Shown: piece after piece, positions 1 to 64,000 of the stretch
How the letters are laid out: the number at the start of each line of letters is the position of its first letter
Numbering within the stretch: the stretch's first letter is position 1
NCBI RefSeq assembly: GCF_032268605.1
Contig: NZ_CP130318.1
Span: 3,320,001 to 3,384,000 of the forward strand
Length of the DNA: 64,000 bases
Source of the DNA: Paenibacillus aurantius
Lineage (GTDB): Bacteria > Bacillota > Bacilli > Paenibacillales > NBRC-103111
Direction of reading: 5' to 3'
The notes under the pieces: generated by a model
The model's input: only the letters and a program-made list of their open reading frames with translations
What the model was told of the DNA's origin: nothing
Databases searched by the model: none
Translations under genes and position numbers: made by a program

Positions 1-668
1 GGCCTCCAGGGCCGCCCTAAGGCTACCGTCGCTTTCGGAGCGGAGGAAGTGAGCCGGCAGTTCGCCATCACATAACCAAACTCTTGGTCTTCGCCCGTGG
101 AAGCGGCCGTCACATACCCGTTATGACGGGTGATGCTGTGAAGCTCACAAAAGGTGAAATAAGCGGTGGCCGATCCGAAGATAAAATCAACGGTTCCCTC
201 AATGTAACAGTTCTCGTAAAACTGTCTTCCGGCACCCGGGGTATAGAGCGTATCCTGGTGACCGCAAATGGAGACCTGGTGGAAGACAGCGCGGTCACCC
301 TCTACTTGAAGCGCTGGAGCCTGGCCGCGGCGTTCTCCCCGGCTTGCCGAGTTAGCAAAGGTCAGTTTCTCGGCGTAGAAGTCGGCAGCCAAAACCGACG
401 TGCTTGCGCTTTCGTACACCGTCATCTTGCTTCCGTCGGGATGCCTTTTGGATACGGAATCGTCATAGACCAGCACGGTCCCTTCCTGGCTTTCTCCGAT
501 CAGGCTAAGATTGGTTTTGCTGGCCGGGATCCTGATTTTCTCAAAATATTCCCCATCCCGGATCCGGATCACGGTTCTTTCCCCGGAATGGTCGGGAACC
601 GCCGCCACCGCTTCCGTGACGGTACGGTAATCCCCTCTTCCTTTATGATCCACCCAGATGACCTTCAT
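1..668 (-). CDS. Pectinesterase (CE8 pectin methylesterase), 3' end outside the window
   Basis: Removes methyl esters from homogalacturonan, giving free carboxylates and methanol. Translating the minus strand from ATG at 668 gives MKVIWVDHKGRGDYRTV, the usual start of the family's right-handed beta-helix. It then shows the CE8 signatures in order: GQAPALQV, GHQDTLY (catalytic Gln region), GTVDFIFGSA (catalytic Asp) and LGRPW just before the window edge. About 222 residues are present; the family is usually 300-350, so the C-terminus continues past base 1. A GGAGG site at 680-684 supports this ATG. There is no signal peptide, so it should act in the cytoplasm on imported methylated oligogalacturonides. 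It is the last visible gene of the 22-kb operon, 16 nt after the alcohol dehydrogenase. Family call is firm; cytoplasmic action is inferred from the missing leader. Confidence 0.93.
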   Translation of the reverse strand, partial: MKVIWVDHKGRGDYRTVTEAVAAVPDHSGERTVIRIRDGEYFEKIRIPASKTNLSLIGESQEGTVLVYDDSVSKRHPDGSKMTVYESASTSVLAADFYAEKLTFANSASRGERRGQAPALQVEGDRAVFHQVSICGHQDTLYTPGAGRQFYENCYIEGTVDFIFGSATAYFTFCELHSITRHNGYVTAASTGEDQEFGYVMANCRLTSSAPKATVALGRPWR

Positions 669-684
669 TTCATTTCCCCCCTCC

Positions 685-1872
685 TTAAGCATTCTTAGCG
701 GGCATAAGCCTGCGATAAATTTGTTCCAGCTCCCCGACCGTAAAAGCTTTGGGGTTATTGGCCATAAGCCGGGTCACCTTGGATGCGGCTTCCGCCAAAT
801 CCGGAAGATCGGCGGCCTTCACGCCCCAGGCGGTGAGGTCTTGGGGAATGCGGAGACGCTTCACCCAATCGGCCATTTGCTCCAGTGCCCAGTCCGCACC
901 CGGCTGAATGGGGATGCCGTCCTCCCCGGCGCCCGAGAGCCCTTGGCGCATGGCGGCGGCGGCCGCTTCCAGCCGGCCGCGCACCTCGTCAAGCTGCGCC
1001 TCCAGTACATGCGGAAGCAGCATAGCGTTGGCCGTGCCGTGGGTGATGCCGAACCTCCCGCCAAGCGGGTAAGCCATGGCATGAATCGCAGCGGTACCGG
1101 CGGCAGCCAGAGCCATTCCGCCAAAAGCGGACCCATACAGCATGTCGCTCCTGGCGGAAAGCGATTGCCCATCCTCATAGGAGCGCACAAGGCTTCCGCT
1201 GATGAGGCGGATGGATTCCAACGCATACATATCACTGATTGGGTTCGCCTTCTTGCCCAGGTACGATTCCAGGGCATGGGTGAAGGCATCCATCCCGGTC
1301 GCCGCGGTTGCCTCTTGGGGCAGCGATAAGGTCAGCTCCGGATCCAGTACCGCGAGCCGGGGATACAGACGGTCGCTGACGACCCCCACCTTCAGCTCCT
1401 GGTCCGGCAGGGTGACGATGGCATTCGGCGTAACCTCCGCCCCCGTCCCAGCCGTTGTGGGGACCAGAACGGTCGGGAGCCCCTCCCGGATCACCTTGCC
1501 GACGCCGAGCATGGCTTCGACCGGCTGGAAATTCGTGCGTCGGACCGAAAGCAGCTTAACCGCGTCGAGAATGCTTCCTCCGCCTACTCCCACATACGCA
1601 TCGAACGGCTCCCGCTCCACGCGTCGGTTAAGATCTTCGATCTGCTCAGCCGTCGGTTCCTTAAGATGGATCGTCAAGCAATCCGACGCGATCCCCTCCA
1701 CGCTCAGCCCGTTCTGAAGAGTTTTGGCCCAGCCGGCGGCCGCTAAGCTAGGGCTGGTCACGACAAGGACTCTTTGGGGCTTATTGTCCCAGGCGGCGAG
1801 CCGTCCGGCGATCGACTGAAAGGAGCCATGCCCCGCCAGTAGGGTTCCGGCTGTTTGAAAGACGGCCGTCAT
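685..1872 (-). CDS. Iron-containing alcohol dehydrogenase
   Basis: A 395-aa NAD(P)-dependent group III alcohol dehydrogenase, which interconverts alcohols and aldehydes or ketones. The N-terminal nucleotide-binding half contains GGGSILDAVKL and PTTAGTGAEVTPNAIV. The all-helical C-terminal half carries the metal ligands in DAFTHALESY (Asp and His), IHAMAYPLGG (His) and GITHGTANAMLLPH (His), so the iron site is complete. Length is normal. Its ATG overlaps the stop of the DapA-like gene (ATGA at 1869-1872), indicating translational coupling. Given its partners, a likely role is reducing a short aldehyde released by the upstream aldolase or oxidising a sugar-derived alcohol; the substrate cannot be read from the sequence. 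Confidence 0.92.
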   Translation of the reverse strand: MTAVFQTAGTLLAGHGSFQSIAGRLAAWDNKPQRVLVVTSPSLAAAGWAKTLQNGLSVEGIASDCLTIHLKEPTAEQIEDLNRRVEREPFDAYVGVGGGSILDAVKLLSVRRTNFQPVEAMLGVGKVIREGLPTVLVPTTAGTGAEVTPNAIVTLPDQELKVGVVSDRLYPRLAVLDPELTLSLPQEATAATGMDAFTHALESYLGKKANPISDMYALESIRLISGSLVRSYEDGQSLSARSDMLYGSAFGGMALAAAGTAAIHAMAYPLGGRFGITHGTANAMLLPHVLEAQLDEVRGRLEAAAAAMRQGLSGAGEDGIPIQPGADWALEQMADWVKRLRIPQDLTAWGVKAADLPDLAEAASKVTRLMANNPKAFTVGELEQIYRRLMPAKNA

Positions 1873-2768
1873 GAGGGGGTGCTCTCCTTCCCTAGACCGG
1901 CAGCCTTAAGGCCTTCCTTGATCCGTTGACGGATCTCCGGGCTGACCGGCTGAACCGGCAGTCGGGGAGGGCCGACTTCGATCCCCAGCTGTGTCACCAT
2001 TTCCTTCAATGCGCTGGGAAGCGTACCCATCTGCATAAGCTTGCGGATAGGTCCCAGCTCCTGCTGGCGCAGCCGGGCCTCTTCCAAGTTCCCCGAACGC
2101 CATTGGTCATAAAGCGATACTACCGTATGGGGGGCAGCGTTAGCAGATGCCGCTACCGCCCCGGTGCCGCCGGCAAGAAGAGTGGAGAGAATGAGGGAAT
2201 CCGTGCCGGCCATGACGGCGAACCAGGGGCCGGTTCTATGGATGAGCTGCAGCACATATTCGAAATTCCCGCTGGAATCTTTAATTCCAACGACGTTAGG
2301 AAGCTCGGCTAACGCTGCCACCGTCTCCACCTCAAGCGTAACGCCGGTTCTCGACGGAATGTTGTACAGCAGGATCGGGAGCTCCACCGATGCGGCCACC
2401 GCTTCGTAATGCCTCTTCATTTCCGCCTGGGTAACCGGTACGAAATAAGGAGTAATGACCGAGAGGGCGTCGGCTCCCGCCTCTTCCAGCTTCCGGGCCA
2501 GCCGGGCCGTTCCCGCGGTCGTTATCGTACCGGCTCCGGCATACAGGGGGACGCGGCCTCCGATGGCATCGGCTGCGATCCGGACAAGCTCGACCTTCTC
2601 TTCTTCCGTCATGGAGAAAAATTCCCCGTTCGTGCCCAGCACGAAAATACCGTGAACTCCGGCCTTCAGCAGGTGTTCGATCAACCGGCGTACCGCCGGT
2701 TCGTTTAAGCTCCCGTCCTCGGTAAAAGGGGTCACCATGGCCGGGATGATTCCTTCCGGCTTCAGCAT
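1869..2768 (-). CDS. DapA-family (dihydrodipicolinate synthase-like) lyase/aldolase
   Basis: A 299-aa TIM-barrel class I aldolase of the DHDPS/N-acetylneuraminate lyase superfamily. The Schiff-base lysine is K163 in GIKDSSGN, the catalytic tyrosine is Y135 in YNIPSRTG, and the pyruvate carboxylate-binding loop is GTNGEF (residues 45-50), where DHDPS proper usually has a TT pair. Strong ribosome binding site AAAGGAGG precedes the ATG. It overlaps PdxA2 by 7 nt. In an operon with an acid-sugar kinase and PdxA2, a sugar-acid role (2-keto-3-deoxy acid aldolase or dehydratase) is more likely than lysine synthesis; this is inference from context. Superfamily is certain, exact reaction unknown. Confidence 0.9.
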   Translation of the reverse strand: MLKPEGIIPAMVTPFTEDGSLNEPAVRRLIEHLLKAGVHGIFVLGTNGEFFSMTEEEKVELVRIAADAIGGRVPLYAGAGTITTAGTARLARKLEEAGADALSVITPYFVPVTQAEMKRHYEAVAASVELPILLYNIPSRTGVTLEVETVAALAELPNVVGIKDSSGNFEYVLQLIHRTGPWFAVMAGTDSLILSTLLAGGTGAVAASANAAPHTVVSLYDQWRSGNLEEARLRQQELGPIRKLMQMGTLPSALKEMVTQLGIEVGPPRLPVQPVSPEIRQRIKEGLKAAGLGKESTPS

Positions 2769-3790
2769 GAAGCCTCCCTCCTTTCCTTAGGGGTCCGGGT
2801 TAGAAGAGCCGCTTGGCGAATGGCCTCGAGCAGGCTGGATTCGTCCGCCTTCCCCGTTCCCGCGATATCAAAGGCCGTCCCGTGATCCACGCTTGTGCGA
2901 ACCAGCGGCATGCCGACCGAAATGTTAACTCCCTGCTCCAGCCCCAGCACCTTCACCGGAATATGCCCTTGGTCATGGTACATGGCCACCACCACGTCAA
3001 AATCCCCTTTGACCGCCCGGTAGAACAGCGTATCGGCTGGATAAGGACCCGTCACCTCGATTCCCGCTGCGGCCGCTTCCTGCACGGCAGGGACGATCTT
3101 GGCCTCTTCCTCTCCCTGTCCGAACAAGCCGTTCTCCCCCGCATGCGGGTTGATTCCGCAAACGGCGATCCGCGGGTTGTCCATCCCTCCGTTCTTCAAG
3201 AGATCATGGGCAAGCCGGATGACCCTCAATACCCGGGCAGGGGTAAGGGATGCAATGGCCTCCACAAGCCCTATATGCGTTGTTGCATGGATAACCCTTA
3301 GCCGGGGAGCAGCCAGCATCATGGCGTATTCCGTCACTCCCATCAGCTCCGCGAGCAATTCGGTATGCCCCGGGTAGCGGTGGCCGCCCAAATGCATAGC
3401 TTCTTTGTTAAGGGGAGCGGTGCAAATAGCGTCAATCCTTCCTGCCATTCCGTACTGAACCGCTTCCTTCACATAACGATAAGCCGCATCGCCCGCCTCG
3501 GGGGAAAGTTCACCGAATGCGGGGGGACTTGACGGAAAACTTATGTCCACCAGAGCAAGCACGTTGGCGGAGGGTTCAACAAGAGCCGCATCAGGCCCCA
3601 CCGCCTCCACGATTTTGCTCGGAAGGGACAGCAGGGACAAAGCCCTCTCCATCGTTCTCCGTTCCCCGAATACAACCGGCCGGCACCATTCATACACGTC
3701 CGGGCGCGATAACGCTTTGGCAATAATCTCCGGACCGATTCCGGCCGGGTCCCCCATCGTAATCCCGATGGTCGGCAGCATTCCGCTCAT
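2762..3790 (-). CDS. pdxA2: PdxA2-type 4-phospho-threonate/erythronate dehydrogenase
   Basis: A 342-aa member of the PdxA family. PdxA2 proteins that sit beside DUF1537 kinases oxidise D-threonate or D-erythronate 4-phosphate at C3; the product decarboxylates to dihydroxyacetone phosphate. Visible motifs are TIGITMGDPAGIGPE at the N-terminus, metal-binding histidines in GHTELLAEL, NPHAGENGLFG and MYHDQGHIPVK, and the C-terminal SVDHGTAFDIAGTG. It overlaps the kinase gene by 4 nt (ATGA) and the DapA-like gene by 7 nt. The adjacent kinase and lack of other pyridoxine genes favour the catabolic PdxA2 over biosynthetic 4-hydroxythreonine-4-phosphate dehydrogenase. Confidence 0.9.
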   Translation of the reverse strand: MSGMLPTIGITMGDPAGIGPEIIAKALSRPDVYEWCRPVVFGERRTMERALSLLSLPSKIVEAVGPDAALVEPSANVLALVDISFPSSPPAFGELSPEAGDAAYRYVKEAVQYGMAGRIDAICTAPLNKEAMHLGGHRYPGHTELLAELMGVTEYAMMLAAPRLRVIHATTHIGLVEAIASLTPARVLRVIRLAHDLLKNGGMDNPRIAVCGINPHAGENGLFGQGEEEAKIVPAVQEAAAAGIEVTGPYPADTLFYRAVKGDFDVVVAMYHDQGHIPVKVLGLEQGVNISVGMPLVRTSVDHGTAFDIAGTGKADESSLLEAIRQAALLTRTPKERREASC

Positions 3791-5079
3791 TTCCCGACTC
3801 CTCTCCTGTGGGCCTTCCAGATCCTCACTAACGCTTCTTCATCTCCGAAGGCGCCCGATTTGGTCACGAGCTTAAACGGTCTTGGACCGTCGCAGCTTGC
3901 CTCGATGATGCCGGGCTCCCACTCCCGGTGCAAGGAAAAGACCGAGATGCCGAGCTCCTTCATCACCGCCCTTGCCGTTTCCCCTCCGTTCAGCACCAGC
4001 CGGGTCACCCGAGGGGAAGCGGACAGAAGAGCTCCCGCCTCCTTCGCCAAGTTCCTTAGAAGCATTTCGCTGGCGAGGCTCAAGGTCATTCCCCTCTGGG
4101 CCGCTTTTTCCTGCAGCCACTGCGCCGCACCCTCTTGCTTCCCCATGGCAAGAACCGCATCACCTTCCAAGGGTTCAGAGGAGAGCACGTCAGCATCTTC
4201 CCCGTCCGTTTCCATAAGCTCCTGCCCTGTAAAGTACCGGCCGCTTACGCAGAGATCTTCCAGCTTGGAAAGCTGAACGGCCGTAACGGCCGTCTGGCTC
4301 CCGCTTATGAACCAGATGTTTCCTTCCTCCGCCCCGTTCTCTCCAAGGAATGCGGCAGGCTCCGGCTGTTCCTCTTGCGGAGCTCTCCGGTATAAGCCCC
4401 TGGCCAGAGCTTGGGCGAGTCCGGCGGCCCCCGCCCAGACGAGGTGCAGCCCGCTTTGCTCCCCGGCCGACACAAGATTATCCAGATGCTCATCTGTCAA
4501 GGCATCACAGAATGCATATCGCTTGCCCTGACTCGCCAGCAGGCGAAGGGCTGCAGCCGTTTCGGCCGGATCGGAGGAGGCGGCGACATGCCCGTCCGGA
4601 TAACGGGCCGGTTGGGCAAGTGTGGCCGCCACCTCCGAGCTTAGGACGGAATTCATCGGATCCCGGCCCATTTCGGTCTCATGAACCGGAATCCCGTCGA
4701 TCATTTGAACTCCGCTGCTTGTCGTACGCCGAAGCCTCGGCACGGCCGGCGCCACAATACAAAGCTCTGCCCCGGTCACTTCGAGGATCGCCTCGCACTC
4801 GCTTCCCGGGTTTCCCCGAAGCGCGGAATCGAGCTTCTTGTAGAGGATGGGGATCCCCCCGTCAGGCAAGCCCGTAACGGCTTCGAGGGTTCGCCGGTAA
4901 GCCTCTTCGGCGGAGCAGCCGCGGGAGGACACGTCTATGGCCCACACGTCGCAGGAGGGTGGGGTCAGGCCCCCGCCGGGCTCGAACAGGGAGACCGACA
5001 CCTTTCGTCCCGCTCCGAGGAAGGCCGCGGCCGTGTCGGCCGCTCCGGTCAGATCATCCGCCAGCAGAACGGCCAGCAT
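3787..5079 (-). CDS. Four-carbon acid sugar kinase (DUF1537 family)
   Basis: A 430-aa ATP-dependent kinase of the DUF1537 family, known members of which phosphorylate D-threonate (DtnK), L-threonate or D-erythronate (DenK/LtnK) and 3-oxo-isoapionate (OiaK). The N-terminal substrate domain opens with LLADDLTGAADTA (Asp8/Asp9). The C-terminal nucleotide-binding domain contains LVLNGGETARAV and KSGAFGDEEAL. Length is normal. It starts inside the end of the preceding 707-codon gene (26-nt overlap) and shares an ATGA junction with pdxA2. The PdxA2 partner points to threonate or erythronate rather than isoapionate, but apiose-derived acids remain possible in a pectin locus. Expected product fate is DHAP. 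Confidence 0.9.
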   Translation of the reverse strand: MLAVLLADDLTGAADTAAAFLGAGRKVSVSLFEPGGGLTPPSCDVWAIDVSSRGCSAEEAYRRTLEAVTGLPDGGIPILYKKLDSALRGNPGSECEAILEVTGAELCIVAPAVPRLRRTTSSGVQMIDGIPVHETEMGRDPMNSVLSSEVAATLAQPARYPDGHVAASSDPAETAAALRLLASQGKRYAFCDALTDEHLDNLVSAGEQSGLHLVWAGAAGLAQALARGLYRRAPQEEQPEPAAFLGENGAEEGNIWFISGSQTAVTAVQLSKLEDLCVSGRYFTGQELMETDGEDADVLSSEPLEGDAVLAMGKQEGAAQWLQEKAAQRGMTLSLASEMLLRNLAKEAGALLSASPRVTRLVLNGGETARAVMKELGISVFSLHREWEPGIIEASCDGPRPFKLVTKSGAFGDEEALVRIWKAHRRGVGK

Positions 5080-7177
5080 CTTCCTCCCCCCTCTCCAATC
5101 GGAAGCGGAGCGCGTGATGCAGAACCTCGGAGATGACCCAAGACGGATTCCAGGTGTTGCTTCTTCCCCTTCCCTGAAAGTTGGAGGGAAAGAATCCTTC
5201 GGCCTGCTCGCCTACCACCGTAAAACCCCATTCTCCCGGGGCGGTGCAGATGCCCTGCCCAAGAGCGAGGAATATCATCTGAGCGAGGCGCCGGTAGGTT
5301 TCCTGACCGGTTTCCACCCCGAATTGATAAAGTTCATAGGTTGGAAAGAATACATCCACATGATGGTTCTGAACACTGACACCCGGCCAGCCGGTCGCCT
5401 GGAACCCGGCTTCCCGAAAAGCCGTGCCCCGGTCGTAAACCGGGTTCCACAGGTAGACATAGGTCAGCTGCCAATCCGCGGCCAGCTCCGCCCATTCCTT
5501 GTACCGGGCGTCCCCGGTCATCCGGAACAGCTCGTAAGCAGCGAGAAAGAAGAACATTCCCGCTTCCTTGTCCTCGCATTTCGCATCCAGGGTGGACCGG
5601 GCAAACGGGCGCTCGAAGGTACGGGCATGAAGCTCGTAATACTGCTCCATGCAGGTAAATGCACAGCTCTTATATTCTTCTTTTCCGGTTACCTGATAAG
5701 CTTTTAGAAGCGCAAATGCGCAAGGAATTCCTGCGGCCGTAATCCGGTCATCCGCTGCGCTTCCATCCATCCGCCAGGCGGCCGGGAAGATCCCGGATGG
5801 CAGCACGCTTCCCAGGAAGAAATCCGCCGCCTCGATTAAGGCTGGCTCCCAACCGGAAGGCACCTCCCTCCCCCGGCTCCGGAATAAGAGGATGATGTCG
5901 GCCAAGTCGCTTACCGTTTCCCCGTATGCCCGGGTGGAAACGACCGGCTCTTCCTGCCAGTTGAAGTTATCCCAGCGGCCGTCCTTCAGGAAGTAAGCTC
6001 CGTTGCGCAGGCCGGGAACCTTCGTGATGCTTTGGCGGATATAGAAATCAACGGCTTTTTCACACCGCTTGACCCGTGATTCCTCTTCCCCATCCAATCC
6101 CAGAACGGCGTCGCACCAGGCCAGCTTCAAGCATTGCCCCGTCCAGCCATACATATAATGGAGCCCATGCTTAGAAACCAAACCGAAGGAGTTGGAGTCG
6201 GAAAACTTAACGTAGCCCGCCCCCTTCTCCGATTCCCTCCAGCGGTCATCGAGGGCAGCCGTTTTGAGCCGGATGATTTCGTCCAGCGTATGAGGCTCCG
6301 CTCCTTGAGGGTTATAAAGCGCTATGGCGCTTCTCACGACCTCCACAAAGCCGCGGCCCGGGTTGTCCAGCGGTCCCCATTCCATAACGTAGGTTTTGGA
6401 CAAGGTGAAGCCAGGCTCGAAATCCAGGTACCCTCCCTCGTAAGGCGCGGTCAAGCTTTTGCTGACATAGACGATATCCTTCTCGCCGTTAAACATGAGC
6501 ACTCCGCTCATTGCGGCAATCGTGGTCTGCCCGTTACGCTGGTAAGCTCCGAGAGAGCCGTAATGCACGACACCGTCAGCGGTTTCCACATAGGACGGAA
6601 GGGAGAAAAAGGACAAAAACAGGTGCCCCTGCCCTTCCTGCCATTCCACATTCACGCAAGGAATGGGGAGGCGGTGCTCCTCGCACAGAAGCCCTTTCCC
6701 CTCTCCGACGCCTAAATGCGGGACCAACCGGTCGGGGTCGGCAGACGGGTTGTTGTTGTAGATCATATGAGGAATGGTGACCATCTCTTTATCATGGGGG
6801 GCAAGCTCCCACTCCAACCCGACGGAAGCATCCGCCAGTATCCGGCCGGACGTATTTGTCCAAGCGGTTTCCATCCGGAGGAACCCCTCCGTATCAAAGG
6901 TAACCTCTATCCTTACGTTTACGGAATCTCCCTGAATGGAGAGCAGAATCCCCTTCTCCAGCTGCTCCGCCTTCTGCTCCCGGATGGCCATCCGGTCGGC
7001 CCGCCAGGGCCTTCCCGTGGAAAACTTAAGGATGGAGGACAGCGTTCCTTCACAGAAGGAGCCGGGCTGATCGGCGAGCCCTAACCGCAATCCGATTTTC
7101 CCTCCGCGTTCCGTAACCTCGATAACCCGGTTCGACGTCTCGCTCTGCAGCCGGCAGCCAATGCCTTTAGTCGTCAT
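5054..7177 (-). CDS. Putative (alpha/alpha)-toroid glycosidase-like protein
   Basis: A 707-aa protein of no family I can name. Residues ~1-270 are beta-rich with aromatic patches, like the beta-sandwich that precedes many toroid glycosidases. Residues ~290-690 are helical with repeated Trp/Tyr-rich hairpins (HYMYGWTGQCLKLAWCDAV, WNPVYDRGTAFREAGF, SNTWNPSWVISEVLHHALRF), typical of an (alpha/alpha) barrel. No signal peptide, so cytoplasmic. ATG at 7177 follows GGAGG and lies within the last codons of the upstream DUF5060 gene (11-nt overlap). Placed between glycosidase-like genes and acid-sugar catabolism, it probably acts on an imported oligosaccharide. The fold is inferred from residue pattern only; a lyase or epimerase is equally possible. 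Confidence 0.6.
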   Translation of the reverse strand: MTTKGIGCRLQSETSNRVIEVTERGGKIGLRLGLADQPGSFCEGTLSSILKFSTGRPWRADRMAIREQKAEQLEKGILLSIQGDSVNVRIEVTFDTEGFLRMETAWTNTSGRILADASVGLEWELAPHDKEMVTIPHMIYNNNPSADPDRLVPHLGVGEGKGLLCEEHRLPIPCVNVEWQEGQGHLFLSFFSLPSYVETADGVVHYGSLGAYQRNGQTTIAAMSGVLMFNGEKDIVYVSKSLTAPYEGGYLDFEPGFTLSKTYVMEWGPLDNPGRGFVEVVRSAIALYNPQGAEPHTLDEIIRLKTAALDDRWRESEKGAGYVKFSDSNSFGLVSKHGLHYMYGWTGQCLKLAWCDAVLGLDGEEESRVKRCEKAVDFYIRQSITKVPGLRNGAYFLKDGRWDNFNWQEEPVVSTRAYGETVSDLADIILLFRSRGREVPSGWEPALIEAADFFLGSVLPSGIFPAAWRMDGSAADDRITAAGIPCAFALLKAYQVTGKEEYKSCAFTCMEQYYELHARTFERPFARSTLDAKCEDKEAGMFFFLAAYELFRMTGDARYKEWAELAADWQLTYVYLWNPVYDRGTAFREAGFQATGWPGVSVQNHHVDVFFPTYELYQFGVETGQETYRRLAQMIFLALGQGICTAPGEWGFTVVGEQAEGFFPSNFQGRGRSNTWNPSWVISEVLHHALRFRLERGEEDAGRSAGG

Positions 7178-8654
7178 TCTCCTCTACCTCCTCCCCGGTT
7201 TCCACCGGTGCTTCCGTTTGGGCTTCTCCCGTCCTCTGAAGGCGGAGCGCATGGAACAGCTCTCCCGGCAGCACAATTTGAAACCGGTGCTCGTAAGCGG
7301 ACTCCAGCGGCTCTATGGTCATGTTCCAGGTATCAATCAATTCGGCCCCGTACCTTCCTTCCGGCATCGCAAAGGTACGAGAGGAAAAGCGATGAGGCCC
7401 GAAATATTGAAGATAATATTCTCCTTTACGTTCGAGGGTAGAGGCATCATGCCGTTCCCGGCTGTACGTCAACCCGCTTGGCGCGTCTTGTAACAATCCC
7501 TTTAGGAAAGCGAGCCGGGCCGGAGCTTCTCCAAGAAGCGTTCCCCCGTGAACGGACCAGCGGAGCTGCCCAGGCTGCAGGAGGAATTCCCCATGTGAGG
7601 CATAGCCGCCTCGAGCCAGGCCCTCCCAGAGCCGGTACACCATTTCCTCGGCCGTTAAGCTGTTCCAGCGGCTCGCGCCGTCTCCTTCCCATCCGCAGAC
7701 GTCGACAACAACCGGCTTCCCGTAATTTTGCGTGAATTCCGATGCCACCTTGACATCCTCATGGCGGAGACTGATATGGGTGATCGACGGCCGCCCCCAA
7801 TCATACCCGTCCACCCGTCCGTTAACCGTGAGCAAGTGACCCGCGTAATCGCATTCCCGCAAGGTCCGCAGCAGCACCTCGCGATCCTCCTGTCCGGCGG
7901 GATAACTCCGGCTGTCGATCTCCTCCAGCGTCCACCACACATGGCGGTAAGCAGCAAGCCGCGCCACCACATAGCGGACATATCGGTTCTTCTCTTCCAG
8001 GGTCATGGCTTCCAGACCCCATTCTCCCGAAATCGCCGGAAAGAGGATCAGCTCCGCCTCAACGCCGAGACGCAGCAGGGCCGTCAGCGCTTTTTCCAGT
8101 CTGGCAAAATATGCGAGATTCAACCGCTCCGGATCAGCGGATCCATTCTCGCGCAGGGCGAAAGGGATGCTTTCCTGTCCCGTAACCGCTTCTCTCGGGG
8201 GAAGCAGACTCATGCGGATCTTGTTAAAAGGCGCGCCCGCCAGTGTTTGGAGCGTCTGCTCGACATACCGCTCTTCCTGCACATGCCAGGCAAGCGACGT
8301 CGTTCCAAACGGTAGGAATGGTGTGCCGTCGGCATAAGTAAAATGCAGTCCGGCTGCACGAACAGGCCCATGATTGCCGTCCGATGCAGGTAGACATTGA
8401 AATTCCCCGGCAAGCCCATGAAAGGAAGCTTGCTCGCTCACCGTCCGAACACTCCACACTCCTTCTTCATCCGGCATAAACCGGATAACGTAACAGCCCT
8501 TCCCGTCATCGAAACCTTCCGTTTCAAAATAGCGGCTGCCCTTCCGGAATTCGGCGCGGACCCTGACCTCTCCGGAAGGATTATCCGATTCTGTCCCTTC
8601 GAGCTTCCATTCAAATAGTCCCCAACGCTCTACACGATCCGTAAACGAATTCAT
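7167..8654 (-). CDS. DUF5060/DUF5605-type glycoside hydrolase paralog, altered active site
   Basis: A 495-aa tandem paralog of the next gene upstream. Both have an N-terminal DUF5060 beta-sandwich (RVERWGLFEWKLEG; RFMPDEEGVW), a TIM-barrel middle and a C-terminal beta domain (FALRLQ-like end). Here the positions that are SNEYD and TIDEISYEG in the paralog read EEID and VVDVCGWEG, so at least one acidic residue next to the presumed active site is lost. ATG at 8654 is chosen because GGAGGGG precedes it; a TTG at 8669 in frame overlaps the ribosome site. No signal peptide. It may be a pseudoenzyme, or a glycosidase of different specificity; GH140-like apiosidases share a related layout, but I cannot assign it. 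Confidence 0.7.
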   Translation of the reverse strand: MNSFTDRVERWGLFEWKLEGTESDNPSGEVRVRAEFRKGSRYFETEGFDDGKGCYVIRFMPDEEGVWSVRTVSEQASFHGLAGEFQCLPASDGNHGPVRAAGLHFTYADGTPFLPFGTTSLAWHVQEERYVEQTLQTLAGAPFNKIRMSLLPPREAVTGQESIPFALRENGSADPERLNLAYFARLEKALTALLRLGVEAELILFPAISGEWGLEAMTLEEKNRYVRYVVARLAAYRHVWWTLEEIDSRSYPAGQEDREVLLRTLRECDYAGHLLTVNGRVDGYDWGRPSITHISLRHEDVKVASEFTQNYGKPVVVDVCGWEGDGASRWNSLTAEEMVYRLWEGLARGGYASHGEFLLQPGQLRWSVHGGTLLGEAPARLAFLKGLLQDAPSGLTYSRERHDASTLERKGEYYLQYFGPHRFSSRTFAMPEGRYGAELIDTWNMTIEPLESAYEHRFQIVLPGELFHALRLQRTGEAQTEAPVETGEEVEENDD

Positions 8655-8665
8655 ACGCCCCTCCT

Positions 8666-10099
8666 TCAAACCGCCTGCACCCGAAGCGCCTTATAAGGCT
8701 TCGAGGGCAGATCAATACGAGATGTCCCTGTGAAGGTTCCTTCCAGGGGTTGAATGGACATTTCCCAAATGTCTATAAGTTCTACCCGGTAATGCCGGTC
8801 CGGCTTTAAGTCAAGCTCATAATAGGAAGGACGGTATTTCCCCAAATAGATCAGGGCATATTCCCCTTCCCTTCTTTTTTGTATCCAATCCTCGGGGCCT
8901 TCTTCCATGATGGTTCGCAGGAACCGGATGCGCTCCGGGCTTTCCCCGTAGAGCTTGCCCCCGCTCGATATCCAGGCGCGGGTCGGTGTATTCTCGAACG
9001 ATTCCCCGTGAGCGACGAAGCCGCCTCTCGTGAACCCCTCCCAGTAGCGGCTGACCAATTCCAACCCGGTGATGTTCCCCCATCTTCTGGAAATGTTGCC
9101 CTCATAGGAAATTTCGTCAATCGTAATCGGCTTGCGGACCGCTTCCCTCCATGCGGTGGTCAGCTCCGCATCCCAATGCTGAATGCTCTGATGGGTCAGC
9201 CACGATTTGCCAAAGTCAAAAAGGGAAGAGCGCTCATACATTTTCGTCCCGTTGTGAATGGAACGCAGCCGCTGATAGGGATCCTTCTTCTGGACGTACT
9301 GCAGCAGGCGGTCCCAATCCTCCACCGTTTTGGCCTTGTTGAAATCATATTCATTGGACAGCGACCACCAGACATTCCGGAAGGCGGCCAGCCTCGCGAT
9401 CACATAGCGCAGAAAGTGGAAATCCTGCTCCCGTGTCAGGCTGTTGAAGCCCCATCCCCCTTGCTTGTCGTAGGGATGAAACAAGATCAGATCCGCCTCC
9501 ACCCCGAGGTTCCTTAGATCCAGAATCCGTTTCTCCAGATGCTGGAAGAAGGCGGGATTGAAGCGGGACGTATCCGCGTCCTCCGGGGAGGTTCCGCTGA
9601 AAGCCACCATAGGCGGGCGCATATCCCGGGTCGGAAGCAGGCACATGCGCATTTTGTTAAAGGGCGACTGGGCGAGCTCCTTCAAGGTCATCTCCTCATG
9701 GCCTTCATCCCCTGTATGGGTCCAGTGGTAGCACGTGGTGCCAAACGGCATATAGCGGGTTCCATCCTCGTAAGCGAAATAGTAACCGTTATGCACCTTA
9801 ACCGGTCCGTGGTTTCCCGGCTGAGGGGTCGTGCATTCCCATTGTCCGGTAATGCCGTTCAGTTCCGGGACATTGCTTATCGTTTCGTAACGCCAGATTC
9901 CTTCCCGGTCCGGCATAAATCGGATCCGGTAGGATCCCTCTCCATCGTAGAACCCTTCGATTTCCATCTTGTCATTCCGGTATTGAAAACGCGCTGCAAG
10001 GAACACCTCTTCATACGGGTTCCCGTCTGACGGGCCGTCCAGGGTCAGCTCGAAAATGTCCCAACGCTCTACTTGCTCGATACTCCCGAGTTTTGTCAT
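8666..10099 (-). CDS. DUF5060/DUF5605-type glycoside hydrolase
   Basis: A 477-aa intracellular glycosidase-like protein. Residues ~10-95 form the DUF5060 domain (VERWDIFELTLDG, RIRFMPDREGIW). Residues ~100-390 look like a TIM barrel, with candidate catalytic acids in WWSLSNEYDF (Asn-Glu pair typical of clan GH-A acid/base) and TIDEISYEGN (candidate nucleophile). The C-terminal ~85 residues are a beta domain with YALIYLGKYRPSYYELDL, like DUF5605. No leader peptide. It lies 12 nt upstream of its paralog and 32 nt after the permease gene, at the switch from transport to enzyme genes in the operon. The substrate is not evident; a pectic side-chain sugar is inferred from context. Confidence 0.78.
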   Translation of the reverse strand: MTKLGSIEQVERWDIFELTLDGPSDGNPYEEVFLAARFQYRNDKMEIEGFYDGEGSYRIRFMPDREGIWRYETISNVPELNGITGQWECTTPQPGNHGPVKVHNGYYFAYEDGTRYMPFGTTCYHWTHTGDEGHEEMTLKELAQSPFNKMRMCLLPTRDMRPPMVAFSGTSPEDADTSRFNPAFFQHLEKRILDLRNLGVEADLILFHPYDKQGGWGFNSLTREQDFHFLRYVIARLAAFRNVWWSLSNEYDFNKAKTVEDWDRLLQYVQKKDPYQRLRSIHNGTKMYERSSLFDFGKSWLTHQSIQHWDAELTTAWREAVRKPITIDEISYEGNISRRWGNITGLELVSRYWEGFTRGGFVAHGESFENTPTRAWISSGGKLYGESPERIRFLRTIMEEGPEDWIQKRREGEYALIYLGKYRPSYYELDLKPDRHYRVELIDIWEMSIQPLEGTFTGTSRIDLPSKPYKALRVQAV

Positions 10100-10131
10100 C
10101 TTTCTCTACCCTCTCCCTATCCTTTCGGTCT

Positions 10132-11085
10132 TTATTCCACCAGTCCCGTACGCTCCACGCCCTCCACAAACCATCGCTGTGAGAAGAGATAAAGGATGAG
10201 AGGAGGCATGACCGCGAGGAACGACTTCGCCATATCGAGGGATTTGGCAAAGAGCTGTCCTTCCTCCGTGCTGAGGTCCGCCGTCGCTTTGGTGAGCGCA
10301 ATGGACAAGGGAACATCCTGCATCTTAAACAAGAACATCATGGGATAATAACTGTCATTCCAGTTCCAAACGAAGGAAAACAGGAACACGACCACAATCG
10401 CCGGCGTGGCGATCGGAAGCATGACCTTGAAGAATACCCGATAGAGGCTTGCCCCGTCGATCTTGGCCGCTTCCTCCAGCTCCTTCGGCAGAATGGAGAA
10501 AAATTGGCGATAGATGATGACGTAGAGGGCTCCCTTCAGTCCGTGACCGAACAAAGCGGGCACGATCATCGGATAGTAGGTATCGACCCAGCCGACTTCC
10601 CGGTACATGAGAATCAGCGGTAGAACCGTTACCTGCGGCGGGATCACAAAGGTGAAGATCAGGCAGGCGAACCAGAACCGCTTGAAGGGGAACGCCACCC
10701 GGGCAAAGGCATAGCCCGCCATGGCGCAGGCCACCAGCTGAAAAAGGGATGCTACGATCGAAAGCCCGAAGCTCACGCTGAAGGAAACCGGATATCGAAG
10801 CAGGGTCCACGCCTTGCTCAGATGCCCCCAGTAAAGCGACCGGGGGATCCAGTTTACGGAAGGATCCAGCAGGTCCTGCAGCCCCTTCACCATGGTCGTC
10901 ACCATATACAGAATCGGATTAAGATACAGATAGGCGGTTTCGATCAGAATGACATACAAGAACAACCGGAAAAGCAGGCCTTTGTCAGCCTCCTTCCCGA
11001 AGAGAATCAGCCGGATTCTTTCTCCTGTTCCCATCAGCATAGGCCGGATGGGTTTATTCCGAAGCGCGTTAATGACCTTCCCCAT
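10132..11085 (-). CDS. Carbohydrate ABC transporter permease, MalG type (CUT1)
   Basis: A 317-aa inner-membrane permease with about six membrane segments. The ATPase-coupling EAA loop reads EEAAKIDGASLYRVFFKVMLP and is followed by TPAIVVVFLFSFVWNWND, typical of MalG/CUT1 proteins. The N-terminal ~45 residues are a longer cytoplasmic lead than usual. Ribosome site GGGGGGAG precedes the ATG. It is 12 nt from the MalF-type gene at 11098-11964, with which it should form a heterodimeric pore. This is the second permease pair in the operon. Confidence 0.93.
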   Translation of the reverse strand: MGKVINALRNKPIRPMLMGTGERIRLILFGKEADKGLLFRLFLYVILIETAYLYLNPILYMVTTMVKGLQDLLDPSVNWIPRSLYWGHLSKAWTLLRYPVSFSVSFGLSIVASLFQLVACAMAGYAFARVAFPFKRFWFACLIFTFVIPPQVTVLPLILMYREVGWVDTYYPMIVPALFGHGLKGALYVIIYRQFFSILPKELEEAAKIDGASLYRVFFKVMLPIATPAIVVVFLFSFVWNWNDSYYPMMFLFKMQDVPLSIALTKATADLSTEEGQLFAKSLDMAKSFLAVMPPLILYLFSQRWFVEGVERTGLVE

Positions 11086-11097
11086 ACTACTCCCCCC

Positions 11098-11964
11098 TTA
11101 CCTAGTTTGAGCCGTGCTGCGGGATGCCTTGGCAAACAGCAGAAAGACGACGCCGAGAAAAAACAGAATGATAAGGAAATAGATCCAGATAAGCGCGCTT
11201 GTCGGCCCGTATTGGGTTGGGTTAACGGCGGCGAGGATCGGATTGCCCGGGAAAGTGAACAGATCCACCACGGTATAGATGGTATTCAGAAGCACGAACG
11301 GCATCATGCCGGGCAGGGTAATCTTCCAGAACATTTCCCAAGGATTGGCCCCGTCGATGCGCGCCGCCTCGTACACCGAAGCCGAGATGGTCTGCCTTCC
11401 GGCAAGGAAGAGCAGAATTTGAACGCCGGAGTACCATAGAATAAGCACGAAGGAATTCAGGACGCTCAAGATTGGAGTGGCCCAGGAGGCCGGCAAATAC
11501 TGGGCTATGGCAGTCGACAAGGAGAACTGCTCCAGGAAGCCGAGCTGTCCGCGGCCCTGGCTGAGAAACCGGTCGATAACGTTCCCGGAAGAGAAAATAA
11601 CCGGGAGGAAGAACACCGCCCTAAAGAAGCTCCTTCCCCAGAACCGCTGGTTCAGCATGATCGCGATCATGAACGAAAAGATCACGATGATCGGAATCAT
11701 GAACAGAACCTGGCGCAGAAACGGCAGCAGGGAATCATAAAGGGCGCTGCCGTCCTCAAACAGAATGCTGTGATAGTATTTCAGCCCGACGAACGTGTTC
11801 GTGATGCCGGTTCCGGTTATCCGGACGCTGTGAAAGCTCATGAACAAGGAATACACCAGCGGAAAGGACACGAATAAGAGAAATCCGACTATCCAGGGTA
11901 GAATTAGGAAGATACCTTCGTATCTATGCGAGAGCGTGTTCTTCATGCGGATCCATGCGTTCAT
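11098..11964 (-). CDS. Carbohydrate ABC transporter permease, MalF type (CUT1)
   Basis: A 288-aa membrane permease, six predicted membrane segments, first at IFLILPWIVGFLLFVSFPLV. The EAA loop is EAARIDGANPWEMFWKITLPG. Its ATG overlaps the stop codon of the DUF5696 gene (ATGA at 11961-11964), so translation is coupled to that protein rather than to a binding protein. It pairs with the MalG-type gene just downstream. The operon already contains another MalF/MalG pair next to the binding-protein gene; the partner binding protein of this pair is unclear, possibly the lipoprotein encoded at 28977-30317. Confidence 0.92.
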   Translation of the reverse strand: MNAWIRMKNTLSHRYEGIFLILPWIVGFLLFVSFPLVYSLFMSFHSVRITGTGITNTFVGLKYYHSILFEDGSALYDSLLPFLRQVLFMIPIIVIFSFMIAIMLNQRFWGRSFFRAVFFLPVIFSSGNVIDRFLSQGRGQLGFLEQFSLSTAIAQYLPASWATPILSVLNSFVLILWYSGVQILLFLAGRQTISASVYEAARIDGANPWEMFWKITLPGMMPFVLLNTIYTVVDLFTFPGNPILAAVNPTQYGPTSALIWIYFLIILFFLGVVFLLFAKASRSTAQTR

Positions 11965-14222
11965 CCCTTCCCGCCCCCTTCGATCACAATGAAATCCTGA
12001 GCGGGAATTTCCCGTCCCTCCACCGTAACAGGAGTGGTGTTGTAGTTGACGAGAACCCGTTTGCCCTTGGCATAAGCCGTTTCCTTTACATTCACGGCCA
12101 CCGTCCGATGCCCGGTTATGTATTGATTCTGCACATCACCCAGAGTGCTTGCGAAGCGGTTGTATTCCTCCACAATGGTTTTCTCCCACTCCTCATAATT
12201 CAAGCTGTACTGCCAAACCGTGAAGGCTTTCTTCATGGTTTCCGTTTTGGCATTCATCACGAGAAAGGAAGGAGCCGCGCCGTACTCGATGGCCCGCAGG
12301 AAATCCTTGCGGTATTCGTCTCTTGTGTTCCCCCAGTTAAGCGTATAGGGAAGCACGCCGTGAAGGACGATCTGCGCGAAAGGTACCGCTTCATCCATGA
12401 AAAGATCGTAAGAGTAGTCATTGGGCAGGGAACGGACCGCCCCGGTATTCTTCCAGGCATAAGCGTTCCCCCTAAGGAGGGTGACCAGGTCCAGCTGGGA
12501 GCCGGCCTCCTCAACCATGCTGCTTTGGATGGCGGCCGCCTTGTCCCGGTCCGCCCGGTAACGGGGGTTATAGTCGCTGAACAGCGTTTGCCCGATCCCA
12601 TCCAGCTGCAAGCCGTTGACTCCTAGCGCCGCAATCTTGGGGAGGGCTTCTTTCAGCTTGCTCTGGGAAATGAGGGGGCTCACAAGAGTAATCGAGTTGT
12701 CGGTCCGCATATTGCGAAAATCGAGTACGGTTCCCGCCTGGTTCTGCATGCCCTGCTGCTTCGGCTTGAATCCCTTGTTGTCGTTGTTAAGTGTATAGTC
12801 CGCTTCGAGCAGGACGGAATCTCCCTTAGAACGGGCGTAAGCGGCAAAGCTTTTCATCCCCTCGTTCCCTCCGAGACGCCCGTCCGTGGTAGTTCCGAAG
12901 CCGAGGGTGGAAAGCCCTTTGCTTTGCCAGCCCTTATAAGTGACCACCAGCTGGGGAATCCCCTGACCGTGAAGACGGTCTACCAGCTTCTTCGCCTCTT
13001 CGGTCGTCGTGCCGGTAATATAGCGGTTAGTCAGAAAGCCTTTTTCCACGTCACCCCCAACCAGGTCAACGAACAGAGGCAAGGACGAGGATTCGCCCGA
13101 GGGCTGTTTCAACCCTTGCTCCGCCAGGAGATACTCGCGGTACTTGGCCGCCATGCCCGCATAATCGCTTTGGCTTCCCGGAAGCACGTAATACCGGACG
13201 CTCCGGTCCCCGTCAAAGCGAATTTTGCTGTAGGTTTGAAAGCCTTGTTTCTGATCCTGGCTGGTCGGCTGAAAATATTGAAGACGGTAGTCATGTTCCA
13301 CGGTGGCCCAGGCGTACCGGCTGTACACGCCCGAGGGCGCTGCAAAGATATAGCCGAATTCCGCTCCTTTGTCCGCCACAGCGAGGACCCCGCTTCCGCC
13401 CGACTTGATCCCATATACCGGCATCGCAATCGTTTGGCGGTTGGTAAAAACGGATTGGAAAGCCATATCGCTACCATAAATGGCTTCGCGGAAGACGGTC
13501 TTGTCATTCGTCAGGTTTTCCTTAAACCGGTAGAGAGCTCCCGAGCCATCCGGCAACAGGAGATATCCCTCTTGTTCCCCCGGCTGGGCCGATCCGAGAA
13601 ACGGATACAGCTTCATATTCAGAAGGGAATCCTTTCCCTCCTCGATGCCCTCATCCAGAACCTTGGTCTCTACATAATCCTCCTTAAGACGCACTTCCAC
13701 CGGCACCATCATCTCAATGGATGGCAGAACGAACGTGAGGGCAAAGCCCCCATCTATTTTCTTCCAATTCGTTATGCCTCCATTTAAAGAAAGCAGGCTG
13801 TTTACTTTCACCTCGGGCTTTGCCGCCTTGCGGGTCAGATCGACCGTTTCGAGTAGGATCGGAGACCGCAGATGACTGCGCCAGGTACCCGTAATGGTCT
13901 CCCGGGCCCACTCTTCCGGATTCGGATACGACCGCAGCAGATGGCCGTCCCTTTTGTCCTCTACCTTAAAATGCCCGGTGTTAGGGTCGGCATAGAGACG
14001 CAGCAGGCTGCTTTCGGCGATGAGCTGAAAATCCGCTTCGTTCGGCAGGTCGCCCTTCGTGCTGACGGCCGGCTTCAAATTGGACGGAATGGATACCTTG
14101 GCCTTTGCCTCCGGAACCAACGCCCCGTTTTGCCCGCCGGAATGCAGCCAGCCATAGAGGATGGCGCCGGCTGTAATCGCGGTGACCCCTGCCCAGGAAA
14201 GAAGCTTTCGTTTGAGGCTCAT
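11961..14222 (-). CDS. DUF5696-type membrane-anchored glycosidase-like protein
   Basis: A 753-aa protein matching the DUF5696 family, which has no established function. An N-terminal single anchor (SWAGVTAITAGAILYGWLHS) leads to a large outside portion. Residues ~60-390 are beta-rich; residues ~395-690 show a TIM-barrel-like alternation with acidic strand ends in LLEADYTLN, GVNGLQLDGIGQ and LNWGNTRDEYRKDF, resembling catalytic sites of alpha-glycosidases. Start at 14222 is preferred to a further upstream ATG at 14297: AGGAGGTG sits 7 nt before it and it overlaps the YIP1 gene's stop as ATGA. The gene sits between the YIP1 gene and a permease, so I infer a role at the membrane, processing or guiding captured glycan to the pore. 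Enzyme activity is unproven. Confidence 0.8.
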   Translation of the reverse strand: MSLKRKLLSWAGVTAITAGAILYGWLHSGGQNGALVPEAKAKVSIPSNLKPAVSTKGDLPNEADFQLIAESSLLRLYADPNTGHFKVEDKRDGHLLRSYPNPEEWARETITGTWRSHLRSPILLETVDLTRKAAKPEVKVNSLLSLNGGITNWKKIDGGFALTFVLPSIEMMVPVEVRLKEDYVETKVLDEGIEEGKDSLLNMKLYPFLGSAQPGEQEGYLLLPDGSGALYRFKENLTNDKTVFREAIYGSDMAFQSVFTNRQTIAMPVYGIKSGGSGVLAVADKGAEFGYIFAAPSGVYSRYAWATVEHDYRLQYFQPTSQDQKQGFQTYSKIRFDGDRSVRYYVLPGSQSDYAGMAAKYREYLLAEQGLKQPSGESSSLPLFVDLVGGDVEKGFLTNRYITGTTTEEAKKLVDRLHGQGIPQLVVTYKGWQSKGLSTLGFGTTTDGRLGGNEGMKSFAAYARSKGDSVLLEADYTLNNDNKGFKPKQQGMQNQAGTVLDFRNMRTDNSITLVSPLISQSKLKEALPKIAALGVNGLQLDGIGQTLFSDYNPRYRADRDKAAAIQSSMVEEAGSQLDLVTLLRGNAYAWKNTGAVRSLPNDYSYDLFMDEAVPFAQIVLHGVLPYTLNWGNTRDEYRKDFLRAIEYGAAPSFLVMNAKTETMKKAFTVWQYSLNYEEWEKTIVEEYNRFASTLGDVQNQYITGHRTVAVNVKETAYAKGKRVLVNYNTTPVTVEGREIPAQDFIVIEGGGKG

Positions 14223-16360
14223 CGGACGGACACCTCCTGAAGAATGGAATAGAGGAAGTTTCGGAGCTCCGCCGATAGCCCAAACACGATAAAACACAAA
14301 ACTCCCAGTATGATCATGGTTCCGACGGTAAACAGCAGGTTAACAGCCGTCTCGCCCACACTGTAATTCTGCACGGACTGAACCTGCCAAATAAGAAGCA
14401 GTACGACCCATACGACCATGCCGCTGTGAAGAAAGTTAAAAATGGATGCTTCACTGAGGGTCATGCCGTTCGACAGGAAGGTAAGCGGGAGCCCCACTGC
14501 AATCAAGGGGGTGAGGGCATAGGCGCTGCCGACGAAGACGTCGACGAACCGGCCTTCCCCCCGCCGAATGGAGCTGACCAAATAATTCGAAACAATCCAA
14601 GCCACCCACACCAGAAAAAATTGCAGGAAAATGGTTGCCGCTCCAGCCGGTCTAATGGCTTCCGCATTGAAGGTAAAGCTGGTTTGGGTTCGGGACACGG
14701 CATAGGAGAGATAGGCTAGTACCAGAATAATGACGGCACTCGCGACGCTTCCCTTGCTCTCGTAACGGAGCGCAGTAAATCCGTCGACCGGATGCCTCAG
14801 AATGTACAGCGCATGCCTCAGCTGGGCCGCCAAAGGCCAGCGCCTTTGGAGAAAACGGGGTGTTCCCCAACTTAACCGGTAACGCTTGGCGATAGCCCGG
14901 AACACGAGATAGAGCAAGCCAAGTCCTAGCACGATGTTCATGAACAACCCAAACCGTTCTTGAAACCAGCCCAGCCGGATTTGCCAGAAGGAGTTGGAAT
15001 ATCCGTCCTGCAGGCCCGCGTCATAATAGAGCCGTTTGGCCTCCGCATAATCTCCCCGTCCATAGGCTGCCTGGGCGAGCCCCAGCATGGCGGGGGTATA
15101 GTAGGCGTTGAGGTGCAGAACCTCGCGCCACAGCGCTTCGGCTTCTTTGTATTTGCCATCCAATGTCAGGTTATTCGCTTTATAGACGAGGGCCCCGAAT
15201 TCCGTCTGGCGGAACATTTGAATGAGGTTCGCGTTGTCATCGAGGACGAACAAATCGTTCGTGGAATTGGTTTCGACGGCCGCGGGGCTCTTCACAATGC
15301 CGAGCTGGGTGGTATTGGGACTCGCGTCGCCCGACCAGAAGAACAGCAGGCTGCCAAACGCATCGTACTGGCTGACCATCTTGGAAACGGAATCAATCAC
15401 CGTGAAATTCCCGTTGCCGTCCACGGCAATATCCTTCAGACTTCCCTTCTCCTCCACCCTGCGGAAGCGGACCTCTCCGAAGGAATCGTTTCCCCCGCCG
15501 ACCGAGCTGTCCGTCCCGAGAAAATTCTTCCCGGCGTTGTTTAATTTCTTCACCTGGCCGCTGGTAAGGTTTTCTCCGTAGGAAACCGTATAGAGGAAGC
15601 CCCGGCTGTCGATATCGACGTTGTTGATGGCAGGAGGAAGCTTGCTGGGCTGCTTCTCATACATCTCTCTTGTGTAGATCATTCTCTTCAGGGAATCCAG
15701 AACGGTAAACGGCGCCTCATTGGCGGCGAAGAACCGGACGAATTTGCCGTCCGGATCGAGCTGCATCAGCCCGTTGTAGCTCCCAAGCGAGTTCACGAAC
15801 AGAAAACCCCGCTTGTCGACGGCGACCTTGATCGGCTCGAAACGGTAGGTTTCCGGAATAAACCGGGATTTCGGCAGCTTGAATTCCTTCAGCAGTTTGC
15901 CGTGCGTGTCGAGCTTGACGACCCTGGCATTTCCTGTATCCGCCACGTAAAGGTTGTCCTGCCCGTCGACAAAGAGGCCCTGAGGCTTGTTAAGCGGAGT
16001 TCCAGCCGCCGTGATCACCCGGTCGAAATTTCCTCCGCGGTCAAACATGACGATGCGGTTGTTCCCCGTGTCCGCCACGTAGATACGGTCCTGGGCATCC
16101 AGGAATAGATCGCCGGGCTGTTGAAGAGGCGAACGGACAGTCTTTCCCGGGTTTTTGGGATCGGGAATAAAAATATCCTGACCCAGCACACGCTCGGGGG
16201 CATAAGCAGCCTGCGTCCAAACAAGCCCTCCGGATTTGTTTCGGTAGTTCGTCGAGTAAGGATAATCGGCGTAAGCCTCCTCTGGAACGCTTCCGACCAC
16301 AAGAAGGACCGAAAGCAGGCTCCACAGAAGACGAACAAATAAGGTTCTCGCCGGCTTCAT
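14219..16360 (-). CDS. NHL-repeat, TPR and YIP1-domain membrane protein
   Basis: A 713-aa multidomain protein. A signal peptide (VRLLWSLLSVLLVVGSVPEEAYA) is followed by NHL beta-propeller repeats (DLFLDAQDRIYVADTGNNRIVMF, LFVDGQDNLYVADTGNARVV) to about residue 385. A TPR-like pair follows (YKANNLTLDGKYKEAEALWREVL, YGRGDYAEAKRLYYDAG), then a membrane segment near 475 and a C-terminal YIP1 module with about five membrane segments. The start at 16360 is set by GGGAGG 7-9 nt upstream. The propeller should face outside. It lies between the two permease pairs in an importer operon, which suggests a structural or gating part of the transporter. No enzyme motif is seen and the function is unknown. 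Confidence 0.85.
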   Translation of the reverse strand: MKPARTLFVRLLWSLLSVLLVVGSVPEEAYADYPYSTNYRNKSGGLVWTQAAYAPERVLGQDIFIPDPKNPGKTVRSPLQQPGDLFLDAQDRIYVADTGNNRIVMFDRGGNFDRVITAAGTPLNKPQGLFVDGQDNLYVADTGNARVVKLDTHGKLLKEFKLPKSRFIPETYRFEPIKVAVDKRGFLFVNSLGSYNGLMQLDPDGKFVRFFAANEAPFTVLDSLKRMIYTREMYEKQPSKLPPAINNVDIDSRGFLYTVSYGENLTSGQVKKLNNAGKNFLGTDSSVGGGNDSFGEVRFRRVEEKGSLKDIAVDGNGNFTVIDSVSKMVSQYDAFGSLLFFWSGDASPNTTQLGIVKSPAAVETNSTNDLFVLDDNANLIQMFRQTEFGALVYKANNLTLDGKYKEAEALWREVLHLNAYYTPAMLGLAQAAYGRGDYAEAKRLYYDAGLQDGYSNSFWQIRLGWFQERFGLFMNIVLGLGLLYLVFRAIAKRYRLSWGTPRFLQRRWPLAAQLRHALYILRHPVDGFTALRYESKGSVASAVIILVLAYLSYAVSRTQTSFTFNAEAIRPAGAATIFLQFFLVWVAWIVSNYLVSSIRRGEGRFVDVFVGSAYALTPLIAVGLPLTFLSNGMTLSEASIFNFLHSGMVVWVVLLLIWQVQSVQNYSVGETAVNLLFTVGTMIILGVLCFIVFGLSAELRNFLYSILQEVSVR

Positions 16361-16379
16361 AGCATTTCCTCCCATGGGA

Positions 16380-17276
16380 TCATTTAATGCCGGAATGGGC
16401 CATCGTGGCGATTACCTTGCTTTGGAAAACAAGGAAGATGACCAGGTTGGGGATGAACATAAACAGAGCCGCCGCCGCTGCCGCCCCCTGCCTCGCCACG
16501 TTATTCGCCATGTTGGCCGTAAGGGACGAAATAAAGAACGGGAAGGTCTTCATCTGTTCATCCTGCATGAACAGCGTGGACGTTTCCGTATTCCCCCATG
16601 CCGACTGAAAGGAAATAATGCCGATCGTGGCTACCGCCGGCAGGATGACCGGAATGACGATCCGCAGGAAGACCGTGAATTCTCGGGCTCCATCCATCCT
16701 CGCCGACTCCAGAAGCTCGTTCGGCAGCTGATCGATGAACTGCTTCATGAGGAAGACGCCTACCGGGACGGCCACCATGGGGAGAATATGCCCCCAGTAT
16801 GTATTCATAATGCCCAGATGGCTAACCACCAGATAACGGGGAATCGAAACCGTCTCCGGCGCAAAGAGCAGCGTCAGAATGATGGAGCCGAACACAAACT
16901 TATGACCGGGAAACTTATGTTTGGACAGCGGATAAGCACAGAGCGCGCTGACGCCGGTTACGACGAAGACGCTCAGAACGGCCACGGCCAAGGAATTAAA
17001 CAGATAGCGCGAAACCGGAATAATGGAATCGGATGTCGTATTGAACAGCTCGATAAAATTCTGGATGGACGGATGCCGCGCGAAGATAGTCGGCGGATAA
17101 ACGAACAATTCCTGGTAGGGCTTGAAGGCATGGTTGAAAATATACACCAGCGGCAGCAGCATAAAGGCGCTGAACAACACAAGCAGGAAGACCACGAGCT
17201 TCTCAAAACGGCTCATCCGGAACAGCTTGGAGCGTTTCCTGAGACCCGCTTTTTGGAGCAAGGCCGGCATTTGCAT
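16380..17276 (-). CDS. Carbohydrate ABC transporter permease, MalG type (CUT1)
   Basis: About 298 aa from the preferred ATG at 17276, just after the stop of the MalF-type gene (TAACATG), with AAGGGGG some 9 nt upstream; an ATG at 17285 overlapping that stop is an alternative, and the longer open frame to 17381 is not used. Six membrane segments begin at LVVFLLVLFSAFMLLPLVYIF. The EAA loop is LESARMDGAREFTVFLRIVIP. It forms the first permease pair with 17278-18261, directly downstream of the large binding protein, so these three probably make one importer. Confidence 0.92.
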   Translation of the reverse strand: MQMPALLQKAGLRKRSKLFRMSRFEKLVVFLLVLFSAFMLLPLVYIFNHAFKPYQELFVYPPTIFARHPSIQNFIELFNTTSDSIIPVSRYLFNSLAVAVLSVFVVTGVSALCAYPLSKHKFPGHKFVFGSIILTLLFAPETVSIPRYLVVSHLGIMNTYWGHILPMVAVPVGVFLMKQFIDQLPNELLESARMDGAREFTVFLRIVIPVILPAVATIGIISFQSAWGNTETSTLFMQDEQMKTFPFFISSLTANMANNVARQGAAAAAALFMFIPNLVIFLVFQSKVIATMAHSGIK

Positions 17277-17277
17277 G

Positions 17278-18261
17278 TTATTCATCCCCCTTCGAGCCGA
17301 ACAAGCCCCAGCAGAATTTGTTGGACAGGTACATGAGAAGCAGCAAGAAAACCGACAAAGCGGAAGCATAGCCGAGCTCAAACCGAATGAAGCCGTAATC
17401 CTCGATTTGGTTCATAATCAGGTGCCCGGCATACTGGGGAGTCGGATTCATGCCCGACAGCTGGGTCCCGATTCCCCCAGCCTTGAATGTCCCCACAATC
17501 GCCATGACGGCCCCGAACAGCATTTGGGGCTTCATGGAGGGAATGGTGACGTACCAGATCTCCTCCAGCCTCGACTTGATGCCGTCCAGCCTCCCCGCCT
17601 CGTACAGCTCGGGATTGACATTGAGAATACCCGCCATCATTGCCAGGAACCCTATCCCCATACTGGACCACAGGGTGACGACAATCATCGAGGTCATCAG
17701 ATGCTCCTTGCTTGTGACCCAAAGCACCGGTTCTTTGATCAGCCCGAGATTAAGCAGAAAGCTGTTCAAGTAGCCTATCCGGTCTCCGCTCAACAGCGGG
17801 AGCCAAACGATCGTCATGGCAATGCCTCCCGTGAGGGACGGGGAGTACATGGCAAGCGCGAACCATTTGCGCCAAGTCCCGGGCAGAATGGAAATCAGCC
17901 AGGCGAGCAGGAAGGAGGCGACATAGCCTCCCGGTCCCGCAATCACTGCAAACTTGAACGTATTCGGCAGCGCATACTTCAGAAACAGCAGATCCTGGGA
18001 TACCATGTACCGGAAGTTCTCCCAGCCTATAAACCGGGGCGCCTCCAAGGAGTTGAAGTACATGAAGCTTAGCAGGAAGGCGCAGATAACCGGAACCATA
18101 ATGAAGACTAGAAAACAGATCATAAAAGGGGCGACGAACAGATAGGACAGCCGGTACTGCCAGATCCGCCGGAGCAGCTCCAGGCCTCGGGTCCGGGTAC
18201 GCCGGAGCAGTCCTTCGTCCGCGTATGCCCTTTGCAGGGCCTGAGTGTTAGTTTTGGACAT
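17278..18261 (-). CDS. Carbohydrate ABC transporter permease, MalF type (CUT1)
   Basis: A 327-aa permease with an unusually long, basic cytoplasmic N-terminus (about 40 residues, rich in Arg) before the first membrane segment YLFVAPFMICFLVFIMVPVI. The EAA loop is YEAGRLDGIKSRLEEIWYVTIP. The gene overlaps the binding-protein gene by 14 nt; AAGGGGTG precedes its ATG. With 16380-17276 it forms the pore expected to serve the large binding protein. Confidence 0.92.
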   Translation of the reverse strand: MSKTNTQALQRAYADEGLLRRTRTRGLELLRRIWQYRLSYLFVAPFMICFLVFIMVPVICAFLLSFMYFNSLEAPRFIGWENFRYMVSQDLLFLKYALPNTFKFAVIAGPGGYVASFLLAWLISILPGTWRKWFALAMYSPSLTGGIAMTIVWLPLLSGDRIGYLNSFLLNLGLIKEPVLWVTSKEHLMTSMIVVTLWSSMGIGFLAMMAGILNVNPELYEAGRLDGIKSRLEEIWYVTIPSMKPQMLFGAVMAIVGTFKAGGIGTQLSGMNPTPQYAGHLIMNQIEDYGFIRFELGYASALSVFLLLLMYLSNKFCWGLFGSKGDE

Positions 18262-21202
18262 ACGGCTTCACCCCTTCCCACGGCTTGTTCCCTTCCGGCA
18301 ATTCCATTGGGCGAAGGGCGCGTCCACCGGAGTCGACATGGCCGAACTCCACCAGCTTGCGCTGCATCTCCCGTTCAATTTCTCCAATAGAAGACTCCAG
18401 TGAGCTCCGGTAATTCATGCCGTCCACCACGGTCCGGTTCCAGGCGTTCTGCAGCTCGCGTTCCAGGAAATAGCCGCCGGGCACATTCGGAATTTCCTTA
18501 AACCAGCGCCATTGCTCCAGAATGCTCTTCAGATCGTCCGGTTTCCACGGCAGATGAACAAAGGCTTCAATATTGGAAGTGTTCCACCGGAAGGATAGGC
18601 CGTTCAGCATTTCCAGATCCGTTCCGTAACGCTCCTGCACTTCGGCCGATGTCCACCATTTCATAAAGGCCCAGCTTTCATCCGGTTTCTTGGTTTGCTT
18701 GAACATAACGGAAGCTTGGAGACCGCCGCCCATCCAGCGGGCCACATCCCCATCCGCCTGCCGGACCCCGGGAATAGGAGCGATTCCCCAGTATCCGTTC
18801 AGCTCGGGAGCCGCCACCATCAGCTGAATGTACATGCTGAAATCAGCTATTCCGATGGGAACGGTTCCGCTGCGGAAGGACTGGTAGAAGCTCGCCACCT
18901 GCTGGTCCACCGCATAGACGTTATAGAGATCGGTCCACTCCTTGAACGCCTGATAGCCCTTTTCCGTCCCGAGGGCGGTGTGGAACCCGTCCTTGCTAAA
19001 ATATTCCGCTCCATTCTGATAGAAGAAAGGCATATGCTGCACGGGCATCATATTCAGGTTATTCTGCTGCAGCACCGGAAGCATATCGTACACATCCTGC
19101 CACGTATTCGGAACCTTCAGCCCGAGCCTGTCCAGAATATCCTTACGGTAATACAGCATCGAGAAGCTCTGGGTCTCGGGTACGCCGTAATAGCCTTTGT
19201 CGTAATAGAAGGGCGTCCAGGAGCCGGGCGCAAACCGTTTATACAGCTCTCCAAAATCCGAGAAAGTCGTAAGGTCATATAGCCCGTTGCGGATGGCATA
19301 ATCAAAAGGAAGCTCCTGCGGCAGGCCCAAGGCGACGTCGGGTGCCATCCCCCCGGCGTTCATGAGCACGAGAAGGTTCGTGTCCGGAAGAAGATTCACT
19401 TTCACTTTGATTCCGGTTTGCGGAGTAAACATCTCATCGCACAACTGCTGCAGAAGATTGACATAATCCCGCCCCCGCAAAACCCATACATTCAGCACAT
19501 CGTCGTCCAAACTGCTGAGCCTCTCCTTCGACTTGAAGGAATACAGGAAATTGATCATTGCCCCCTCTACCCGCTTATAAAAAGGGGCTACCATCCGGGG
19601 AAGAGGTTCCTGTACGGGAACGATGTAGATACGGTCCAACTGGAGCGGCTGGCTTTTGAGCTGCTGGACCAGATCCGCCATTTTCCCCTGCATGGTGACC
19701 AGCCGGTCGGTTTTGTAAGGAATGTCGTTTTCTCTGGCCAGCAGGGCCCGGATGTCCTTCACGGTCGTCAGGATTCCCTGCGTGACGGCGTCGTCTCGTC
19801 CGTTCACGACCGTCAGCCGTTTCTGGATATCCTCAAGCGAATCGGCGATGCTCTTAAAATCGTCCGTAAACCCGGGGAGGTCTTTGGCGATCGTCCAGGT
19901 CCGGTTCGGGTCGGTCGATCCACCGGTAAGGGCTTTCAACTCGTCGGTGAGCCCCATCAGCTTCTTCCCGGTCGATTCCAAGGTTTCGATCATCGGTTTC
20001 ACCGGGGCCTGCGTGGTCCGCATCGAAATCGTGTTCGTTCCCTTTTCCAAGTAAAATTCATACGGTTTGTTTTCCTTGTCCGCCAGCTGGATTCCCTGCC
20101 AGGCGGAATCGTAAGGGAAACGGTAGGCCTGCATCTCCGAGAAAGGAACCTTGCCGTTAATGAGGATGGACCGGAAGGTGGACCGGTTCGAAGAATACGA
20201 CTGCTTGACCCGCATGCCTATTTTGTAGTAACCGCTCTCCGGCACTTCAAAGGTCCAGGCAAGCTGCTGGTTCCCGCTCGCCCACCGTTTGCCGTCCACC
20301 GTGTTAAAGGTAATGCTCCCGCGCTTGGCAGGGGTCGTCCCGATATCGTTATCATAGCGAAGCGACAGGGAGGAATCGCTCTTCCAGTCCGCCTTCTCGG
20401 CCTCCAGGACAATGGGGGCTCCCTTGATGGCCGGCGCTGGAGCCGGCTTGGCTTTGCGAACCTCCGCGTAATCGGAAAGAGGCACCGGCGGGGCCAGAAC
20501 AAAGGACTCCAAGGCAACCGGCTCGGTAGTCGAGAATCGAAGCGTATGGCGTCCCGGGGTCAGGAACCATTGAAGCGGTTCGGCGAAGGCCCCGCCGGCA
20601 TCCCGCAGGGAAGCGGTCATCCAGCCGCTGACGTCCTTGGCGATCGGACGGACTTCATCTCCGTTAGGGTCAAGGGCGGCAGGAAACGGATCCTGCCAGT
20701 GCCGGTCCAGCTGGATCGACCTGGCTTCGAGAAAGTCCGTCTTTCCATCCACCATAACCTGGAGGAGGACCGGTCGCCTGTGTTTATCATCCGTCACGGG
20801 ACGATAGGTCAGATCGATCCCGTAAAGGCCCGCCTCCGCCACGGTCACATCATATTCCACCCACTCCTCCCCTTGCGCCGACCAATCGAGCACGTTGGAA
20901 CGACCGTCGACCTTCCCGACTTGGATGTGGGCATTGTCGGATTTACGGGCATATCCGGAAGCCGACCCGGTTATCCGGCCGGAATGGCCGGCCTTCGCTC
21001 CGCTCTTCTTCCATTCCTCCAGCTTGCTGCTGAAAGATGGTTGGCTATCCTCCACGGACCCCGCAGCCTGACGGGAGCTCGAAGGCTGGGGGTTTGTAGA
21101 CGGGGAGGTCCCATCCGCGAAGCCGTTTGCCGAAGGGATAAGCAAGGTAAGAGCCAAAGTCAGCGGAACTGCAGCTCTTCTAGGGGAAAGCGTCCACCGC
21201 AT
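18248..21202 (-). CDS. Giant extracellular solute-binding protein with two N-terminal carbohydrate-binding-like domains
   Basis: A 984-aa protein, about twice the size of a normal CUT1 binding protein (400-550 aa). Order: signal peptide (VPLTLALTLLIPSANGFA) with no lipobox cysteine; Ser/Pro-rich linker; two beta-sandwich modules at ~80-240 and ~260-400, both with CBM-like phrases (EWVEYDVTVAEAGLYGIDLTY; LAWTFEVPESGYYKIGMRV; GRHTLRFSTTEP; GTNTISMRTTQAP); a helical stretch ~405-560; and a solute-binding domain ~575-975 (GIKVKVNLLPDTN, YGVPETQSFSMLYYRKDIL, WAFMKWWTSAEVQERY). The start at 21202 is set by GGAGGAAG 8 nt upstream; an ATG at 21223 has no site. It sits between the ATPase and permease genes. 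I infer capture of long glycan by the CBM-like parts and delivery by the binding domain. How it stays on the cell without a lipid anchor is not evident. Confidence 0.88.
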   Translation of the reverse strand: MRWTLSPRRAAVPLTLALTLLIPSANGFADGTSPSTNPQPSSSRQAAGSVEDSQPSFSSKLEEWKKSGAKAGHSGRITGSASGYARKSDNAHIQVGKVDGRSNVLDWSAQGEEWVEYDVTVAEAGLYGIDLTYRPVTDDKHRRPVLLQVMVDGKTDFLEARSIQLDRHWQDPFPAALDPNGDEVRPIAKDVSGWMTASLRDAGGAFAEPLQWFLTPGRHTLRFSTTEPVALESFVLAPPVPLSDYAEVRKAKPAPAPAIKGAPIVLEAEKADWKSDSSLSLRYDNDIGTTPAKRGSITFNTVDGKRWASGNQQLAWTFEVPESGYYKIGMRVKQSYSSNRSTFRSILINGKVPFSEMQAYRFPYDSAWQGIQLADKENKPYEFYLEKGTNTISMRTTQAPVKPMIETLESTGKKLMGLTDELKALTGGSTDPNRTWTIAKDLPGFTDDFKSIADSLEDIQKRLTVVNGRDDAVTQGILTTVKDIRALLARENDIPYKTDRLVTMQGKMADLVQQLKSQPLQLDRIYIVPVQEPLPRMVAPFYKRVEGAMINFLYSFKSKERLSSLDDDVLNVWVLRGRDYVNLLQQLCDEMFTPQTGIKVKVNLLPDTNLLVLMNAGGMAPDVALGLPQELPFDYAIRNGLYDLTTFSDFGELYKRFAPGSWTPFYYDKGYYGVPETQSFSMLYYRKDILDRLGLKVPNTWQDVYDMLPVLQQNNLNMMPVQHMPFFYQNGAEYFSKDGFHTALGTEKGYQAFKEWTDLYNVYAVDQQVASFYQSFRSGTVPIGIADFSMYIQLMVAAPELNGYWGIAPIPGVRQADGDVARWMGGGLQASVMFKQTKKPDESWAFMKWWTSAEVQERYGTDLEMLNGLSFRWNTSNIEAFVHLPWKPDDLKSILEQWRWFKEIPNVPGGYFLERELQNAWNRTVVDGMNYRSSLESSIGEIEREMQRKLVEFGHVDSGGRALRPMELPEGNKPWEGVKPYVQN

Positions 21203-21224
21203 GATTTCTTCCTCCGGTTTCATA

Positions 21225-22346
21225 TTAGGTCATCAAGTTCTCGGTCGTGTCCTTGTCAAAGAAGAGAACTTTCTGCATATCGAGCGACAAAGTAAGCTTC
21301 TCTTCCTCCCGGCCGTCAAACCCGGGTATCGTTCGGGCGATCAACGGTTTCCCGGCACCGATGTCTATATACAAATACATGTCGGCCCCCATTAATTCCG
21401 TAATGATCAAGGAACCGGGGATTTGGCTCTTCGGATGAAGGGCGGCTTTCTCCCCTTCGGCAAAGACGTGCTCACATCGGATTCCAAGCACGACCTGCCG
21501 GTTTACTTTGTTATGCTTTCGCAGCTGGGCCGATTGCTTCTCCGGGATACGGAGGTAATAACGCTGGGTATGAAACTCCAGCCCTCCCCCTTCCGCCTCC
21601 AGCACTTTTCCTTCCAGGAAATTAATGGGCGGGGTTCCGATAAAGCCGGCGACAAACATATTGGAGGGGTTGTTGTAGATCTCCCTCGGAGGAGCCGCCT
21701 GCTGGATGACCCCATCCTTCATCACGACGATCCGGTTGCCCATCGTCATGGCCTCCGCCTGATCATGCGTTACATAAACAGTGGTCACACCCAGCTGCTT
21801 ATGCAGCCTTATGATCTCCGTCCGCATCTGGACCCGCAGCTTAGCATCCAGGTTGGACAAGGGCTCGTCCATCAGGAAGACGCTCGGATTGCGGACAATG
21901 GCCCTTCCTAACGCAACCCGTTGACGCTGGCCGCCGGACAGCTGTTTCGGCTTGCGCTCCAGGTAAGGCTCAATTTCCAGAATGCGGGAGGCCCGGCGGA
22001 CGGCAAGCTCGATCTCATGCTTCGGCAGCTTGCGCAAGCGCAGCCCGAACGCGATGTTCTCAAATACGCTCATATTCGGATACAGGGCATAATTCTGAAA
22101 AACCATGGCGATGTCCCGGTCCTTGGGAGGGAGATGGTTGACGAGCCGGTCCCCGATATACAGCTCGCCGGATGTAATTTCCTCCAATCCGGCGATCATG
22201 CGGAGCGTCGTCGATTTGCCGCAGCCGGACGGACCCACCATCACCAGAAATTCCCCATCTTGGATCTCCAGATGAAAGTCTTTGACGGCATACAGCATGT
22301 CCTTGCCGTAACGCTTCTCAATATGATTCAGCAAAATGCGCCCCAT
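21225..22346 (-). CDS. MalK/MsmX-type sugar ABC transporter ATPase
   Basis: A 373-aa ATPase that powers CUT1 importers from the cytoplasmic face. Walker A is GPSGCGKST, the signature is [13 protein letters not shown], Walker B is [12 protein letters not shown] and the switch His follows YVTHDQAEA; a C-terminal TOBE regulatory domain follows from ~245. ATG at 22346 is preferred because GGAGGTG lies 6 nt upstream and the family starts there ([14 protein letters not shown]); the open frame extends to 22508 without support. First gene of the 22-kb operon and the only transporter ATPase in the window, so it, or a shared MsmX elsewhere, probably energises all four importers here. Confidence 0.95.
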
Positions 22347-22406
22347 GGCGGCACCTCCGGATGGGATATGGGTTATAGGGGGTAACCGTTTCCATAAATT
22401 TTCCTC

Positions 22407-22460
22407 ATTATACAATGCCCCCTTAAGGGCAATATAGGGCGTTTTTGCCGTTTCTATAGG
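22407..22460 (-). promoter_or_regulatory. Promoter and CCTATA direct-repeat operator of the 22-kb operon
   Basis: On the minus strand the -10 TATAAT is at 22412-22407. Two direct CCTATA repeats start at 22460 and 22438, 22 bp apart, with CGGCA between them. The near copy lies where the -35 box should be, and no good TTGACA is seen, as expected for an activator-dependent promoter. The pair matches the one at 38.1 kb base for base in the CCTATA and CGGCA parts. Two repeats two helical turns apart fit an AraC-family protein, most simply the one encoded just upstream. Confidence 0.7.
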
Positions 22461-22495
22461 GGCATCAAGCCGAGGTCCCGGACTTCGCTTACCCA

Positions 22496-22531
22496 TAAAA
22501 AGAAGCATTCCCCTATAAGGAGAATGCTTCT
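22496..22531 (-). terminator. Rho-independent terminator of the AraC gene
   Basis: A 10-bp perfect stem (AGAAGCATTC with GAATGCTTCT at 22501-22510 and 22522-22531) is followed on the minus strand by a T run (A's at 22497-22501). It separates the AraC gene from the operon promoter downstream. Confidence 0.85.
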
Positions 22532-22537
22532 TTCAGC

Positions 22538-23422
22538 TTAAACGCTGGCGAGATGAAGGTCGTCGCTTTGACTGCTTTGCCGGTATTGACGGGGGGTGAC
22601 GCCGGTCTTTTTGCGGAAGAGGGCGTGAAAGAATTTCATATCCTGGTAGCCGACTTGATTGGCCACCTCCTGGATGGGGATCGAGGTGGATTTCAGCAGC
22701 TCGCAGCACCGCTGGATGCGGACGTTCTGGAGGTACTGCATGAAAGTCACACCCGTCGTTTTCTTGAACAACCGTTGAAAATGGCTCGGGCTCATATACG
22801 AATATTCCGCCACATGCTGAACCGTAATGCTCTTGGCGTATTGACTATGTATGTACTGGACGGCATCCTCCAAATTGTTGGACTGGACCGGAACCAGGCT
22901 TCCGTCGCCTTCATAACGCTGCAGCATCGCGAGGATTTGTACGAGCTGTCCCAGCATAAGGTGTTCATAATGGGGGCATTTCTTCAGGAATTCGCTGTAC
23001 ATGCCGTACATAATCGTCAGAAATTGATCGTACTTGTCCTGAAACTGAAGCCAGGGAGAAGGGCCCTTCACCGGCTCATACAGAAAACGATGCAGCTTGG
23101 AGTCCTCCGTTATGACGCTGGCCAATGTCTCCAGCAGCCGGGGACGAAAAATACAATTGTAAATCACCAGCTGCTTATCCTGCGAGGACGGCCGGAAGAC
23201 ATGCGAGGTCCCGATCGGAATGACGAACAGGTCCCCCCGCTTGGTTGGGATCATCTGATCCTCTATATAGTGATACCCGCTTCCTTCCTCCACATAGCTG
23301 ATTTCAATGAAATCGTGGGTATGCTGGGAAAGCGAAAAGGATTCTTCTTCCCGGTTGATGAAGATATCGAACCCTGTTTCGAAAAATCGATCCCCGCTCA
23401 GCTTCTTGATTCGCCAATTCAT
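22538..23422 (-). CDS. AraC-family transcriptional regulator with cupin sensor domain
   Basis: A 294-aa one-component regulator. Residues ~15-150 form an AraC-type cupin that would bind the inducing sugar (SLSQHTHDFIEISYVEEGSGYHYIEDQ). Residues ~185-285 contain the two helix-turn-helix motifs (ITVQHVAEYSYMSPSHFQRLF; IQEVANQVGYQDMKFFHALF). GAGGTGAG precedes the ATG. It has its own terminator and lies in the middle of region A, between two units that carry the CCTATA operator. It is the best candidate for the activator of the whole locus, switched on by a pectin-derived sugar (inference). Confidence 0.93.
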   Translation of the reverse strand: MNWRIKKLSGDRFFETGFDIFINREEESFSLSQHTHDFIEISYVEEGSGYHYIEDQMIPTKRGDLFVIPIGTSHVFRPSSQDKQLVIYNCIFRPRLLETLASVITEDSKLHRFLYEPVKGPSPWLQFQDKYDQFLTIMYGMYSEFLKKCPHYEHLMLGQLVQILAMLQRYEGDGSLVPVQSNNLEDAVQYIHSQYAKSITVQHVAEYSYMSPSHFQRLFKKTTGVTFMQYLQNVRIQRCCELLKSTSIPIQEVANQVGYQDMKFFHALFRKKTGVTPRQYRQSSQSDDLHLASV

Positions 23423-23538
23423 ACTCTCACCTCGTGATAGGAGATAGGTGGTAACATGAACGTGTTTGCCTCGATCATTTTATCAAAAATAGGTCAGGTA
23501 AGCGATTACAAGTTTTGCCGAATGCTGTCGAAACTTGC

Positions 23539-24618
23539 TTAAACGGGGGTTCTGGCGTCCTTTTTTATCCATTCGGGCTCAAAACGGACGTATTTGATGG
23601 CCTTTCTCAAATAGGAATAGGCGGCGTGAATTCGTCCATCGCTTGCCGCGATAATCGACGGGTAGGAATAGCCGGTCTGCTTTTCTTTGTATTCCAGATC
23701 GGAAAGCTGCACGTTTTTGATATAGGGCCAGGTTGCTCCCCCATCCTCCGACAAAGCAACGGTCAGGGGCGTCCGGAGCGGTTTCTTGCGGAACTCTCCT
23801 TTGCTCTCCACCCAGCGGTACTGGTCTCTTTCCATCGTGGAATCATTATAGATCAGCAGGAGTTGGTCGCCGGCAAGGCGTGTCAGCTGGACGGAGGAAT
23901 TGTTGTTCGGCAGCACCGTTTTGACCGGTTCGCTCCACGTTCTTCCGAAGTCGTTCGATACGCTGCTGTAAATCCGGTCGGCCTGGCGGCTGCGGAAGAG
24001 GGCATACAAGGTGTGGTCCTCCCTCTCCACCACGCTCATCTGGACGCGGTGCAGGCTTCCCGCCACTTCATATTCCTGCCAGGACTTCCCCTCGTCAGAC
24101 GAGACGAGCACCACGCTGTAATGGCCGCCGGCTTTGCAATAATAGCACGGAAGCAGCCAATCTCCGTTGCTCATGGCAACGACCGGATGGCGCAGGAACA
24201 AGCCCGGTCCCTCATGCAGAACGGCCGGAGGCTCCCAGGAATAACCTTGATCGGCGGACACCCGGTAGACAACACGGGAGGTCCGCTGATCATGGGGCTC
24301 CGTGGAGGTGTGAAACAGCCAGACCTTGCCGTCCGGAGCCTGAAATACAACCGGATTCTGCTCGGAACGCTCCAGATCGGCGGCAAGCTCGACCGGTTCC
24401 GTCCATTGGTCGCCACCCGACGGCAGCCGGGACATCAAAATATTCGTATCCGGGTTTCCTTCCCCGCTGCCGGAGAACCACACACAGAGCAGATCCCCGT
24501 TGTCAAGCTCAAGCAGATTCGCCGAATGGCTGTCCGGTTCGTACCGAATCGGCAGCAGCGCCTCCGTTACCCCCGGATCATGCTCGGACTGCTGCAGCTT
24601 TCCATTAAATCGTTCCAT
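23539..24618 (-). CDS. Sialidase-like six-bladed beta-propeller hydrolase
   Basis: A 359-aa protein of the sialidase/BNR superfamily, similar in layout to COG4692 predicted exo-sialidases. Four Asp-box repeats mark the blades: SADQGYSW, SSDEGKSW, SNDFGRTW and SEDGGATW. The N-terminal stretch SHSANLLELDNGDLLCVWFSG and the conserved FLRHPVVAMSNGDW fit the family. No signal peptide, so it acts inside the cell. In a pectin locus the substrate may be an acidic ulosonic sugar of rhamnogalacturonan II or another uronate rather than sialic acid; that is inference. It lies 24 nt after the MGH1-like gene and is probably co-transcribed with it. A weak stem near 23514-23542 may end the unit. Confidence 0.82.
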   Translation of the reverse strand: MERFNGKLQQSEHDPGVTEALLPIRYEPDSHSANLLELDNGDLLCVWFSGSGEGNPDTNILMSRLPSGGDQWTEPVELAADLERSEQNPVVFQAPDGKVWLFHTSTEPHDQRTSRVVYRVSADQGYSWEPPAVLHEGPGLFLRHPVVAMSNGDWLLPCYYCKAGGHYSVVLVSSDEGKSWQEYEVAGSLHRVQMSVVEREDHTLYALFRSRQADRIYSSVSNDFGRTWSEPVKTVLPNNNSSVQLTRLAGDQLLLIYNDSTMERDQYRWVESKGEFRKKPLRTPLTVALSEDGGATWPYIKNVQLSDLEYKEKQTGYSYPSIIAASDGRIHAAYSYLRKAIKYVRFEPEWIKKDARTPV

Positions 24619-24642
24619 CCCTTACACGCCTTCCTTCTCTTC

Positions 24643-26784
24643 TTAGGATTTTGGTATAGACAGCTCCGTCCGGGCCAGCCGGTCCGAGCTATAGGCAAGC
24701 TCCCCATCCAGATACACCCGGTATCCCGCTTCCACTCCCTCCGGAAACCGGTGATGCCCCGGCCTGCCGTACACGATGCGCAAAGTATGTCCGGCTGCCT
24801 TCACCCCCTCAAGCTCAAAGTAATCCAATCCGATGTCGAGCGGATCGAAGACCAGCTTGTCGCTTTCCACGGATAGTCCGGCAACGTGAGAGATAACAAG
24901 GTCAAGGTAATAGGAGTGGTTATACTCCTGTTCATCACTAAGCGGCTCTCCCGTTGCGCTGTTATAATGCTCAACCAGACCGGGCTGGTTTAAATCGCGG
25001 TCCCGGAAGTGCAGAAAGGAATATTCCCTCAACGCCCGGCCGAAGGCTTCGTCATACGCATGCTGATGGCGCCGGCTTTCCCGTGCAAGAGCATCCAGGA
25101 CAATGGAATTCGTGTAGGGCCAAGCAGGGCCGTTCCACATGCAGCCGTTGCGTCCTTTAACGAACTGGCCGAACCAGCCTCCCTCCCGGGAATAGGCCGT
25201 GCTGTCCGCCGAGACCGTAGGAAAGGGACATCGGGTCGCGAATTCCGCAGGGTTCAGCAGATGAGGGATCAGCCCATCATGCCGCTCGTCCAGTATTTCC
25301 GCCCAAGCGGGGTAGAAGCCGACGATGTTCTTGACCAATGCTTTCTCGTCGGTCTGATAGTGCAGATCGTAGAAAAAGTCGGTTTCGTTGTCCCACATCA
25401 GCTCCAGGACATCCTTTTTGATCCGTTCCGCCATCTGCTTGTAGGTGTCGGCATCCGCGTCGCCGAACGCCTCACATAGTCTCGCCACTCCTAGAACGTT
25501 AAGGTAATGATAAACGGTACGGTCCACCCTTTTGACGTGGGTATACGTTTCCCGGTCCTTCGGATTTCTCGGGTAATCGTGAAAGTACCAGTAGCTCGGC
25601 TGGTATTCCTTTCCTGTGCGGGTATGCCAGTATTCGGTCATCAGGTCGTCCCGCTCATTGCCGTAAACCTCTTTCCAACTGGAGATTTGTCTCTTCAAAC
25701 CGGGGAGGGCTTCTCTCATAAAGCTCTCATTGCGATGAACCAGATAGAGCCGGTAAGCCGCCCAGCACAGAAAGTTCGCGAAGGAATGCATCCTCTCGTC
25801 CACCATAAGACAGCTGTACATGCCGTTCTCATCCGGGTGATTCTGCATATTCCGAATGGCACCTTCACAGGCGGAAAGATCCGGATACCACCGGGCATCC
25901 GACAAGTGAAGCGGAACGGATAGATTGATCAGCTTGCTGAATTCCCACCCCCCTTTGGAATAGGGGGCCTTGCTCTTCTTGTGCGAGCGCCCTTCGCAGA
26001 AGAAGGGATGCTGAAGCAGGCCGTACCGGGGATCCGATAAATTGTGACGCAGCACAAACCACCGGTAGATCCAGGTGCGGTTAATCAGCGGGTCGCTGCA
26101 CTGAAAGCGCGGGGCTTTATCGAACCAGGCTTGGTAGTCTATCCTTTGCTCCTCTCTCACGGAAGACAAGGCCCGCCCTGGCCTGGCATAATGGAGAGCC
26201 CGTTCCCGAAGAGTCTCTTCCTTATCCTCGGAACGGATCCCCAGAGCCGCGGCAATCACGAACGAGACGCTATCACCCGGGGCAACCTTCCAGCCTTTCT
26301 CGTGAAGCAGGGCCGGTTCACTCGCCAGCACAACCGCATCCAGGTCGAAGCTGTGGTGAGGAACATCGAAGCCGCCGCGCATCCCGTTGGGACCGGAAGA
26401 CTGGAAGGACGGATCTACCGCCAGCTTGAGCACGAGCTCCCTTTCCCCCGGGTTAGTCCACGTTTGGCAGGAGACCGCGCAATCGTCCCAGCTGATGAAT
26501 TTCGTTTCCGAGAAGGTAAAATAATCGTTCGTGCAGGACAAGTGCAGCTGGCTCGGCATCCATTCGCTCTCCGCCGTATCCAGCAGCCATTCCCGGCCGT
26601 TCGCCGTTACCGTAAACAGGAGCGGAATGTTCACCTTGTGGATAAAATCAAACCGGCCGGCGAAGCCGGGCCGCGCTTCCACATAATCCGCCCAGAGACG
26701 GGCCCCTGTCGGACCGAGCAGCAAACCGCCCGGAACGGTCCGGAGCGATTTCCTGCCCGCTTTTAACTCCTGATCAAGCTGCAA
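24643..26784 (-). CDS. MGH1/GH63-like (alpha/alpha)6-barrel glycoside hydrolase
   Basis: A 713-aa intracellular glycosidase. Residues ~1-220 are a beta-sandwich; the rest is an (alpha/alpha)6 barrel with the family phrases GRNGCMWNGPAWPYTNSIVL, EYNHSYYLDLVISHVAGL and CEGAIRNMQNHPDENGMYSC, as in the mannosylglycerate-hydrolase-like and GH63 group. The start is TTG at 26784, with GGGGGGGA 7 nt upstream and no ATG nearby. It heads its own unit, about 50 nt from a promoter with a CCTATA site. The sugar it releases cannot be told from sequence. Confidence 0.82.
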   Translation of the reverse strand: MQLDQELKAGRKSLRTVPGGLLLGPTGARLWADYVEARPGFAGRFDFIHKVNIPLLFTVTANGREWLLDTAESEWMPSQLHLSCTNDYFTFSETKFISWDDCAVSCQTWTNPGERELVLKLAVDPSFQSSGPNGMRGGFDVPHHSFDLDAVVLASEPALLHEKGWKVAPGDSVSFVIAAALGIRSEDKEETLRERALHYARPGRALSSVREEQRIDYQAWFDKAPRFQCSDPLINRTWIYRWFVLRHNLSDPRYGLLQHPFFCEGRSHKKSKAPYSKGGWEFSKLINLSVPLHLSDARWYPDLSACEGAIRNMQNHPDENGMYSCLMVDERMHSFANFLCWAAYRLYLVHRNESFMREALPGLKRQISSWKEVYGNERDDLMTEYWHTRTGKEYQPSYWYFHDYPRNPKDRETYTHVKRVDRTVYHYLNVLGVARLCEAFGDADADTYKQMAERIKKDVLELMWDNETDFFYDLHYQTDEKALVKNIVGFYPAWAEILDERHDGLIPHLLNPAEFATRCPFPTVSADSTAYSREGGWFGQFVKGRNGCMWNGPAWPYTNSIVLDALARESRRHQHAYDEAFGRALREYSFLHFRDRDLNQPGLVEHYNSATGEPLSDEQEYNHSYYLDLVISHVAGLSVESDKLVFDPLDIGLDYFELEGVKAAGHTLRIVYGRPGHHRFPEGVEAGYRVYLDGELAYSSDRLARTELSIPKS

Positions 26785-26839
26785 TCGACGTCCCCCCCGA
26801 TCCTTCTGTTACAGCTTTATAATGTTAACTTCCTCTACC

Positions 26840-26892
26840 AGTATAAAGGGATTGCTGCCAACATTTAGCGGGGAGAACAGTCTTTTTATAGG
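26840..26892 (-). promoter_or_regulatory. Promoter with CCTATA operator site before the MGH1-like gene
   Basis: On the minus strand, -10 TATACT is at 26845-26840. A CCTATA starts at 26892, 47 bp upstream of the -10, matching the distal copy at the other sites (47-48 bp). The near copy is degenerate (CCGCTAAAT region). Expected leader is about 50 nt. Confidence 0.55.
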
Positions 26893-26932
26893 GCAATCCC
26901 ACCCGGTTGCCGGGAAGGCGGATAACCCATCA

Positions 26933-28897
26933 TCAAGAGTCCAATCGCCCCTCATTCCGCAGCCAGCCGTCCATCTCGGGAAGGTCGAAGTAGCGCAGCA
27001 TGCCGGGCAGCAGGAAGCTGAGGGAGTCCGTCATGTCATACTCCCTTCGGCCCGCCCATTCCTCCAGGCTCTCTAGACGGTCTTCCATCCGCACCTTTCG
27101 GACTTTCGGTTCGAGCAAGGCGGCGAGCCCCGTATATAGGGCATAACGTCCGGATCCGTACAGGTGCAAGTCTTCTCCATCCGCTTCGTCCAATCCGGCC
27201 GCCAGCTCGACCGCCCGCAGAACATCATAGGTACGGAGAGCGGCCATGCTGTCCTGGAGCAGCATCAGCTCGTCGGTATGCTTATCCAGCACGCCGAAGG
27301 GGTGATGCGGATCGTCTTGAGGCTGGTTGCGATAAGGGAGAAGCGGGCCGACCCCCGTTAGATTGGCCACCAGGACCGTCCGGCCCGACTGGCAGGTTTT
27401 CACGATCCACTCTTCATGAGCGGACAAGGAATGAATCCCTCCCTCCCAAACCGCAACGGTAACCGGAAGCTTCGCGCCCTGCAGGGTTTGGTCCCGGAAG
27501 AGATAGCCCATATTAATGATTCCCTTCTGGCTCCACCAAAGGGTACGGGTGGCGCTAAGGAGTTCATTTTCTCCCGCGCCGTAGTACCTGGGGTTCAAAG
27601 GATAGGGATGCCGATTATACATGACTCGTTCCCTTAGCCATTCCACTCCCCTGCGACGCTGCTCCGCTTCACCCGGACGGCTTCTTAGTTTTGCCGCTTC
27701 GGACAGCCGCTCCCGGTTCTCGTCCCGTACACTGTGTGCCCCTTCCCGTTCCCCGATAACCTGCCCGCTCCTCGTGCACCAGAGTTCCTCCGGCTCCAGC
27801 AGATGAATCTCCCCGTCGGAAGGAACAACCGATTTCCCAAGAAGATGCCGGGTGAAGAAGGCAACCGCCGCTCTAACAAGCGGAATGGTGAACCGGTGCA
27901 CATCCGCATCCTCGAACAGCTGAAGCTGTTCACTTCGCCCGTGAAGCGTCCAGAACCGGCGGCACGATTCGACCACCTGCCTCGGCGCTTCAATCGGAAC
28001 GGAATCGTAGGTAGTGGCCAGCACCAGAACCGGACGCGGCGCCATGGCTACCAGAATGTCTTCGTGGTCGAGGCCCATAGCCGAGAAGCCGGGCCATTTC
28101 TGCTCGGCGTCCTGGGTCTTTCCCGTCATGCGGAAGTAGGGGCGGTTCATGATAAACCCTCCCGGTGCGGCGCAAGCGATCCGGGGGTCCGCCATCATCA
28201 TAAGGGAGGTCTGGGTTCCGCCTCCCGAATGCCCGGTAACGCCGATCCGGGTCGGGTCCACCTCCGGACGCGTGAGCAAGTAATCAACCGCCCGCATGGC
28301 GTCATGCAGCATATAACGGGCGAGATTATCGCCCACCGTCAAGCACTGGCGGCCCACCCGTTCGTGCTCCCATACGCTGGTAACCTCCGCTTTGCCGGTT
28401 TCGGGGTCATAGTAACCGAAGCGTTCCCCTTGGCCGACCGGATCGATCGCCAGAACCGCAAGACCGGCGTGGACCAGATAGTGGCAGACGGTCTGGTATT
28501 CGTCACAATGCTTCGCCTGTTCCCGGTGTCCGCACAGGAGCAGCACCGCCCCTCCCGGCGCCGTCCGGCCATCTGGGATATAGAAATTACCTGTCACATA
28601 AACATGCGGCCGCGATTCAAAGATAAGGTTCTCGACGCGAAAGCCATTGCCTTTGGTTTCCCCGGTGACCACCGGTCGCAGGGGATGATCGGAGGAGGGG
28701 AACCCCCCCAGCGACCGTTCCAGGGATTCCCGGATATACTGCTGCCGGGCTTTCAGCGCTTCCGGATCCACAATGGCGTCCCTTTTCCGCGCCCCCGCTT
28801 CCGCCGCCGCCCGGGCCGCCTCCTCCACATAGAGCGGCAGCTGGCCGCGGACGTCGAACGTATTGACTTGAACCGTTTCCCACTTGGCCAATCCCAC
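26933..28897 (-). CDS. Two-module alpha/beta hydrolase (acetyl esterase-like)
   Basis: A 654-aa intracellular protein. The first half (~60-345) is an alpha/beta hydrolase of the acetyl-xylan-esterase-like type, with nucleophile elbow GVTGHSGGG, oxyanion-side HREQAKHCDEYQTV and a likely catalytic His in DADVHRFTIPL. The second half (~440-645) resembles another hydrolase core, but the elbow position reads LYGSGRYALY, with Gly where Ser would be, so it is probably inactive. Start is GTG at 28897, with AAGGGGAG 7 nt upstream. It lies downstream of a binding-protein gene, separated by a terminator. Likely job is removing acetyl groups from imported pectic sugars (inference). Confidence 0.78.
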   Translation of the reverse strand: MGLAKWETVQVNTFDVRGQLPLYVEEAARAAAEAGARKRDAIVDPEALKARQQYIRESLERSLGGFPSSDHPLRPVVTGETKGNGFRVENLIFESRPHVYVTGNFYIPDGRTAPGGAVLLLCGHREQAKHCDEYQTVCHYLVHAGLAVLAIDPVGQGERFGYYDPETGKAEVTSVWEHERVGRQCLTVGDNLARYMLHDAMRAVDYLLTRPEVDPTRIGVTGHSGGGTQTSLMMMADPRIACAAPGGFIMNRPYFRMTGKTQDAEQKWPGFSAMGLDHEDILVAMAPRPVLVLATTYDSVPIEAPRQVVESCRRFWTLHGRSEQLQLFEDADVHRFTIPLVRAAVAFFTRHLLGKSVVPSDGEIHLLEPEELWCTRSGQVIGEREGAHSVRDENRERLSEAAKLRSRPGEAEQRRRGVEWLRERVMYNRHPYPLNPRYYGAGENELLSATRTLWWSQKGIINMGYLFRDQTLQGAKLPVTVAVWEGGIHSLSAHEEWIVKTCQSGRTVLVANLTGVGPLLPYRNQPQDDPHHPFGVLDKHTDELMLLQDSMAALRTYDVLRAVELAAGLDEADGEDLHLYGSGRYALYTGLAALLEPKVRKVRMEDRLESLEEWAGRREYDMTDSLSFLLPGMLRYFDLPEMDGWLRNEGRLDS

Positions 28898-28934
28898 TGT
28901 GCTTCTCCCCTTGTCCCAAACCTTACAGGCTCAT

Positions 28935-28961
28935 TAAAAAGAGGGAACTTTCGTCCCCTCT
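28935..28961 (-). terminator. Terminator after the lipoprotein binding-protein gene
   Basis: A 9-bp stem with one G-U pair (28940-28948 with 28953-28961) and a four-base GAAA loop is followed on the minus strand by five T's. It lies 15 nt after the binding-protein stop and 38 nt before the esterase start, so it may let the binding protein be made in excess with partial read-through. Confidence 0.8.
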
Positions 28962-28976
28962 TCTCGACCCGGTTTG

Positions 28977-30317
28977 TTATTTTTTGGTTAGCTGTTCCTG
29001 AATCAGCTTGTTGGAGGTTTCCTCCGCTTTCCGCAGGGCGCTGTTGACGTCCATCTTTCCTTTGGCGATTTCCCTGACAACGTCCTCGTCGAAGGCTTTT
29101 TCGATAACCAGCTCGTCATATTCCGTCATCACCCGTCCAGGAGCCGGCTTGCCGTAGAACAGGGCTTTGATGTTTTTGGATTTGGCAAAAGGATAATCGG
29201 TAAAGGCCGCATCCCGTACGGATTTGGTGGTAAGAGGTGTAACCACCCCTCTTTTGGACATGATGGTCTGGTATTCTTCCGAGATCAGATATTTAAGGAC
29301 TTCCATAGCGGCATCCTTGTTCTTTGAGGTCGAGGTGATCCCGGCATAGGTGGCATACGGCTGGGTGTTCAGACCCGGGTACTCCTTAAACTGGGGAACG
29401 GCCGCAATATCCCAGTTCATGGCGAGCGACGTGTCCGCGGAGTTCATCCATCCGGAGGTGTAGACATACATTCCGACTAGGAAATCCTTGTTGAAATCGG
29501 CATGAGCCAGCCATTTCTCGTTGGCCCGCTGCTGTAAGCCGGGATCTCGCGTGAAGTTATAGAAGATTTTCTCAAAAATGAATTTCCAGTTGTCGTTATT
29601 GACCGTTGCCTTGTTCGTGGCGGCATCCACCATATTGGATGAATTCTGGGTAACCCTAATGTAATGCTTAGGTGACATCCAGAGTCCGATATACTGCTTG
29701 CCCCCTTCGTTGCGGGTCAACTGCTTCGAAAGATCGAGGGCCTCGTCCCATGTCATGCCGTCCCACGGATACTTGACGCCGAACCGGTCGAAAATGTCCT
29801 TGTTATAATACATCACGAATTTATTGTCGCTGAGAGGCAGCAGGTAGTGCTTCTTATCGATGGTAACCTGTTCCAGATAAGCCGGCTCAATCGGGCTGAT
29901 ATCCACATTGTGTGTTTTCATTAAAGGGTCCAATTCCTGGGCCATGTTGGCCGGAAGCCAGTCCTCTCTAAGCTCCCCGGCCGAAGAAAGATACATGTCG
30001 AGCGGGGTACCGGAGGCTATGACCTGTTCCATTTTCTGCTGATCGGTCTGGTTGATATAAGTAATAGAGAGCTTAGGAAATTTCTTCTTGATGTACTGGC
30101 CGTACCGGTCCTCAAAATCCTTCTGGCTCGCGAGTCCGAACCAGGTCAAGTTAGCGGTCAGCTCGTCGGGGTTAACCGGAGCTACGGTCCCGGCCGGGGA
30201 CGGATTGGATGCAGCCGAATCCGTCGGTGAGGTCGTTCCTCCCCCCGAGCTGCAAGCGGCCAATAACGACAGGGACATCACAGAGGACAGCATTAATGAA
30301 AGCTTTGGTCGTAACAC
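28977..30317 (-). CDS. Carbohydrate ABC transporter solute-binding lipoprotein (CUT1)
   Basis: A 446-aa extracellular binding protein. The lipobox LAAC (SVMSLSLLAACSSGGG) gives lipid attachment to the membrane. The mature part has typical family phrases: KLSITYINQTDQQKME, NKFVMYYNKDIFDRFGV and AMEVLKYLISEEYQTIM. The start appears to be GTG at 30317, about 12 nt after GGGAGG; the codon before it is ATT. No permease genes are beside it. Its own promoter carries the shared operator site, so it probably works with one of the two permease pairs of the 22-kb operon, most simply 10132-11964. Confidence 0.92.
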   Translation of the reverse strand: MLRPKLSLMLSSVMSLSLLAACSSGGGTTSPTDSAASNPSPAGTVAPVNPDELTANLTWFGLASQKDFEDRYGQYIKKKFPKLSITYINQTDQQKMEQVIASGTPLDMYLSSAGELREDWLPANMAQELDPLMKTHNVDISPIEPAYLEQVTIDKKHYLLPLSDNKFVMYYNKDIFDRFGVKYPWDGMTWDEALDLSKQLTRNEGGKQYIGLWMSPKHYIRVTQNSSNMVDAATNKATVNNDNWKFIFEKIFYNFTRDPGLQQRANEKWLAHADFNKDFLVGMYVYTSGWMNSADTSLAMNWDIAAVPQFKEYPGLNTQPYATYAGITSTSKNKDAAMEVLKYLISEEYQTIMSKRGVVTPLTTKSVRDAAFTDYPFAKSKNIKALFYGKPAPGRVMTEYDELVIEKAFDEDVVREIAKGKMDVNSALRKAEETSNKLIQEQLTKK

Positions 30318-30465
30318 AATAACTTGATTCCTCCCTTTTATTCATCCTATAACGGCTGGCGGGAAGGCTGGCCTCCGTCTTTCCAGTGGAAGCGCTATCA
30401 GCTTGACTTATCGGCCTTCCCTTTCTTATTCTCGGATGATGCAAGCCGTGATGCCGTTACTGGTT

Positions 30466-30518
30466 ATTATAGAAAGACCGCATTCCCAATACGTGGGTCA
30501 TCCCGACCTTCCTATAGG
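30466..30518 (-). promoter_or_regulatory. Promoter with CCTATA operator site before the binding-protein gene
   Basis: On the minus strand, -10 TATAAT is at 30471-30466 and a CCTATA (in GCCCCTATAGG, as at 22.46 kb) starts at 30518, 47 bp upstream. The near copy is weak (CCCACGTATTG). The leader to the GTG start is about 140 nt, longer than at the other sites; I see no clear riboswitch in it. Confidence 0.55.
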
Positions 30519-30556
30519 GGCATCATGCACACCTTAGAGGTGTGGATTCCCCCCTG

Positions 30557-32065
30557 CTATTTCCAGGCCGGTCTAAGCGTGGATGCCCTGCCTTCCCATG
30601 CGTCCGCCAGATGCAGAAGGGCCAAGGGAAGAGGATGATCCGTGAGGATGGTCTCCCCGGCTTGAATAGCACCCGAAGGACCTAAACAGGCTTCTGCCAT
30701 TCCTTCCCCCAGGCCGGCTGCCGTCTCCAGGAACCGCCGGTCCTCCGTAGCGCGGTACAAATCCAGCAGGGCATAAAGGACTCGGTAATCGCTGGCAGAC
30801 CCGGAGTCGCGCAGGCTCCGCCCCTCTCCCTGCGGAGAACCAAGCTCCCCAAGCCCTATCCCCTTAGCAATCGAGCGGGCCATTTCCCATAGAAAGGGAT
30901 CCTTCGACAATCGGTAACCGTAGGCATACATCCAGAAATCGTCCCCGCTTAACGGCATGGCCCGGAAGACGGTTCCCGCGGGACCGAAGTAGCCCTTGCG
31001 GTCCAACACAAGCCCCTCCAGAGAGAAGCCGTCGGTCAGCATGGGGACGTAAGAGCAGTCCTTCTCCCGGAATGCCGTTCTCCCCCAGGCCGTCATCTCT
31101 TCACACGCCCAGCGGATGAAACCTTCGCCTTCCTCTCCCAGCATCCCCCCTACGGCCAGCTGGCAGCGCTGAACCGCCGGTCTCGGCTTGAAGAGGGTCC
31201 CTTCATAAACCAGATGCCCTTCCGGGACGAGTGGGGCTATCTGGTACTGGGCCCGGTCCCCGCGTACCGCTGGCCCATCGCACCAGGAGCCGGCGGATTG
31301 GCTGAACTGGTAGCCGCTTATGCCGACGCCCTCTTGTCTGGTCTCCACGTAGCGGGAGGCCAGCCGCTTTGCCCAATCGAGAGGAGCCTGCTCACCGGAC
31401 AGCTTGCTCAGCATAGCCGCTGCATAGTACAGATCGCTTCCGGCGTTGACGAAGGTAAGTCCTTTGCCCCAGAAGAATACATCCCCTCCTTGGTATTCAT
31501 TCTCCCAGATCCGCCCCCGCTCCGTTCCGTAAGGCCCGTGCCGGTTAAAATCGAGGGTTCCCCAATCGAGAATATGGGCATTCCATATCGCTTCGATATA
31601 CCGTTTGGTACCGGCCGGGTCGGCTTTCCACATTAGGCCGTAATCGGGATAATGCATTTTCAATTCATGGACCTTGCTTTTATCCCCGGCAAATTCGAGG
31701 GTTCCGGTCTCCAGATTGTTGGCGGTATGGCCGCCCCAATAGAGAAGCCCTTGTTCATCCGTTTGCCCGCCCAGCAGGTAACGGTAAACTTCTCTCGTCC
31801 GCTCCGCATAGCGGGGAAGCCCTGTTACGTCCGATAAGCCGTCCAGCAGCTTGAACCAATGGGATTGGCTCGCCGGGCTGGAGAGCAGGGCCTTGCGGTT
31901 GACATGATCCGGATCATAAGAGACGGACTGCAGGGACCGGCCATCTAGAGCGTTGACGAACAGTGGCGACTCTCCTTCGGGGTCGGAAGCATGCTTCAGC
32001 AGGAGATCGGCATGCTTCCTTACCCTTTCCCTAAGCCGCGCGGCTGTGCCGCTGCCAGCCATCAT
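30557..32065 (-). CDS. (alpha/alpha)-barrel lyase/hydrolase-like protein, possibly pectate lyase-related
   Basis: A 502-aa intracellular protein, mostly helical with repeated aromatic hairpins. The most distinctive stretch is HELKMHYPDYGLMW, then YIEAIWNAHILDWGTLDFNRHG. It recalls proteins annotated as pectate lyases in plant-material degraders, but I cannot confirm that by comparison. His, Lys and Arg in this stretch would suit uronate binding. GGAGGTGA precedes the ATG pair, and the start overlaps the stop of the 914-codon gene by 4 nt. It is the last gene of the unit that begins at 38.1 kb. Fold guess is moderate, function weak. Confidence 0.6.
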   Translation of the reverse strand: MMAGSGTAARLRERVRKHADLLLKHASDPEGESPLFVNALDGRSLQSVSYDPDHVNRKALLSSPASQSHWFKLLDGLSDVTGLPRYAERTREVYRYLLGGQTDEQGLLYWGGHTANNLETGTLEFAGDKSKVHELKMHYPDYGLMWKADPAGTKRYIEAIWNAHILDWGTLDFNRHGPYGTERGRIWENEYQGGDVFFWGKGLTFVNAGSDLYYAAAMLSKLSGEQAPLDWAKRLASRYVETRQEGVGISGYQFSQSAGSWCDGPAVRGDRAQYQIAPLVPEGHLVYEGTLFKPRPAVQRCQLAVGGMLGEEGEGFIRWACEEMTAWGRTAFREKDCSYVPMLTDGFSLEGLVLDRKGYFGPAGTVFRAMPLSGDDFWMYAYGYRLSKDPFLWEMARSIAKGIGLGELGSPQGEGRSLRDSGSASDYRVLYALLDLYRATEDRRFLETAAGLGEGMAEACLGPSGAIQAGETILTDHPLPLALLHLADAWEGRASTLRPAWK

Positions 32066-34806
32066 AGCACCGTCACCTCCCGGGCCTTCTCATACAGCCA
32101 GTCCAGCGTGGTACGGTCATCTTTGTTCGGATCGTATTCCCTTGGAGTCATCGGCTGGGTGGCTTTCACCACCCCAATAATCAAATAGGCTCCCTTGCCA
32201 AAACAAAGCGTATGGCGCCCAGCCGCATAGCTTACCGCATGGATATCCGCGGAAGGGTAGGAGAACAAGCGGATCCCTTTTCGGATGACCGGAAAATGGC
32301 TCCCGGAGGCGGAAGGCTCTTCCGCTCCCTTCCCGCTTTTCACGGGCTGCAGCCACTGGCTCTCCGGCGAATGGAAGTATCCGATGAGGACCTTAGCGGG
32401 TGCGTCCAGCTCGATTTCAACCGATACCTCGCCGTGGACCGCCTCCAGCTGGCTGAACCGGATTCCGTTCAGCCCGTATAGCTCCTCCGCGCAGCCGATA
32501 ATGGGAATGTCTCCGTCGGTAAACACGCGGGCCCCCTTCTCGATCCGGTAGACCTCGGCGGATTCGGTAAGCAGCCGGAATTCCTCTCCCTCAAACGGCT
32601 TAAACTGACCGGAAGAGGCTTCGAGGTGGAGAGCCGCCGGTGCAATACCCGCTTTTAGTTCCGCTATGTGCTGCCGGAGGTTATCCAGCTCTTCTTCGAA
32701 CAGGGGCAGACAATCTCTCCAGTGAGAGTAGGCCATTCCGTCCCGGAAAGGAATTTTGCGCTGGGGCGTCTGCATGCCGTTGGCATACCGGTACTGCTTC
32801 TCTGTCAGGGCCGTCAAGCGCCGGTAGCTGGTCATGCTTTTCTCTATCCATTCGACCGCTTCTTCCAGCGGCTCCGCCTCCGAATACCGTCCCGCCGACG
32901 TATGCTTATACATCAGGATAAGCAGGGCACCTCTCACTTTATAGGTATACGAGCAGACCATGGCCCGGATGGCCTCGATATCCGAGACGAGCCGGTCCAC
33001 CTCCGCCTTGTTCTTCGAAGCGGCGGTCCTTGCGCGTTTAACCGCACGCTCCGCTTCCCCCGCGAGTCTCTCCACGTCATCCACCACATCCAGGGGAGTC
33101 TCCCCCACATGGGGCATTCCGGCGAGCTCCTTGAGAACATAATCCTCCAGCCGTTCCCCTTGCGGGGCGTGAGACTCCCACAGGGCTGACCAGGGGGTAT
33201 AGCGGTCCGGATTGGTCAGCTGGCTCATCGTCATCCCCAGGCTCATCGTCTGACGGTTCCCCTGCGTAATGCCGAAACGGCGCAGAAGCTTCGGAGCGCA
33301 TTGGCCGGCGGCTTCCAACGCTTCCAGCAGAGCATGGGCCGCCTCGGGGCTCCCGTGCCGCTCTCCCAGCTGCCGGACCCAATGCTCTTTCTCCGCCCGG
33401 TAATCCCGGCCCGGATTCCAGGCGTAGCGCAGCCAGGCAGCGTACCATAGCCAGTCGCGGTCCACCTGCCGTAGGCGCGGCTCGGTCTGATCCGGCGAAT
33501 ACGGCCATCCCCAGAAGGAGAGCGGGTAAAAGTGGAGAGCGTTTGCGTTCAGCCGGTATTTGGCCGCCTGAACGCACTTCTGAATAAAGGACGGGGCGCC
33601 CCAGCGGAATGGCTCGAGATTGGTCAGCATATGAACATTGGCCATGTGGATGCCACGGCGGGACCCGAGCCTCTGGTGCAGCTTCTGGACTTCCCCCCTT
33701 GGAGTCCATGTCGTGAGCGACTCCCCGTTATATTTCATCTCGGTGTGCAGGTTCGGGTAAAGCGGGTCCGCCTCCTCCATTACCTGCTCCACATTGATCC
33801 CGTGCGACCTTACGATGACGGGAGGCGGGTCAGGGAGAGGCTGTCCGTCCAGCCCTTGCTTAATCCCGGTCAGAATCGTTTCGCACAGCCACTCCGCGCC
33901 GTACATTTGGCCCTTCAGCTTCTCTCCGAGGCACACCATGAGCCCCACCTGGGGGAAATCGCGGACGAAGGCCGCAAGCGATTTGCGGTAATAGTCGGAC
34001 GTAACGGGAACCGGTCGGGTCTGGCTGTAAGCCAGCCCGTACTTGTCCGCAAGCGCGTGGGGAACGTGTATGTTATAGAAGGATAGAAAGAGGCGAATGC
34101 CCCGTCGGTCCGTTTCTTCAATCAGCCACATAAGGATCTTGCGATTCAACTGGTACTGCTCCGGGCTAACCTCAAGAGCCTCCGGATAGTCGGGGAGCCG
34201 CACCAGGGAGGAAAAGGGGTGGCCGTTCCAAAGAAAGAGAACATTCGCCCGGTGTTCGAAGAGTCTGTCCAAATAATCGAGCCACATGGCCTTATCGTAG
34301 AACCAGGGAAACCGCTCGGGGGTTAGGGGATATTCATACGCTTGCCGCGGGGCTTCGAGCTGGGAATTCTGCAGCCCTACGGCCGTCCCCCTCCACCGGA
34401 AGCGGGGATAATCCCCGCAGGCGAGATCCAGGGGCAGCGCGCCGGCCTCCCGGATCATTCCGGCGAGTTCCTGGCACCCGTAAAGAACCCCGTTGTCATC
34501 TCCTCCGGATACCACCTGAAGCCTTCCCGGAAGGGTTGCCAGATAGAAGCCCTCCTCTCCCGGTTCCTCCGTATGATAGAGAAGCACATCGCGTTCTTCC
34601 AGCTCGGAGAGCAGGGGGGAGGTTTGCCGGTTCCCTATATACAGCTTTCGCCCTCCCGTAGTCCGGTAGTGGTCCCAGCTCCAGGCCCCCGGCTTCTCAT
34701 GAACGATATACCCGCAGTTTTTTAAGCCTTCCCTCAGCAAACGGATCCCTAGAAGCACCCGGGGAGAAGCCTGTAAGTCGTATCCAATTGTTATATAATC
34801 CAGCAT
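32062..34806 (-). CDS. Large glycosidase-like protein with GH20b-like N-terminus
   Basis: A 914-aa intracellular protein. Residues ~1-130 resemble the GH20 domain-2 / alpha-glucuronidase N-terminal fold (YIGNRQTSPLLSELE; VVSGGDDNGVLYGCQELAGMI). Residues ~140-500 look like a TIM barrel (CGDYPRFRWRGTAVGLQNS; HRANVLFLWNGHPFSSLVRL; RGIRLFLSFYNIHVPHALAD). A helical region with coiled-coil character is at ~570-640, and a beta domain ends the protein. This order resembles GH67/GH115-type alpha-glucuronidases, which fits removal of uronic acids, but the family is not certain. The ATG follows GAGGGGATAAGGC, 31 nt after the GH28 gene. Confidence 0.65.
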   Translation of the reverse strand: MLDYITIGYDLQASPRVLLGIRLLREGLKNCGYIVHEKPGAWSWDHYRTTGGRKLYIGNRQTSPLLSELEERDVLLYHTEEPGEEGFYLATLPGRLQVVSGGDDNGVLYGCQELAGMIREAGALPLDLACGDYPRFRWRGTAVGLQNSQLEAPRQAYEYPLTPERFPWFYDKAMWLDYLDRLFEHRANVLFLWNGHPFSSLVRLPDYPEALEVSPEQYQLNRKILMWLIEETDRRGIRLFLSFYNIHVPHALADKYGLAYSQTRPVPVTSDYYRKSLAAFVRDFPQVGLMVCLGEKLKGQMYGAEWLCETILTGIKQGLDGQPLPDPPPVIVRSHGINVEQVMEEADPLYPNLHTEMKYNGESLTTWTPRGEVQKLHQRLGSRRGIHMANVHMLTNLEPFRWGAPSFIQKCVQAAKYRLNANALHFYPLSFWGWPYSPDQTEPRLRQVDRDWLWYAAWLRYAWNPGRDYRAEKEHWVRQLGERHGSPEAAHALLEALEAAGQCAPKLLRRFGITQGNRQTMSLGMTMSQLTNPDRYTPWSALWESHAPQGERLEDYVLKELAGMPHVGETPLDVVDDVERLAGEAERAVKRARTAASKNKAEVDRLVSDIEAIRAMVCSYTYKVRGALLILMYKHTSAGRYSEAEPLEEAVEWIEKSMTSYRRLTALTEKQYRYANGMQTPQRKIPFRDGMAYSHWRDCLPLFEEELDNLRQHIAELKAGIAPAALHLEASSGQFKPFEGEEFRLLTESAEVYRIEKGARVFTDGDIPIIGCAEELYGLNGIRFSQLEAVHGEVSVEIELDAPAKVLIGYFHSPESQWLQPVKSGKGAEEPSASGSHFPVIRKGIRLFSYPSADIHAVSYAAGRHTLCFGKGAYLIIGVVKATQPMTPREYDPNKDDRTTLDWLYEKAREVTVL

Positions 34807-34837
34807 GCCTTATCCCCTCTTTCGCCGGCAAAATGAA

Positions 34838-36265
34838 TTAGGAATGTACCACAACGCCCTCGGTGTCCGCCAGCGTAAAGTCCGGTCCTTCTTCCGGAAT
34901 GATGCTTGCCTCCCGAAAATGAATATCCTTGGCATAGGTACAGGAGACTCCCGTCCGTGCCGTTATCCGCACGCGTTCGAAAACGACATCCTGCACCGGC
35001 ATTTCCGGAAGACCTTTAATAAGCACGGCCTTACCGGCACCGAAACAGGTAGTATCGCTGATTTGAAATTGCCGGAATACCGGAGTTTCTTCCGTTACCG
35101 GAAGCGTCTCCTCGGAATTGTACTTGCCCGAATAATAGGAGCTGAACAGAATGGCTTCTTTGGCGATGTCTTTCATGCGGACGTTCCGGATATGGATTTG
35201 TTCCACTACGCCCCCGCGGCCGCGTGTGCTCTTGAAGCGAAGCCCCGTGTCCGTGCCGATAAACGTACAGTCCGAAACGTGAATCTTCCGTACATCTCCG
35301 GACATTTCGCTGCCGATAACAAATCCTCCGTGTCCGTGATACACCTGGCAGTTCTTTATTGTTACATATTCCGTCGCCCTGCCAAGCTCCCTCCCATCCG
35401 CATCTTTTCCCGACTTGATGCAGATGGCGTCGTCGCCTACATCGAAGAGGGAATCGTGAATGGCCGCGAAACGGCAGGAATCCAGATCCAGGCCGTCCCC
35501 ATTCTGGGCATACCATTGGTTGCGGATGGCCACGTGGCGAATCGTGACATGCTCACACAGCCAGGGATGGACATTCCATGCCGCCGAGTTGCGGAAGGTC
35601 GGACCGTCGAGCAGCACCCGGGTACAGCGGTCGAACTGCACGAGCGTTGGGCGCAGATGGTCGCGGGCCGGTTCGAAGGCGGCCGGATCGGTGACTTTCT
35701 CCTGAATCAGCCGTTTGACTAGCGAGCTTCCCTTCAGCGACTGCTCGGTCGGCCACCAGGTTCCGCCTTCCTCGTACCCGCCGGATTCGATAAGCCGCTT
35801 CCACTGCCCCTCAGTCAGCTTCATGCGCTTAACCGGCCTCCACACCTCGCCGGATCCGTCAAAGATTCCTTCCCCGGTTATGGCGATATTGGTCAGATCC
35901 GCTCCATAAAGGGCGGGTAGGCAGCGGACGGTGCGCAGCCCTTCGTAGCTGGTCGCGATAAGCGGATAATCGTCCCGGTTCTTGCTGAACACGACCACGG
36001 CGCCGGCCTCCGCATGGAGACGGATTCCACTCTCAAGCCGGATTGGACCCGTCAGCCACATCCCCGGCGGAATAAGAACCGTCCCGCCTCCTGCGGCGGA
36101 ACAGGCTCGGATCGCAGACGCGATGGCCTCGGTATTCAGAGCCATTCCGTCACCGACGGCTCCGTAATCGGCAATGGAAACCGTCCGTTCGGGAAAAACC
36201 GGCACCTCCACGGCCAGCATCTCAAACGGCATAGGGTCTGGAGCGACTTCTTGGTTCATCCTCAT
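34838..36265 (-). CDS. GH28 polygalacturonase-like protein
   Basis: A 475-aa right-handed beta-helix of glycoside hydrolase family 28, which hydrolyses galacturonide or rhamnogalacturonan links. The four family motifs are present: NGDGLDLDSC (N-x-D), VGDDAICIKSG (paired Asp), GHGGFVIGSE (catalytic His region) and RFKSTRGRGG (R-x-K). The N-terminal SIADYGAVGDGMALNT is typical. There is no signal peptide, so it probably acts as an intracellular exo-enzyme on imported oligogalacturonides. The start overlaps the stop of the propeller gene; AAAGGGG lies about 9 nt upstream. One of the firmest clues that the locus targets pectin. Confidence 0.93.
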   Translation of the reverse strand: MRMNQEVAPDPMPFEMLAVEVPVFPERTVSIADYGAVGDGMALNTEAIASAIRACSAAGGGTVLIPPGMWLTGPIRLESGIRLHAEAGAVVVFSKNRDDYPLIATSYEGLRTVRCLPALYGADLTNIAITGEGIFDGSGEVWRPVKRMKLTEGQWKRLIESGGYEEGGTWWPTEQSLKGSSLVKRLIQEKVTDPAAFEPARDHLRPTLVQFDRCTRVLLDGPTFRNSAAWNVHPWLCEHVTIRHVAIRNQWYAQNGDGLDLDSCRFAAIHDSLFDVGDDAICIKSGKDADGRELGRATEYVTIKNCQVYHGHGGFVIGSEMSGDVRKIHVSDCTFIGTDTGLRFKSTRGRGGVVEQIHIRNVRMKDIAKEAILFSSYYSGKYNSEETLPVTEETPVFRQFQISDTTCFGAGKAVLIKGLPEMPVQDVVFERVRITARTGVSCTYAKDIHFREASIIPEEGPDFTLADTEGVVVHS

Positions 36266-38079
36266 TGCGCATGACCCCTTTCAATAGGCTGAATATGGAC
36301 ACGGTTGATGTAATAGTGGACCGGAAGGGTCCGGACGCCGGCATTCGGGAGATCGGGTGTCACAATCGGTGTTTCGACGTTCGGCTCCCGCCGGCTCTCC
36401 CCCGTACGCAGCAAAAGCCGTTCCAGCGTATAAGCCGGCATGGAGAAAGTATACGCTTTTGCGTGGCTGTGTCCGTTTACCGTCAAAGAGAAACGCTGCT
36501 TATCCGTTTCATACCGGAGCTCGAGTTCCAGCCATTGCTCCCGCTCGTACCTCTGAAGCTCCATCCACGTCCCGGCCTGTAGAAGCTTAATTCCTCCGTC
36601 CCCGTCTAACCGGCAGCGGATGGGGGAGGCTCCTCTTCCATCGCATAACTCGATGTCGAGCTGGCCCCGGTCAGCCTGCATGGGCATCAGCCGGATGCGG
36701 ACGCGGGCGGACGCGCACTCGGGAAAGACCCGTTCCGCCTTGGCGTAATCGTACGGATCCTCATCCCGAAGCTCTAAGCTCTTATCCTCGGGGGAGGGGA
36801 AGTCGGCAACGGCCACCCTTGCCCATAACGGGCTGTAGACATTCCAATCCTTCACCCTTCCGCCGGTCTCCATGTCGGTAAAGAAATCCGCTACCAGTTC
36901 CGAGACCCGGCTGCGAATGGGAACCGGAATCTCGCTTACCCAGATGTCCTCTTTGTTCATGCTGTACGTCACCCACATGCTTCCGCCCGGCGGAGACTCA
37001 CTCCCGGCCTCCAGGCCGCGGGTGTAGCTTGCCCCGTAGTTTTTGTGCTGCCCGTAATATCTCCGGGGAGGAACCTCCCCGTGAACAACGAGCATGTCGT
37101 CAAAGGCAAGCCCATCGTCCCCCGTGACGAGGGCAAGCGGCCAGCGGTGGTTGCCGATGGGAGACGGATTATACACCAGCGCATACCGGGAATCGGACGT
37201 GCGCTCTCCCCAGATTTTCCCGCCCGCCATAATAAGGGAAGAGGCGCGTTCCGGAACGGACCAGGTCTTTCCCTCATCAGCCGTGAAGGCGGTCAGGGAA
37301 TGCTTCCACAGCCCCGCCACCTCTCCGTTGGGTAAACGGTAGTGATGGAAGGCCGTTCCTCCTTCTACCGCATAGAACCCGTCCGGGCTGCGGTCTTCCT
37401 CCCACCACTGCAGGGTGGCAAGCCGGTCTTGGAGAAGCTCCTCGCATGCCTGACGAAAACCCTCGTCCTCCGACTCGGTATACATCGGGAAAGACACGTT
37501 CGATTCCGTCCAGCCGGCATGCCGGTTAAGCCGGATGAAATAGATAGGACCGAGCCGTCCGTCCTCATAGATTTCCCGAACGACACGGCCAATGCCTTTC
37601 CCGTTGTTCGGGCTGACCTTTGGTGTTGGACTGAAGCCATAAAACCCAAGAACAAGCAGACGGCCGTCCCCAGCGCAATAGAAGCCCATCCGCTGGTGCA
37701 TCACACTGTACGTTCCTTCGGGCAGCACTTCGCCGTCCTCGTACCGGTGCACGTGTTCCAGACGGTAACAAGGAAACAGAACAACCGGATCCCCCCAGTT
37801 TCTTCCATCCTGCGAAACCGTAAGAAGGGTTCGGCCCGGGGGCACGTGCTCGTGGACCGGGTTGCTCAAATAATGAAGATAAAAACTCCCCTTCCAGTAA
37901 GCGAGCATAGGCGCGTGATTGTAGGTCCATCCTTCCTCCCCGTCCTGACCGGGTGTGCGGACAGCCCTTGTGACTTGTCTAGTCTGCACGCCGACTACAG
38001 GCCGGAGCTGGCCATGATGATAATCCAACTGGGCGGTGATCCCCCCTGCATATCGAATATGCTTCTCAGGCTGTCTCAC
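36262..38079 (-). CDS. Beta-propeller glycosidase-like protein with C-terminal concanavalin-like domain
   Basis: About 605 aa from GTG at 38079. That start is chosen because GGAGGG lies 7 nt upstream and the -10 box at 38117-38122 would leave a TTG at 38118 outside the transcript. Residues ~60-400 show sialidase-like blades (GRTLLTVSQDGRNWGDP; HSLTAFTADEGKTWSVPE; WVTYSMNKEDIWVSEI). Residues ~410-590 look like a LamG/concanavalin sandwich (ELCDGRGASPIRCRLDGDGG; WLELELRYETDKQRFSLTVNG). No leader peptide. First gene of a four-gene unit with GH28, the 914-aa and the 502-aa proteins. Likely a glycoside hydrolase or lyase on a pectic side chain; family not recognised. Confidence 0.72.
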   Translation of the reverse strand: MRQPEKHIRYAGGITAQLDYHHGQLRPVVGVQTRQVTRAVRTPGQDGEEGWTYNHAPMLAYWKGSFYLHYLSNPVHEHVPPGRTLLTVSQDGRNWGDPVVLFPCYRLEHVHRYEDGEVLPEGTYSVMHQRMGFYCAGDGRLLVLGFYGFSPTPKVSPNNGKGIGRVVREIYEDGRLGPIYFIRLNRHAGWTESNVSFPMYTESEDEGFRQACEELLQDRLATLQWWEEDRSPDGFYAVEGGTAFHHYRLPNGEVAGLWKHSLTAFTADEGKTWSVPERASSLIMAGGKIWGERTSDSRYALVYNPSPIGNHRWPLALVTGDDGLAFDDMLVVHGEVPPRRYYGQHKNYGASYTRGLEAGSESPPGGSMWVTYSMNKEDIWVSEIPVPIRSRVSELVADFFTDMETGGRVKDWNVYSPLWARVAVADFPSPEDKSLELRDEDPYDYAKAERVFPECASARVRIRLMPMQADRGQLDIELCDGRGASPIRCRLDGDGGIKLLQAGTWMELQRYEREQWLELELRYETDKQRFSLTVNGHSHAKAYTFSMPAYTLERLLLRTGESRREPNVETPIVTPDLPNAGVRTLPVHYYINRVHIQPIERGHAQ

Positions 38080-38116
38080 TGGCCGTCCCTCCACCAAAGA
38101 AATGATCCTTTCTACC

Positions 38117-38170
38117 AATGTACAGGTTTTCTTTGCAACGCATATAGGCGATTTCTGCCGATTTTATAGG
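38117..38170 (-). promoter_or_regulatory. Promoter and CCTATA direct-repeat operator of the GH28 unit
   Basis: Direct CCTATA repeats on the minus strand start at 38170 and 38148, 22 bp apart, with CGGCA at the same place as in the 22.4-kb operator. The likely -10 is TACATT at 38122-38117, 26 bp after the near repeat, exactly as at 22.4 kb. The spacer between the repeats is 10/16 identical between the two sites. Confidence 0.68.
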
Positions 38171-38252
38171 GTCGTTGCACACAGGAAACCGATTGGCTTG
38201 GCTATAAAGTACGAATCCCCCAAAAACCTTCTCCCATGGCCCCTTGTTCATA

Positions 38253-38289
38253 ACAAAGAGGCCTTCCTAAATAAGAAGAACCTCTTTGT
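38253..38289 (-). terminator. Probable terminator of the GH106-like gene
   Basis: A 9-bp stem ACAAAGAGG with CCTCTTTGT (38253-38261 and 38281-38289) and a 19-base loop lies 55 nt after the gene's stop. The T content after the stem on the minus strand is modest, so termination may be partial. Confidence 0.5.
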
Positions 38290-38344
38290 CTTGAGCCCAT
38301 AAAAAATAACCATAAGAAGTAATAAGTTTCTAAATGGGCTCCGC

Positions 38345-40819
38345 TTATCGGTAAGTCTCTAAAACAACCGGCCCAATAAGGCCCGCCGGAAGAGGCGATT
38401 CATCCAGCCGGTTCGCTAAGCTGTTCGTGACCCGGATCTCCAACTCATTCCTGCCGGATTTCAGATAAGGGGTAATGTCCAAGCGATAAGGGGCCCACAA
38501 CAGCACACCGGCCTCCTGCCCGTTCACCCGGACCTCGGCTATCTCTCCAACCTCGCCCAAGTCGAGCCTAATCCCTTCGTCCTGCGCTCCCCTCTCCCTA
38601 TCAAAGGAATTCCGGTAGGTAACCGTACCGGAAACGTGCTTCAGCTTTTCGAGCCCGGACCAGGAACCAAGGGAGGGAGGAGCAGTGGGAAAGGATGGGG
38701 CCTCCGCCATCCAGCCCTCCTGCAAATGCTCTATACTCGGAGGCCGCGGGGACTTCTTAGCCGCTGAGATCACCGGATCTTCGTCGGGAAGGATCCGGTA
38801 AAGGATACTCTCCCTGCGGCCGAGCTCAACCGGCAGGGTCAACCCGCTGTCATCCGCCGAAACGGCCGGGACGCCGGTTATCTCTCCCCTCCAGGCCTTC
38901 CAAGCTTCCGCCTTCCCTATAACCGGCAAAGTAACCGTTCCTTCGTAGGCCTCCTCCCCTTCATTCACAAGAAGAAAGAAAGGCTGTCCTTCCTTCATGA
39001 CATGGCTCACGCGAAGACGGGCATTCCGGGGAGTGAGAAGCACGGTAGGACCGATTAGCTTATCCAGAACCGAAACCACTTCATCGGGTTCGCTAATCGC
39101 GGAGGCTCTCTCCAGGCTGACCCGGTCTTCATCTCCTCCCTTCCGCAGCCGGATAATCGTTCCTCCCTGAAGGGAAAACTCGTCTAACCGGCGCACGGTT
39201 TCCGGGGTCAGGCCCAGGTCTTCTTCCACAAGAACGATCGAATAGGCATTGTCCGCTAGGTGGATCCTGCCGTCTTGTATAATACTAACATCCCTTAGCA
39301 GTGCCTCTTCGAGGTAATTAAACTCCCTTTGGCTCTCATAGAGGGGCTTGGCGATCCGCCAAGGCATCTCATCCTCCCGGCAGAGAATGGCCAATGAAGT
39401 GGTGTTCGGGCTGTCGGTCATAAGCCAGCTCATTCTTTTGATATACCGGGAGATGAGGGAATAATGCGGCCACCAAATATTGTTCGGGCCGACATCCGGT
39501 GGTCTCTCGTTGTAGCGGCGCGGGCCGTCCACGGAATAATAGAAAGCATGCGGGCAGATCAGGTTCACTCCCCTCACAAAAAGCCAATCCAGGTACCACT
39601 TCATGTCGCCGGCGGACAGGTCCCATCCGTTATTCGGACCGCATACGCCGAAGACTTCATTCAGGTTCCGCCGCCTTCCCCGGTGCCGGGCCGCATCGGA
39701 GGAACACTTGGCCGCCGTGCTGTGCCGGCCCTCCACCCCCAGGCTGTTCTCCGGAGCCACCCAGCGCCAGACCACATCCTGTCCGGGAATCTGAAAAAGC
39801 TCCAGCAGCCCGATCTCGTCGCTTCCGGCGGGATGGCCGGTCAACGCAATGCCATGCTCTTCGCACCATTCGCTCAAGGGCTTGTAGTATGCGGAGACGA
39901 GCCGCTCCTGCACCGCCTTGCGGTGGCGGGAACGGACGGACGATGCCCGCCCGGCGGGGTCCTCCAGCCACAAAAGCGGGAGATCCTCCTCCCGGTTTCC
40001 TTTACCTATGAACAAGGTCAGGAAATCCCGTGTCCAGGCTTTAAGCCCTCTGCGGTGGCCCCTGCCCATGATGTCGGGCTCGTCCGTAAACATCGCGATC
40101 ACGGTCGTGCCGAAATAGCTCTGCAGCCGTTCATAGTAGGCTTCATGCGTCAGCCGTATGAATTTGGCTGTGGCGACGGGATTCAGCAGATCCGCCGAGG
40201 CCGGCGCATTCGCCTCCCCGTCATCCTCCCCGAAGTGAATGCCCCGGATCGTCCCCTTGGTAAAGGTCTCGATGAACAAGAGGATGGTCCATTCCCCTCC
40301 CTCGAGCCCCTCCAGGGAAACGCTGCCCCCGCTCGGCCTGAGCAAAACCGTTTCAGCCGGATCGAGGGAGCCGTCGGGGGCTTTCCGTACCGCTTGCACG
40401 GAAACGAGGGAATCCCCTGCCTCCAGAAAGGAGGGCAGATGGACAGGTTGAGTTGCGGTGACCTCCCGCATGATAAGTCCCCTGCTTGCATATTCCGGGT
40501 TTCCTTCCACGACCTTGCCTTCGGCCGAGCCGGAGGGATACATCGCTTCATCGTAGAGAATGACCTGCATGTTTCTTGCGGCCGCTTCCTTCACAGCCGT
40601 ATGGACCAAGCTAAGATAGGCATCGGAGAGATAAGGCAGCGTTTCCGGTATGCCCATCCGGGGATGGATGACGAAGCCGGTCACCCCTTTATCCGCAAAA
40701 TCCCCCATCTGCCTTACCAGTTCTTTTTCCGTAATCTCATCATTCCAGAACCAGAAAGGAATCGGGGTATATTCCTCTGACGGGTCAAGGAACTGCTTCT
40801 CCAGCGGGATGGATGTCAT
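38345..40819 (-). CDS. GH106-like alpha-L-rhamnosidase
   Basis: A 824-aa intracellular enzyme of the GH106-like group, which removes alpha-L-rhamnose from pectic and other glycans. The family start IPFWFWNDEITEKELVRQ, with GVTGFVIHPRMGIPETLPYLS, is clear. Further conserved parts are VILYDEAMYPSGSAEG, MFTDEPDIMGRGHRRG (acidic pair) and LTGHPAGSDEIGLLE. The C-terminal ~130 residues are a galactose-binding-like beta-sandwich (VSGTVTYRNSF, GEIAEVRVNGQEAGVLLWAPYRLDI). ATG at 40819 is preferred since AAAGGAG precedes it; an ATG at 40837 lies upstream of that site. No signal peptide. It is a single-gene unit under its own CCTATA promoter. Confidence 0.87.
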   Translation of the reverse strand: MTSIPLEKQFLDPSEEYTPIPFWFWNDEITEKELVRQMGDFADKGVTGFVIHPRMGIPETLPYLSDAYLSLVHTAVKEAAARNMQVILYDEAMYPSGSAEGKVVEGNPEYASRGLIMREVTATQPVHLPSFLEAGDSLVSVQAVRKAPDGSLDPAETVLLRPSGGSVSLEGLEGGEWTILLFIETFTKGTIRGIHFGEDDGEANAPASADLLNPVATAKFIRLTHEAYYERLQSYFGTTVIAMFTDEPDIMGRGHRRGLKAWTRDFLTLFIGKGNREEDLPLLWLEDPAGRASSVRSRHRKAVQERLVSAYYKPLSEWCEEHGIALTGHPAGSDEIGLLELFQIPGQDVVWRWVAPENSLGVEGRHSTAAKCSSDAARHRGRRRNLNEVFGVCGPNNGWDLSAGDMKWYLDWLFVRGVNLICPHAFYYSVDGPRRYNERPPDVGPNNIWWPHYSLISRYIKRMSWLMTDSPNTTSLAILCREDEMPWRIAKPLYESQREFNYLEEALLRDVSIIQDGRIHLADNAYSIVLVEEDLGLTPETVRRLDEFSLQGGTIIRLRKGGDEDRVSLERASAISEPDEVVSVLDKLIGPTVLLTPRNARLRVSHVMKEGQPFFLLVNEGEEAYEGTVTLPVIGKAEAWKAWRGEITGVPAVSADDSGLTLPVELGRRESILYRILPDEDPVISAAKKSPRPPSIEHLQEGWMAEAPSFPTAPPSLGSWSGLEKLKHVSGTVTYRNSFDRERGAQDEGIRLDLGEVGEIAEVRVNGQEAGVLLWAPYRLDITPYLKSGRNELEIRVTNSLANRLDESPLPAGLIGPVVLETYR

Positions 40820-40854
40820 TTCGCTTCTCCTTTCCATAAGGTCCTTCCTTTCCT

Positions 40855-40887
40855 ACTTTACCCAAGCTGCCGGTTTCCGGCTATAGG
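40855..40887 (-). promoter_or_regulatory. Promoter with CCTATA site before the GH106-like gene
   Basis: On the minus strand CCTATA starts at 40887 and a -10-like TAAAGT at 40860, 27 bp on, matching the near repeat of the 22.4- and 38.1-kb operators (26 bp). CAAAAAC lies just upstream of CCTATA, as at 22.4 kb. The distal copy is not recognisable. Leader length would be about 30 nt. Confidence 0.5.
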
Positions 40888-41139
40888 AGGTTTTTGAGCG
40901 GTAGCTGTTCCGCTTTGCACTTTTTAGGATCATTAGGACGATCTTGCGGTTGGGGTAACGGATAAAGCAGGTGATAAAGCCTATCTGCCAACCGTCACGC
41001 GATTCTATGAAGCAAGTTTCTCGGCTCGGTAGGAAATTGAGCAGTAGTCATCGAAAAAGAACAGAAAACATCCGCTTGTCTGTCGATCGGACCGTTTGCC
41101 GTTCGTTGTATAAATAAGAATGATTTACAGGAGGGACAT
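40888..41139. other. Divergent intergenic region with probable plus-strand promoter
   Basis: The stretch between the GH106-like and hydrolase genes. It holds a plus-strand TATAAA at 41109-41114 that could be the -10 of the hydrolase gene, with no good -35, and GGAGGG just before the ATG at 41140. I see no other gene, repeat or RNA structure in it. Confidence 0.4.
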
Positions 41140-41937
41140 ATGAATACCGTAACCACCAAAGATGGAACGCGGATCGCTTATGAGAAGAAAGGGGACGGTC
41201 CTGCTTTGATTCTCGTTGACGGCGCTCTTTGCAGCCGTTCCCAAGGACCGAATGGGCCGTTAGCGGCTTTGCTGCAGAAGCATTTTACGGTTTACACTTA
41301 TGACCGGAGAGGACGCGGCGGCAGCGGGAACTCCTCCTCCTATTCGATTGATTATGAAATCCAGGACCTTGAGGCTTTGATCCGGGAAGCCGGGGGCACG
41401 GTTCATCTTTATGGAATCTCGTCCGGGGCCGCCTTAGCGCTTGAGGCAGCGAACCGGCTGTCTTCGGTTAAGAAGCTGGCGCTCTACGAGGCTCCCTTTA
41501 TTGTCGATGATAGCCGGGCTCCCCTTCCCGCCACCTATAGGGAGCGGATGGAAAGCCTGTTGGCATCCGGAAAACGGAGCGCTGCGGTCAAGCATTTTAT
41601 GAGAGCAGGCGTCGGCCTGCCGGCTCCGCTGGTGGCCATCATGCCGCTAATGCCTGCATGGTCGAAGCTAAAAGCGGTTGCCCATACGCTTCCGTATGAC
41701 ACGCTGTTGACCATGGAGCATCAAAGAGGTTCGGCTGCGTCACTGGAGAGGTGGGCGTCCTTATCCGTCCCTTCTCTTGTCATGGCGGGAGGAAAAAGCC
41801 CCCAGTGGATGCGTAATGCTATGCATTCTCTTGCCCATACGCTTCCCTCCGCTCAACTGGAGACCCTGCCCGGACAAACGCACATCGTGAAGCCTTCTGT
41901 GTTGGCACCGGTTCTGCAAAGGTTTTTCTTGAGCTGA
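41140..41937 (+). CDS. Alpha/beta-fold hydrolase
   Basis: A 265-aa single-domain alpha/beta hydrolase. Nucleophile elbow YGISSGAAL (Ser), an Asp candidate in the region before SVPSLVMAGG and a catalytic His in PGQTHIV complete the triad; YDRRGRGGSG is the loop common to the family. No leader peptide. Monocistronic, plus strand, unlike everything around it, with GGAGGG upstream and a shared terminator after it. Members range from esterases to lactonases; nothing ties it to the pectin genes except position. Confidence 0.88.
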   Translation: MNTVTTKDGTRIAYEKKGDGPALILVDGALCSRSQGPNGPLAALLQKHFTVYTYDRRGRGGSGNSSSYSIDYEIQDLEALIREAGGTVHLYGISSGAALALEAANRLSSVKKLALYEAPFIVDDSRAPLPATYRERMESLLASGKRSAAVKHFMRAGVGLPAPLVAIMPLMPAWSKLKAVAHTLPYDTLLTMEHQRGSAASLERWASLSVPSLVMAGGKSPQWMRNAMHSLAHTLPSAQLETLPGQTHIVKPSVLAPVLQRFFLS

Positions 41938-41940
41938 ATC

Positions 41941-41975
41941 AAAAAAAGGAGGCCGCATTTCCGCGGCCTCTTCGT
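41941..41975. terminator. Bidirectional terminator between converging genes
   Basis: An 8-bp perfect GC-rich stem (GAGGCCGC with GCGGCCTC, 41949-41956 and 41963-41970) has seven A's on the left, giving a strong T run for the minus-strand gene, and a weaker TTCGTT on the right for the plus-strand hydrolase. Confidence 0.88.
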
Positions 41976-42007
41976 TCCTTACGTCTAAGCCAATTCCACT
42001 GGAACGG

Positions 42008-45000
42008 CTATTCCAAAGCCAGCCACTCCTCCGCTTTCTTGGTTAATGTGTCCCTGGCGGAGTCGGATGCAAAGGGGCCTAACGCTTTATTGTTCAGGTG
42101 GCCGATGAAATCCTCCACATGCTTCTCCGCTTTAGCCCTGTCGCCCTTCTGAAGCTGATGCTCCGCTTGGTCCAAGGCATTCGACAACGGCTGGGTAAGC
42201 GGTCCTTTCAGATCCCCGGATTCGGTATACCGGTTGACCCATGCCCGGATGACCTCCAGGGTTACATTGGTTTTGACCGTGACGGCTTCACTTGGCTCCG
42301 AACGGGTTCCCCGCTCGTCAACCGCCGTCACGTACACCCGGTACTCGGTATCCTGCTGGAGACCGGAGAGAGTGTAGAGAGGAGTACTCGCCATGCCGAG
42401 CGGCACTCCGGTTCCGTATACCTCATAAGAGATGGTGCGGGAGCCCGCTGTAACCGGGTCCCAAGCAAGGGAAACGGCCGTTTCCGTTGTCCCGGTCACT
42501 CTAAGATTTTGCGGTGTGGGAAGTTTGTTCACCGTTGTGAAGCTCCATAGATCGGAAACGGTGCGGCCTTGGTAGGCGTCCCGCGATTCCGTATACCAGA
42601 AGTAGCGTTGGCCGGGCTCCAACCCTTCCCAGCGGACTTGGGCGGATGATCCGCTGGCCGACGAAACCGGTCCCCCGATGGCTTCGCTCGAGTAGAGGCG
42701 GGCTTCCACATAATCGGTGGCCACTCTCTTCAGCTGGGGCGACAAGTCAACGGTCAGGTCATATTCGTCTTTATTCGGATATTGCACCGGATCGTAGTAA
42801 TTGTAATCGTCCTTGTACGGCGAGTAGGTTTGAACTTGTATGGTTCCGTCGGCGGGATGGAACCGGAGAAGCTTCATGTATCCGTCTCCGCCTTCCCCAA
42901 GCCCTTGGTAATCCGACAGAAGCTGATAGACGGTGCGGTCCGTCGATCCGTCTCCATTGTCATCCAGCTGGATGGGGGTCAAGGCCGCTCCCGTATAGTG
43001 TCCGCTCAAGACGAGGAAGACGTTCGGGTTAGGCTTCACCACTTGGTCGAGAAGCATTTGACCGGTCTTGGAGATCGTTCCGGTCGGAGTCACATAATCA
43101 TGGAAGCCCAGAATGGCTTTACGGTCGGGGTATTGCTCCAGCACCTGGTTGAGCCATTCCACTTCTTCCGGCCCTTCTCCCCAGCCCATGTAAACCATAA
43201 TAAAGTCCGTTCCTCCGGCGGAGATCAGGTCGTAGTGACCGCGGTTGTCCTTGTAAGTGCCGCCGTAGAACGGCTTGCCGGCAAACCGGCTCTCCCCGAA
43301 GTAGCTCGAATAGTTTGCATAATCGTTAGTACTTGAAACATCATGGTTGCCCGCCAGCACTCCGTATGGAATATTAGCTTCCTCCAGCGTTTTCATGTAA
43401 CGGTCGGCGTTCTTCCATTGGTAATCCTGAAACCAGTTCTCCACCAGATCTCCCGTATGGAAGACATACCGGATGTTATTCTCCTCTGCATGATCGCGGA
43501 TCCAGTTCACTTCCGCTTCGTAAATATGAGAATACGTTTGGGAGTAGTACTGGGTATCGGACATCCACACGAAGGTATAGTCCTCCTGCGGCTCCGCTTC
43601 CACCTGATCCTGAATAAGAAGGTTCGCTGTGCCGTTCCGGACATAGCGGTCTGCCGGAGCTTTCCCTCTAAGCTCAAAATCCTCTTCGGAGCTCGCCGTT
43701 ACCGAATCCAACGTCTTCCATTTGCTATCCTGGTAATCCCAGGCATACAAAGAAACTTTGCGGCCGGGCAGGGAATGGCCCTTCCAGACCAGCTCCACGT
43801 TGTCCTGAGGAGTGACTGAATCCTCCACCTTAACCTCGTAACGCAAATAAGGAAACTTGTTTACGGAATCGTTTACGAGATAACTTTGATCTACACCCTT
43901 GATTTTTGCTATCTCTTCCTGCGTCAAAGAACGCTCCCCTTCCGGCTCCAGGATGAGAGGCGGCTCCGTCTCGGAGGCACCGGAGTAAACGGCGGTCCGC
44001 TCCTGAGCATCAGCAGGATACGAATATCCTCGGAAGAACGAAACCTCTTGGGCATCCCCGGTCGGATCAGTGACTTTTACTTCCAGGAGAGGACTCAGGC
44101 TTTCCCCTTCTGCCCCATTAGCCGGTGAAACGAGCTCCGGGGAATAAGGATTTTCTTCCACGGTCTTGAACGTGACGGTACGCTCGCTGCGGTTGCCTGC
44201 CTTGTCAACTGCCTGAACCTGGAGCACATGGGTTCCCGGCTCCAATTCAGCCGATGAGGTTCGAAGCGGCCAGGTCACCGGCTTGCCGTCCAGATGAACG
44301 GAGGTCGATTCCACCCCCGACGTTTCATCGACGACTGTTCCTTCCACGGTAAACGTTCCTTTATACTCTTTGCCATCCTCCAGGGTGGTCGTGATGACAG
44401 GCCCATGGTTATCTACCCGAACGGCTGCCTGGGCGGTTTTTCCGTCATTTCGCGTCACGGTTACTTGATGGACTCCGTCCGTAACAGACGAAGTGTCCCA
44501 CGAATAGACCAGTGAGCGTGCCTGCTCCTCCGTCAAGCTGAAGGTGAAGTTGACCACCGGCAGGAAACGGCCGTTGTCCCCCATGTCCAAGGCGGTTGAC
44601 GCGTTGCTGTACTTGGGATCTCTCAAAACTGTTCCGTCGGCCAGGATCAGCCGGATGTTCCGCACATCGAAATCATCCAGATTTTCGGTAGAGGTGCCGT
44701 CGTACGGAGCCGTGTAGGAGCCGGCTGTAAGCGAGAATTGATTTTCCCCTTGCACGATTCCATCAACCGGAACGGTTACCGTGTTGAAGCCGGTGACCTT
44801 GTAATTAAGCTCGTGCACCACGTTGGAGCCTTGCTTGACGATATTTTGGTAGTTGTTGTCTACCCCGTTTGCCTCGAAGGTGAAATAAGCTTTCCCCTCT
44901 TGTCCTCTCTGTACTGGCGTTACCGTCTTACCGTCTATCGCGAGGGAGAGGGTGTCCGGACCGGTTTCATTGGAGGTCCCTTTGACCCACACGCTTCCTT

Positions 45001-46069
45001 TCACGGTCTCCCCACTCGACAGGTTAAGCCGGGGACTGACGGAAGGGACGGCGATGCGGTAACGGAACGTTTCGCTCCTGGATTCCTGGAACCCGTCGGA
45101 CGCGGTAAAATAATAATCCACCGACGTGCTTCCGAGCAGCTTCAGGCCGTCCAGCGTATAACCGTAACGGAAGGTTTCTTTGTCCTGCTTCAGATTCACT
45201 GGCGTATAGGTGGTCTGCTTGTTGGTTTTGTAGAACAGGGTTACCGTTTTGACGAGAGAGCTGTCCTCTGCCTGAACCTCGAACGTTGCCGGCGCTGCGG
45301 GCTCCCCTCCACTCCCGGTGTGGTTAATAATCACCGGCGCGACCTTATCCTCCGGAATGGCGGTATAAGAATCGGGCACCTGCCCGGGATCCAGGCTGCC
45401 GGGCGTAGCCCGGACCGTTCGGGAGCTTAGCTTGATCATTTCGTTGGTGCCATCCTTGGGGTAACCATACACTACCCCCATATCACTCATGACATCATGG
45501 ACGCCATCGTTGTAAACCGCGCTGACCAGCTCGCGTCCGGTGTTGGTCGCCAAGACAATCCAGCGGGTTCTGCCGCTGTGGAGACCTGCCGAGGCCCGGA
45601 CTACATCGGTATTCAGCACCAAATTCGTCCCGAAATGGCGGTTGAAATCCTCCATGGTCAGATTCGCATTGGTCGCGTTCTTCAGCCAGATGAGGAGCGT
45701 TTTGCCGGGCGGAAGCACGACATCCGAAGGGTCCGTTGCCAATACGAGATCATCCTGCGGACCGGTCGGGTAGCGGTAAAGGATTTGGTAATCCTTAAGA
45801 TTCATCGCCTTATCCGAATTGTTATAGATTTCTATGTACTCAAAGGCGTCTTCTTTAGTACCTGTCGGCCCCTCGACATCGACGGAATCCGGAACAATTT
45901 CGGTAACGAGCACAGGCGGGACGGAAACACTCGCTGCCGGTGTGACAGGAGCCGTATTCCCATCGGCATAGACGGGAACCATCCCAACCGGACATGCCAC
46001 CAGTAACGAAAGAACTAACCCTGCCGTACGTAAGAACCGGCGCTTACTCTTTCCTTGCGCAGCCTTCAT
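42008..46069 (-). CDS. Secreted multidomain metallophosphoesterase
   Basis: A 1353-aa exported protein. Order: signal peptide (RTAGLVLSLLVACPVGMVPVYA); a lamin-tail domain at ~40-190 (EYIEIYNNSDKAMNLKDYQILY); beta-sandwich modules to ~800, including Ig-like stretches (GKEYKGTFTVEGTVVDETSGV); a calcineurin-type phosphoesterase at ~840-1130; then fibronectin type III modules (LEPGQRYFWYTESRDAYQG; LPTPQNLRVTGTTETAVSLAW) and a C-terminal helical FIVAR-like repeat. Metal-site motifs are MSDTQYYS, HTGDLVEN, GNHD, GFHDY and SGHYTG. The start at 46069 has GGAGGGGGAAAGG before it. Likely a surface phosphodiesterase or phosphatase for phosphate or nucleic acid scavenging; the substrate is not shown. 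Confidence 0.9.
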   Translation of the reverse strand: MKAAQGKSKRRFLRTAGLVLSLLVACPVGMVPVYADGNTAPVTPAASVSVPPVLVTEIVPDSVDVEGPTGTKEDAFEYIEIYNNSDKAMNLKDYQILYRYPTGPQDDLVLATDPSDVVLPPGKTLLIWLKNATNANLTMEDFNRHFGTNLVLNTDVVRASAGLHSGRTRWIVLATNTGRELVSAVYNDGVHDVMSDMGVVYGYPKDGTNEMIKLSSRTVRATPGSLDPGQVPDSYTAIPEDKVAPVIINHTGSGGEPAAPATFEVQAEDSSLVKTVTLFYKTNKQTTYTPVNLKQDKETFRYGYTLDGLKLLGSTSVDYYFTASDGFQESRSETFRYRIAVPSVSPRLNLSSGETVKGSVWVKGTSNETGPDTLSLAIDGKTVTPVQRGQEGKAYFTFEANGVDNNYQNIVKQGSNVVHELNYKVTGFNTVTVPVDGIVQGENQFSLTAGSYTAPYDGTSTENLDDFDVRNIRLILADGTVLRDPKYSNASTALDMGDNGRFLPVVNFTFSLTEEQARSLVYSWDTSSVTDGVHQVTVTRNDGKTAQAAVRVDNHGPVITTTLEDGKEYKGTFTVEGTVVDETSGVESTSVHLDGKPVTWPLRTSSAELEPGTHVLQVQAVDKAGNRSERTVTFKTVEENPYSPELVSPANGAEGESLSPLLEVKVTDPTGDAQEVSFFRGYSYPADAQERTAVYSGASETEPPLILEPEGERSLTQEEIAKIKGVDQSYLVNDSVNKFPYLRYEVKVEDSVTPQDNVELVWKGHSLPGRKVSLYAWDYQDSKWKTLDSVTASSEEDFELRGKAPADRYVRNGTANLLIQDQVEAEPQEDYTFVWMSDTQYYSQTYSHIYEAEVNWIRDHAEENNIRYVFHTGDLVENWFQDYQWKNADRYMKTLEEANIPYGVLAGNHDVSSTNDYANYSSYFGESRFAGKPFYGGTYKDNRGHYDLISAGGTDFIMVYMGWGEGPEEVEWLNQVLEQYPDRKAILGFHDYVTPTGTISKTGQMLLDQVVKPNPNVFLVLSGHYTGAALTPIQLDDNGDGSTDRTVYQLLSDYQGLGEGGDGYMKLLRFHPADGTIQVQTYSPYKDDYNYYDPVQYPNKDEYDLTVDLSPQLKRVATDYVEARLYSSEAIGGPVSSASGSSAQVRWEGLEPGQRYFWYTESRDAYQGRTVSDLWSFTTVNKLPTPQNLRVTGTTETAVSLAWDPVTAGSRTISYEVYGTGVPLGMASTPLYTLSGLQQDTEYRVYVTAVDERGTRSEPSEAVTVKTNVTLEVIRAWVNRYTESGDLKGPLTQPLSNALDQAEHQLQKGDRAKAEKHVEDFIGHLNNKALGPFASDSARDTLTKKAEEWLALE

Positions 46070-46238
46070 CCTTTCCCCCTCCATTCGCTTGGTTCGCTTC
46101 AACGGAGATCCACTCTCCTTCAATATTCAAATGACCTGCGACGGCAATCCGCCCGTTAGGATTCTGCTTCGCCACCTCCTCAAAAAACGTGTAACCGCTC
46201 ACAAATTTTCGCTGCCGATTACCCGGTTGCTCCTGCAT
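46044..46238 (-). CDS. Possible small protein (64 aa) before the phosphoesterase
   Basis: An open frame of 64 codons with ATG at 46238; AAGGAGGTGACC, a near-perfect ribosome site, lies 15 nt upstream, rather far. It overlaps the phosphoesterase start by 26 nt, which would allow coupled translation. The sequence (YTFFEEVAKQNPNGRIAVAG, then HLNIEGEWISVEANQ) has a folded-protein look but matches no family I know. It could instead be an untranslated leader. Confidence 0.4.
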   Translation of the reverse strand: MQEQPGNRQRKFVSGYTFFEEVAKQNPNGRIAVAGHLNIEGEWISVEANQANGGGKDEGCARKE

Positions 46239-46357
46239 CCCTTTCCCTGGTCACCTCCTTTTCTTCGGTATAACGAAAGTATAGCCCCCCTGTCCGGGAG
46301 GCTGTAGATTAACCTTTTAACTTCTTGTGTACTATTTTTACATCTTTTCCTTCCCTC

Positions 46358-48028
46358 TTACTTGGCTAGACGGTCCCGGTATTCCTGCGGAGTTACCTTC
46401 ATCTCCTTTTTGAACACCTTGGAGAAATAATAGGAGGTCTCAAAGCCTACCCGTGCCGCCACCTCATGGATTTTGAGCCGGTCATCGGTTAACAGCTCCT
46501 TCGCCTTCTTGATCCGGACGCTTTTGATATAATCGGAAAGGCGCTGCCCCGCCGCTTGCTTGTATAGCCGGGAAAGGTACGCCGGATGAAGATAGACATG
46601 CTCCGCGAGTACATCAAGGGACAGGTTGTCGTCGAGGTGGGCTTCGATGTAGTCATGTACGGCGGTGATAATTCTCCCCGTGCGGTCCTTTTGCTCGCTG
46701 CCCTTAAGAGAGAAAAGCAATTCCGCCAGCCTGGCGAAATAGAGCTCTGCCTCCTCCCAGGAGCGGAAAGACGCTTGGCCGATCAAGGGGGCGAGGTTAT
46801 AATGCGGAGAGACTTCGCTAAACATATCCGTCTGGTTAAGATAGGAAAGATGCACAGCACACAGAGCGAGCTGAAGCTCGACCAAGAGAGGCTTGCCCTC
46901 TTCTATACCCATGAGTGTATGAGCAAACTCCGCAACCTCCCCAAGCACCCGGTAAAATTCCTCCCGCTGACCGCTTTCCAGGTGATCCTGGAGCCTTCCC
47001 GCTTTACGCACATGAAGAATAAGCTCCTGCCTGGTCTTGTCTTCCCTGACGGGGGATTCCGCTGCCGAATCGTCGCCTCCTACCTCCTGGATGACAAGCT
47101 CCTTCCCGACCCCCAACCCACGCCACAGCTTTCGCTGGGCCTGCAGATAGGTAACCGGGACCATGGACCAAGGACAAGGAGCCTTTCCGACCGCCAGCGA
47201 AAGCGGAAGCTTGAGCAGCTGCTCACAGGCAGTTTGGATGTCCGACAACGACCCGAGCACCCGGGTCATACAGGCCGCCCAATCCACCGGATGTCCGGAA
47301 TTCTCCGCCGGCGAAGCTTGAATGAACCAGGCCCACGGCTGGAATTGGTAGGAGCAGAAGGCATGCCGCGTCTCCGTCATAAATTCCGAAGCGATATTCT
47401 CGACCGCATACATCAGGAGCGTTTTATCGGAGGAAGAGATCCCTTCCGGCCAGCGGTCCACCCGCCCGGTGACCAAGAGGACCTCTTCATGAGGATCCAG
47501 CGGAAGCCCGAGCTCGCGGAATCGCTCCTCATGAACGTGATAAGCCGGCAGCTCTCCCTGAAGGAGATTCCAGAGATATTCCTTCTGAAGTGCCGGCCTT
47601 GCCGCTTTCAGCTGCTGTTCCGCTTTGTACATGTATTGATCGATCACCATTTCTCCCTTTAGTGCGTTAATGGCTTTGTTGATCGAGGCGAGAATGGCGT
47701 CGTCGTCTTCAATCTTGAGAATAAAATCAAAGGCACCGTTGCGGATCGCCTGTTGGGCGTATTCAAAGTCGTTGTAGCCGGTCAGAAAGATGACCTTGCA
47801 GCGCGGCCACAGCCGGGCGATTCGTGATTGGAGCTCCAATCCGTCCATGCCGGGCATGTGAATATCCGTCAGGACAATATGAATTTTAATGGATTCGATG
47901 AGAGCCAGCGCTTCCGGTGCCGAATAGGCGCGGTACACCTCCAGCTCCGCCCCCCGCCAGTCCTGAAGCTGCTCATACAGCAGATGAACAATTTTCGGTT
48001 CGTCGTCTACAATCAATAAGTTATACAA
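46358..48028 (-). CDS. yesN: YesN-type response regulator with AraC DNA-binding domain
   Basis: A 556-aa regulator. Receiver domain at 1-125 with acidic pocket LLIVDDE, phospho-acceptor D55 in VLTDIHMPG and K105 in FILKIEDD. The ~330-residue middle has no named motif. The C-terminal AraC domain (~455-556) shows NLSLDVLAEHVYLHPAYLSRLY and IHEVAARVGFETSYYFSKVF. It overlaps the yesM gene by 8 nt. It should activate the adjacent importer and GH78 rhamnosidase when YesM senses substrate. Confidence 0.94.
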   Translation of the reverse strand: MYNLLIVDDEPKIVHLLYEQLQDWRGAELEVYRAYSAPEALALIESIKIHIVLTDIHMPGMDGLELQSRIARLWPRCKVIFLTGYNDFEYAQQAIRNGAFDFILKIEDDDAILASINKAINALKGEMVIDQYMYKAEQQLKAARPALQKEYLWNLLQGELPAYHVHEERFRELGLPLDPHEEVLLVTGRVDRWPEGISSSDKTLLMYAVENIASEFMTETRHAFCSYQFQPWAWFIQASPAENSGHPVDWAACMTRVLGSLSDIQTACEQLLKLPLSLAVGKAPCPWSMVPVTYLQAQRKLWRGLGVGKELVIQEVGGDDSAAESPVREDKTRQELILHVRKAGRLQDHLESGQREEFYRVLGEVAEFAHTLMGIEEGKPLLVELQLALCAVHLSYLNQTDMFSEVSPHYNLAPLIGQASFRSWEEAELYFARLAELLFSLKGSEQKDRTGRIITAVHDYIEAHLDDNLSLDVLAEHVYLHPAYLSRLYKQAAGQRLSDYIKSVRIKKAKELLTDDRLKIHEVAARVGFETSYYFSKVFKKEMKVTPQEYRDRLAK

Positions 48029-49769
48029 GAGGCGCCTCCTTGGGTAAGATCATCTCGACTCCGAAGCCCTTTCCCTGGAAATTGGTCAGCCGGAGTCCCC
48101 CTGGCGTTCCATATCGAAGGACAAGCCTCCGGTGAACATTGACCAGGCCGGTCGTCTCCATATCTTCATCCAGGTTCGTGAGCTTGGCGTTAAGGACGGC
48201 AAAGTCCTCTTCCGATAGACCCTCCCCGTTATCTTCCACCTTTACGATCAACCGCTCTTCCTCATCCACAAATTCAACGGACAACCGCCCCTCGCTCATC
48301 TTGTTCTTAAGGCCGTGCTCGTACGCATTCTCCACGAGAGGCTGGATCAGCAGCCGCGGAACCTTCATCCCCGCCAAGCGTTCGGGAAGTTCGCCGAAAC
48401 TAACCTGAATCCGTTCCTCGAAGCGGAAGGTTTGGATCTGGACATAAGTACGGGCATGATTCACTTCTTCGTCCAAGGGTGCCTCCTCCATATGCGTTCG
48501 GGTGACGAATTTAAAGTAGGACCCCAGATACTGAGAAAGCCTTCGGATGCTCTCATATTCTTCGTACTTGGCCATGCGGGACAGAATGAAGAAGCTGTTA
48601 TACAGAAAATGGGGGCTGATTTGCGATTGAAGCTGACGCAGCTCGGAAAGGTTGGCCCGGTATTTCTGCTCGTACACCTCGTGGACCAGTTCCTTGATCC
48701 TTCGAACCATCTCATTAAATTTCCCGTACAGGTAATGAAATTCATCCGAGCGTTTGTTGCGGATTTCGATCGTCAGGTTCCCCTCTTCCACATGCCGGAA
48801 AGCACGGACCAGCCTCTTCATCGGCAGATGAATTTGCCGGAAAATCCAATAGGAGAAGAAAATGACCACCAGAATCGAGATACCGGACAGCATCCAGAAC
48901 CACTGCCGGTATTTCGCCTGGGACCCGAGCATGTCTTCCTCCGGCATGTACATGAATAGGGTGATCCCGAGAGTCGGCGACTTCTCATAAGCCATCCAGT
49001 TCCGCCGGCCACCCATCTCCACAACGCGAAACTCGTTCTCCGGCTCCTTATCCTGCTGCAGCAGCGGGAGCACCGTTTCTCTTGCTTCCGGATTGGCATC
49101 GTCACTGGTGACCGACCAGTCTCCCCCGCTGCCCATGATCATCGCCCCGCCGCCGCTGTCAATCTTCATACGGTTCAGAACCTCGGTCAGCTCGCTTTGG
49201 GAAATTTCCGCACTTAGCAGGAAGATCGGCTCTTCCTCGTTGATTAAGGCCAGATCCGAATAAGGAAAGCTTACGAACAGACGGTTCTTCCAATAAACAA
49301 AAGGATTATGGGGATGACGGCTTACCGTCTTCAAGGCTTCATACTCCTCCACAGGAAGCTTGTCGTAGAAGGAGACGGCCGACAGGTGGCGGCTCTCAGC
49401 GGGAAGAAACAAGTCGGCATCCGACATGTACACGCTGGAATTCATCATGGCCTTCAACCGGGCGTTAAGCGCATAAACCGTTTCCCTGAATTCGATGTCG
49501 CTCATGATGGAGAAAGCCATGCTCGCCTTGCGGAGGTCCCGGTCGTTAATGAACTCTTTCTGCATATGAACGATGCGGGTGAATTCATTCTCCAGGAGGC
49601 GAATGTAGAAGTGGACCCGGGATTTCATGGAATTCTCCACCTCCTTGCGAACCGTCAGTTCTCCGTATTCGTTCATCTTCAAGCTGATGATATAGACGGG
49701 GGTCAACACAACAAGAAAGGCTAGAATAAGCTTGGCGTACAGGCTGGAAAGCGAAACAGGTAATTTCAC
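48021..49769 (-). CDS. yesM: YesM-type sensor histidine kinase
   Basis: A 582-aa membrane kinase from GTG at 49769. The open frame reaches ATG 49832, but that stretch encodes a terminator hairpin; GGGGGGAG before the GTG supports the later start. First membrane segment LYAKLILAFLVVLTPVYIIS, an extracellular Cache-like sensor to ~290, second segment WMLSGISILVVIFFSYWIF, a HAMP linker, then the His_kinase domain with LQSQISPHFLYNSFF (phospho-acceptor His) and LLIQPLVENAYEHGLK plus GxG ATP motifs (VEDNGEGLSEED). It pairs with the YesN gene downstream and probably senses extracellular oligosaccharide for the region C importer. Confidence 0.93.
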   Translation of the reverse strand: MKLPVSLSSLYAKLILAFLVVLTPVYIISLKMNEYGELTVRKEVENSMKSRVHFYIRLLENEFTRIVHMQKEFINDRDLRKASMAFSIMSDIEFRETVYALNARLKAMMNSSVYMSDADLFLPAESRHLSAVSFYDKLPVEEYEALKTVSRHPHNPFVYWKNRLFVSFPYSDLALINEEEPIFLLSAEISQSELTEVLNRMKIDSGGGAMIMGSGGDWSVTSDDANPEARETVLPLLQQDKEPENEFRVVEMGGRRNWMAYEKSPTLGITLFMYMPEEDMLGSQAKYRQWFWMLSGISILVVIFFSYWIFRQIHLPMKRLVRAFRHVEEGNLTIEIRNKRSDEFHYLYGKFNEMVRRIKELVHEVYEQKYRANLSELRQLQSQISPHFLYNSFFILSRMAKYEEYESIRRLSQYLGSYFKFVTRTHMEEAPLDEEVNHARTYVQIQTFRFEERIQVSFGELPERLAGMKVPRLLIQPLVENAYEHGLKNKMSEGRLSVEFVDEEERLIVKVEDNGEGLSEEDFAVLNAKLTNLDEDMETTGLVNVHRRLVLRYGTPGGLRLTNFQGKGFGVEMILPKEAPLV

Positions 49770-49801
49770 GGTCTCCCCCCTTCCGTTACCCTTTCCATAC
49801 G

Positions 49802-49839
49802 AAAAGGGAATGTCCTGTTTAGGCGAGGACATTCCCTTC
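49802..49839 (-). terminator. Terminator between the GH78 gene and yesM
   Basis: A 13-bp perfect stem (AAGGGAATGTCCT at 49804-49816 with AGGACATTCCCTT at 49826-49838) and a 9-base loop, ending in TTTT on the minus strand. It ends the importer/GH78 unit 40 nt after its stop and rules out the longer N-terminus for yesM. Confidence 0.88.
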
Positions 49840-49879
49840 TGTGTTTCATGGTCCTTACGCAGAATCGGCCATTCGCCCT

Positions 49880-52861
49880 TTACGTCCTGCGGCTCTGACG
49901 ATGGACTTCAACGGTGCCCTCCACCCCATCGGGAAGGCGCACCTCCACATCTACGGTCTCCGGAACCCATACCTGAAGGTGCAGCTTGCCGTCGGCCCCG
50001 GCCTTCCAGGATACATCCACTCGGCCTTCTTCAGGCAACGGAACACTGCCCCGTGCCCATGTGAGTCCGCAAGGGTTCGGCTCCACGATGACTTTGCGCC
50101 ATCCCGGAGTGGAACTTCGAACTCCCAGTACCACGGCGCCGAGGAAGTAGGCAGGCGCGGCTGACCAGGCATGACAGTGGCTTCTCGTCAAGTTGTGTTC
50201 ATCCGTCCGGCCGTCCTTCTTCTTGGGATACATCTCCCAGCAGGTGGTCGCTTCGTATTCCAGCATCTCGCCATACTGTTGGCGGATGTCTTCGATCATC
50301 GTCTTGTATAATCCCGCCTGGTCAAGCGCTTCGTAGTAGAAGAAGGACATAAACGGACTGCCGATCGGAACGAAGTCCTCAGGCGGGGTAAGCAGCATCC
50401 GTTCGAGTTCCGCTTTCCTTCCGCCTTCCGGAATTCCGCAGAGCAGGGCTACCACCTGGGACTGCATACTGAAGATGGTGGACTTCCTTCCATCCGCATG
50501 GATACAATCCAGGTAAGCCTGCTTCTCCTCCGACCACAGATGATAGTTGATCGATTCCGCAAGATTCCGGGCGGCGGTTGTATATTCCGCTTCCTTTGCG
50601 GTATCACCGGCCAGGGAAGCCAGCTGGGCGCCTCCCTGCAAGGCTTTGACCAGAAACATGTTCTGGTGGGAGACGATCCCTTCTCTTGGCTGGTCGATTG
50701 GGGCCCAGTCCAGGAAATTCCACGCATCGAGGGAAAGAAGCCCGTGCTCGTCCCGCTTCATCAGGTAATGATCCAGCGTGTAGGCGGCATGCGGGTAAAT
50801 GCTGGCCGCGAAGCCAAGATCACCTGTTCTTTCGTAATATTCCACACACGCGTTAACCCAGAAGAACGTCCAGTTCGGAATAACGCTGCTCCATCCGCTA
50901 GGCACCTGGTCGGCAAAGAGAGGCGACTGGTCCTTCGAGCCGGGAACCAGCTCCAGGCAGCGCTTAACGATTTCCTCCGCCCCGAATAGGTAATAAGCGA
51001 TAAGGGCTTCGTTGCGGCTGTCACCTACCCAGAACGTTTGCTCATAGGCCGGGCAGTCGACAAAGGTATCCTCCATGCACAGTTTCGTCGTATGCCGGCT
51101 GATCCGCCAGATTTCATTTAGTGCAGAGTCGGAGCTGTGAAACTTGCCGATCTCCGGTGCCGGAAAATGACTAAGCTCCATGCGGATGCCGTAGCATGGG
51201 ACCGGCTTGCCCGCTCCCCGCACCGTGACCATCAAATAACGCAAGCCCCGGCGGATGGGGGAGGTATACCGCTGGCGGCCTTCCCGGCATACATAGCGCA
51301 GCGTGTTCTCCAGGTAATAGGTATGCTGAATCCAACCGTCCCTCATGTACTCGAAGCCGTACAGATCCAGAATGGTTCCTTCCTCGGCTTCCACCTCAAA
51401 GGTTACATATCCGGACAACTGGCGCCCGAAATCAACGATGAATTCGGTATCCCCCGTTTCATAGACAGGAATCACGCCCGGGGCCGAATTGGCGGCCACG
51501 ATAGACTGAAGTTGAGCGGGAACGGGCATCGCTTCTTCTTCCTTCTTCCAGGAGCAGAGCGTGCGCAGCGATTCCTGGCTCACGAAGGCTTCCGGAACCG
51601 GTCGGATCCACTCCCGGAAAGCCGACAGCTCCTCCCGGCTGGCCGCTTGCCCGGCGGCAAGGTAAGCCGAAACCAATCGACTGCCCTCCTCCCCATATTC
51701 CGGCCCGGGAAGCTCGTTCCGTCCGCAGGCGGTGATGAGGGCCTGCTTTCTTCGATCCTCCTGGCTGTACTGATGGTCGATGTATTCGTAGCTGACCATA
51801 GGACCTATCGAGAAGAAAGGAGACAGGCCCGGACTCGGGTCTTCTAACGGGGAGACCAGCTCGAACGGAACCGGGCAGTCCAAGCCCATGAAAATCCCTC
51901 TACCGTGGTCGTCACCGGCCAGGGCCATGAGGAGAAGATTGTCCCCTTTCTCCAAAGCAACCCGTACCCATTTCTCCGAACGGACAGCCTCAAAATCCGT
52001 TTTTCCATATCGCTTACCATTCAGCACCATCCCCTGAAAATGAGGGGGAGTGTAAGAGAAGACAATGACGGCTTCGCACGCTTCCCGCACCCGTATGGAG
52101 GTTCCGGCATAGCCCGCGTAACGGTAAGCGTTTGCATCGCTCTCACTTCCCGGGATCATCTGATTCCGCATATCGATGCATCCTGACCATGGCACGGGAA
52201 CGACCCGGCTTAACGATTCAATGCGAGAGGGATGGACGGATTCTTCTGTCAGCTGAGGAATGGATCTCGGGACGAGCGAATCCCAAGGCTTCATCCCTAC
52301 CTCGCCTATGACGGAGGCCAGTTCCCAGTGATTGTCCTCGTAGTGAGGCTGGATCCAGCCGCTGTCCCACTCCCGGGCGTCCACCTTCTCGGTAAAAGCA
52401 TGCTGGCAGGACATCCGCGGTGCTCTTTCATCCTGACCGAGGTACCGGGAGGTAAGCCAGCCTTCACCGGTTCCGATCCGGAAGCTGTTGCCGGATTCAC
52501 CTGTTAGCTCCAGCTGACAGAGAAGCCCTCCCCTTCCCCGAATATAATAGAAGGTGGAAACCCCGAAATGCTGAACGAGCGCGGCGATCGTATTCGGCTG
52601 TCCGGGCCGGAGCAGATGACCGACCTCATAAGTGTCATAGGACTGCTCGCTCGGCCAGCTGCGCGAGGGCCCGCGGCCGACCTGCTCTCCATTCACATAG
52701 AGAACATAGCGGGAATCCGCCGAAATCGATAAGGTTCCCTCGTTCCAGCCTTCAACGGGTACCTCGAAGGTTCTGCGGAAGCACCGCCATTGATTGCGCG
52801 GACTCTCCTCCGTTCCGCCCCATATCCAATGGGCGTGCCATTCGGTTCTCACTGAGTTCAT
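49880..52861 (-). CDS. GH78 alpha-L-rhamnosidase
   Basis: A 993-aa intracellular enzyme that releases L-rhamnose. Residues ~1-450 hold the beta-sandwich and carbohydrate-binding domains usual in bacterial GH78 (HWIWGGTEESPRNQWRCFRRTF; SISADSRYVLYVNGEQVGRGP). The (alpha/alpha)6 catalytic barrel (~590-890) carries DTFVDCPAYEQTFWVGDSRNEA, TTCWEMYPKK and SHCHAWSAAPAYFLG, with the conserved acidic residues. No signal peptide. ATG follows AAGGAGAG. It is the last gene of the importer unit, so the importer most likely brings in rhamnose-containing oligosaccharides, such as rhamnogalacturonan I pieces. Confidence 0.9.
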   Translation of the reverse strand: MNSVRTEWHAHWIWGGTEESPRNQWRCFRRTFEVPVEGWNEGTLSISADSRYVLYVNGEQVGRGPSRSWPSEQSYDTYEVGHLLRPGQPNTIAALVQHFGVSTFYYIRGRGGLLCQLELTGESGNSFRIGTGEGWLTSRYLGQDERAPRMSCQHAFTEKVDAREWDSGWIQPHYEDNHWELASVIGEVGMKPWDSLVPRSIPQLTEESVHPSRIESLSRVVPVPWSGCIDMRNQMIPGSESDANAYRYAGYAGTSIRVREACEAVIVFSYTPPHFQGMVLNGKRYGKTDFEAVRSEKWVRVALEKGDNLLLMALAGDDHGRGIFMGLDCPVPFELVSPLEDPSPGLSPFFSIGPMVSYEYIDHQYSQEDRRKQALITACGRNELPGPEYGEEGSRLVSAYLAAGQAASREELSAFREWIRPVPEAFVSQESLRTLCSWKKEEEAMPVPAQLQSIVAANSAPGVIPVYETGDTEFIVDFGRQLSGYVTFEVEAEEGTILDLYGFEYMRDGWIQHTYYLENTLRYVCREGRQRYTSPIRRGLRYLMVTVRGAGKPVPCYGIRMELSHFPAPEIGKFHSSDSALNEIWRISRHTTKLCMEDTFVDCPAYEQTFWVGDSRNEALIAYYLFGAEEIVKRCLELVPGSKDQSPLFADQVPSGWSSVIPNWTFFWVNACVEYYERTGDLGFAASIYPHAAYTLDHYLMKRDEHGLLSLDAWNFLDWAPIDQPREGIVSHQNMFLVKALQGGAQLASLAGDTAKEAEYTTAARNLAESINYHLWSEEKQAYLDCIHADGRKSTIFSMQSQVVALLCGIPEGGRKAELERMLLTPPEDFVPIGSPFMSFFYYEALDQAGLYKTMIEDIRQQYGEMLEYEATTCWEMYPKKKDGRTDEHNLTRSHCHAWSAAPAYFLGAVVLGVRSSTPGWRKVIVEPNPCGLTWARGSVPLPEEGRVDVSWKAGADGKLHLQVWVPETVDVEVRLPDGVEGTVEVHRQSRRT

Positions 52862-52900
52862 CTGACCGTTTCTCTCCTTGGTGTTTTTTCTTTTCCTATT

Positions 52901-53788
52901 TTATCCTTTGACGCTGCCGAGGACCATCCCTTTCATAAAATACTTCTGCAGGAAGGGGTAGACCAGCAGGATCGGCAGGGAACCTAGAAAGATTTGCGCC
53001 GCCCTCGTCGTCCGCTCGGAAATATTCTCCGCTTCCCGGATCGCGTCCTCCGAGCCGAGCGAAGTAAAATCCAGCTTGATGATAATCGTGCGCAAATAGG
53101 TTTGCAAGGGGTAATGCTCCGGTGATTTCATGAAGATCATCCCGTCGAACCAGGCGTTCCAGTGGCCGACCGTGGAGAACAGGGTAATCGTGGCCAAGAC
53201 GGGCAGGGACAGCGGCACAAAGACTTTCGCGAGCATTGTCCAGTGGCCGGCCCCATCGATAAAGGCCGCCTCCTCCAGCTCCTTCGGAAGCTGACGAAAG
53301 AAATTGAGCACGAGCACCACGTTGAAGACAGGTACCGCCCCAGGCAGAATCAGGGCCCAGATGGTGTTCAATATCCCTGTTTCGCGGACCGTCATATACA
53401 GCGGAATGAGCCCCCCGTGAAACAGCATCGTAAAGACGACGAACCAGGCATAGGCCGTCCGCCAGGGAAACACCCTCTGCTCCTTCGACAAGGGATACGC
53501 CATCAGCAAGGTGAGCAGAAGGTTGATCGGCACGCCGATAGCAACCCTCTTCAAGGTAACGGCCAGCGAGTGGAGAAAATCCGGCTTGCCCAGCACGAAA
53601 TGGTACGCATCCGTAGTAAAATCAACCGGCCACAAGCTCACCTGCCCGGAGGAAGCCGCCAGATTGGAGCTGAACGATATGGCCGCGATATGGATCAAGG
53701 GAAGGATGCATAACAGCGACAAAGCGATCATCAAAACATAGTTGGCGGTAGAAAGCACTCTTCCCGTCCATGATTTGGTTTCAACCAA
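52901..53788 (-). CDS. LplC/YtcP-type ABC transporter permease
   Basis: A 295-aa permease of the LplC/YtcP branch, six membrane segments. The EAA loop is EEAAFIDGAGHWTMLAKVFVPLSLP, and the C-terminal LQKYFMKGMVLGSVKG is typical of the branch. It starts at TTG 53788, with AAAGGAGG 7 nt upstream. Works with the LplB-type gene just upstream and the binding lipoprotein at 54769-56415. Confidence 0.93.
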   Translation of the reverse strand: MVETKSWTGRVLSTANYVLMIALSLLCILPLIHIAAISFSSNLAASSGQVSLWPVDFTTDAYHFVLGKPDFLHSLAVTLKRVAIGVPINLLLTLLMAYPLSKEQRVFPWRTAYAWFVVFTMLFHGGLIPLYMTVRETGILNTIWALILPGAVPVFNVVLVLNFFRQLPKELEEAAFIDGAGHWTMLAKVFVPLSLPVLATITLFSTVGHWNAWFDGMIFMKSPEHYPLQTYLRTIIIKLDFTSLGSEDAIREAENISERTTRAAQIFLGSLPILLVYPFLQKYFMKGMVLGSVKG

Positions 53789-53803
53789 GTCCGCTCCTCC
53801 TTT

Positions 53804-54688
53804 CTAGAAAATCCGGTAGTTGGCAAACCGGTAGGCGAGATAATACGAGGTGGAAATAAGCAGCAGCGAGACGATGGATTTGAAGAAGCCGACCGCCGTC
53901 GCGAGGGCGTATTGGGCTTGTACGAGACCCATCCGGTAGACGAGCGTGTCGATAATATCGCCGGTCTCATAAACCGTAGGGCTGTACAGGTTGAAGACCT
54001 GCTCGAAGCCCGCATTTAGAATTTGGCCGAGGCTTAAGGTGGCCATCAAAATAATCACCGGGGCCATCCCCGGTAAAGTGATGTTCACGATCTGCTTCCA
54101 GCGGTTTGCTCCATCGACCACGGCCGCTTCGTACAGGTTGGGGTTGATGCTCGTCAGGGCGGCCAGGTAAACAATGGTGCTGAAGCCGAAATCCTTCCAT
54201 AAGTCTGAGCCTACGAGCACATAGGGAAACAAGGAAGGGGTCCCCAGAAAGAAGATCGGTTCTCCACCGAACGCCCGGATCACCTGGTTGACGATTCCTT
54301 TGGTGGGGGACAGAATGTCAATCAGAATCCCTCCCAGGATGACCCAGGACATAAAATGCGGCAAATAAATCAACGTTTGCACACTGCGCTTAACCCATCT
54401 CAGCCTCATCTCGTTAAGCAGGATCGCAACCGCGATCGGAACCACTTGGCCGGCGATCACTTTCATGACGGAAATATACAGCGTATTGAACACGACCTGA
54501 TAGAAATTGGGAAGCTGCAGCAGGAAAGTGAAATTATCCCAGCCTACCCATTTCGAATGAAAGATGCCCTTGGCCGGTACAAAGTTCTGAAACGCGATAA
54601 CGAACCCGAAGGCGGGAACGTAATGATAAATTAATAGCAGCAAGGCCCCCGGTAAGAACATGAGATGAAGAGGCCAGCGCGAATACAA
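53804..54688 (-). CDS. LplB/YteP-type ABC transporter permease
   Basis: A 294-aa permease. The start WPLHLMFLPGALLLLIYHYVPAFG is characteristic of LplB. The EAA loop is YEAAVVDGANRWKQIVNITLPG. TTG at 54688 has AAGGAG 7 nt upstream. The frame stays open further upstream, and an ATT codon sits 8 nt after AAAGGAGG at about 54751, which would add some 20 basic residues; the TTG fits the family better. Partner of the LplC-type gene. Confidence 0.92.
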   Translation of the reverse strand: MYSRWPLHLMFLPGALLLLIYHYVPAFGFVIAFQNFVPAKGIFHSKWVGWDNFTFLLQLPNFYQVVFNTLYISVMKVIAGQVVPIAVAILLNEMRLRWVKRSVQTLIYLPHFMSWVILGGILIDILSPTKGIVNQVIRAFGGEPIFFLGTPSLFPYVLVGSDLWKDFGFSTIVYLAALTSINPNLYEAAVVDGANRWKQIVNITLPGMAPVIILMATLSLGQILNAGFEQVFNLYSPTVYETGDIIDTLVYRMGLVQAQYALATAVGFFKSIVSLLLISTSYYLAYRFANYRIF

Positions 54689-54768
54689 GGAGCCTCTCCT
54701 TGTGATCCGCGCCGTTCGGCTGCCTGACTGCCATGCCTTAACCTCTGTACGAATGTTGCCCGCCTCCT

Positions 54769-56415
54769 TTATTTCTTCTGTTTCGCGTACCAGTCGTTAA
54801 CCTCTTTGGTGATTTCCGCGCCTCCGAGCTTATTCCAGTTCTCGACGAACGAATCGAAGGTATCGATCGGAGCACCCATAATAATCTTCATGAAGGTCTG
54901 CTCCACCAAGTCCCCGGTCGTGCTGCTTCTTTTGACCATGGTACTGGTCGGAATGCCGTAATAAGCGTCAGGAAGAAGAAGCTTTTCGTTGAAATACTTG
55001 TTAACGATTCCAAGCGAGCCCTCGGGTCCAAAGATTTTGGCGTAGTTCCAGTAGCTCTTGTCCCCGCCCAGGTATTTCTTAACCTGATCGTAATTGAGCT
55101 GCTGTCCCGGGTTAAGCTTGCTCGTGTCTCCCGTCTTCAGAGCCTCTTGAATATTCAAGTAGTTATTCAGATTCTTTCGGGCGCCGTAAGTCCGAACGGT
55201 AAAATACTTGTGGGACGGAAACCCGTTGTCGTAATCGAATTTGCCGTCGGCGGTTTTGCCGAAGCATTTCTCCACCCAGAGGTTCATCATCTTCATGATG
55301 GCTTCCGGATGCTTGGCGTTCTTGTTGACCACGAAGTAAACCGGAGGCGAGGAAGAGATTTGCGGTTTGACGGGCTTGTCGTCAATGGAAAGCAGCGGAT
55401 AGCATTCCCAGACCGCCTTCGGGTCGTTCTTCATCGATTTGTTCAGGTTAGACAGCGGGTCCGCCATGGCCCCGAACACCAGCCCCACGCGTCCCGTGGC
55501 AATGTCTTCTTGAAGCTGGGGGGTTCCTTTGACGGAGAATTCCTTCTCGATCTCCCCCGACTTATACAGCTCCTGAAGCTTGGCGAGCGCCTGCTTCATT
55601 TCGGGCTGAATCAGGCCCTGGACAAGCCCTCCCGATTTGGGATCGGCGATCCACATGTTCTTGTAGGCATGGTACGAATTAAAGAACCCGGTCATCCCGC
55701 CAAAAGCGCTGAAGATATCCTTGCGGAAGCCGATCCCCACCGTATCGTTCTTGCCGTTCTTGTCGGGGTCGTTGTTCTTGAAGGCCTTGGAGATCGCCAG
55801 AACGTCCTGCATCGTCTTCGGCTCGGGAATCCCCAGATTGTCGAGCCAGTCCTTGCGGAGCCACACCATGGTTGCTCCGTCCATTGCCGCCGTCGTATAG
55901 GGAAGCGCCATCAATTTTCCGTCGAACGTCGCGGAGTTGATGCCGATGTTGCCGTCTTCCCGAAGCTTCTCGTCGGCGAGCGGAGATATGTATTGCTTGT
56001 AGACCTTTGTCAGATCGGCCAACATATCCGAATCCACCAGCTGCTGCAGCTGGGTGGGGGTCACCTGGAAGACGTCCGGAAGCTCACCGGAAGCGATAGC
56101 CACGTTCAGCTTCTCGTTATATTGCGTCTCGTCCACCGTCCAGTCGCTCTTGATCTGGATGCCGGTTTCCTCCAGCAGCGTGCGCGTCCACAAGTTGTTG
56201 CTCATGGAATCGCCTTCCGGGAAAGTCGTGTTAACGGCCTGGGACAGGACCATTCTTACATTGATCGGCGGATCGAACTTGGCATTGGGATCCTTCTGCT
56301 CCGTTGGAGCGGCATCGCTCTGTTTCTCCTCGTTCCCTTGGGAGCAAGCGCCCAGGAGGCTCCCCGCCAGCATGGTTCCTGCCAATAGGGCAGCGTGATA
56401 AGCCAAACGTTTCAA
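54769..56415 (-). CDS. LplA/YtcQ-type solute-binding lipoprotein
   Basis: A 548-aa lipoprotein with lipobox LLGAC (MLAGSLLGACSQGNEEK). The mature protein has the marks of the LplA/YtcQ branch: TTFPEGDSMSNNLWTRTLLEETG, NEKLNVAIASGELPDVFQVTP and DKNGKNDTVGIGFRKD. Starts at TTG 56415, with AGGGGGAA upstream. First gene of the importer/GH78 unit; a likely -10 TATTCT is near 56494. Binds the oligosaccharide for the 53.8 and 52.9 kb permeases. Confidence 0.93.
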   Translation of the reverse strand: MKRLAYHAALLAGTMLAGSLLGACSQGNEEKQSDAAPTEQKDPNAKFDPPINVRMVLSQAVNTTFPEGDSMSNNLWTRTLLEETGIQIKSDWTVDETQYNEKLNVAIASGELPDVFQVTPTQLQQLVDSDMLADLTKVYKQYISPLADEKLREDGNIGINSATFDGKLMALPYTTAAMDGATMVWLRKDWLDNLGIPEPKTMQDVLAISKAFKNNDPDKNGKNDTVGIGFRKDIFSAFGGMTGFFNSYHAYKNMWIADPKSGGLVQGLIQPEMKQALAKLQELYKSGEIEKEFSVKGTPQLQEDIATGRVGLVFGAMADPLSNLNKSMKNDPKAVWECYPLLSIDDKPVKPQISSSPPVYFVVNKNAKHPEAIMKMMNLWVEKCFGKTADGKFDYDNGFPSHKYFTVRTYGARKNLNNYLNIQEALKTGDTSKLNPGQQLNYDQVKKYLGGDKSYWNYAKIFGPEGSLGIVNKYFNEKLLLPDAYYGIPTSTMVKRSSTTGDLVEQTFMKIIMGAPIDTFDSFVENWNKLGGAEITKEVNDWYAKQKK

Positions 56416-56649
56416 ATGATATTCCCCCTGTTCCTTTTCAATTTGGGATATGATGCTAGTGTAGACGAAGTCCGGTGGACCGGGCTAGAATAACATCTTT
56501 ACATCCCGTGTAGAATTTTTACCTCCTTTCGTGGCCCTGCACAAAAGATTAAACTCCCGTTAACAAACGGATTTACCAGCCCTTGAATGAGCCGCCTGTT
56601 CTCCCCATACATTTAAATAGACCAGGTCCATGGCGAAAGGAGTCCCCAG

Positions 56650-57282
56650 ATGAAAGAGCATTGCCCGAATGTGATAGAGGTGATCGGGGTAGGCAAGGTG
56701 AATGCGGTTCCGGACGAGGCGGTGATCGTACTTGGCGTGGACTCGCAAGGCTTGGAGCTGCAAAAGGTCCAGGCCGAGAATGCCGCTACCGTTTCGACCA
56801 TAATCCGCTCCCTGCTGGCCTTATCCGTTCCGCGCGAAAACATCCAGACGACGGACTACCGGATTGAGCCCCAGTACGATTACCCCGACGGCAAGGCCGT
56901 GTTCCGGGGCTATAAGGTAACGCATCTGCTTCGAATCGAGAACGGGGAAATCGGCCTGACCGGCCAAATCGTCGACACCGCCGTTTCGCAAGGAGCCAAC
57001 AACGTAAGCAGCATTTCCTTTGATGTTAAGCACCGGGAGGCCTACGTTCAGGAGGCATTGTCCCTCGCCATCCGCAACGCCCGGCAGAAAGCGGAAGCAA
57101 TCGCGGTGACCTTGCGCATTCCACTTCCGGCCCTTCCCTGTGAAGTTCAGGAGCTTCCGCCCGCTTCCGGCCCGGTCCCCTACTCCGCCGCCCTGTATGC
57201 CAAAAGCGAAGCGGCCACCCCGATCCAGCCCGGGCAGATTTCCATCACCGCTTCGGTGCGTGTTACGTACCCCATCTCCTGA
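56650..57282 (+). CDS. SIMPL-domain (DUF541) protein
   Basis: A 210-aa protein of the SIMPL/DUF541 family. It opens directly with the domain's VIEVIGVGKVNAVPDEAVIVLGV and has IQTTDYRIEPQYDY and YVQEALSLAIRNARQKAEAIA, the most conserved parts. Unlike the periplasmic Gram-negative members it has no signal peptide. AAAGGAG lies 7 nt before the ATG; a possible -35 TTGAAT is at 56583-56588. Monocistronic on the plus strand between two importers. Its role is unknown; nothing links it to sugar transport. Confidence 0.9.
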   Translation: MKEHCPNVIEVIGVGKVNAVPDEAVIVLGVDSQGLELQKVQAENAATVSTIIRSLLALSVPRENIQTTDYRIEPQYDYPDGKAVFRGYKVTHLLRIENGEIGLTGQIVDTAVSQGANNVSSISFDVKHREAYVQEALSLAIRNARQKAEAIAVTLRIPLPALPCEVQELPPASGPVPYSAALYAKSEAATPIQPGQISITASVRVTYPIS

Positions 57283-57293
57283 AAGCGGAACAT

Positions 57294-57335
57294 AAAAAAA
57301 GGAGTTGGCCTCTATTGAGGTCAGCTCCTTCTTTT
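57294..57335. terminator. Bidirectional terminator between converging genes
   Basis: A 12-bp stem with two G-U pairs (57301-57312 with 57317-57328), a four-base loop, seven A's on the left and a T-rich tract on the right. It can end both the SIMPL gene and the importer operon that converges on it. Confidence 0.88.
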
Positions 57336-57345
57336 CGCAGGTGGC

Positions 57346-58215
57346 TTACTCCTTTAACGAACCGAGCGAGGCCCCTTTCACGAAATACTTTTGCAGAAAG
57401 GGATAGACGATCAGAATCGGCAGCGTGGCAAATAGCGTGATGCCGGCCTTCAGCATCTCCGGCGTCATGACAAGCGACACCTCGGCGCTGCTGGCCATAT
57501 TGCTAGCTTGCTCCTCCATGACCAAATTGCGCAGGAGCACCTGAAGGGGCAGGAGATCCTTGCTGCGAATATACAGCAGGGCGTTGAAGTAAGAGTTCCA
57601 CTGGCCTACCGCATGAAACAAGGCGATGGTGGCAATGACCGGCAGGGACATGGGGATGGCCACCCGGGCGTAAATTCCCCATTCGCTGCAGCCGTCCATC
57701 TTGGCGGCGTCGAACATTTCGCTTGAAATGCCCTGGAAGAACGTCTTCATAATGATCACGTAGAAGGCCGACAAGGCTCCGGGTATCATGAGCGCCCACA
57801 GGGTGTTCTCCATTCCGAGAGACCGAACCAGCAGATAGTTCGGGATGAGGGGCGCGGAAAAAATAAAGGTGACGACGATCCCGCGAAGCACGATTTTTCT
57901 CCCCGGCATGGACGGACGGGATAAGGCATAAGCGATGGTAGACGTCAGGACGAGAGAAATCAGTGTTCCAAGGACGGTAATATAGACGCTTACCCCCATC
58001 GCCCTCCACAGGTTATCCATCCCGAGGATCATCGAATAGACTTCGGTATTCCAGCCCTTGGGCCAGAAATAGACGAGCTTGGCGTTGGCGTAGCGGGCTT
58101 CGCTTAGCGAGACCGCGGCCAGATGGATTAAAGGAGAGATCATCGTCAAACAGAGCACGATAAAAAAGGTCCCGTTGATGAAAGAAAACCAACGGTCCGA
58201 CCGGTAAGCGGGCAT
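57346..58215 (-). CDS. LplC/YtcP-type ABC transporter permease
   Basis: A 289-aa permease from ATG at 58215, chosen for the AAAGGAGG 5-6 nt upstream; an upstream frame start at 58290 overlaps the preceding gene. Six membrane segments, with a first segment FINGTFFIVLCLTMISPLIHLA. The EAA loop is FDAAKMDGCSEWGIYARVAIPMS and the end is LQKYFVKGASLGSLKE. Last gene of the region D importer. Confidence 0.93.
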   Translation of the reverse strand: MPAYRSDRWFSFINGTFFIVLCLTMISPLIHLAAVSLSEARYANAKLVYFWPKGWNTEVYSMILGMDNLWRAMGVSVYITVLGTLISLVLTSTIAYALSRPSMPGRKIVLRGIVVTFIFSAPLIPNYLLVRSLGMENTLWALMIPGALSAFYVIIMKTFFQGISSEMFDAAKMDGCSEWGIYARVAIPMSLPVIATIALFHAVGQWNSYFNALLYIRSKDLLPLQVLLRNLVMEEQASNMASSAEVSLVMTPEMLKAGITLFATLPILIVYPFLQKYFVKGASLGSLKE

Positions 58216-58249
58216 GGCCGCCTCCTTTCTCCTGGAGTCCGACCAGGTG

Positions 58250-59158
58250 TTAATAGATGCTCTCACCGGTTGTTTTGCGGCTGAGCGCATTCAATCCGAC
58301 GACCAGAATAAGGCCGACCAGCGATTTGAAAATGCCGATGGCGGTAGTCAGGCTGAACTGTGCCCCGAGCAGGCCGACCCGGTAGACGTACGTGTCGATC
58401 ACTTCCCCGACATCCCGGACGAGCGGGTTCAGCAGAATCAGCACCTGCTCCACATTGGCGTCCAGCACATGACCGATCCGCAGCAGGAACAGAACGGTGA
58501 TGGCCGGCAGCAGAGAGGGAAGGGTGATCGACCACATTTGGCGAAATCGTCCCGCCCCATCCATCATAGCGGCTTCGTACAAGCTGGGGTTAATGCCGGA
58601 CAGGGCCGCCAAATAGATGATCATGCCCCATCCGATTTCCTTCCAGATGCCGATCGATACCAGGATGCTGCGGAAATACTCCGGGATGGTGAGAAAATCC
58701 CGGTTGGCCAAGCCAAGCGAGCCCAGGATGGTGTTCAGAAACCCGTCGATGGAAAGAAGGTTAACGAACAAACCGCCTACAATGACCCAGGAGAGAAAGT
58801 GCGGAAGATAAAGCAGCGTTTGAACCGGCCGTTGAAACCATTTTTGCCGGATTTCATTCAAGAGCAGAGCCAGGATTAGGGGCGCCGGGAATCCGAAAAT
58901 AATGGAATAGAGGCTGAGAAGCATCGTATTGCGCAGGATTCGGTAAAATTCCGCGTAGGTGAACATGTTCTGGAAATGCTTCAGGCCCACCCACGGGCTG
59001 TCGGCCATGCCTGCGAACAGGTTATAGTTCTGAAAGGCAATAACATTACCCAAGAGCGGCACGTAGCGGAAAATAAGGAAGTGCAGGATGCCGGGCAGGG
59101 CGATAAGAAGCAGCAGCAGGGCATCATTCGAAGTAAGCTTATGATAGATACGGACCAA
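58250..59158 (-). CDS. LplB/YteP-type ABC transporter permease
   Basis: A 302-aa permease with six membrane segments (first: ALLLLLIALPGILHFLIFRYVPL). The EAA loop is YEAAMMDGAGRFRQMWSITLPS. The start is TTG at 59158, with GGAGGGG about 6-8 nt upstream. Partner of 57346-58215. Confidence 0.92.
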   Translation of the reverse strand: MVRIYHKLTSNDALLLLLIALPGILHFLIFRYVPLLGNVIAFQNYNLFAGMADSPWVGLKHFQNMFTYAEFYRILRNTMLLSLYSIIFGFPAPLILALLLNEIRQKWFQRPVQTLLYLPHFLSWVIVGGLFVNLLSIDGFLNTILGSLGLANRDFLTIPEYFRSILVSIGIWKEIGWGMIIYLAALSGINPSLYEAAMMDGAGRFRQMWSITLPSLLPAITVLFLLRIGHVLDANVEQVLILLNPLVRDVGEVIDTYVYRVGLLGAQFSLTTAIGIFKSLVGLILVVGLNALSRKTTGESIY

Positions 59159-59235
59159 CGTGCTCCCCTCCAGCAGTCAGGATGGGAGGAAGGGAACCTA
59201 AACGGAAGGAGTTCCCGCCGCGGTTCCTTCTCTCC

Positions 59236-60807
59236 TTACTTTTTGTGGAAGCCGTTGTACCAATCGGTCGCTTCCTTGATCACGTCATCGCCGCCCCGGC
59301 GGCGCCATTCCTTAACGAAATTATCGAAGCCGCTGTCAACCGGCTCTTTGCCCGTAATGACTTTCGCGAACATATCCAGGAACAGGGTTCCCGCCCCGGT
59401 ACCCGGCACGAGCTCCGGATGGGTTTTCAAATTTTCGAGCGTCGGCATATGCAAAGCATCGTTCGGCACCACATTGGCCGCCGCCGTTTTAATTCCGGCT
59501 TTGATCGCTTCGGAGTTGGGGATAACATCCAGCAGCTTCGATCCCATTCGTCCGTCACCCCGGGGGTTGATGGAAAGCTGATAGAAGACGGAAGCGTCAT
59601 TCTCTTTATTGGCCGGTTCATTCAGATCCCACTTCGGCTTGCCGCCCTCTTCCTTATAGTTGTAATCCTTGATGCCGAGGGCAAAGAAGGGATCCGCCTC
59701 ATCCGACCAAGCCCAGTTAAGAAACTTGATAACTTCCTCCGCGTTCTTCTTCTGGGTCGGCACGGTCCATACGAAGTAAATCTGGTCTCCTTGTACCGAT
59801 AGGCCTTTTCCTTTAGGACCCTGCGGAGCTTCCAGCATACTGACCTTGGCCCCCTTCTGGTTAACGTAGAACTCCGGCAGTCCCCAGTTGGAGTTGTAAT
59901 TCGTCACATCATGAATCCAGACGCCGCCTTTCCCCTGCTTGATGCCCGCTTCCCAATCCGCCGATTTGTTCGTGAACAGGTTCGGGTTGATATAGCCTTT
60001 ATCATACAAGTCCTTCCAGAATTTTAAGGAGTCCTTGATTTCCGGCTGAATCATCCCCGGCTCCAGCTTGCCGTTCTTCCAATACCACGCGCCCGGGTCC
60101 GCTCCGAATTCCTGAAAGAACAGGTTGGAGTAAATAAGATTCTCCCGGACGTAGAAGCCGTACTCGTCATTCGGATCCCCGTTGCCGTTCATATCTTCCT
60201 TCTTGACCGCTTCAAAAAACTTCAAGTAGTCGTCCACCGTCTTCGGCTGCTGCATGCCCAGCTTATCCAGCCAGTCCTGGCGGATATAGACCACCCGCGA
60301 GGCCGGAAGCGCCGAAAGGGCTGGAATTCCGTAAATCTTTCCATCCTTGCTGACGCGCGGGCTTTCCCAGGCCTCCTTAGGAATCTTCTTTTTCAGGTTC
60401 GGGCCGTATTTCTCAATAAGAGGAGTGAGGTCCTGAAACACCCCTTTGTCCAGCGCCCCCGGGTGCATGGTGGAATTGATGCTGTCCGTGCGGATCAGAT
60501 CCGGCAGGTCGCCTGAGGCGAAACGAACGGTCATCTGCTGGGTAAAATCATTTCCGTGGCCGAGAAATTCAAATTTCAGGTTATAGCCCGACTGCTTGGA
60601 CAATTCCTGGATATAACGGTCTCCTTCCTTCACCTGCATCGCGTATTTGGCATTCGAATGCGAAAGCAGAATATGAAGATCTTTGGAGCCCGCTGCTCCC
60701 TCGGCATTCCCCGGCTTCTCCTTCCCTCCACAGCCCGCGACAAGCACCGTAGCAGACGCAGCAAGCGAAACATAGGCTGTTAAGCGCTTTCGGTTTATCG
60801 GTCTCAT
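59236..60807 (-). CDS. LplA/YtcQ-type solute-binding lipoprotein
   Basis: A 523-aa lipoprotein with lipobox LVAGC (TVLVAGCGGKEKPGN). Mature-protein features of the branch include DMNGNGDPNDEYGF (calcium-binding-like repeat) and SADWEAGIKQGKGGVWIHDV. ATG at 60807 is preferred to a GTG four codons upstream that overlaps the ribosome site. Downstream of the AraC-type sensor gene, from which it is separated by 125 nt with a possible promoter. No enzyme gene is in the unit, so its substrate is not indicated. Confidence 0.92.
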   Translation of the reverse strand: MRPINRKRLTAYVSLAASATVLVAGCGGKEKPGNAEGAAGSKDLHILLSHSNAKYAMQVKEGDRYIQELSKQSGYNLKFEFLGHGNDFTQQMTVRFASGDLPDLIRTDSINSTMHPGALDKGVFQDLTPLIEKYGPNLKKKIPKEAWESPRVSKDGKIYGIPALSALPASRVVYIRQDWLDKLGMQQPKTVDDYLKFFEAVKKEDMNGNGDPNDEYGFYVRENLIYSNLFFQEFGADPGAWYWKNGKLEPGMIQPEIKDSLKFWKDLYDKGYINPNLFTNKSADWEAGIKQGKGGVWIHDVTNYNSNWGLPEFYVNQKGAKVSMLEAPQGPKGKGLSVQGDQIYFVWTVPTQKKNAEEVIKFLNWAWSDEADPFFALGIKDYNYKEEGGKPKWDLNEPANKENDASVFYQLSINPRGDGRMGSKLLDVIPNSEAIKAGIKTAAANVVPNDALHMPTLENLKTHPELVPGTGAGTLFLDMFAKVITGKEPVDSGFDNFVKEWRRRGGDDVIKEATDWYNGFHKK

Positions 60808-60932
60808 TAGCGTTCCCACCCTTTGGTTAAGATGGCTCCATTGTGCGGCACCCCGGTCTACCAGGCAATGCTCCTTTCCTACGGAGGGTCATAAGCGATG
60901 CGGCAAAAGAAAACAAGAGCTAAAGCAAAACG

Positions 60933-63245
60933 TCAGGAAGCCGCTCGCTTCTGCTTCCGGTACTCTCCCGGAGGCATGCCGCAGGTTTGCTTAAAAATCC
61001 GGTTGAACGTCTGGACGCTGGCATAGCTCAGCCTGGCGGCGATCTCTTTGATGGGCATCTCCGTATGCTCCAGCCATTCTCTTGCCTTGGACATCCTCCA
61101 CTCCAGCACGTATTCGCTGAACGTGACGCCGGCTTCTTCCTTGAATATTTTGCTCAGATGAGAAACGGACAGGTCAAAATGGTCGGCGGCCATCTGCAGG
61201 GACAGGTCCTCCTCGCACCGCTCTTCGATAAAGGCTTTGACCTGATGAACCATTTTCTTCTGCCGGGAAACGGTCTGCTCGGAAAGGGCCTCCTGTACCG
61301 CCGGAATCATCTCATCTGACAGCCATTGCTCCAGCTCGTTTACCGACTGCAGGCGGTATAACGGCTCGTACGGGTCAAGCCCGAACCGATCCCGAAGATC
61401 GCAGCCGGATTGCTGCAGTGTGTAATCGAGCTCTCCCAGCAGGTAAGCAAAAAGGGCCCTTGCCGTGTCGGGCGGGACCGGGGTCGCGGTCAATTCCTCC
61501 CGGAGACCGGCAAGCAGACGGCGGGACTCTTCCGCGTTGCCGTGGACGAGATGAAACACGATCCGCTTCTGAAGCTCGACAAGCTGCTGGGTGGACCGGT
61601 TGAGTCCGGGGTCCAGCCGTCCGGCCGAGATCGTGGCGTTCTCGCCTAGAGCGAGACGGTGTCTCAGCAGGCTCCGTGCCTCCTCGTATCCGCGGGCAAT
61701 GGCTTCATATCCTTCCAGCCTGGAGCTTATGGCGATACTGAGCGGGAAGCGAAAATAGGTCAGCGCATGTCCTCGGGCTTCATCCGCGCACCGGATCAGG
61801 CGCTCCAGCATCTCCCCTTCTCCGGATCCCTGCCTGCCGGCGGGATCGTCCTCCGTACCGATGAGCAGAACGACCTGCCCCGTTTCGGGCGTGAATGCGA
61901 GACAGGAAGGGAAGGCGTGGAAAGTTTCCTCCAGCATTTTGAGGAGGGCATAATGAATCAGCCCCCGGTCCTTGCCTCGGTACGTTTCCCGAAAGAGGTC
62001 AACCCGGTCGGTTTGGGCTACACAGACGAAGACTGCTCCTCCGGCCGGACGAAAATGAAACCGTTCCGCCTCGGCTAGGAAGTCGTTCTCCGATAGTTCT
62101 CCCTTTAGAAGCTGATGAAAAAATCCCTGTTTCAAATAGGGGAACTGCTCCTTCAACCGGCTGAGAAGGGTTTGGTTCGTGTCAACCAGTTCATGCAAGT
62201 AGGAATCAAGGGCATCCAGACCGTCACGCGGTCTCGGGGCCTCCGGCCGCACCGGAAGCACTTTGCGGGACAGCCGGTCGATCGGCCTGTACAGCCAACG
62301 GGAAGCAAACAGCGCGACGCCTCCCCAGGCGAACGTAAGGATCCCCACAAGCCCCCAGGTGATCCATTGAATCCGGTTCACCTGGCGCGAGAATACCTCG
62401 GCCGGCGTCATCACATAGTAGGTCCAGCCACCGGAAGCTGCCGTTTTCGCCCGCAGCCTGTGCGCAACCCCTTCCAGGTCAATCGTGACCGGCTGAAGAA
62501 CCGCCTTCTCCCGATTGGCGTACAAATCTTTAAAGTCCTCCAGCCTTTTGCCCATCTGCTCTTCCTGATTGCTGATCACGATACGCCCCTGCTCGTCCGC
62601 CACCATCAGCTTCGTCCGGTTGGCCAGCTCGAGGGAACCGAGAAAACGCAGGATGTCCTGGGGGTTGACATGCAAGACCAGCACCCCTTGCGTGTAGCTG
62701 GTCTGGATCGGCACGGGCGAATAAAGCAGCATATCCGGCTGATCGTCAAAGGTGTTCGCCGGCACCAGGAAAGGTTCATTGGCTTTCGGCATCCAAGTGT
62801 CGAGAATGGGGGCCAGGCGCTGCATGGGACGGCTGCTCGTTTCAAAGGCGTTCGAATACAAATAATTGCGGTGATTCCTTAGAATCATCGATACGTTATA
62901 AGGAATAGGCGAGGAACTGCGGATCCGCCGGATGGTTTCATTCATTTCCAGCGAATTGGTGAGGTTGTCGATCGATGGGCCGTCCCGAACCGTTCTTTCC
63001 ACCGCCAAGCTCGTGGCTATGTTGATGGAAGATACCCGAAGGGAAGCGATAAATTGCGAAAGCTGCTTCTCCACCTGGTCCAGCATGTACTTATGATTTC
63101 CGTTGACCTCATTTTGGAGGCTTCGTGATGCCAGGAACGAGGAAAGCAAGCCGACAAGAAGCACCGGAACAATGCTTACAATCAAGGAATACCCCAGAAG
63201 TTTCCGCTGGAACGATACCGGCCGGAGCTTGTTCAGCCATGTCAT
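60933..63245 (-). CDS. Membrane-bound AraC-family sensor-regulator
   Basis: A 770-aa single-protein sensor and regulator. It has two membrane segments (YSLIVSIVPVLLVGLLSSFL; WITWGLVGILTFAWGGVALFA) flanking a Cache-like extracellular domain, a cytoplasmic middle of ~330 residues with no clear motif, and a C-terminal AraC DNA-binding domain (SLQMAADHFDLSVSHLSKIF; IKEIAARLSYASVQTFNRIF). ATG at 63245 follows GGGAGG by 8 nt; the frame runs on to 63311 without support. It is upstream of an LplA/B/C importer and should control it in response to an outside ligand, without a separate kinase. Confidence 0.93.
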   Translation of the reverse strand: MTWLNKLRPVSFQRKLLGYSLIVSIVPVLLVGLLSSFLASRSLQNEVNGNHKYMLDQVEKQLSQFIASLRVSSINIATSLAVERTVRDGPSIDNLTNSLEMNETIRRIRSSSPIPYNVSMILRNHRNYLYSNAFETSSRPMQRLAPILDTWMPKANEPFLVPANTFDDQPDMLLYSPVPIQTSYTQGVLVLHVNPQDILRFLGSLELANRTKLMVADEQGRIVISNQEEQMGKRLEDFKDLYANREKAVLQPVTIDLEGVAHRLRAKTAASGGWTYYVMTPAEVFSRQVNRIQWITWGLVGILTFAWGGVALFASRWLYRPIDRLSRKVLPVRPEAPRPRDGLDALDSYLHELVDTNQTLLSRLKEQFPYLKQGFFHQLLKGELSENDFLAEAERFHFRPAGGAVFVCVAQTDRVDLFRETYRGKDRGLIHYALLKMLEETFHAFPSCLAFTPETGQVVLLIGTEDDPAGRQGSGEGEMLERLIRCADEARGHALTYFRFPLSIAISSRLEGYEAIARGYEEARSLLRHRLALGENATISAGRLDPGLNRSTQQLVELQKRIVFHLVHGNAEESRRLLAGLREELTATPVPPDTARALFAYLLGELDYTLQQSGCDLRDRFGLDPYEPLYRLQSVNELEQWLSDEMIPAVQEALSEQTVSRQKKMVHQVKAFIEERCEEDLSLQMAADHFDLSVSHLSKIFKEEAGVTFSEYVLEWRMSKAREWLEHTEMPIKEIAARLSYASVQTFNRIFKQTCGMPPGEYRKQKRAAS

Positions 63246-63424
63246 TCGTTGTCCTCCCATCCCGCCTGCCCGCTTAAGGCTCAGGCGTCCATTAGGTAAC
63301 CCGAGAGGCATACTGTCCCCCCCCCGCGGAATCCTGTATCAAACCTGTATTACTGTTGTATTATTCGTCTTCGTTTAACAAAATCCTACCTCTGCCGTCC
63401 ATTTTGGTAAGAAACCACAAATAA

Positions 63425-63453
63425 CCGGCCTTCCCGCGTGAGGGGAAGGCCGG
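63425..63453 (-). terminator. Stem-loop after the ABC remnant / Spo0M-like gene
   Basis: An 11-bp perfect GC-rich stem (CCGGCCTTCCC with GGGAAGGCCGG at 63425-63435 and 63443-63453) and a 7-base loop. The T tract after it on the minus strand is weak (TTATTTGTGG), so efficiency is uncertain. Between it and 63245 lies a short promoter region with a run of about ten C's near 63320. Confidence 0.6.
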
Positions 63454-63467
63454 TGACCGGGTACCGC

Positions 63468-63557
63468 TTAAGCTTGGTATTCCAACGGACTGAAGGACAG
63501 GCTGGCGAAGACGCCGCGCTTCGCCAGCAGGGCCCCATGGGTCCCTTGCTCCAACCC
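63468..63557 (-). pseudogene. Remnant of an ABC exporter C-terminus
   Basis: Directly after the stop of the Spo0M-like gene, in another frame, 29 codons read GLEQGTHGALLAKRGVFASL and then FSPLEYQA before a stop. This closely resembles the end of ATP-binding exporters (E-x-GTH-x-x-LL-x-K-x-G-x-Y-x-x-L). No Walker motifs or upstream gene body remain, so it is a decayed fragment left by deletion. Confidence 0.55.
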
Positions 63558-63558
63558 G

Positions 63559-64000
63559 TTACTTGGCGTAACGCTCGATAATTCCGGATAGGGTTCCGGC
63601 TACCGCGTGAGGACCGCCGGCGAGTTCTCCGGAAGACAGCCTCAGCCGGACGAAGGATTCATCCATGTCGAAGGCTTCGGCGAAGAGACTGGACAATCCC
63701 CTCGCTCTCCGGTCAATCTGCAGCAGGAGATCAATGCCACCCTCATCCTGTCCCACAAACATGATTTCCACCTCGTCCAGCCGGCCGCGGAATCTTCCGG
63801 TTGGAGTGAATTCGAACTCCTGCAGGAAGGGAAGACCTCCGCCCAGATGAGCCGTATATTCGCATTCCGCCTTGCGGAAACGGAAGCCTGCCTCTTCGAC
63901 CCCATCCAGAACGGTTCGCATTTCGGCCGACGGATAGACCTCGATGCGGTCGTTATCACTCGGATCGACAGCCCCTTGAATCTCCAGCTCGGTCCGGATC
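63559..64000 (-). CDS. Spo0M-like sporulation-control protein, 5' end outside the window
   Basis: The last ~147 residues of a protein whose start is past base 64000. The phrases IRTELEIQGAVDPSDNDRIE, LPFLQEFEFTPTGRFRGRLD and VEIMFVGQDEGGIDLLLQID match the C-terminal half of Spo0M/SpoOM arrestin-like proteins, which modulate sporulation entry in Bacillus. It is not linked to sugar use and marks the right border of the carbohydrate region. Confidence 0.85.
   Translation of the reverse strand, partial: IRTELEIQGAVDPSDNDRIEVYPSAEMRTVLDGVEEAGFRFRKAECEYTAHLGGGLPFLQEFEFTPTGRFRGRLDEVEIMFVGQDEGGIDLLLQIDRRARGLSSLFAEAFDMDESFVRLRLSSGELAGGPHAVAGTLSGIIERYAK

Follow-up and report, generated by a model that had tools for sequence, protein, structure and literature searches.

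An eight-gene importer run of Paenibacillus aurantius read as two tandem CUT1-type cassettes

We analysed a window of 64,000 nucleotides of the soil bacterium Paenibacillus aurantius (contig NZ_CP130318.1) and saw that a minus-strand run of eight genes at 10132–22346 is more fittingly described as a tandem of two importer cassettes, A and B, than as one expanded importer, since A and B were found separately in genomes outside the window's class. Two extra proteins encoded in the run, an NHL-TPR-YIP1 protein and a DUF5696 protein, belong to the permease pair of cassette B. As an account of mechanism, two CUT1-type cassettes with one shared ATPase gene, B carrying two obligate extra proteins, has in our judgement slightly better than an even chance of being right; our confidence was reduced by the non-sugar genes that flank some copies.

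Composition of the run

All eight genes were found with their domains by ORF calling (gene starts are mechanical ORF starts) and Pfam/NCBIfam profiles (Table 1): one MalK-like ATPase, a binding protein (SBP) of 984 aa, permease pair P1, the NHL-TPR-YIP1 and DUF5696 proteins, and permease pair P2. A sequence-only reading had described these genes as one overlapping run with a giant binding protein, the extra proteins lying between the permease pairs with ATGA couplings, and in all this it was correct. Overlaps of 4 nt (ATGA) occur at the NHL/DUF5696 and DUF5696/P2F junctions; SBP and P1F overlap by 14 nt, P1F and P1G by ~8 nt, and the maximum gap anywhere in the run is 22 nt.

Table 1. The eight genes of the run and other features of the window discussed in the text
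Feature	Position	Strand	Evidence
MalK/UgpC-type ABC ATPase, sole one of the run	21225..22346	-	ABC_tran 1e-30, OB_MalK, TOBE_2
Cassette A giant SBP, 984 aa	18248..21202	-	SBP_bac_1 at 591-864 of 991-aa frame
Cassette A MalF-type permease P1F	17278..18261	-	BPD_transp_1
Cassette A MalG-type permease P1G, start approximate	16380..~17285	-	BPD_transp_1
Cassette B NHL-TPR-YIP1 protein, 713 aa	14219..16360	-	NHL, TPR_19, Yip1
Cassette B DUF5696 protein, 753 aa	11961..14222	-	PF18952 3.9e-174
Cassette B MalF-type permease P2F	11098..11964	-	BPD_transp_1 7e-6
Cassette B MalG-type permease P2G	10132..11085	-	BPD_transp_1 4e-14
AraC-type regulator adjoining the run, probable local regulator	22538..23422	-	HTH_18, AraC_binding
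Small SBP, 446 aa, lipobox-like N terminus; same cluster, non-adjacent to the run	28977..30317	-	sequence
GH138-like enzyme, clue to substrate	32062..34806	-	PDB BPa0997, E 4.6e-189
BT1020-like enzyme, clue to substrate	36262..38118	-	PDB 5mqr, E 2.7e-145; Beta-prop_BT_1020

CUT1 importers are commonly drawn with one SBP and two permeases. The run resembles MalEFGK2 and UgpBAEC in its MBP-type SBP domain, its EAA-loop MalF/MalG permeases and its UgpC-type ATPase; it departs from them in its second permease pair, the size of its SBP and its two further, obligate membrane proteins. The ATPase scored 450.8 bits against the NCBIfam UgpC profile (cut-off 432) and has a MalK-type regulatory domain (OB/TOBE): OB_MalK clears its cut-off, and TOBE_2 scores 19.9 bits against a threshold of 21. 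All four permeases are of MalF/MalG type with an EAA coupling loop, the glycine of which is conserved at 99–100% in each (P1F 109/109, P1G 110/110, P2F 115/116, P2G 116/116). P2F fell narrowly below the Pfam cut-off for BPD_transp_1 (26.3 versus 26.4 bits); the loop is present nonetheless. P1F and P2F each form a clade of their own (support 1.0; 24 loci).

The giant SBP is predicted (AF2 model, pLDDT 87) to comprise two beta-sandwich domains (~75–400), a helical part (~402–516) and an MBP-type domain (~564–958). The matches listed for it in the PDB fold search all run through the MBP domain, among them the beta-1,2-glucooligosaccharide-binding protein 5ysb (Z 36.3, rmsd 2.8 over 366 aa); the enlarged N-terminal half is probably glycan-binding. 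The N terminus is signal-like and has no lipobox; by a rough pattern, a lipobox was seen in 9 of 107 large SBPs as against 92 of 112 small ones.

The NHL-TPR-YIP1 protein joins an NHL propeller, TPRs, a transmembrane segment (a rough-pattern call) and a YIP1 membrane domain (Pfam; hydropathy). In 27 of 116 loci the NHL and YIP parts are split into separate frames, i.e. they are two genes in some relatives.

Linkage and autonomy of the cassettes

The same gene order was observed in 103 of 116 loci, all picked for holding DUF5696 (the 80 named ones being the best 80 of 585); cassette B was ahead of A in five and alone in view in five, and no ATPase gene was in view at 39 of the 116. A survey of 398 genomes of the phylum, with up to three candidates scored per genome, gave full-length DUF5696 in 37, the window's own genome included. 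Thermotoga maritima and Lactococcus lactis had matches below the cut-off only and were rejected as carriers; comparable weak matches, when fetched, were GH13, DUF6259 or GH129 proteins.

We compared the window's genome with 58 relatives; 28 of these 59 genomes have no DUF5696 match. Across the set, 83 of 85 strong matches to the NHL part (E 4e-32 or better) had a DUF5696 match no more than 5 kb away, and a strong NHL match was near 80 of the 82 full-length DUF5696 genes; rows for a YIP1 part on its own and the majority of weak NHL matches are not in these counts. The exceptions, two each way, are all in draft genomes G033 and G022. Among the matches listed, none of the 11 weak NHL-only matches checked was near DUF5696. 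Outside the window's class the link held for 60 of 63 genes. The co-occurrence proposed from the sequence was thus found: in the 59 genomes, apart from the draft-genome exceptions, the two genes always go together, and in mapped loci they go with the permeases. As for cassette A, 77 of 84 matches to the SBP N-terminal region (after setting aside four weak matches and four rows that gave a second or third fragment of the same gene) had DUF5696 5.6–6.6 kb downstream on the same strand; for four the distance was 25–33 kb, and three had none on the contig. Chance adjacency of the module genes is ruled out by the NHL–DUF5696 linkage, the SBP–DUF5696 spacing and the linkage outside the class.

The two cassettes can also stand apart. 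We re-searched 16 genomes outside the window's class (class being a kinship label) that were picked for holding DUF5696; 33 of their 63 full-length DUF5696 genes had no large SBP within 14 kb, without correction for contig ends and without counting incomplete DUF5696 matches, rows for the YIP1 part or short pieces of SBPs. As contig ends could mimic a missing SBP, 23 of these 33 loci (20 new ones plus L135, L138 and L139) and 10 of 12 lone SBPs were opened. P2F and P2G were kept in 22 of the 23 loci and a small SBP was present in 19, while the lone SBPs revealed six loci with cassette A by itself (SBP-P1F-P1G). The idea of one expanded importer gives way here to two tandem cassettes, and it is the retention of P2F/P2G in DUF5696 loci lacking a large SBP that assigns the extra proteins to pair P2.

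At 60 of 116 loci a small SBP lies no more than 1.8 kb away from the module; this window is not among the adjacent cases, and its small SBP is a possible partner of pair P2.

Fold and catalytic positions of the DUF5696 protein

The AF2 model of the DUF5696 protein (pLDDT 92.3) has an N-terminal helix (2–28), probably a membrane anchor, followed by the three parts of the GH129 fold: a beta-sandwich, a TIM barrel (~340–690) and a C-terminal beta domain. The best fold matches were NagBb GH129 (5wzn; Z 32.8 over 572 aa) and ZgGH129 (5opq; Z 31.9 over 584 aa); the next-ranked rows beyond GH129 reached only Z about 21. The profile match to NagBb had E 8e-16; at E 0.01 the protein matched PF18952 only, and not Pfam Glyco_hydro_129. 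With NagBb and DagB/ZgGH129 it thus shares a fold over 561–586 residues (Z 30.9–32.8); it differs from them in being permease-linked, in its N-terminal helix and, at 16–17% identity, in lacking conservation at the NagBb catalytic positions.

For these positions we used a profile alignment at ~16% identity, in which a shift of 6–7 residues would reach D550; the NagBb pair, one member of which we take to be D330, mapped to 438 and about 541–545, and no conserved acid was found there in 136 sequences (438, 21/135; 541, 40/130; 542, 28/135). The second catalytic residue of NagBb is D435 (PMC5698469). Such variation weakens the case for an ordinary GH129 enzyme. The acids conserved in DUF5696 are D225, D252, D550 (129/135) and E646 (133/135). 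Given the low identity of the mapping and the conservation of D550 and E646, altered catalysis is possible; ZgGH129 is active though only one of the two NagBb residues is conserved in it (PMC5698469).

One could therefore think of two ordinary CUT1 importers accompanied by a true glycosidase, with a shifted catalytic pair (e.g. D550/E646), trimming glycans at the membrane, and with NHL-YIP1 as an accessory. The GH129 fold, the four conserved acids, the activity of the GH129-like DagB with partly different catalytic residues (PMC5698469) and the GH129 label given to one such gene of Caldicellulosiruptor bescii (PMC8579813) all speak for it; the want of a conserved acid at the mapped positions speaks against it, and a strict tie to one permease pair would be unusual for a plain exo-enzyme. 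We regard this alternative as doubtful. From the models and alignments, binding is better supported than trimming as the role of DUF5696, and the earlier suggestion that the machine 'possibly trims' its cargo keeps the fold on its side but loses the catalytic positions, both of which vary.

Mechanism, cargo and related systems

In the two-cassette account, A would be a CUT1 importer whose SBP has the enlarged, probably glycan-binding N-terminal half, and B a second importer composed of NHL-TPR-YIP1, DUF5696 and P2F/P2G, which in many cases has a small SBP of the usual kind close by. The membrane-anchored DUF5696 protein, with a GH129 fold and without the GH129 catalytic pair, would keep the end of a long or branched glycan close to P2F/P2G; YIP1 would fix the NHL-TPR propeller in the membrane, and the propeller may scaffold DUF5696 and the SBPs, including the giant SBP, which mostly has no lipid anchor. 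Uptake would be inward and powered by ATP hydrolysis, the glycan being finished by cytoplasmic enzymes.

Multicopy genomes add to the case for this account. Module copies are complete in 14 of 14 cases in G040 and in 13 of 13 examined in G030 (rated 9% contaminated), and all 28 protein pairs co-diverge in both genomes, the observed value being reached in 0 of 1000 permutations for each pair. Operon genes that duplicate jointly co-diverge even without physical contact, which counts against inferring a complex. Still, these 27 complete copies with all subunits co-diverging, the fixed order and spacing, and the single ATPase gene would suit one supercomplex in which both permease pairs, the giant SBP, DUF5696 and NHL-YIP1 feed large glycans through two adjacent channels; the separation of A from B in several genomes outside the window's class and their distance of 25–33 kb in four related genomes make it unlikely. 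Least probable, in our view, is a sensor in which NHL-YIP1 and DUF5696 detect a surface ligand, report transport state and regulate the operon while moving no cargo: propeller, TPR and membrane domains could fit sensing and an AraC-type regulator adjoins the operon, but Pfam found no cytoplasmic signalling domain in either protein, and their linkage is to permeases, with regulators in the flanks varying between loci.

Under the two-cassette account, the cargo in this window is likely to be rhamnogalacturonan-II fragments, on the strength of the GH138-like and BT1020-like neighbours, which agree with the pectic context proposed earlier, and of GH138 homologs near five of five close relatives of the giant SBP in other genomes. 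The 914-aa neighbour had no family in a Pfam search and was identified as GH138-like by PDB comparison. The BT1020-like gene matches residues 19–607 of 5mqr; the five genomes whose SBPs are nearest to the giant one gave nothing beyond weak matches to it, and it does not recur beside related modules. Nor does a sugar context hold for every copy. Module flanks hold CAZymes of many families (scans listing the 25 commonest families, taking in 74/143, 61/67 and 39/50 candidate flanking proteins), and many copies have CAZymes of other kinds as neighbours, while some adjoin non-sugar genes: the 74 downstream proteins scanned included 8 luciferase-like monooxygenases and 10 export-type ABC proteins, and in Paenibacillus cellulosilyticus the module is followed by luciferase-like monooxygenases and by small SBPs, and the stretch in view has no CAZyme.

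Sus systems of Bacteroidota capture and take up large glycans at the surface and occur in many copies per genome. The module would be comparable in purpose, and it too is found in many copies per genome; it differs in that it would be ATP-driven and work at a single membrane. Among the eight proteins Pfam found neither a TonB-dependent channel nor a member of the SusD family. The likeness drawn earlier to Sus concerns purpose alone.

A literature search found no role described for NHL-YIP1 or DUF5696 proteins, as the sequence-only reading had supposed, and the module has apparently never been studied as one unit. The xylan degradation locus of Caldicellulosiruptor (Anaerocellum) bescii, xloEFG-X-GH129-axoFGE, is induced on xylan; the accessible part of the paper presents two CUT1 transporters and gives no role for X or GH129 (PMC8579813). 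There the order is the same, SBP-permease-permease-X-GH129-permease-permease-SBP, from which we infer that X is NHL-YIP1 and GH129 is DUF5696, apparently a published instance of the module. One of our loci (L142; 35% GC) reads SBP-P1F-P1G-NHL+YIP-DUF5696-P2F-P2G-SBP-SBP-GH43.

Tentatively, cassette B may represent a distinct class of Gram-positive ABC importer, a SusCD counterpart whose P2F/P2G permanently carry two partners: DUF5696, a membrane-anchored dead glycosidase serving as receptor, and a propeller scaffold built on YIP1. Together the two would dock long or branched glycans (rhamnogalacturonan-II fragments here) onto the channel, and receptor, scaffold and permeases would co-evolve per ligand across the up to 13–14 copies of a genome. 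What we describe is a widespread CUT1 variant that has two further, obligate proteins and reaches 13–14 copies in a genome; it could serve as an uptake-locus marker for Paenibacillus, Cohnella, Butyrivibrio and relatives. If the proposed mechanism is true, DUF5696 and one bacterial family of YIP1 proteins would gain a function, and there would be an explanation of how very large fragments could be retained at the surface of a cell with one membrane. The setting among rhamnogalacturonan-II enzymes hints at a pathway by which Gram-positive bacteria use this highly complex plant glycan.

Gene order and duplication of the module

All eight genes that a sequence-only reading had assigned to one expanded glycan importer were recovered by ORF and domain search on the minus strand, with the same coordinates and domains. 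The longest intergenic gap was 22 nt; the proposed ATGA couplings are present (NHL-YIP1/DUF5696 and DUF5696/P2F each overlap by 4 nt; P1F/P1G and P2F/P2G denote the two MalF/MalG-type permease pairs). The window's genome, a single contig of 6.30 Mb, carries four DUF5696 genes, each adjoined by an NHL-YIP1 match.

Considering this genome together with 58 relatives, we saw DUF5696 matches in 31 of 59 genomes (29 above the cut-off). Strong NHL-part matches were situated <5 kb from a DUF5696 match in 83 of 85 cases, and 80 of 82 full-length DUF5696 genes had a strong NHL match within the same distance; the exceptions, two loci each way, were in two draft genomes (G033 and G022). Among 84 matches to the N-terminal part of the giant (984 aa) solute-binding protein, SBP (four weak matches omitted, fragments of one gene merged), 77 had DUF5696 in the same orientation 5.6-6.6 kb downstream, four had it 25-33 kb downstream, and for three DUF5696 was absent from the same contig; in reverse, an SBP was found within 9 kb for 77/85 DUF5696 matches. 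Orthologs lying mostly apart from the permeases, which the sequence-only reading had named as evidence against itself, are therefore not what these counts reveal.

Gene order was mapped in 116 loci with profiles built from the window's proteins: the window, three other loci of its genome, 17 of relatives, 80 named loci (the best 80 of 585 from a profile search of genome contigs), 14 belonging to other classes of the phylum, and one more of the same class. The order SBP-P1F-P1G-NHL-YIP1-DUF5696-P2F-P2G was observed in 103/116, with the ATPase present or not and NHL and YIP1 fused or split; six of these were counted although they show one permease call too many, a doubled one or an ATPase out of place (L048, L075, L082, L097, L099, L123). 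In five loci the NHL-YIP1-DUF5696-P2F-P2G block (cassette B) preceded SBP-P1F-P1G (cassette A) (L118, L122, L141, L143, L145); in five, cassette B was alone in view (L049, L053, L061, L135, L138); L139 had it with different permeases; L056 and L101 were interrupted by a contig end. An SBP was located 25.7 kb upstream of L049 (G034) and 28.8 kb upstream of L053 (G027), with GH106, GH42 and GH2-type genes in the scanned portion of the gap. An ATPase gene was in view in 77/116 loci.

Two genomes with many copies, G040 (14 modules) and G030 (13 examined; two more partial or weak DUF5696 matches omitted), had complete modules in 27/27 cases. Within each genome, inter-copy distances correlated for every pairing of the eight proteins (28 pairs; r 0.47-0.85 in G040, 0.83-0.96 in G030; 0/1000 permutations attained the observed value), which shows that subunits are not exchanged between module copies, physical contact not being thereby proven. 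Between copies, DUF5696 and YIP1 had diverged furthest (mean identity 0.28 in G040, 0.34 in G030), P1F and P1G least.

Two autonomous cassettes

We took 16 genomes from beyond the window's class because they hold DUF5696; 60 of their 63 full-length DUF5696 genes had an NHL-YIP1 match beside them. A large SBP encoded on the same strand lay no more than 14 kb away for 30 (22 upstream, 8 downstream) and for 33 it did not, though all 16 genomes had a large-SBP match somewhere. We opened 23 of these 33 lone loci (20 new ones plus L135, L138 and L139): P2F and P2G were both present at 22 (the remaining locus, L199, ends at a contig edge), a small SBP at 19, P1-type permeases at one and a large SBP at none. 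At L201 the block is rearranged as DUF5696-P2F-P2G-NHL-YIP1-small SBP.

Conversely, a large SBP stood apart from full-length DUF5696 at 12 loci, 10 of which we opened; six had SBP-P1F-P1G without cassette B, as did L215, yet on a 5-kb contig, while L212, L213 and L214 were modules with DUF5696 missing or partial, two of the three at a contig end. Cassettes A and B are therefore autonomous units, which the window's relatives carry joined at nearly all loci.

In trees of 24 + 24 sequences P1F, P2F, P1G and P2G each formed a clean clade with support 1.0. The EAA-loop glycine was kept in 109/109 P1F, 110/110 P1G, 115/116 P2F and 116/116 P2G sequences; thus, coupling to an ATPase is probable for both pairs.

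The extra proteins and the giant SBP

In the AF2 model of DUF5696 (pLDDT 92.3), an N-terminal helix is followed by a beta-sandwich, a TIM barrel and a beta domain at the C terminus. Its best structural matches (Foldseek and VIA-align) were the GH129 glycosidase NagBb (Z 32.8) and the GH129-like ZgGH129/DagB (Z 31.9), the rest, GH101 included, being far below (Z ~21); profile search concurred (E 8e-16 and 5e-10, respectively). DUF6259 proteins at L150, L151 and L153, with a weak match to the TIM-barrel region, are perhaps another uncharacterised relative.

In the profile alignment NagBb D330, which we take to be one of its catalytic residues, aligns with window residue 438, acidic in 21/135 sequences of a 136-sequence set. 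The other, D435 according to PMC5698469, is just past the aligned stretch; ungapped extension places it at residue ~543-544. In the same set position 541 is acidic in 40/130 and 542 in 28/135, and 544 is Gly in 123; the conserved acids are D225, D252, D550 and E646, along with W432, R559 and P614. Catalysis is likely, rather than certainly, lost, since an alignment shift of 6-7 residues could place D550 on D435, and DagB is described as active although it keeps just one member of the NagBb pair (PMC5698469).

In the NHL-TPR-YIP1 protein a signal-like N terminus precedes a propeller with TPR, a transmembrane segment at residue ~470 and a multi-pass YIP1 part. NHL and YIP1 were split into two frames in 27 of the 116 loci, and 23 of these 27 NHL parts had their own C-terminal transmembrane segment.

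The C-terminal domain of the giant SBP is MBP-type (Z 36.3 to a beta-1,2-glucooligosaccharide-binding protein); its N-terminal half is modelled by AF2 as two beta-sandwich domains plus helices. A rough lipobox pattern was found in 9/107 giant SBPs versus 92/112 small ones; hence, in a Gram-positive cell, the giant SBP would be held otherwise, by an uncleaved signal helix or by the module's membrane proteins.

Cargo and related loci

Coordinates of features in the window and its genome
Feature	Coordinates	Frame of reference
Importer module, minus strand	10132-22346	window
Putative rhamnogalacturonan-II locus	5054-38118	window
1371-aa protein with lamin-tail, metallophosphatase, fn3 and FIMAH domains	42008-46123	window
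Region encoding a 548-aa SBP and a histidine kinase/AraC-type response regulator pair adjoining a GH78-type rhamnosidase	46358-60819	window
Further CUT1-type permease pair in this region	52901-54688	window
Further CUT1-type permease pair in this region	57346-59158	window
Second GH138 homolog (54%)	3299152-3301860	genome

GH138 and BT1020 are associated with rhamnogalacturonan-II breakdown. Near the window's module are a GH138-like protein (PDB BPa0997, E 4.6e-189) and a BT1020-like protein (5mqr, E 2.7e-145), also two apiosidase-like proteins, GH28, Pectate_lyase_2 and rhamnosidase-type genes; the surrounding stretch resembles a rhamnogalacturonan-II locus of a Gram-positive bacterium. SBPs at least 49% identical to the window's (the next was at 44%) occurred in five other genomes (G021, G027, G032, G034, G047), and in all five, as in the window, a GH138 homolog (56-58%) was situated 10-17 kb upstream of the SBP on the same strand. 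Three facts run counter to this pattern: the BT1020-like gene had no strong match in these five genomes, a GH138 homolog of G055 is on a contig that yielded no module, and the second homolog in the window's genome is ~18 kb beyond the window and ~28 kb from the module, on its opposite side.

Other modules are flanked by GH66, GH26, GH30, GH29, GH51-type, GH35, GH43, GH5, GH95, pectate lyase and other genes; 74 downstream flanking proteins scanned included eight luciferase-like monooxygenases and ten export-type ABC proteins. Downstream of the plasmid-borne Paenibacillus cellulosilyticus module (L159) come four luciferase-like monooxygenases (LLM-class flavin-dependent oxidoreductases) as well as two small SBPs, with no CAZyme in view. 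Therefore the presumed cargo differs between module copies, and for copies with non-sugar flanks it may be other than a glycan. A complete module is also on plasmid pNP243 of the rumen bacterium Butyrivibrio fibrisolvens (L160); ahead of it lie a GH43 gene and a two-component system, behind it two small SBPs.

Our literature search returned no mention of 'DUF5696', other word combinations gave nothing relevant, and public annotation of the module in P. cellulosilyticus and B. fibrisolvens has generic names only. According to PMC8579813, the Caldicellulosiruptor bescii xylan locus Athe_0174-0185 (xloEFG-X-GH129-axoFGE) codes for two transporters of the CUT1 family; xylan raised the whole XynR regulon of 25 genes, with the proximal genes of the locus among those that changed most (~10- to 100-fold). 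Locus L142 (35% GC) shares this gene order, with two SBPs and a GH43 gene after it.

The arrangement is real and conserved, a CUT1 importer variant apparently undescribed, in which two obligate extra proteins are tied to one permease pair out of two; for these proteins we infer a receptor role (DUF5696) and a scaffold role.
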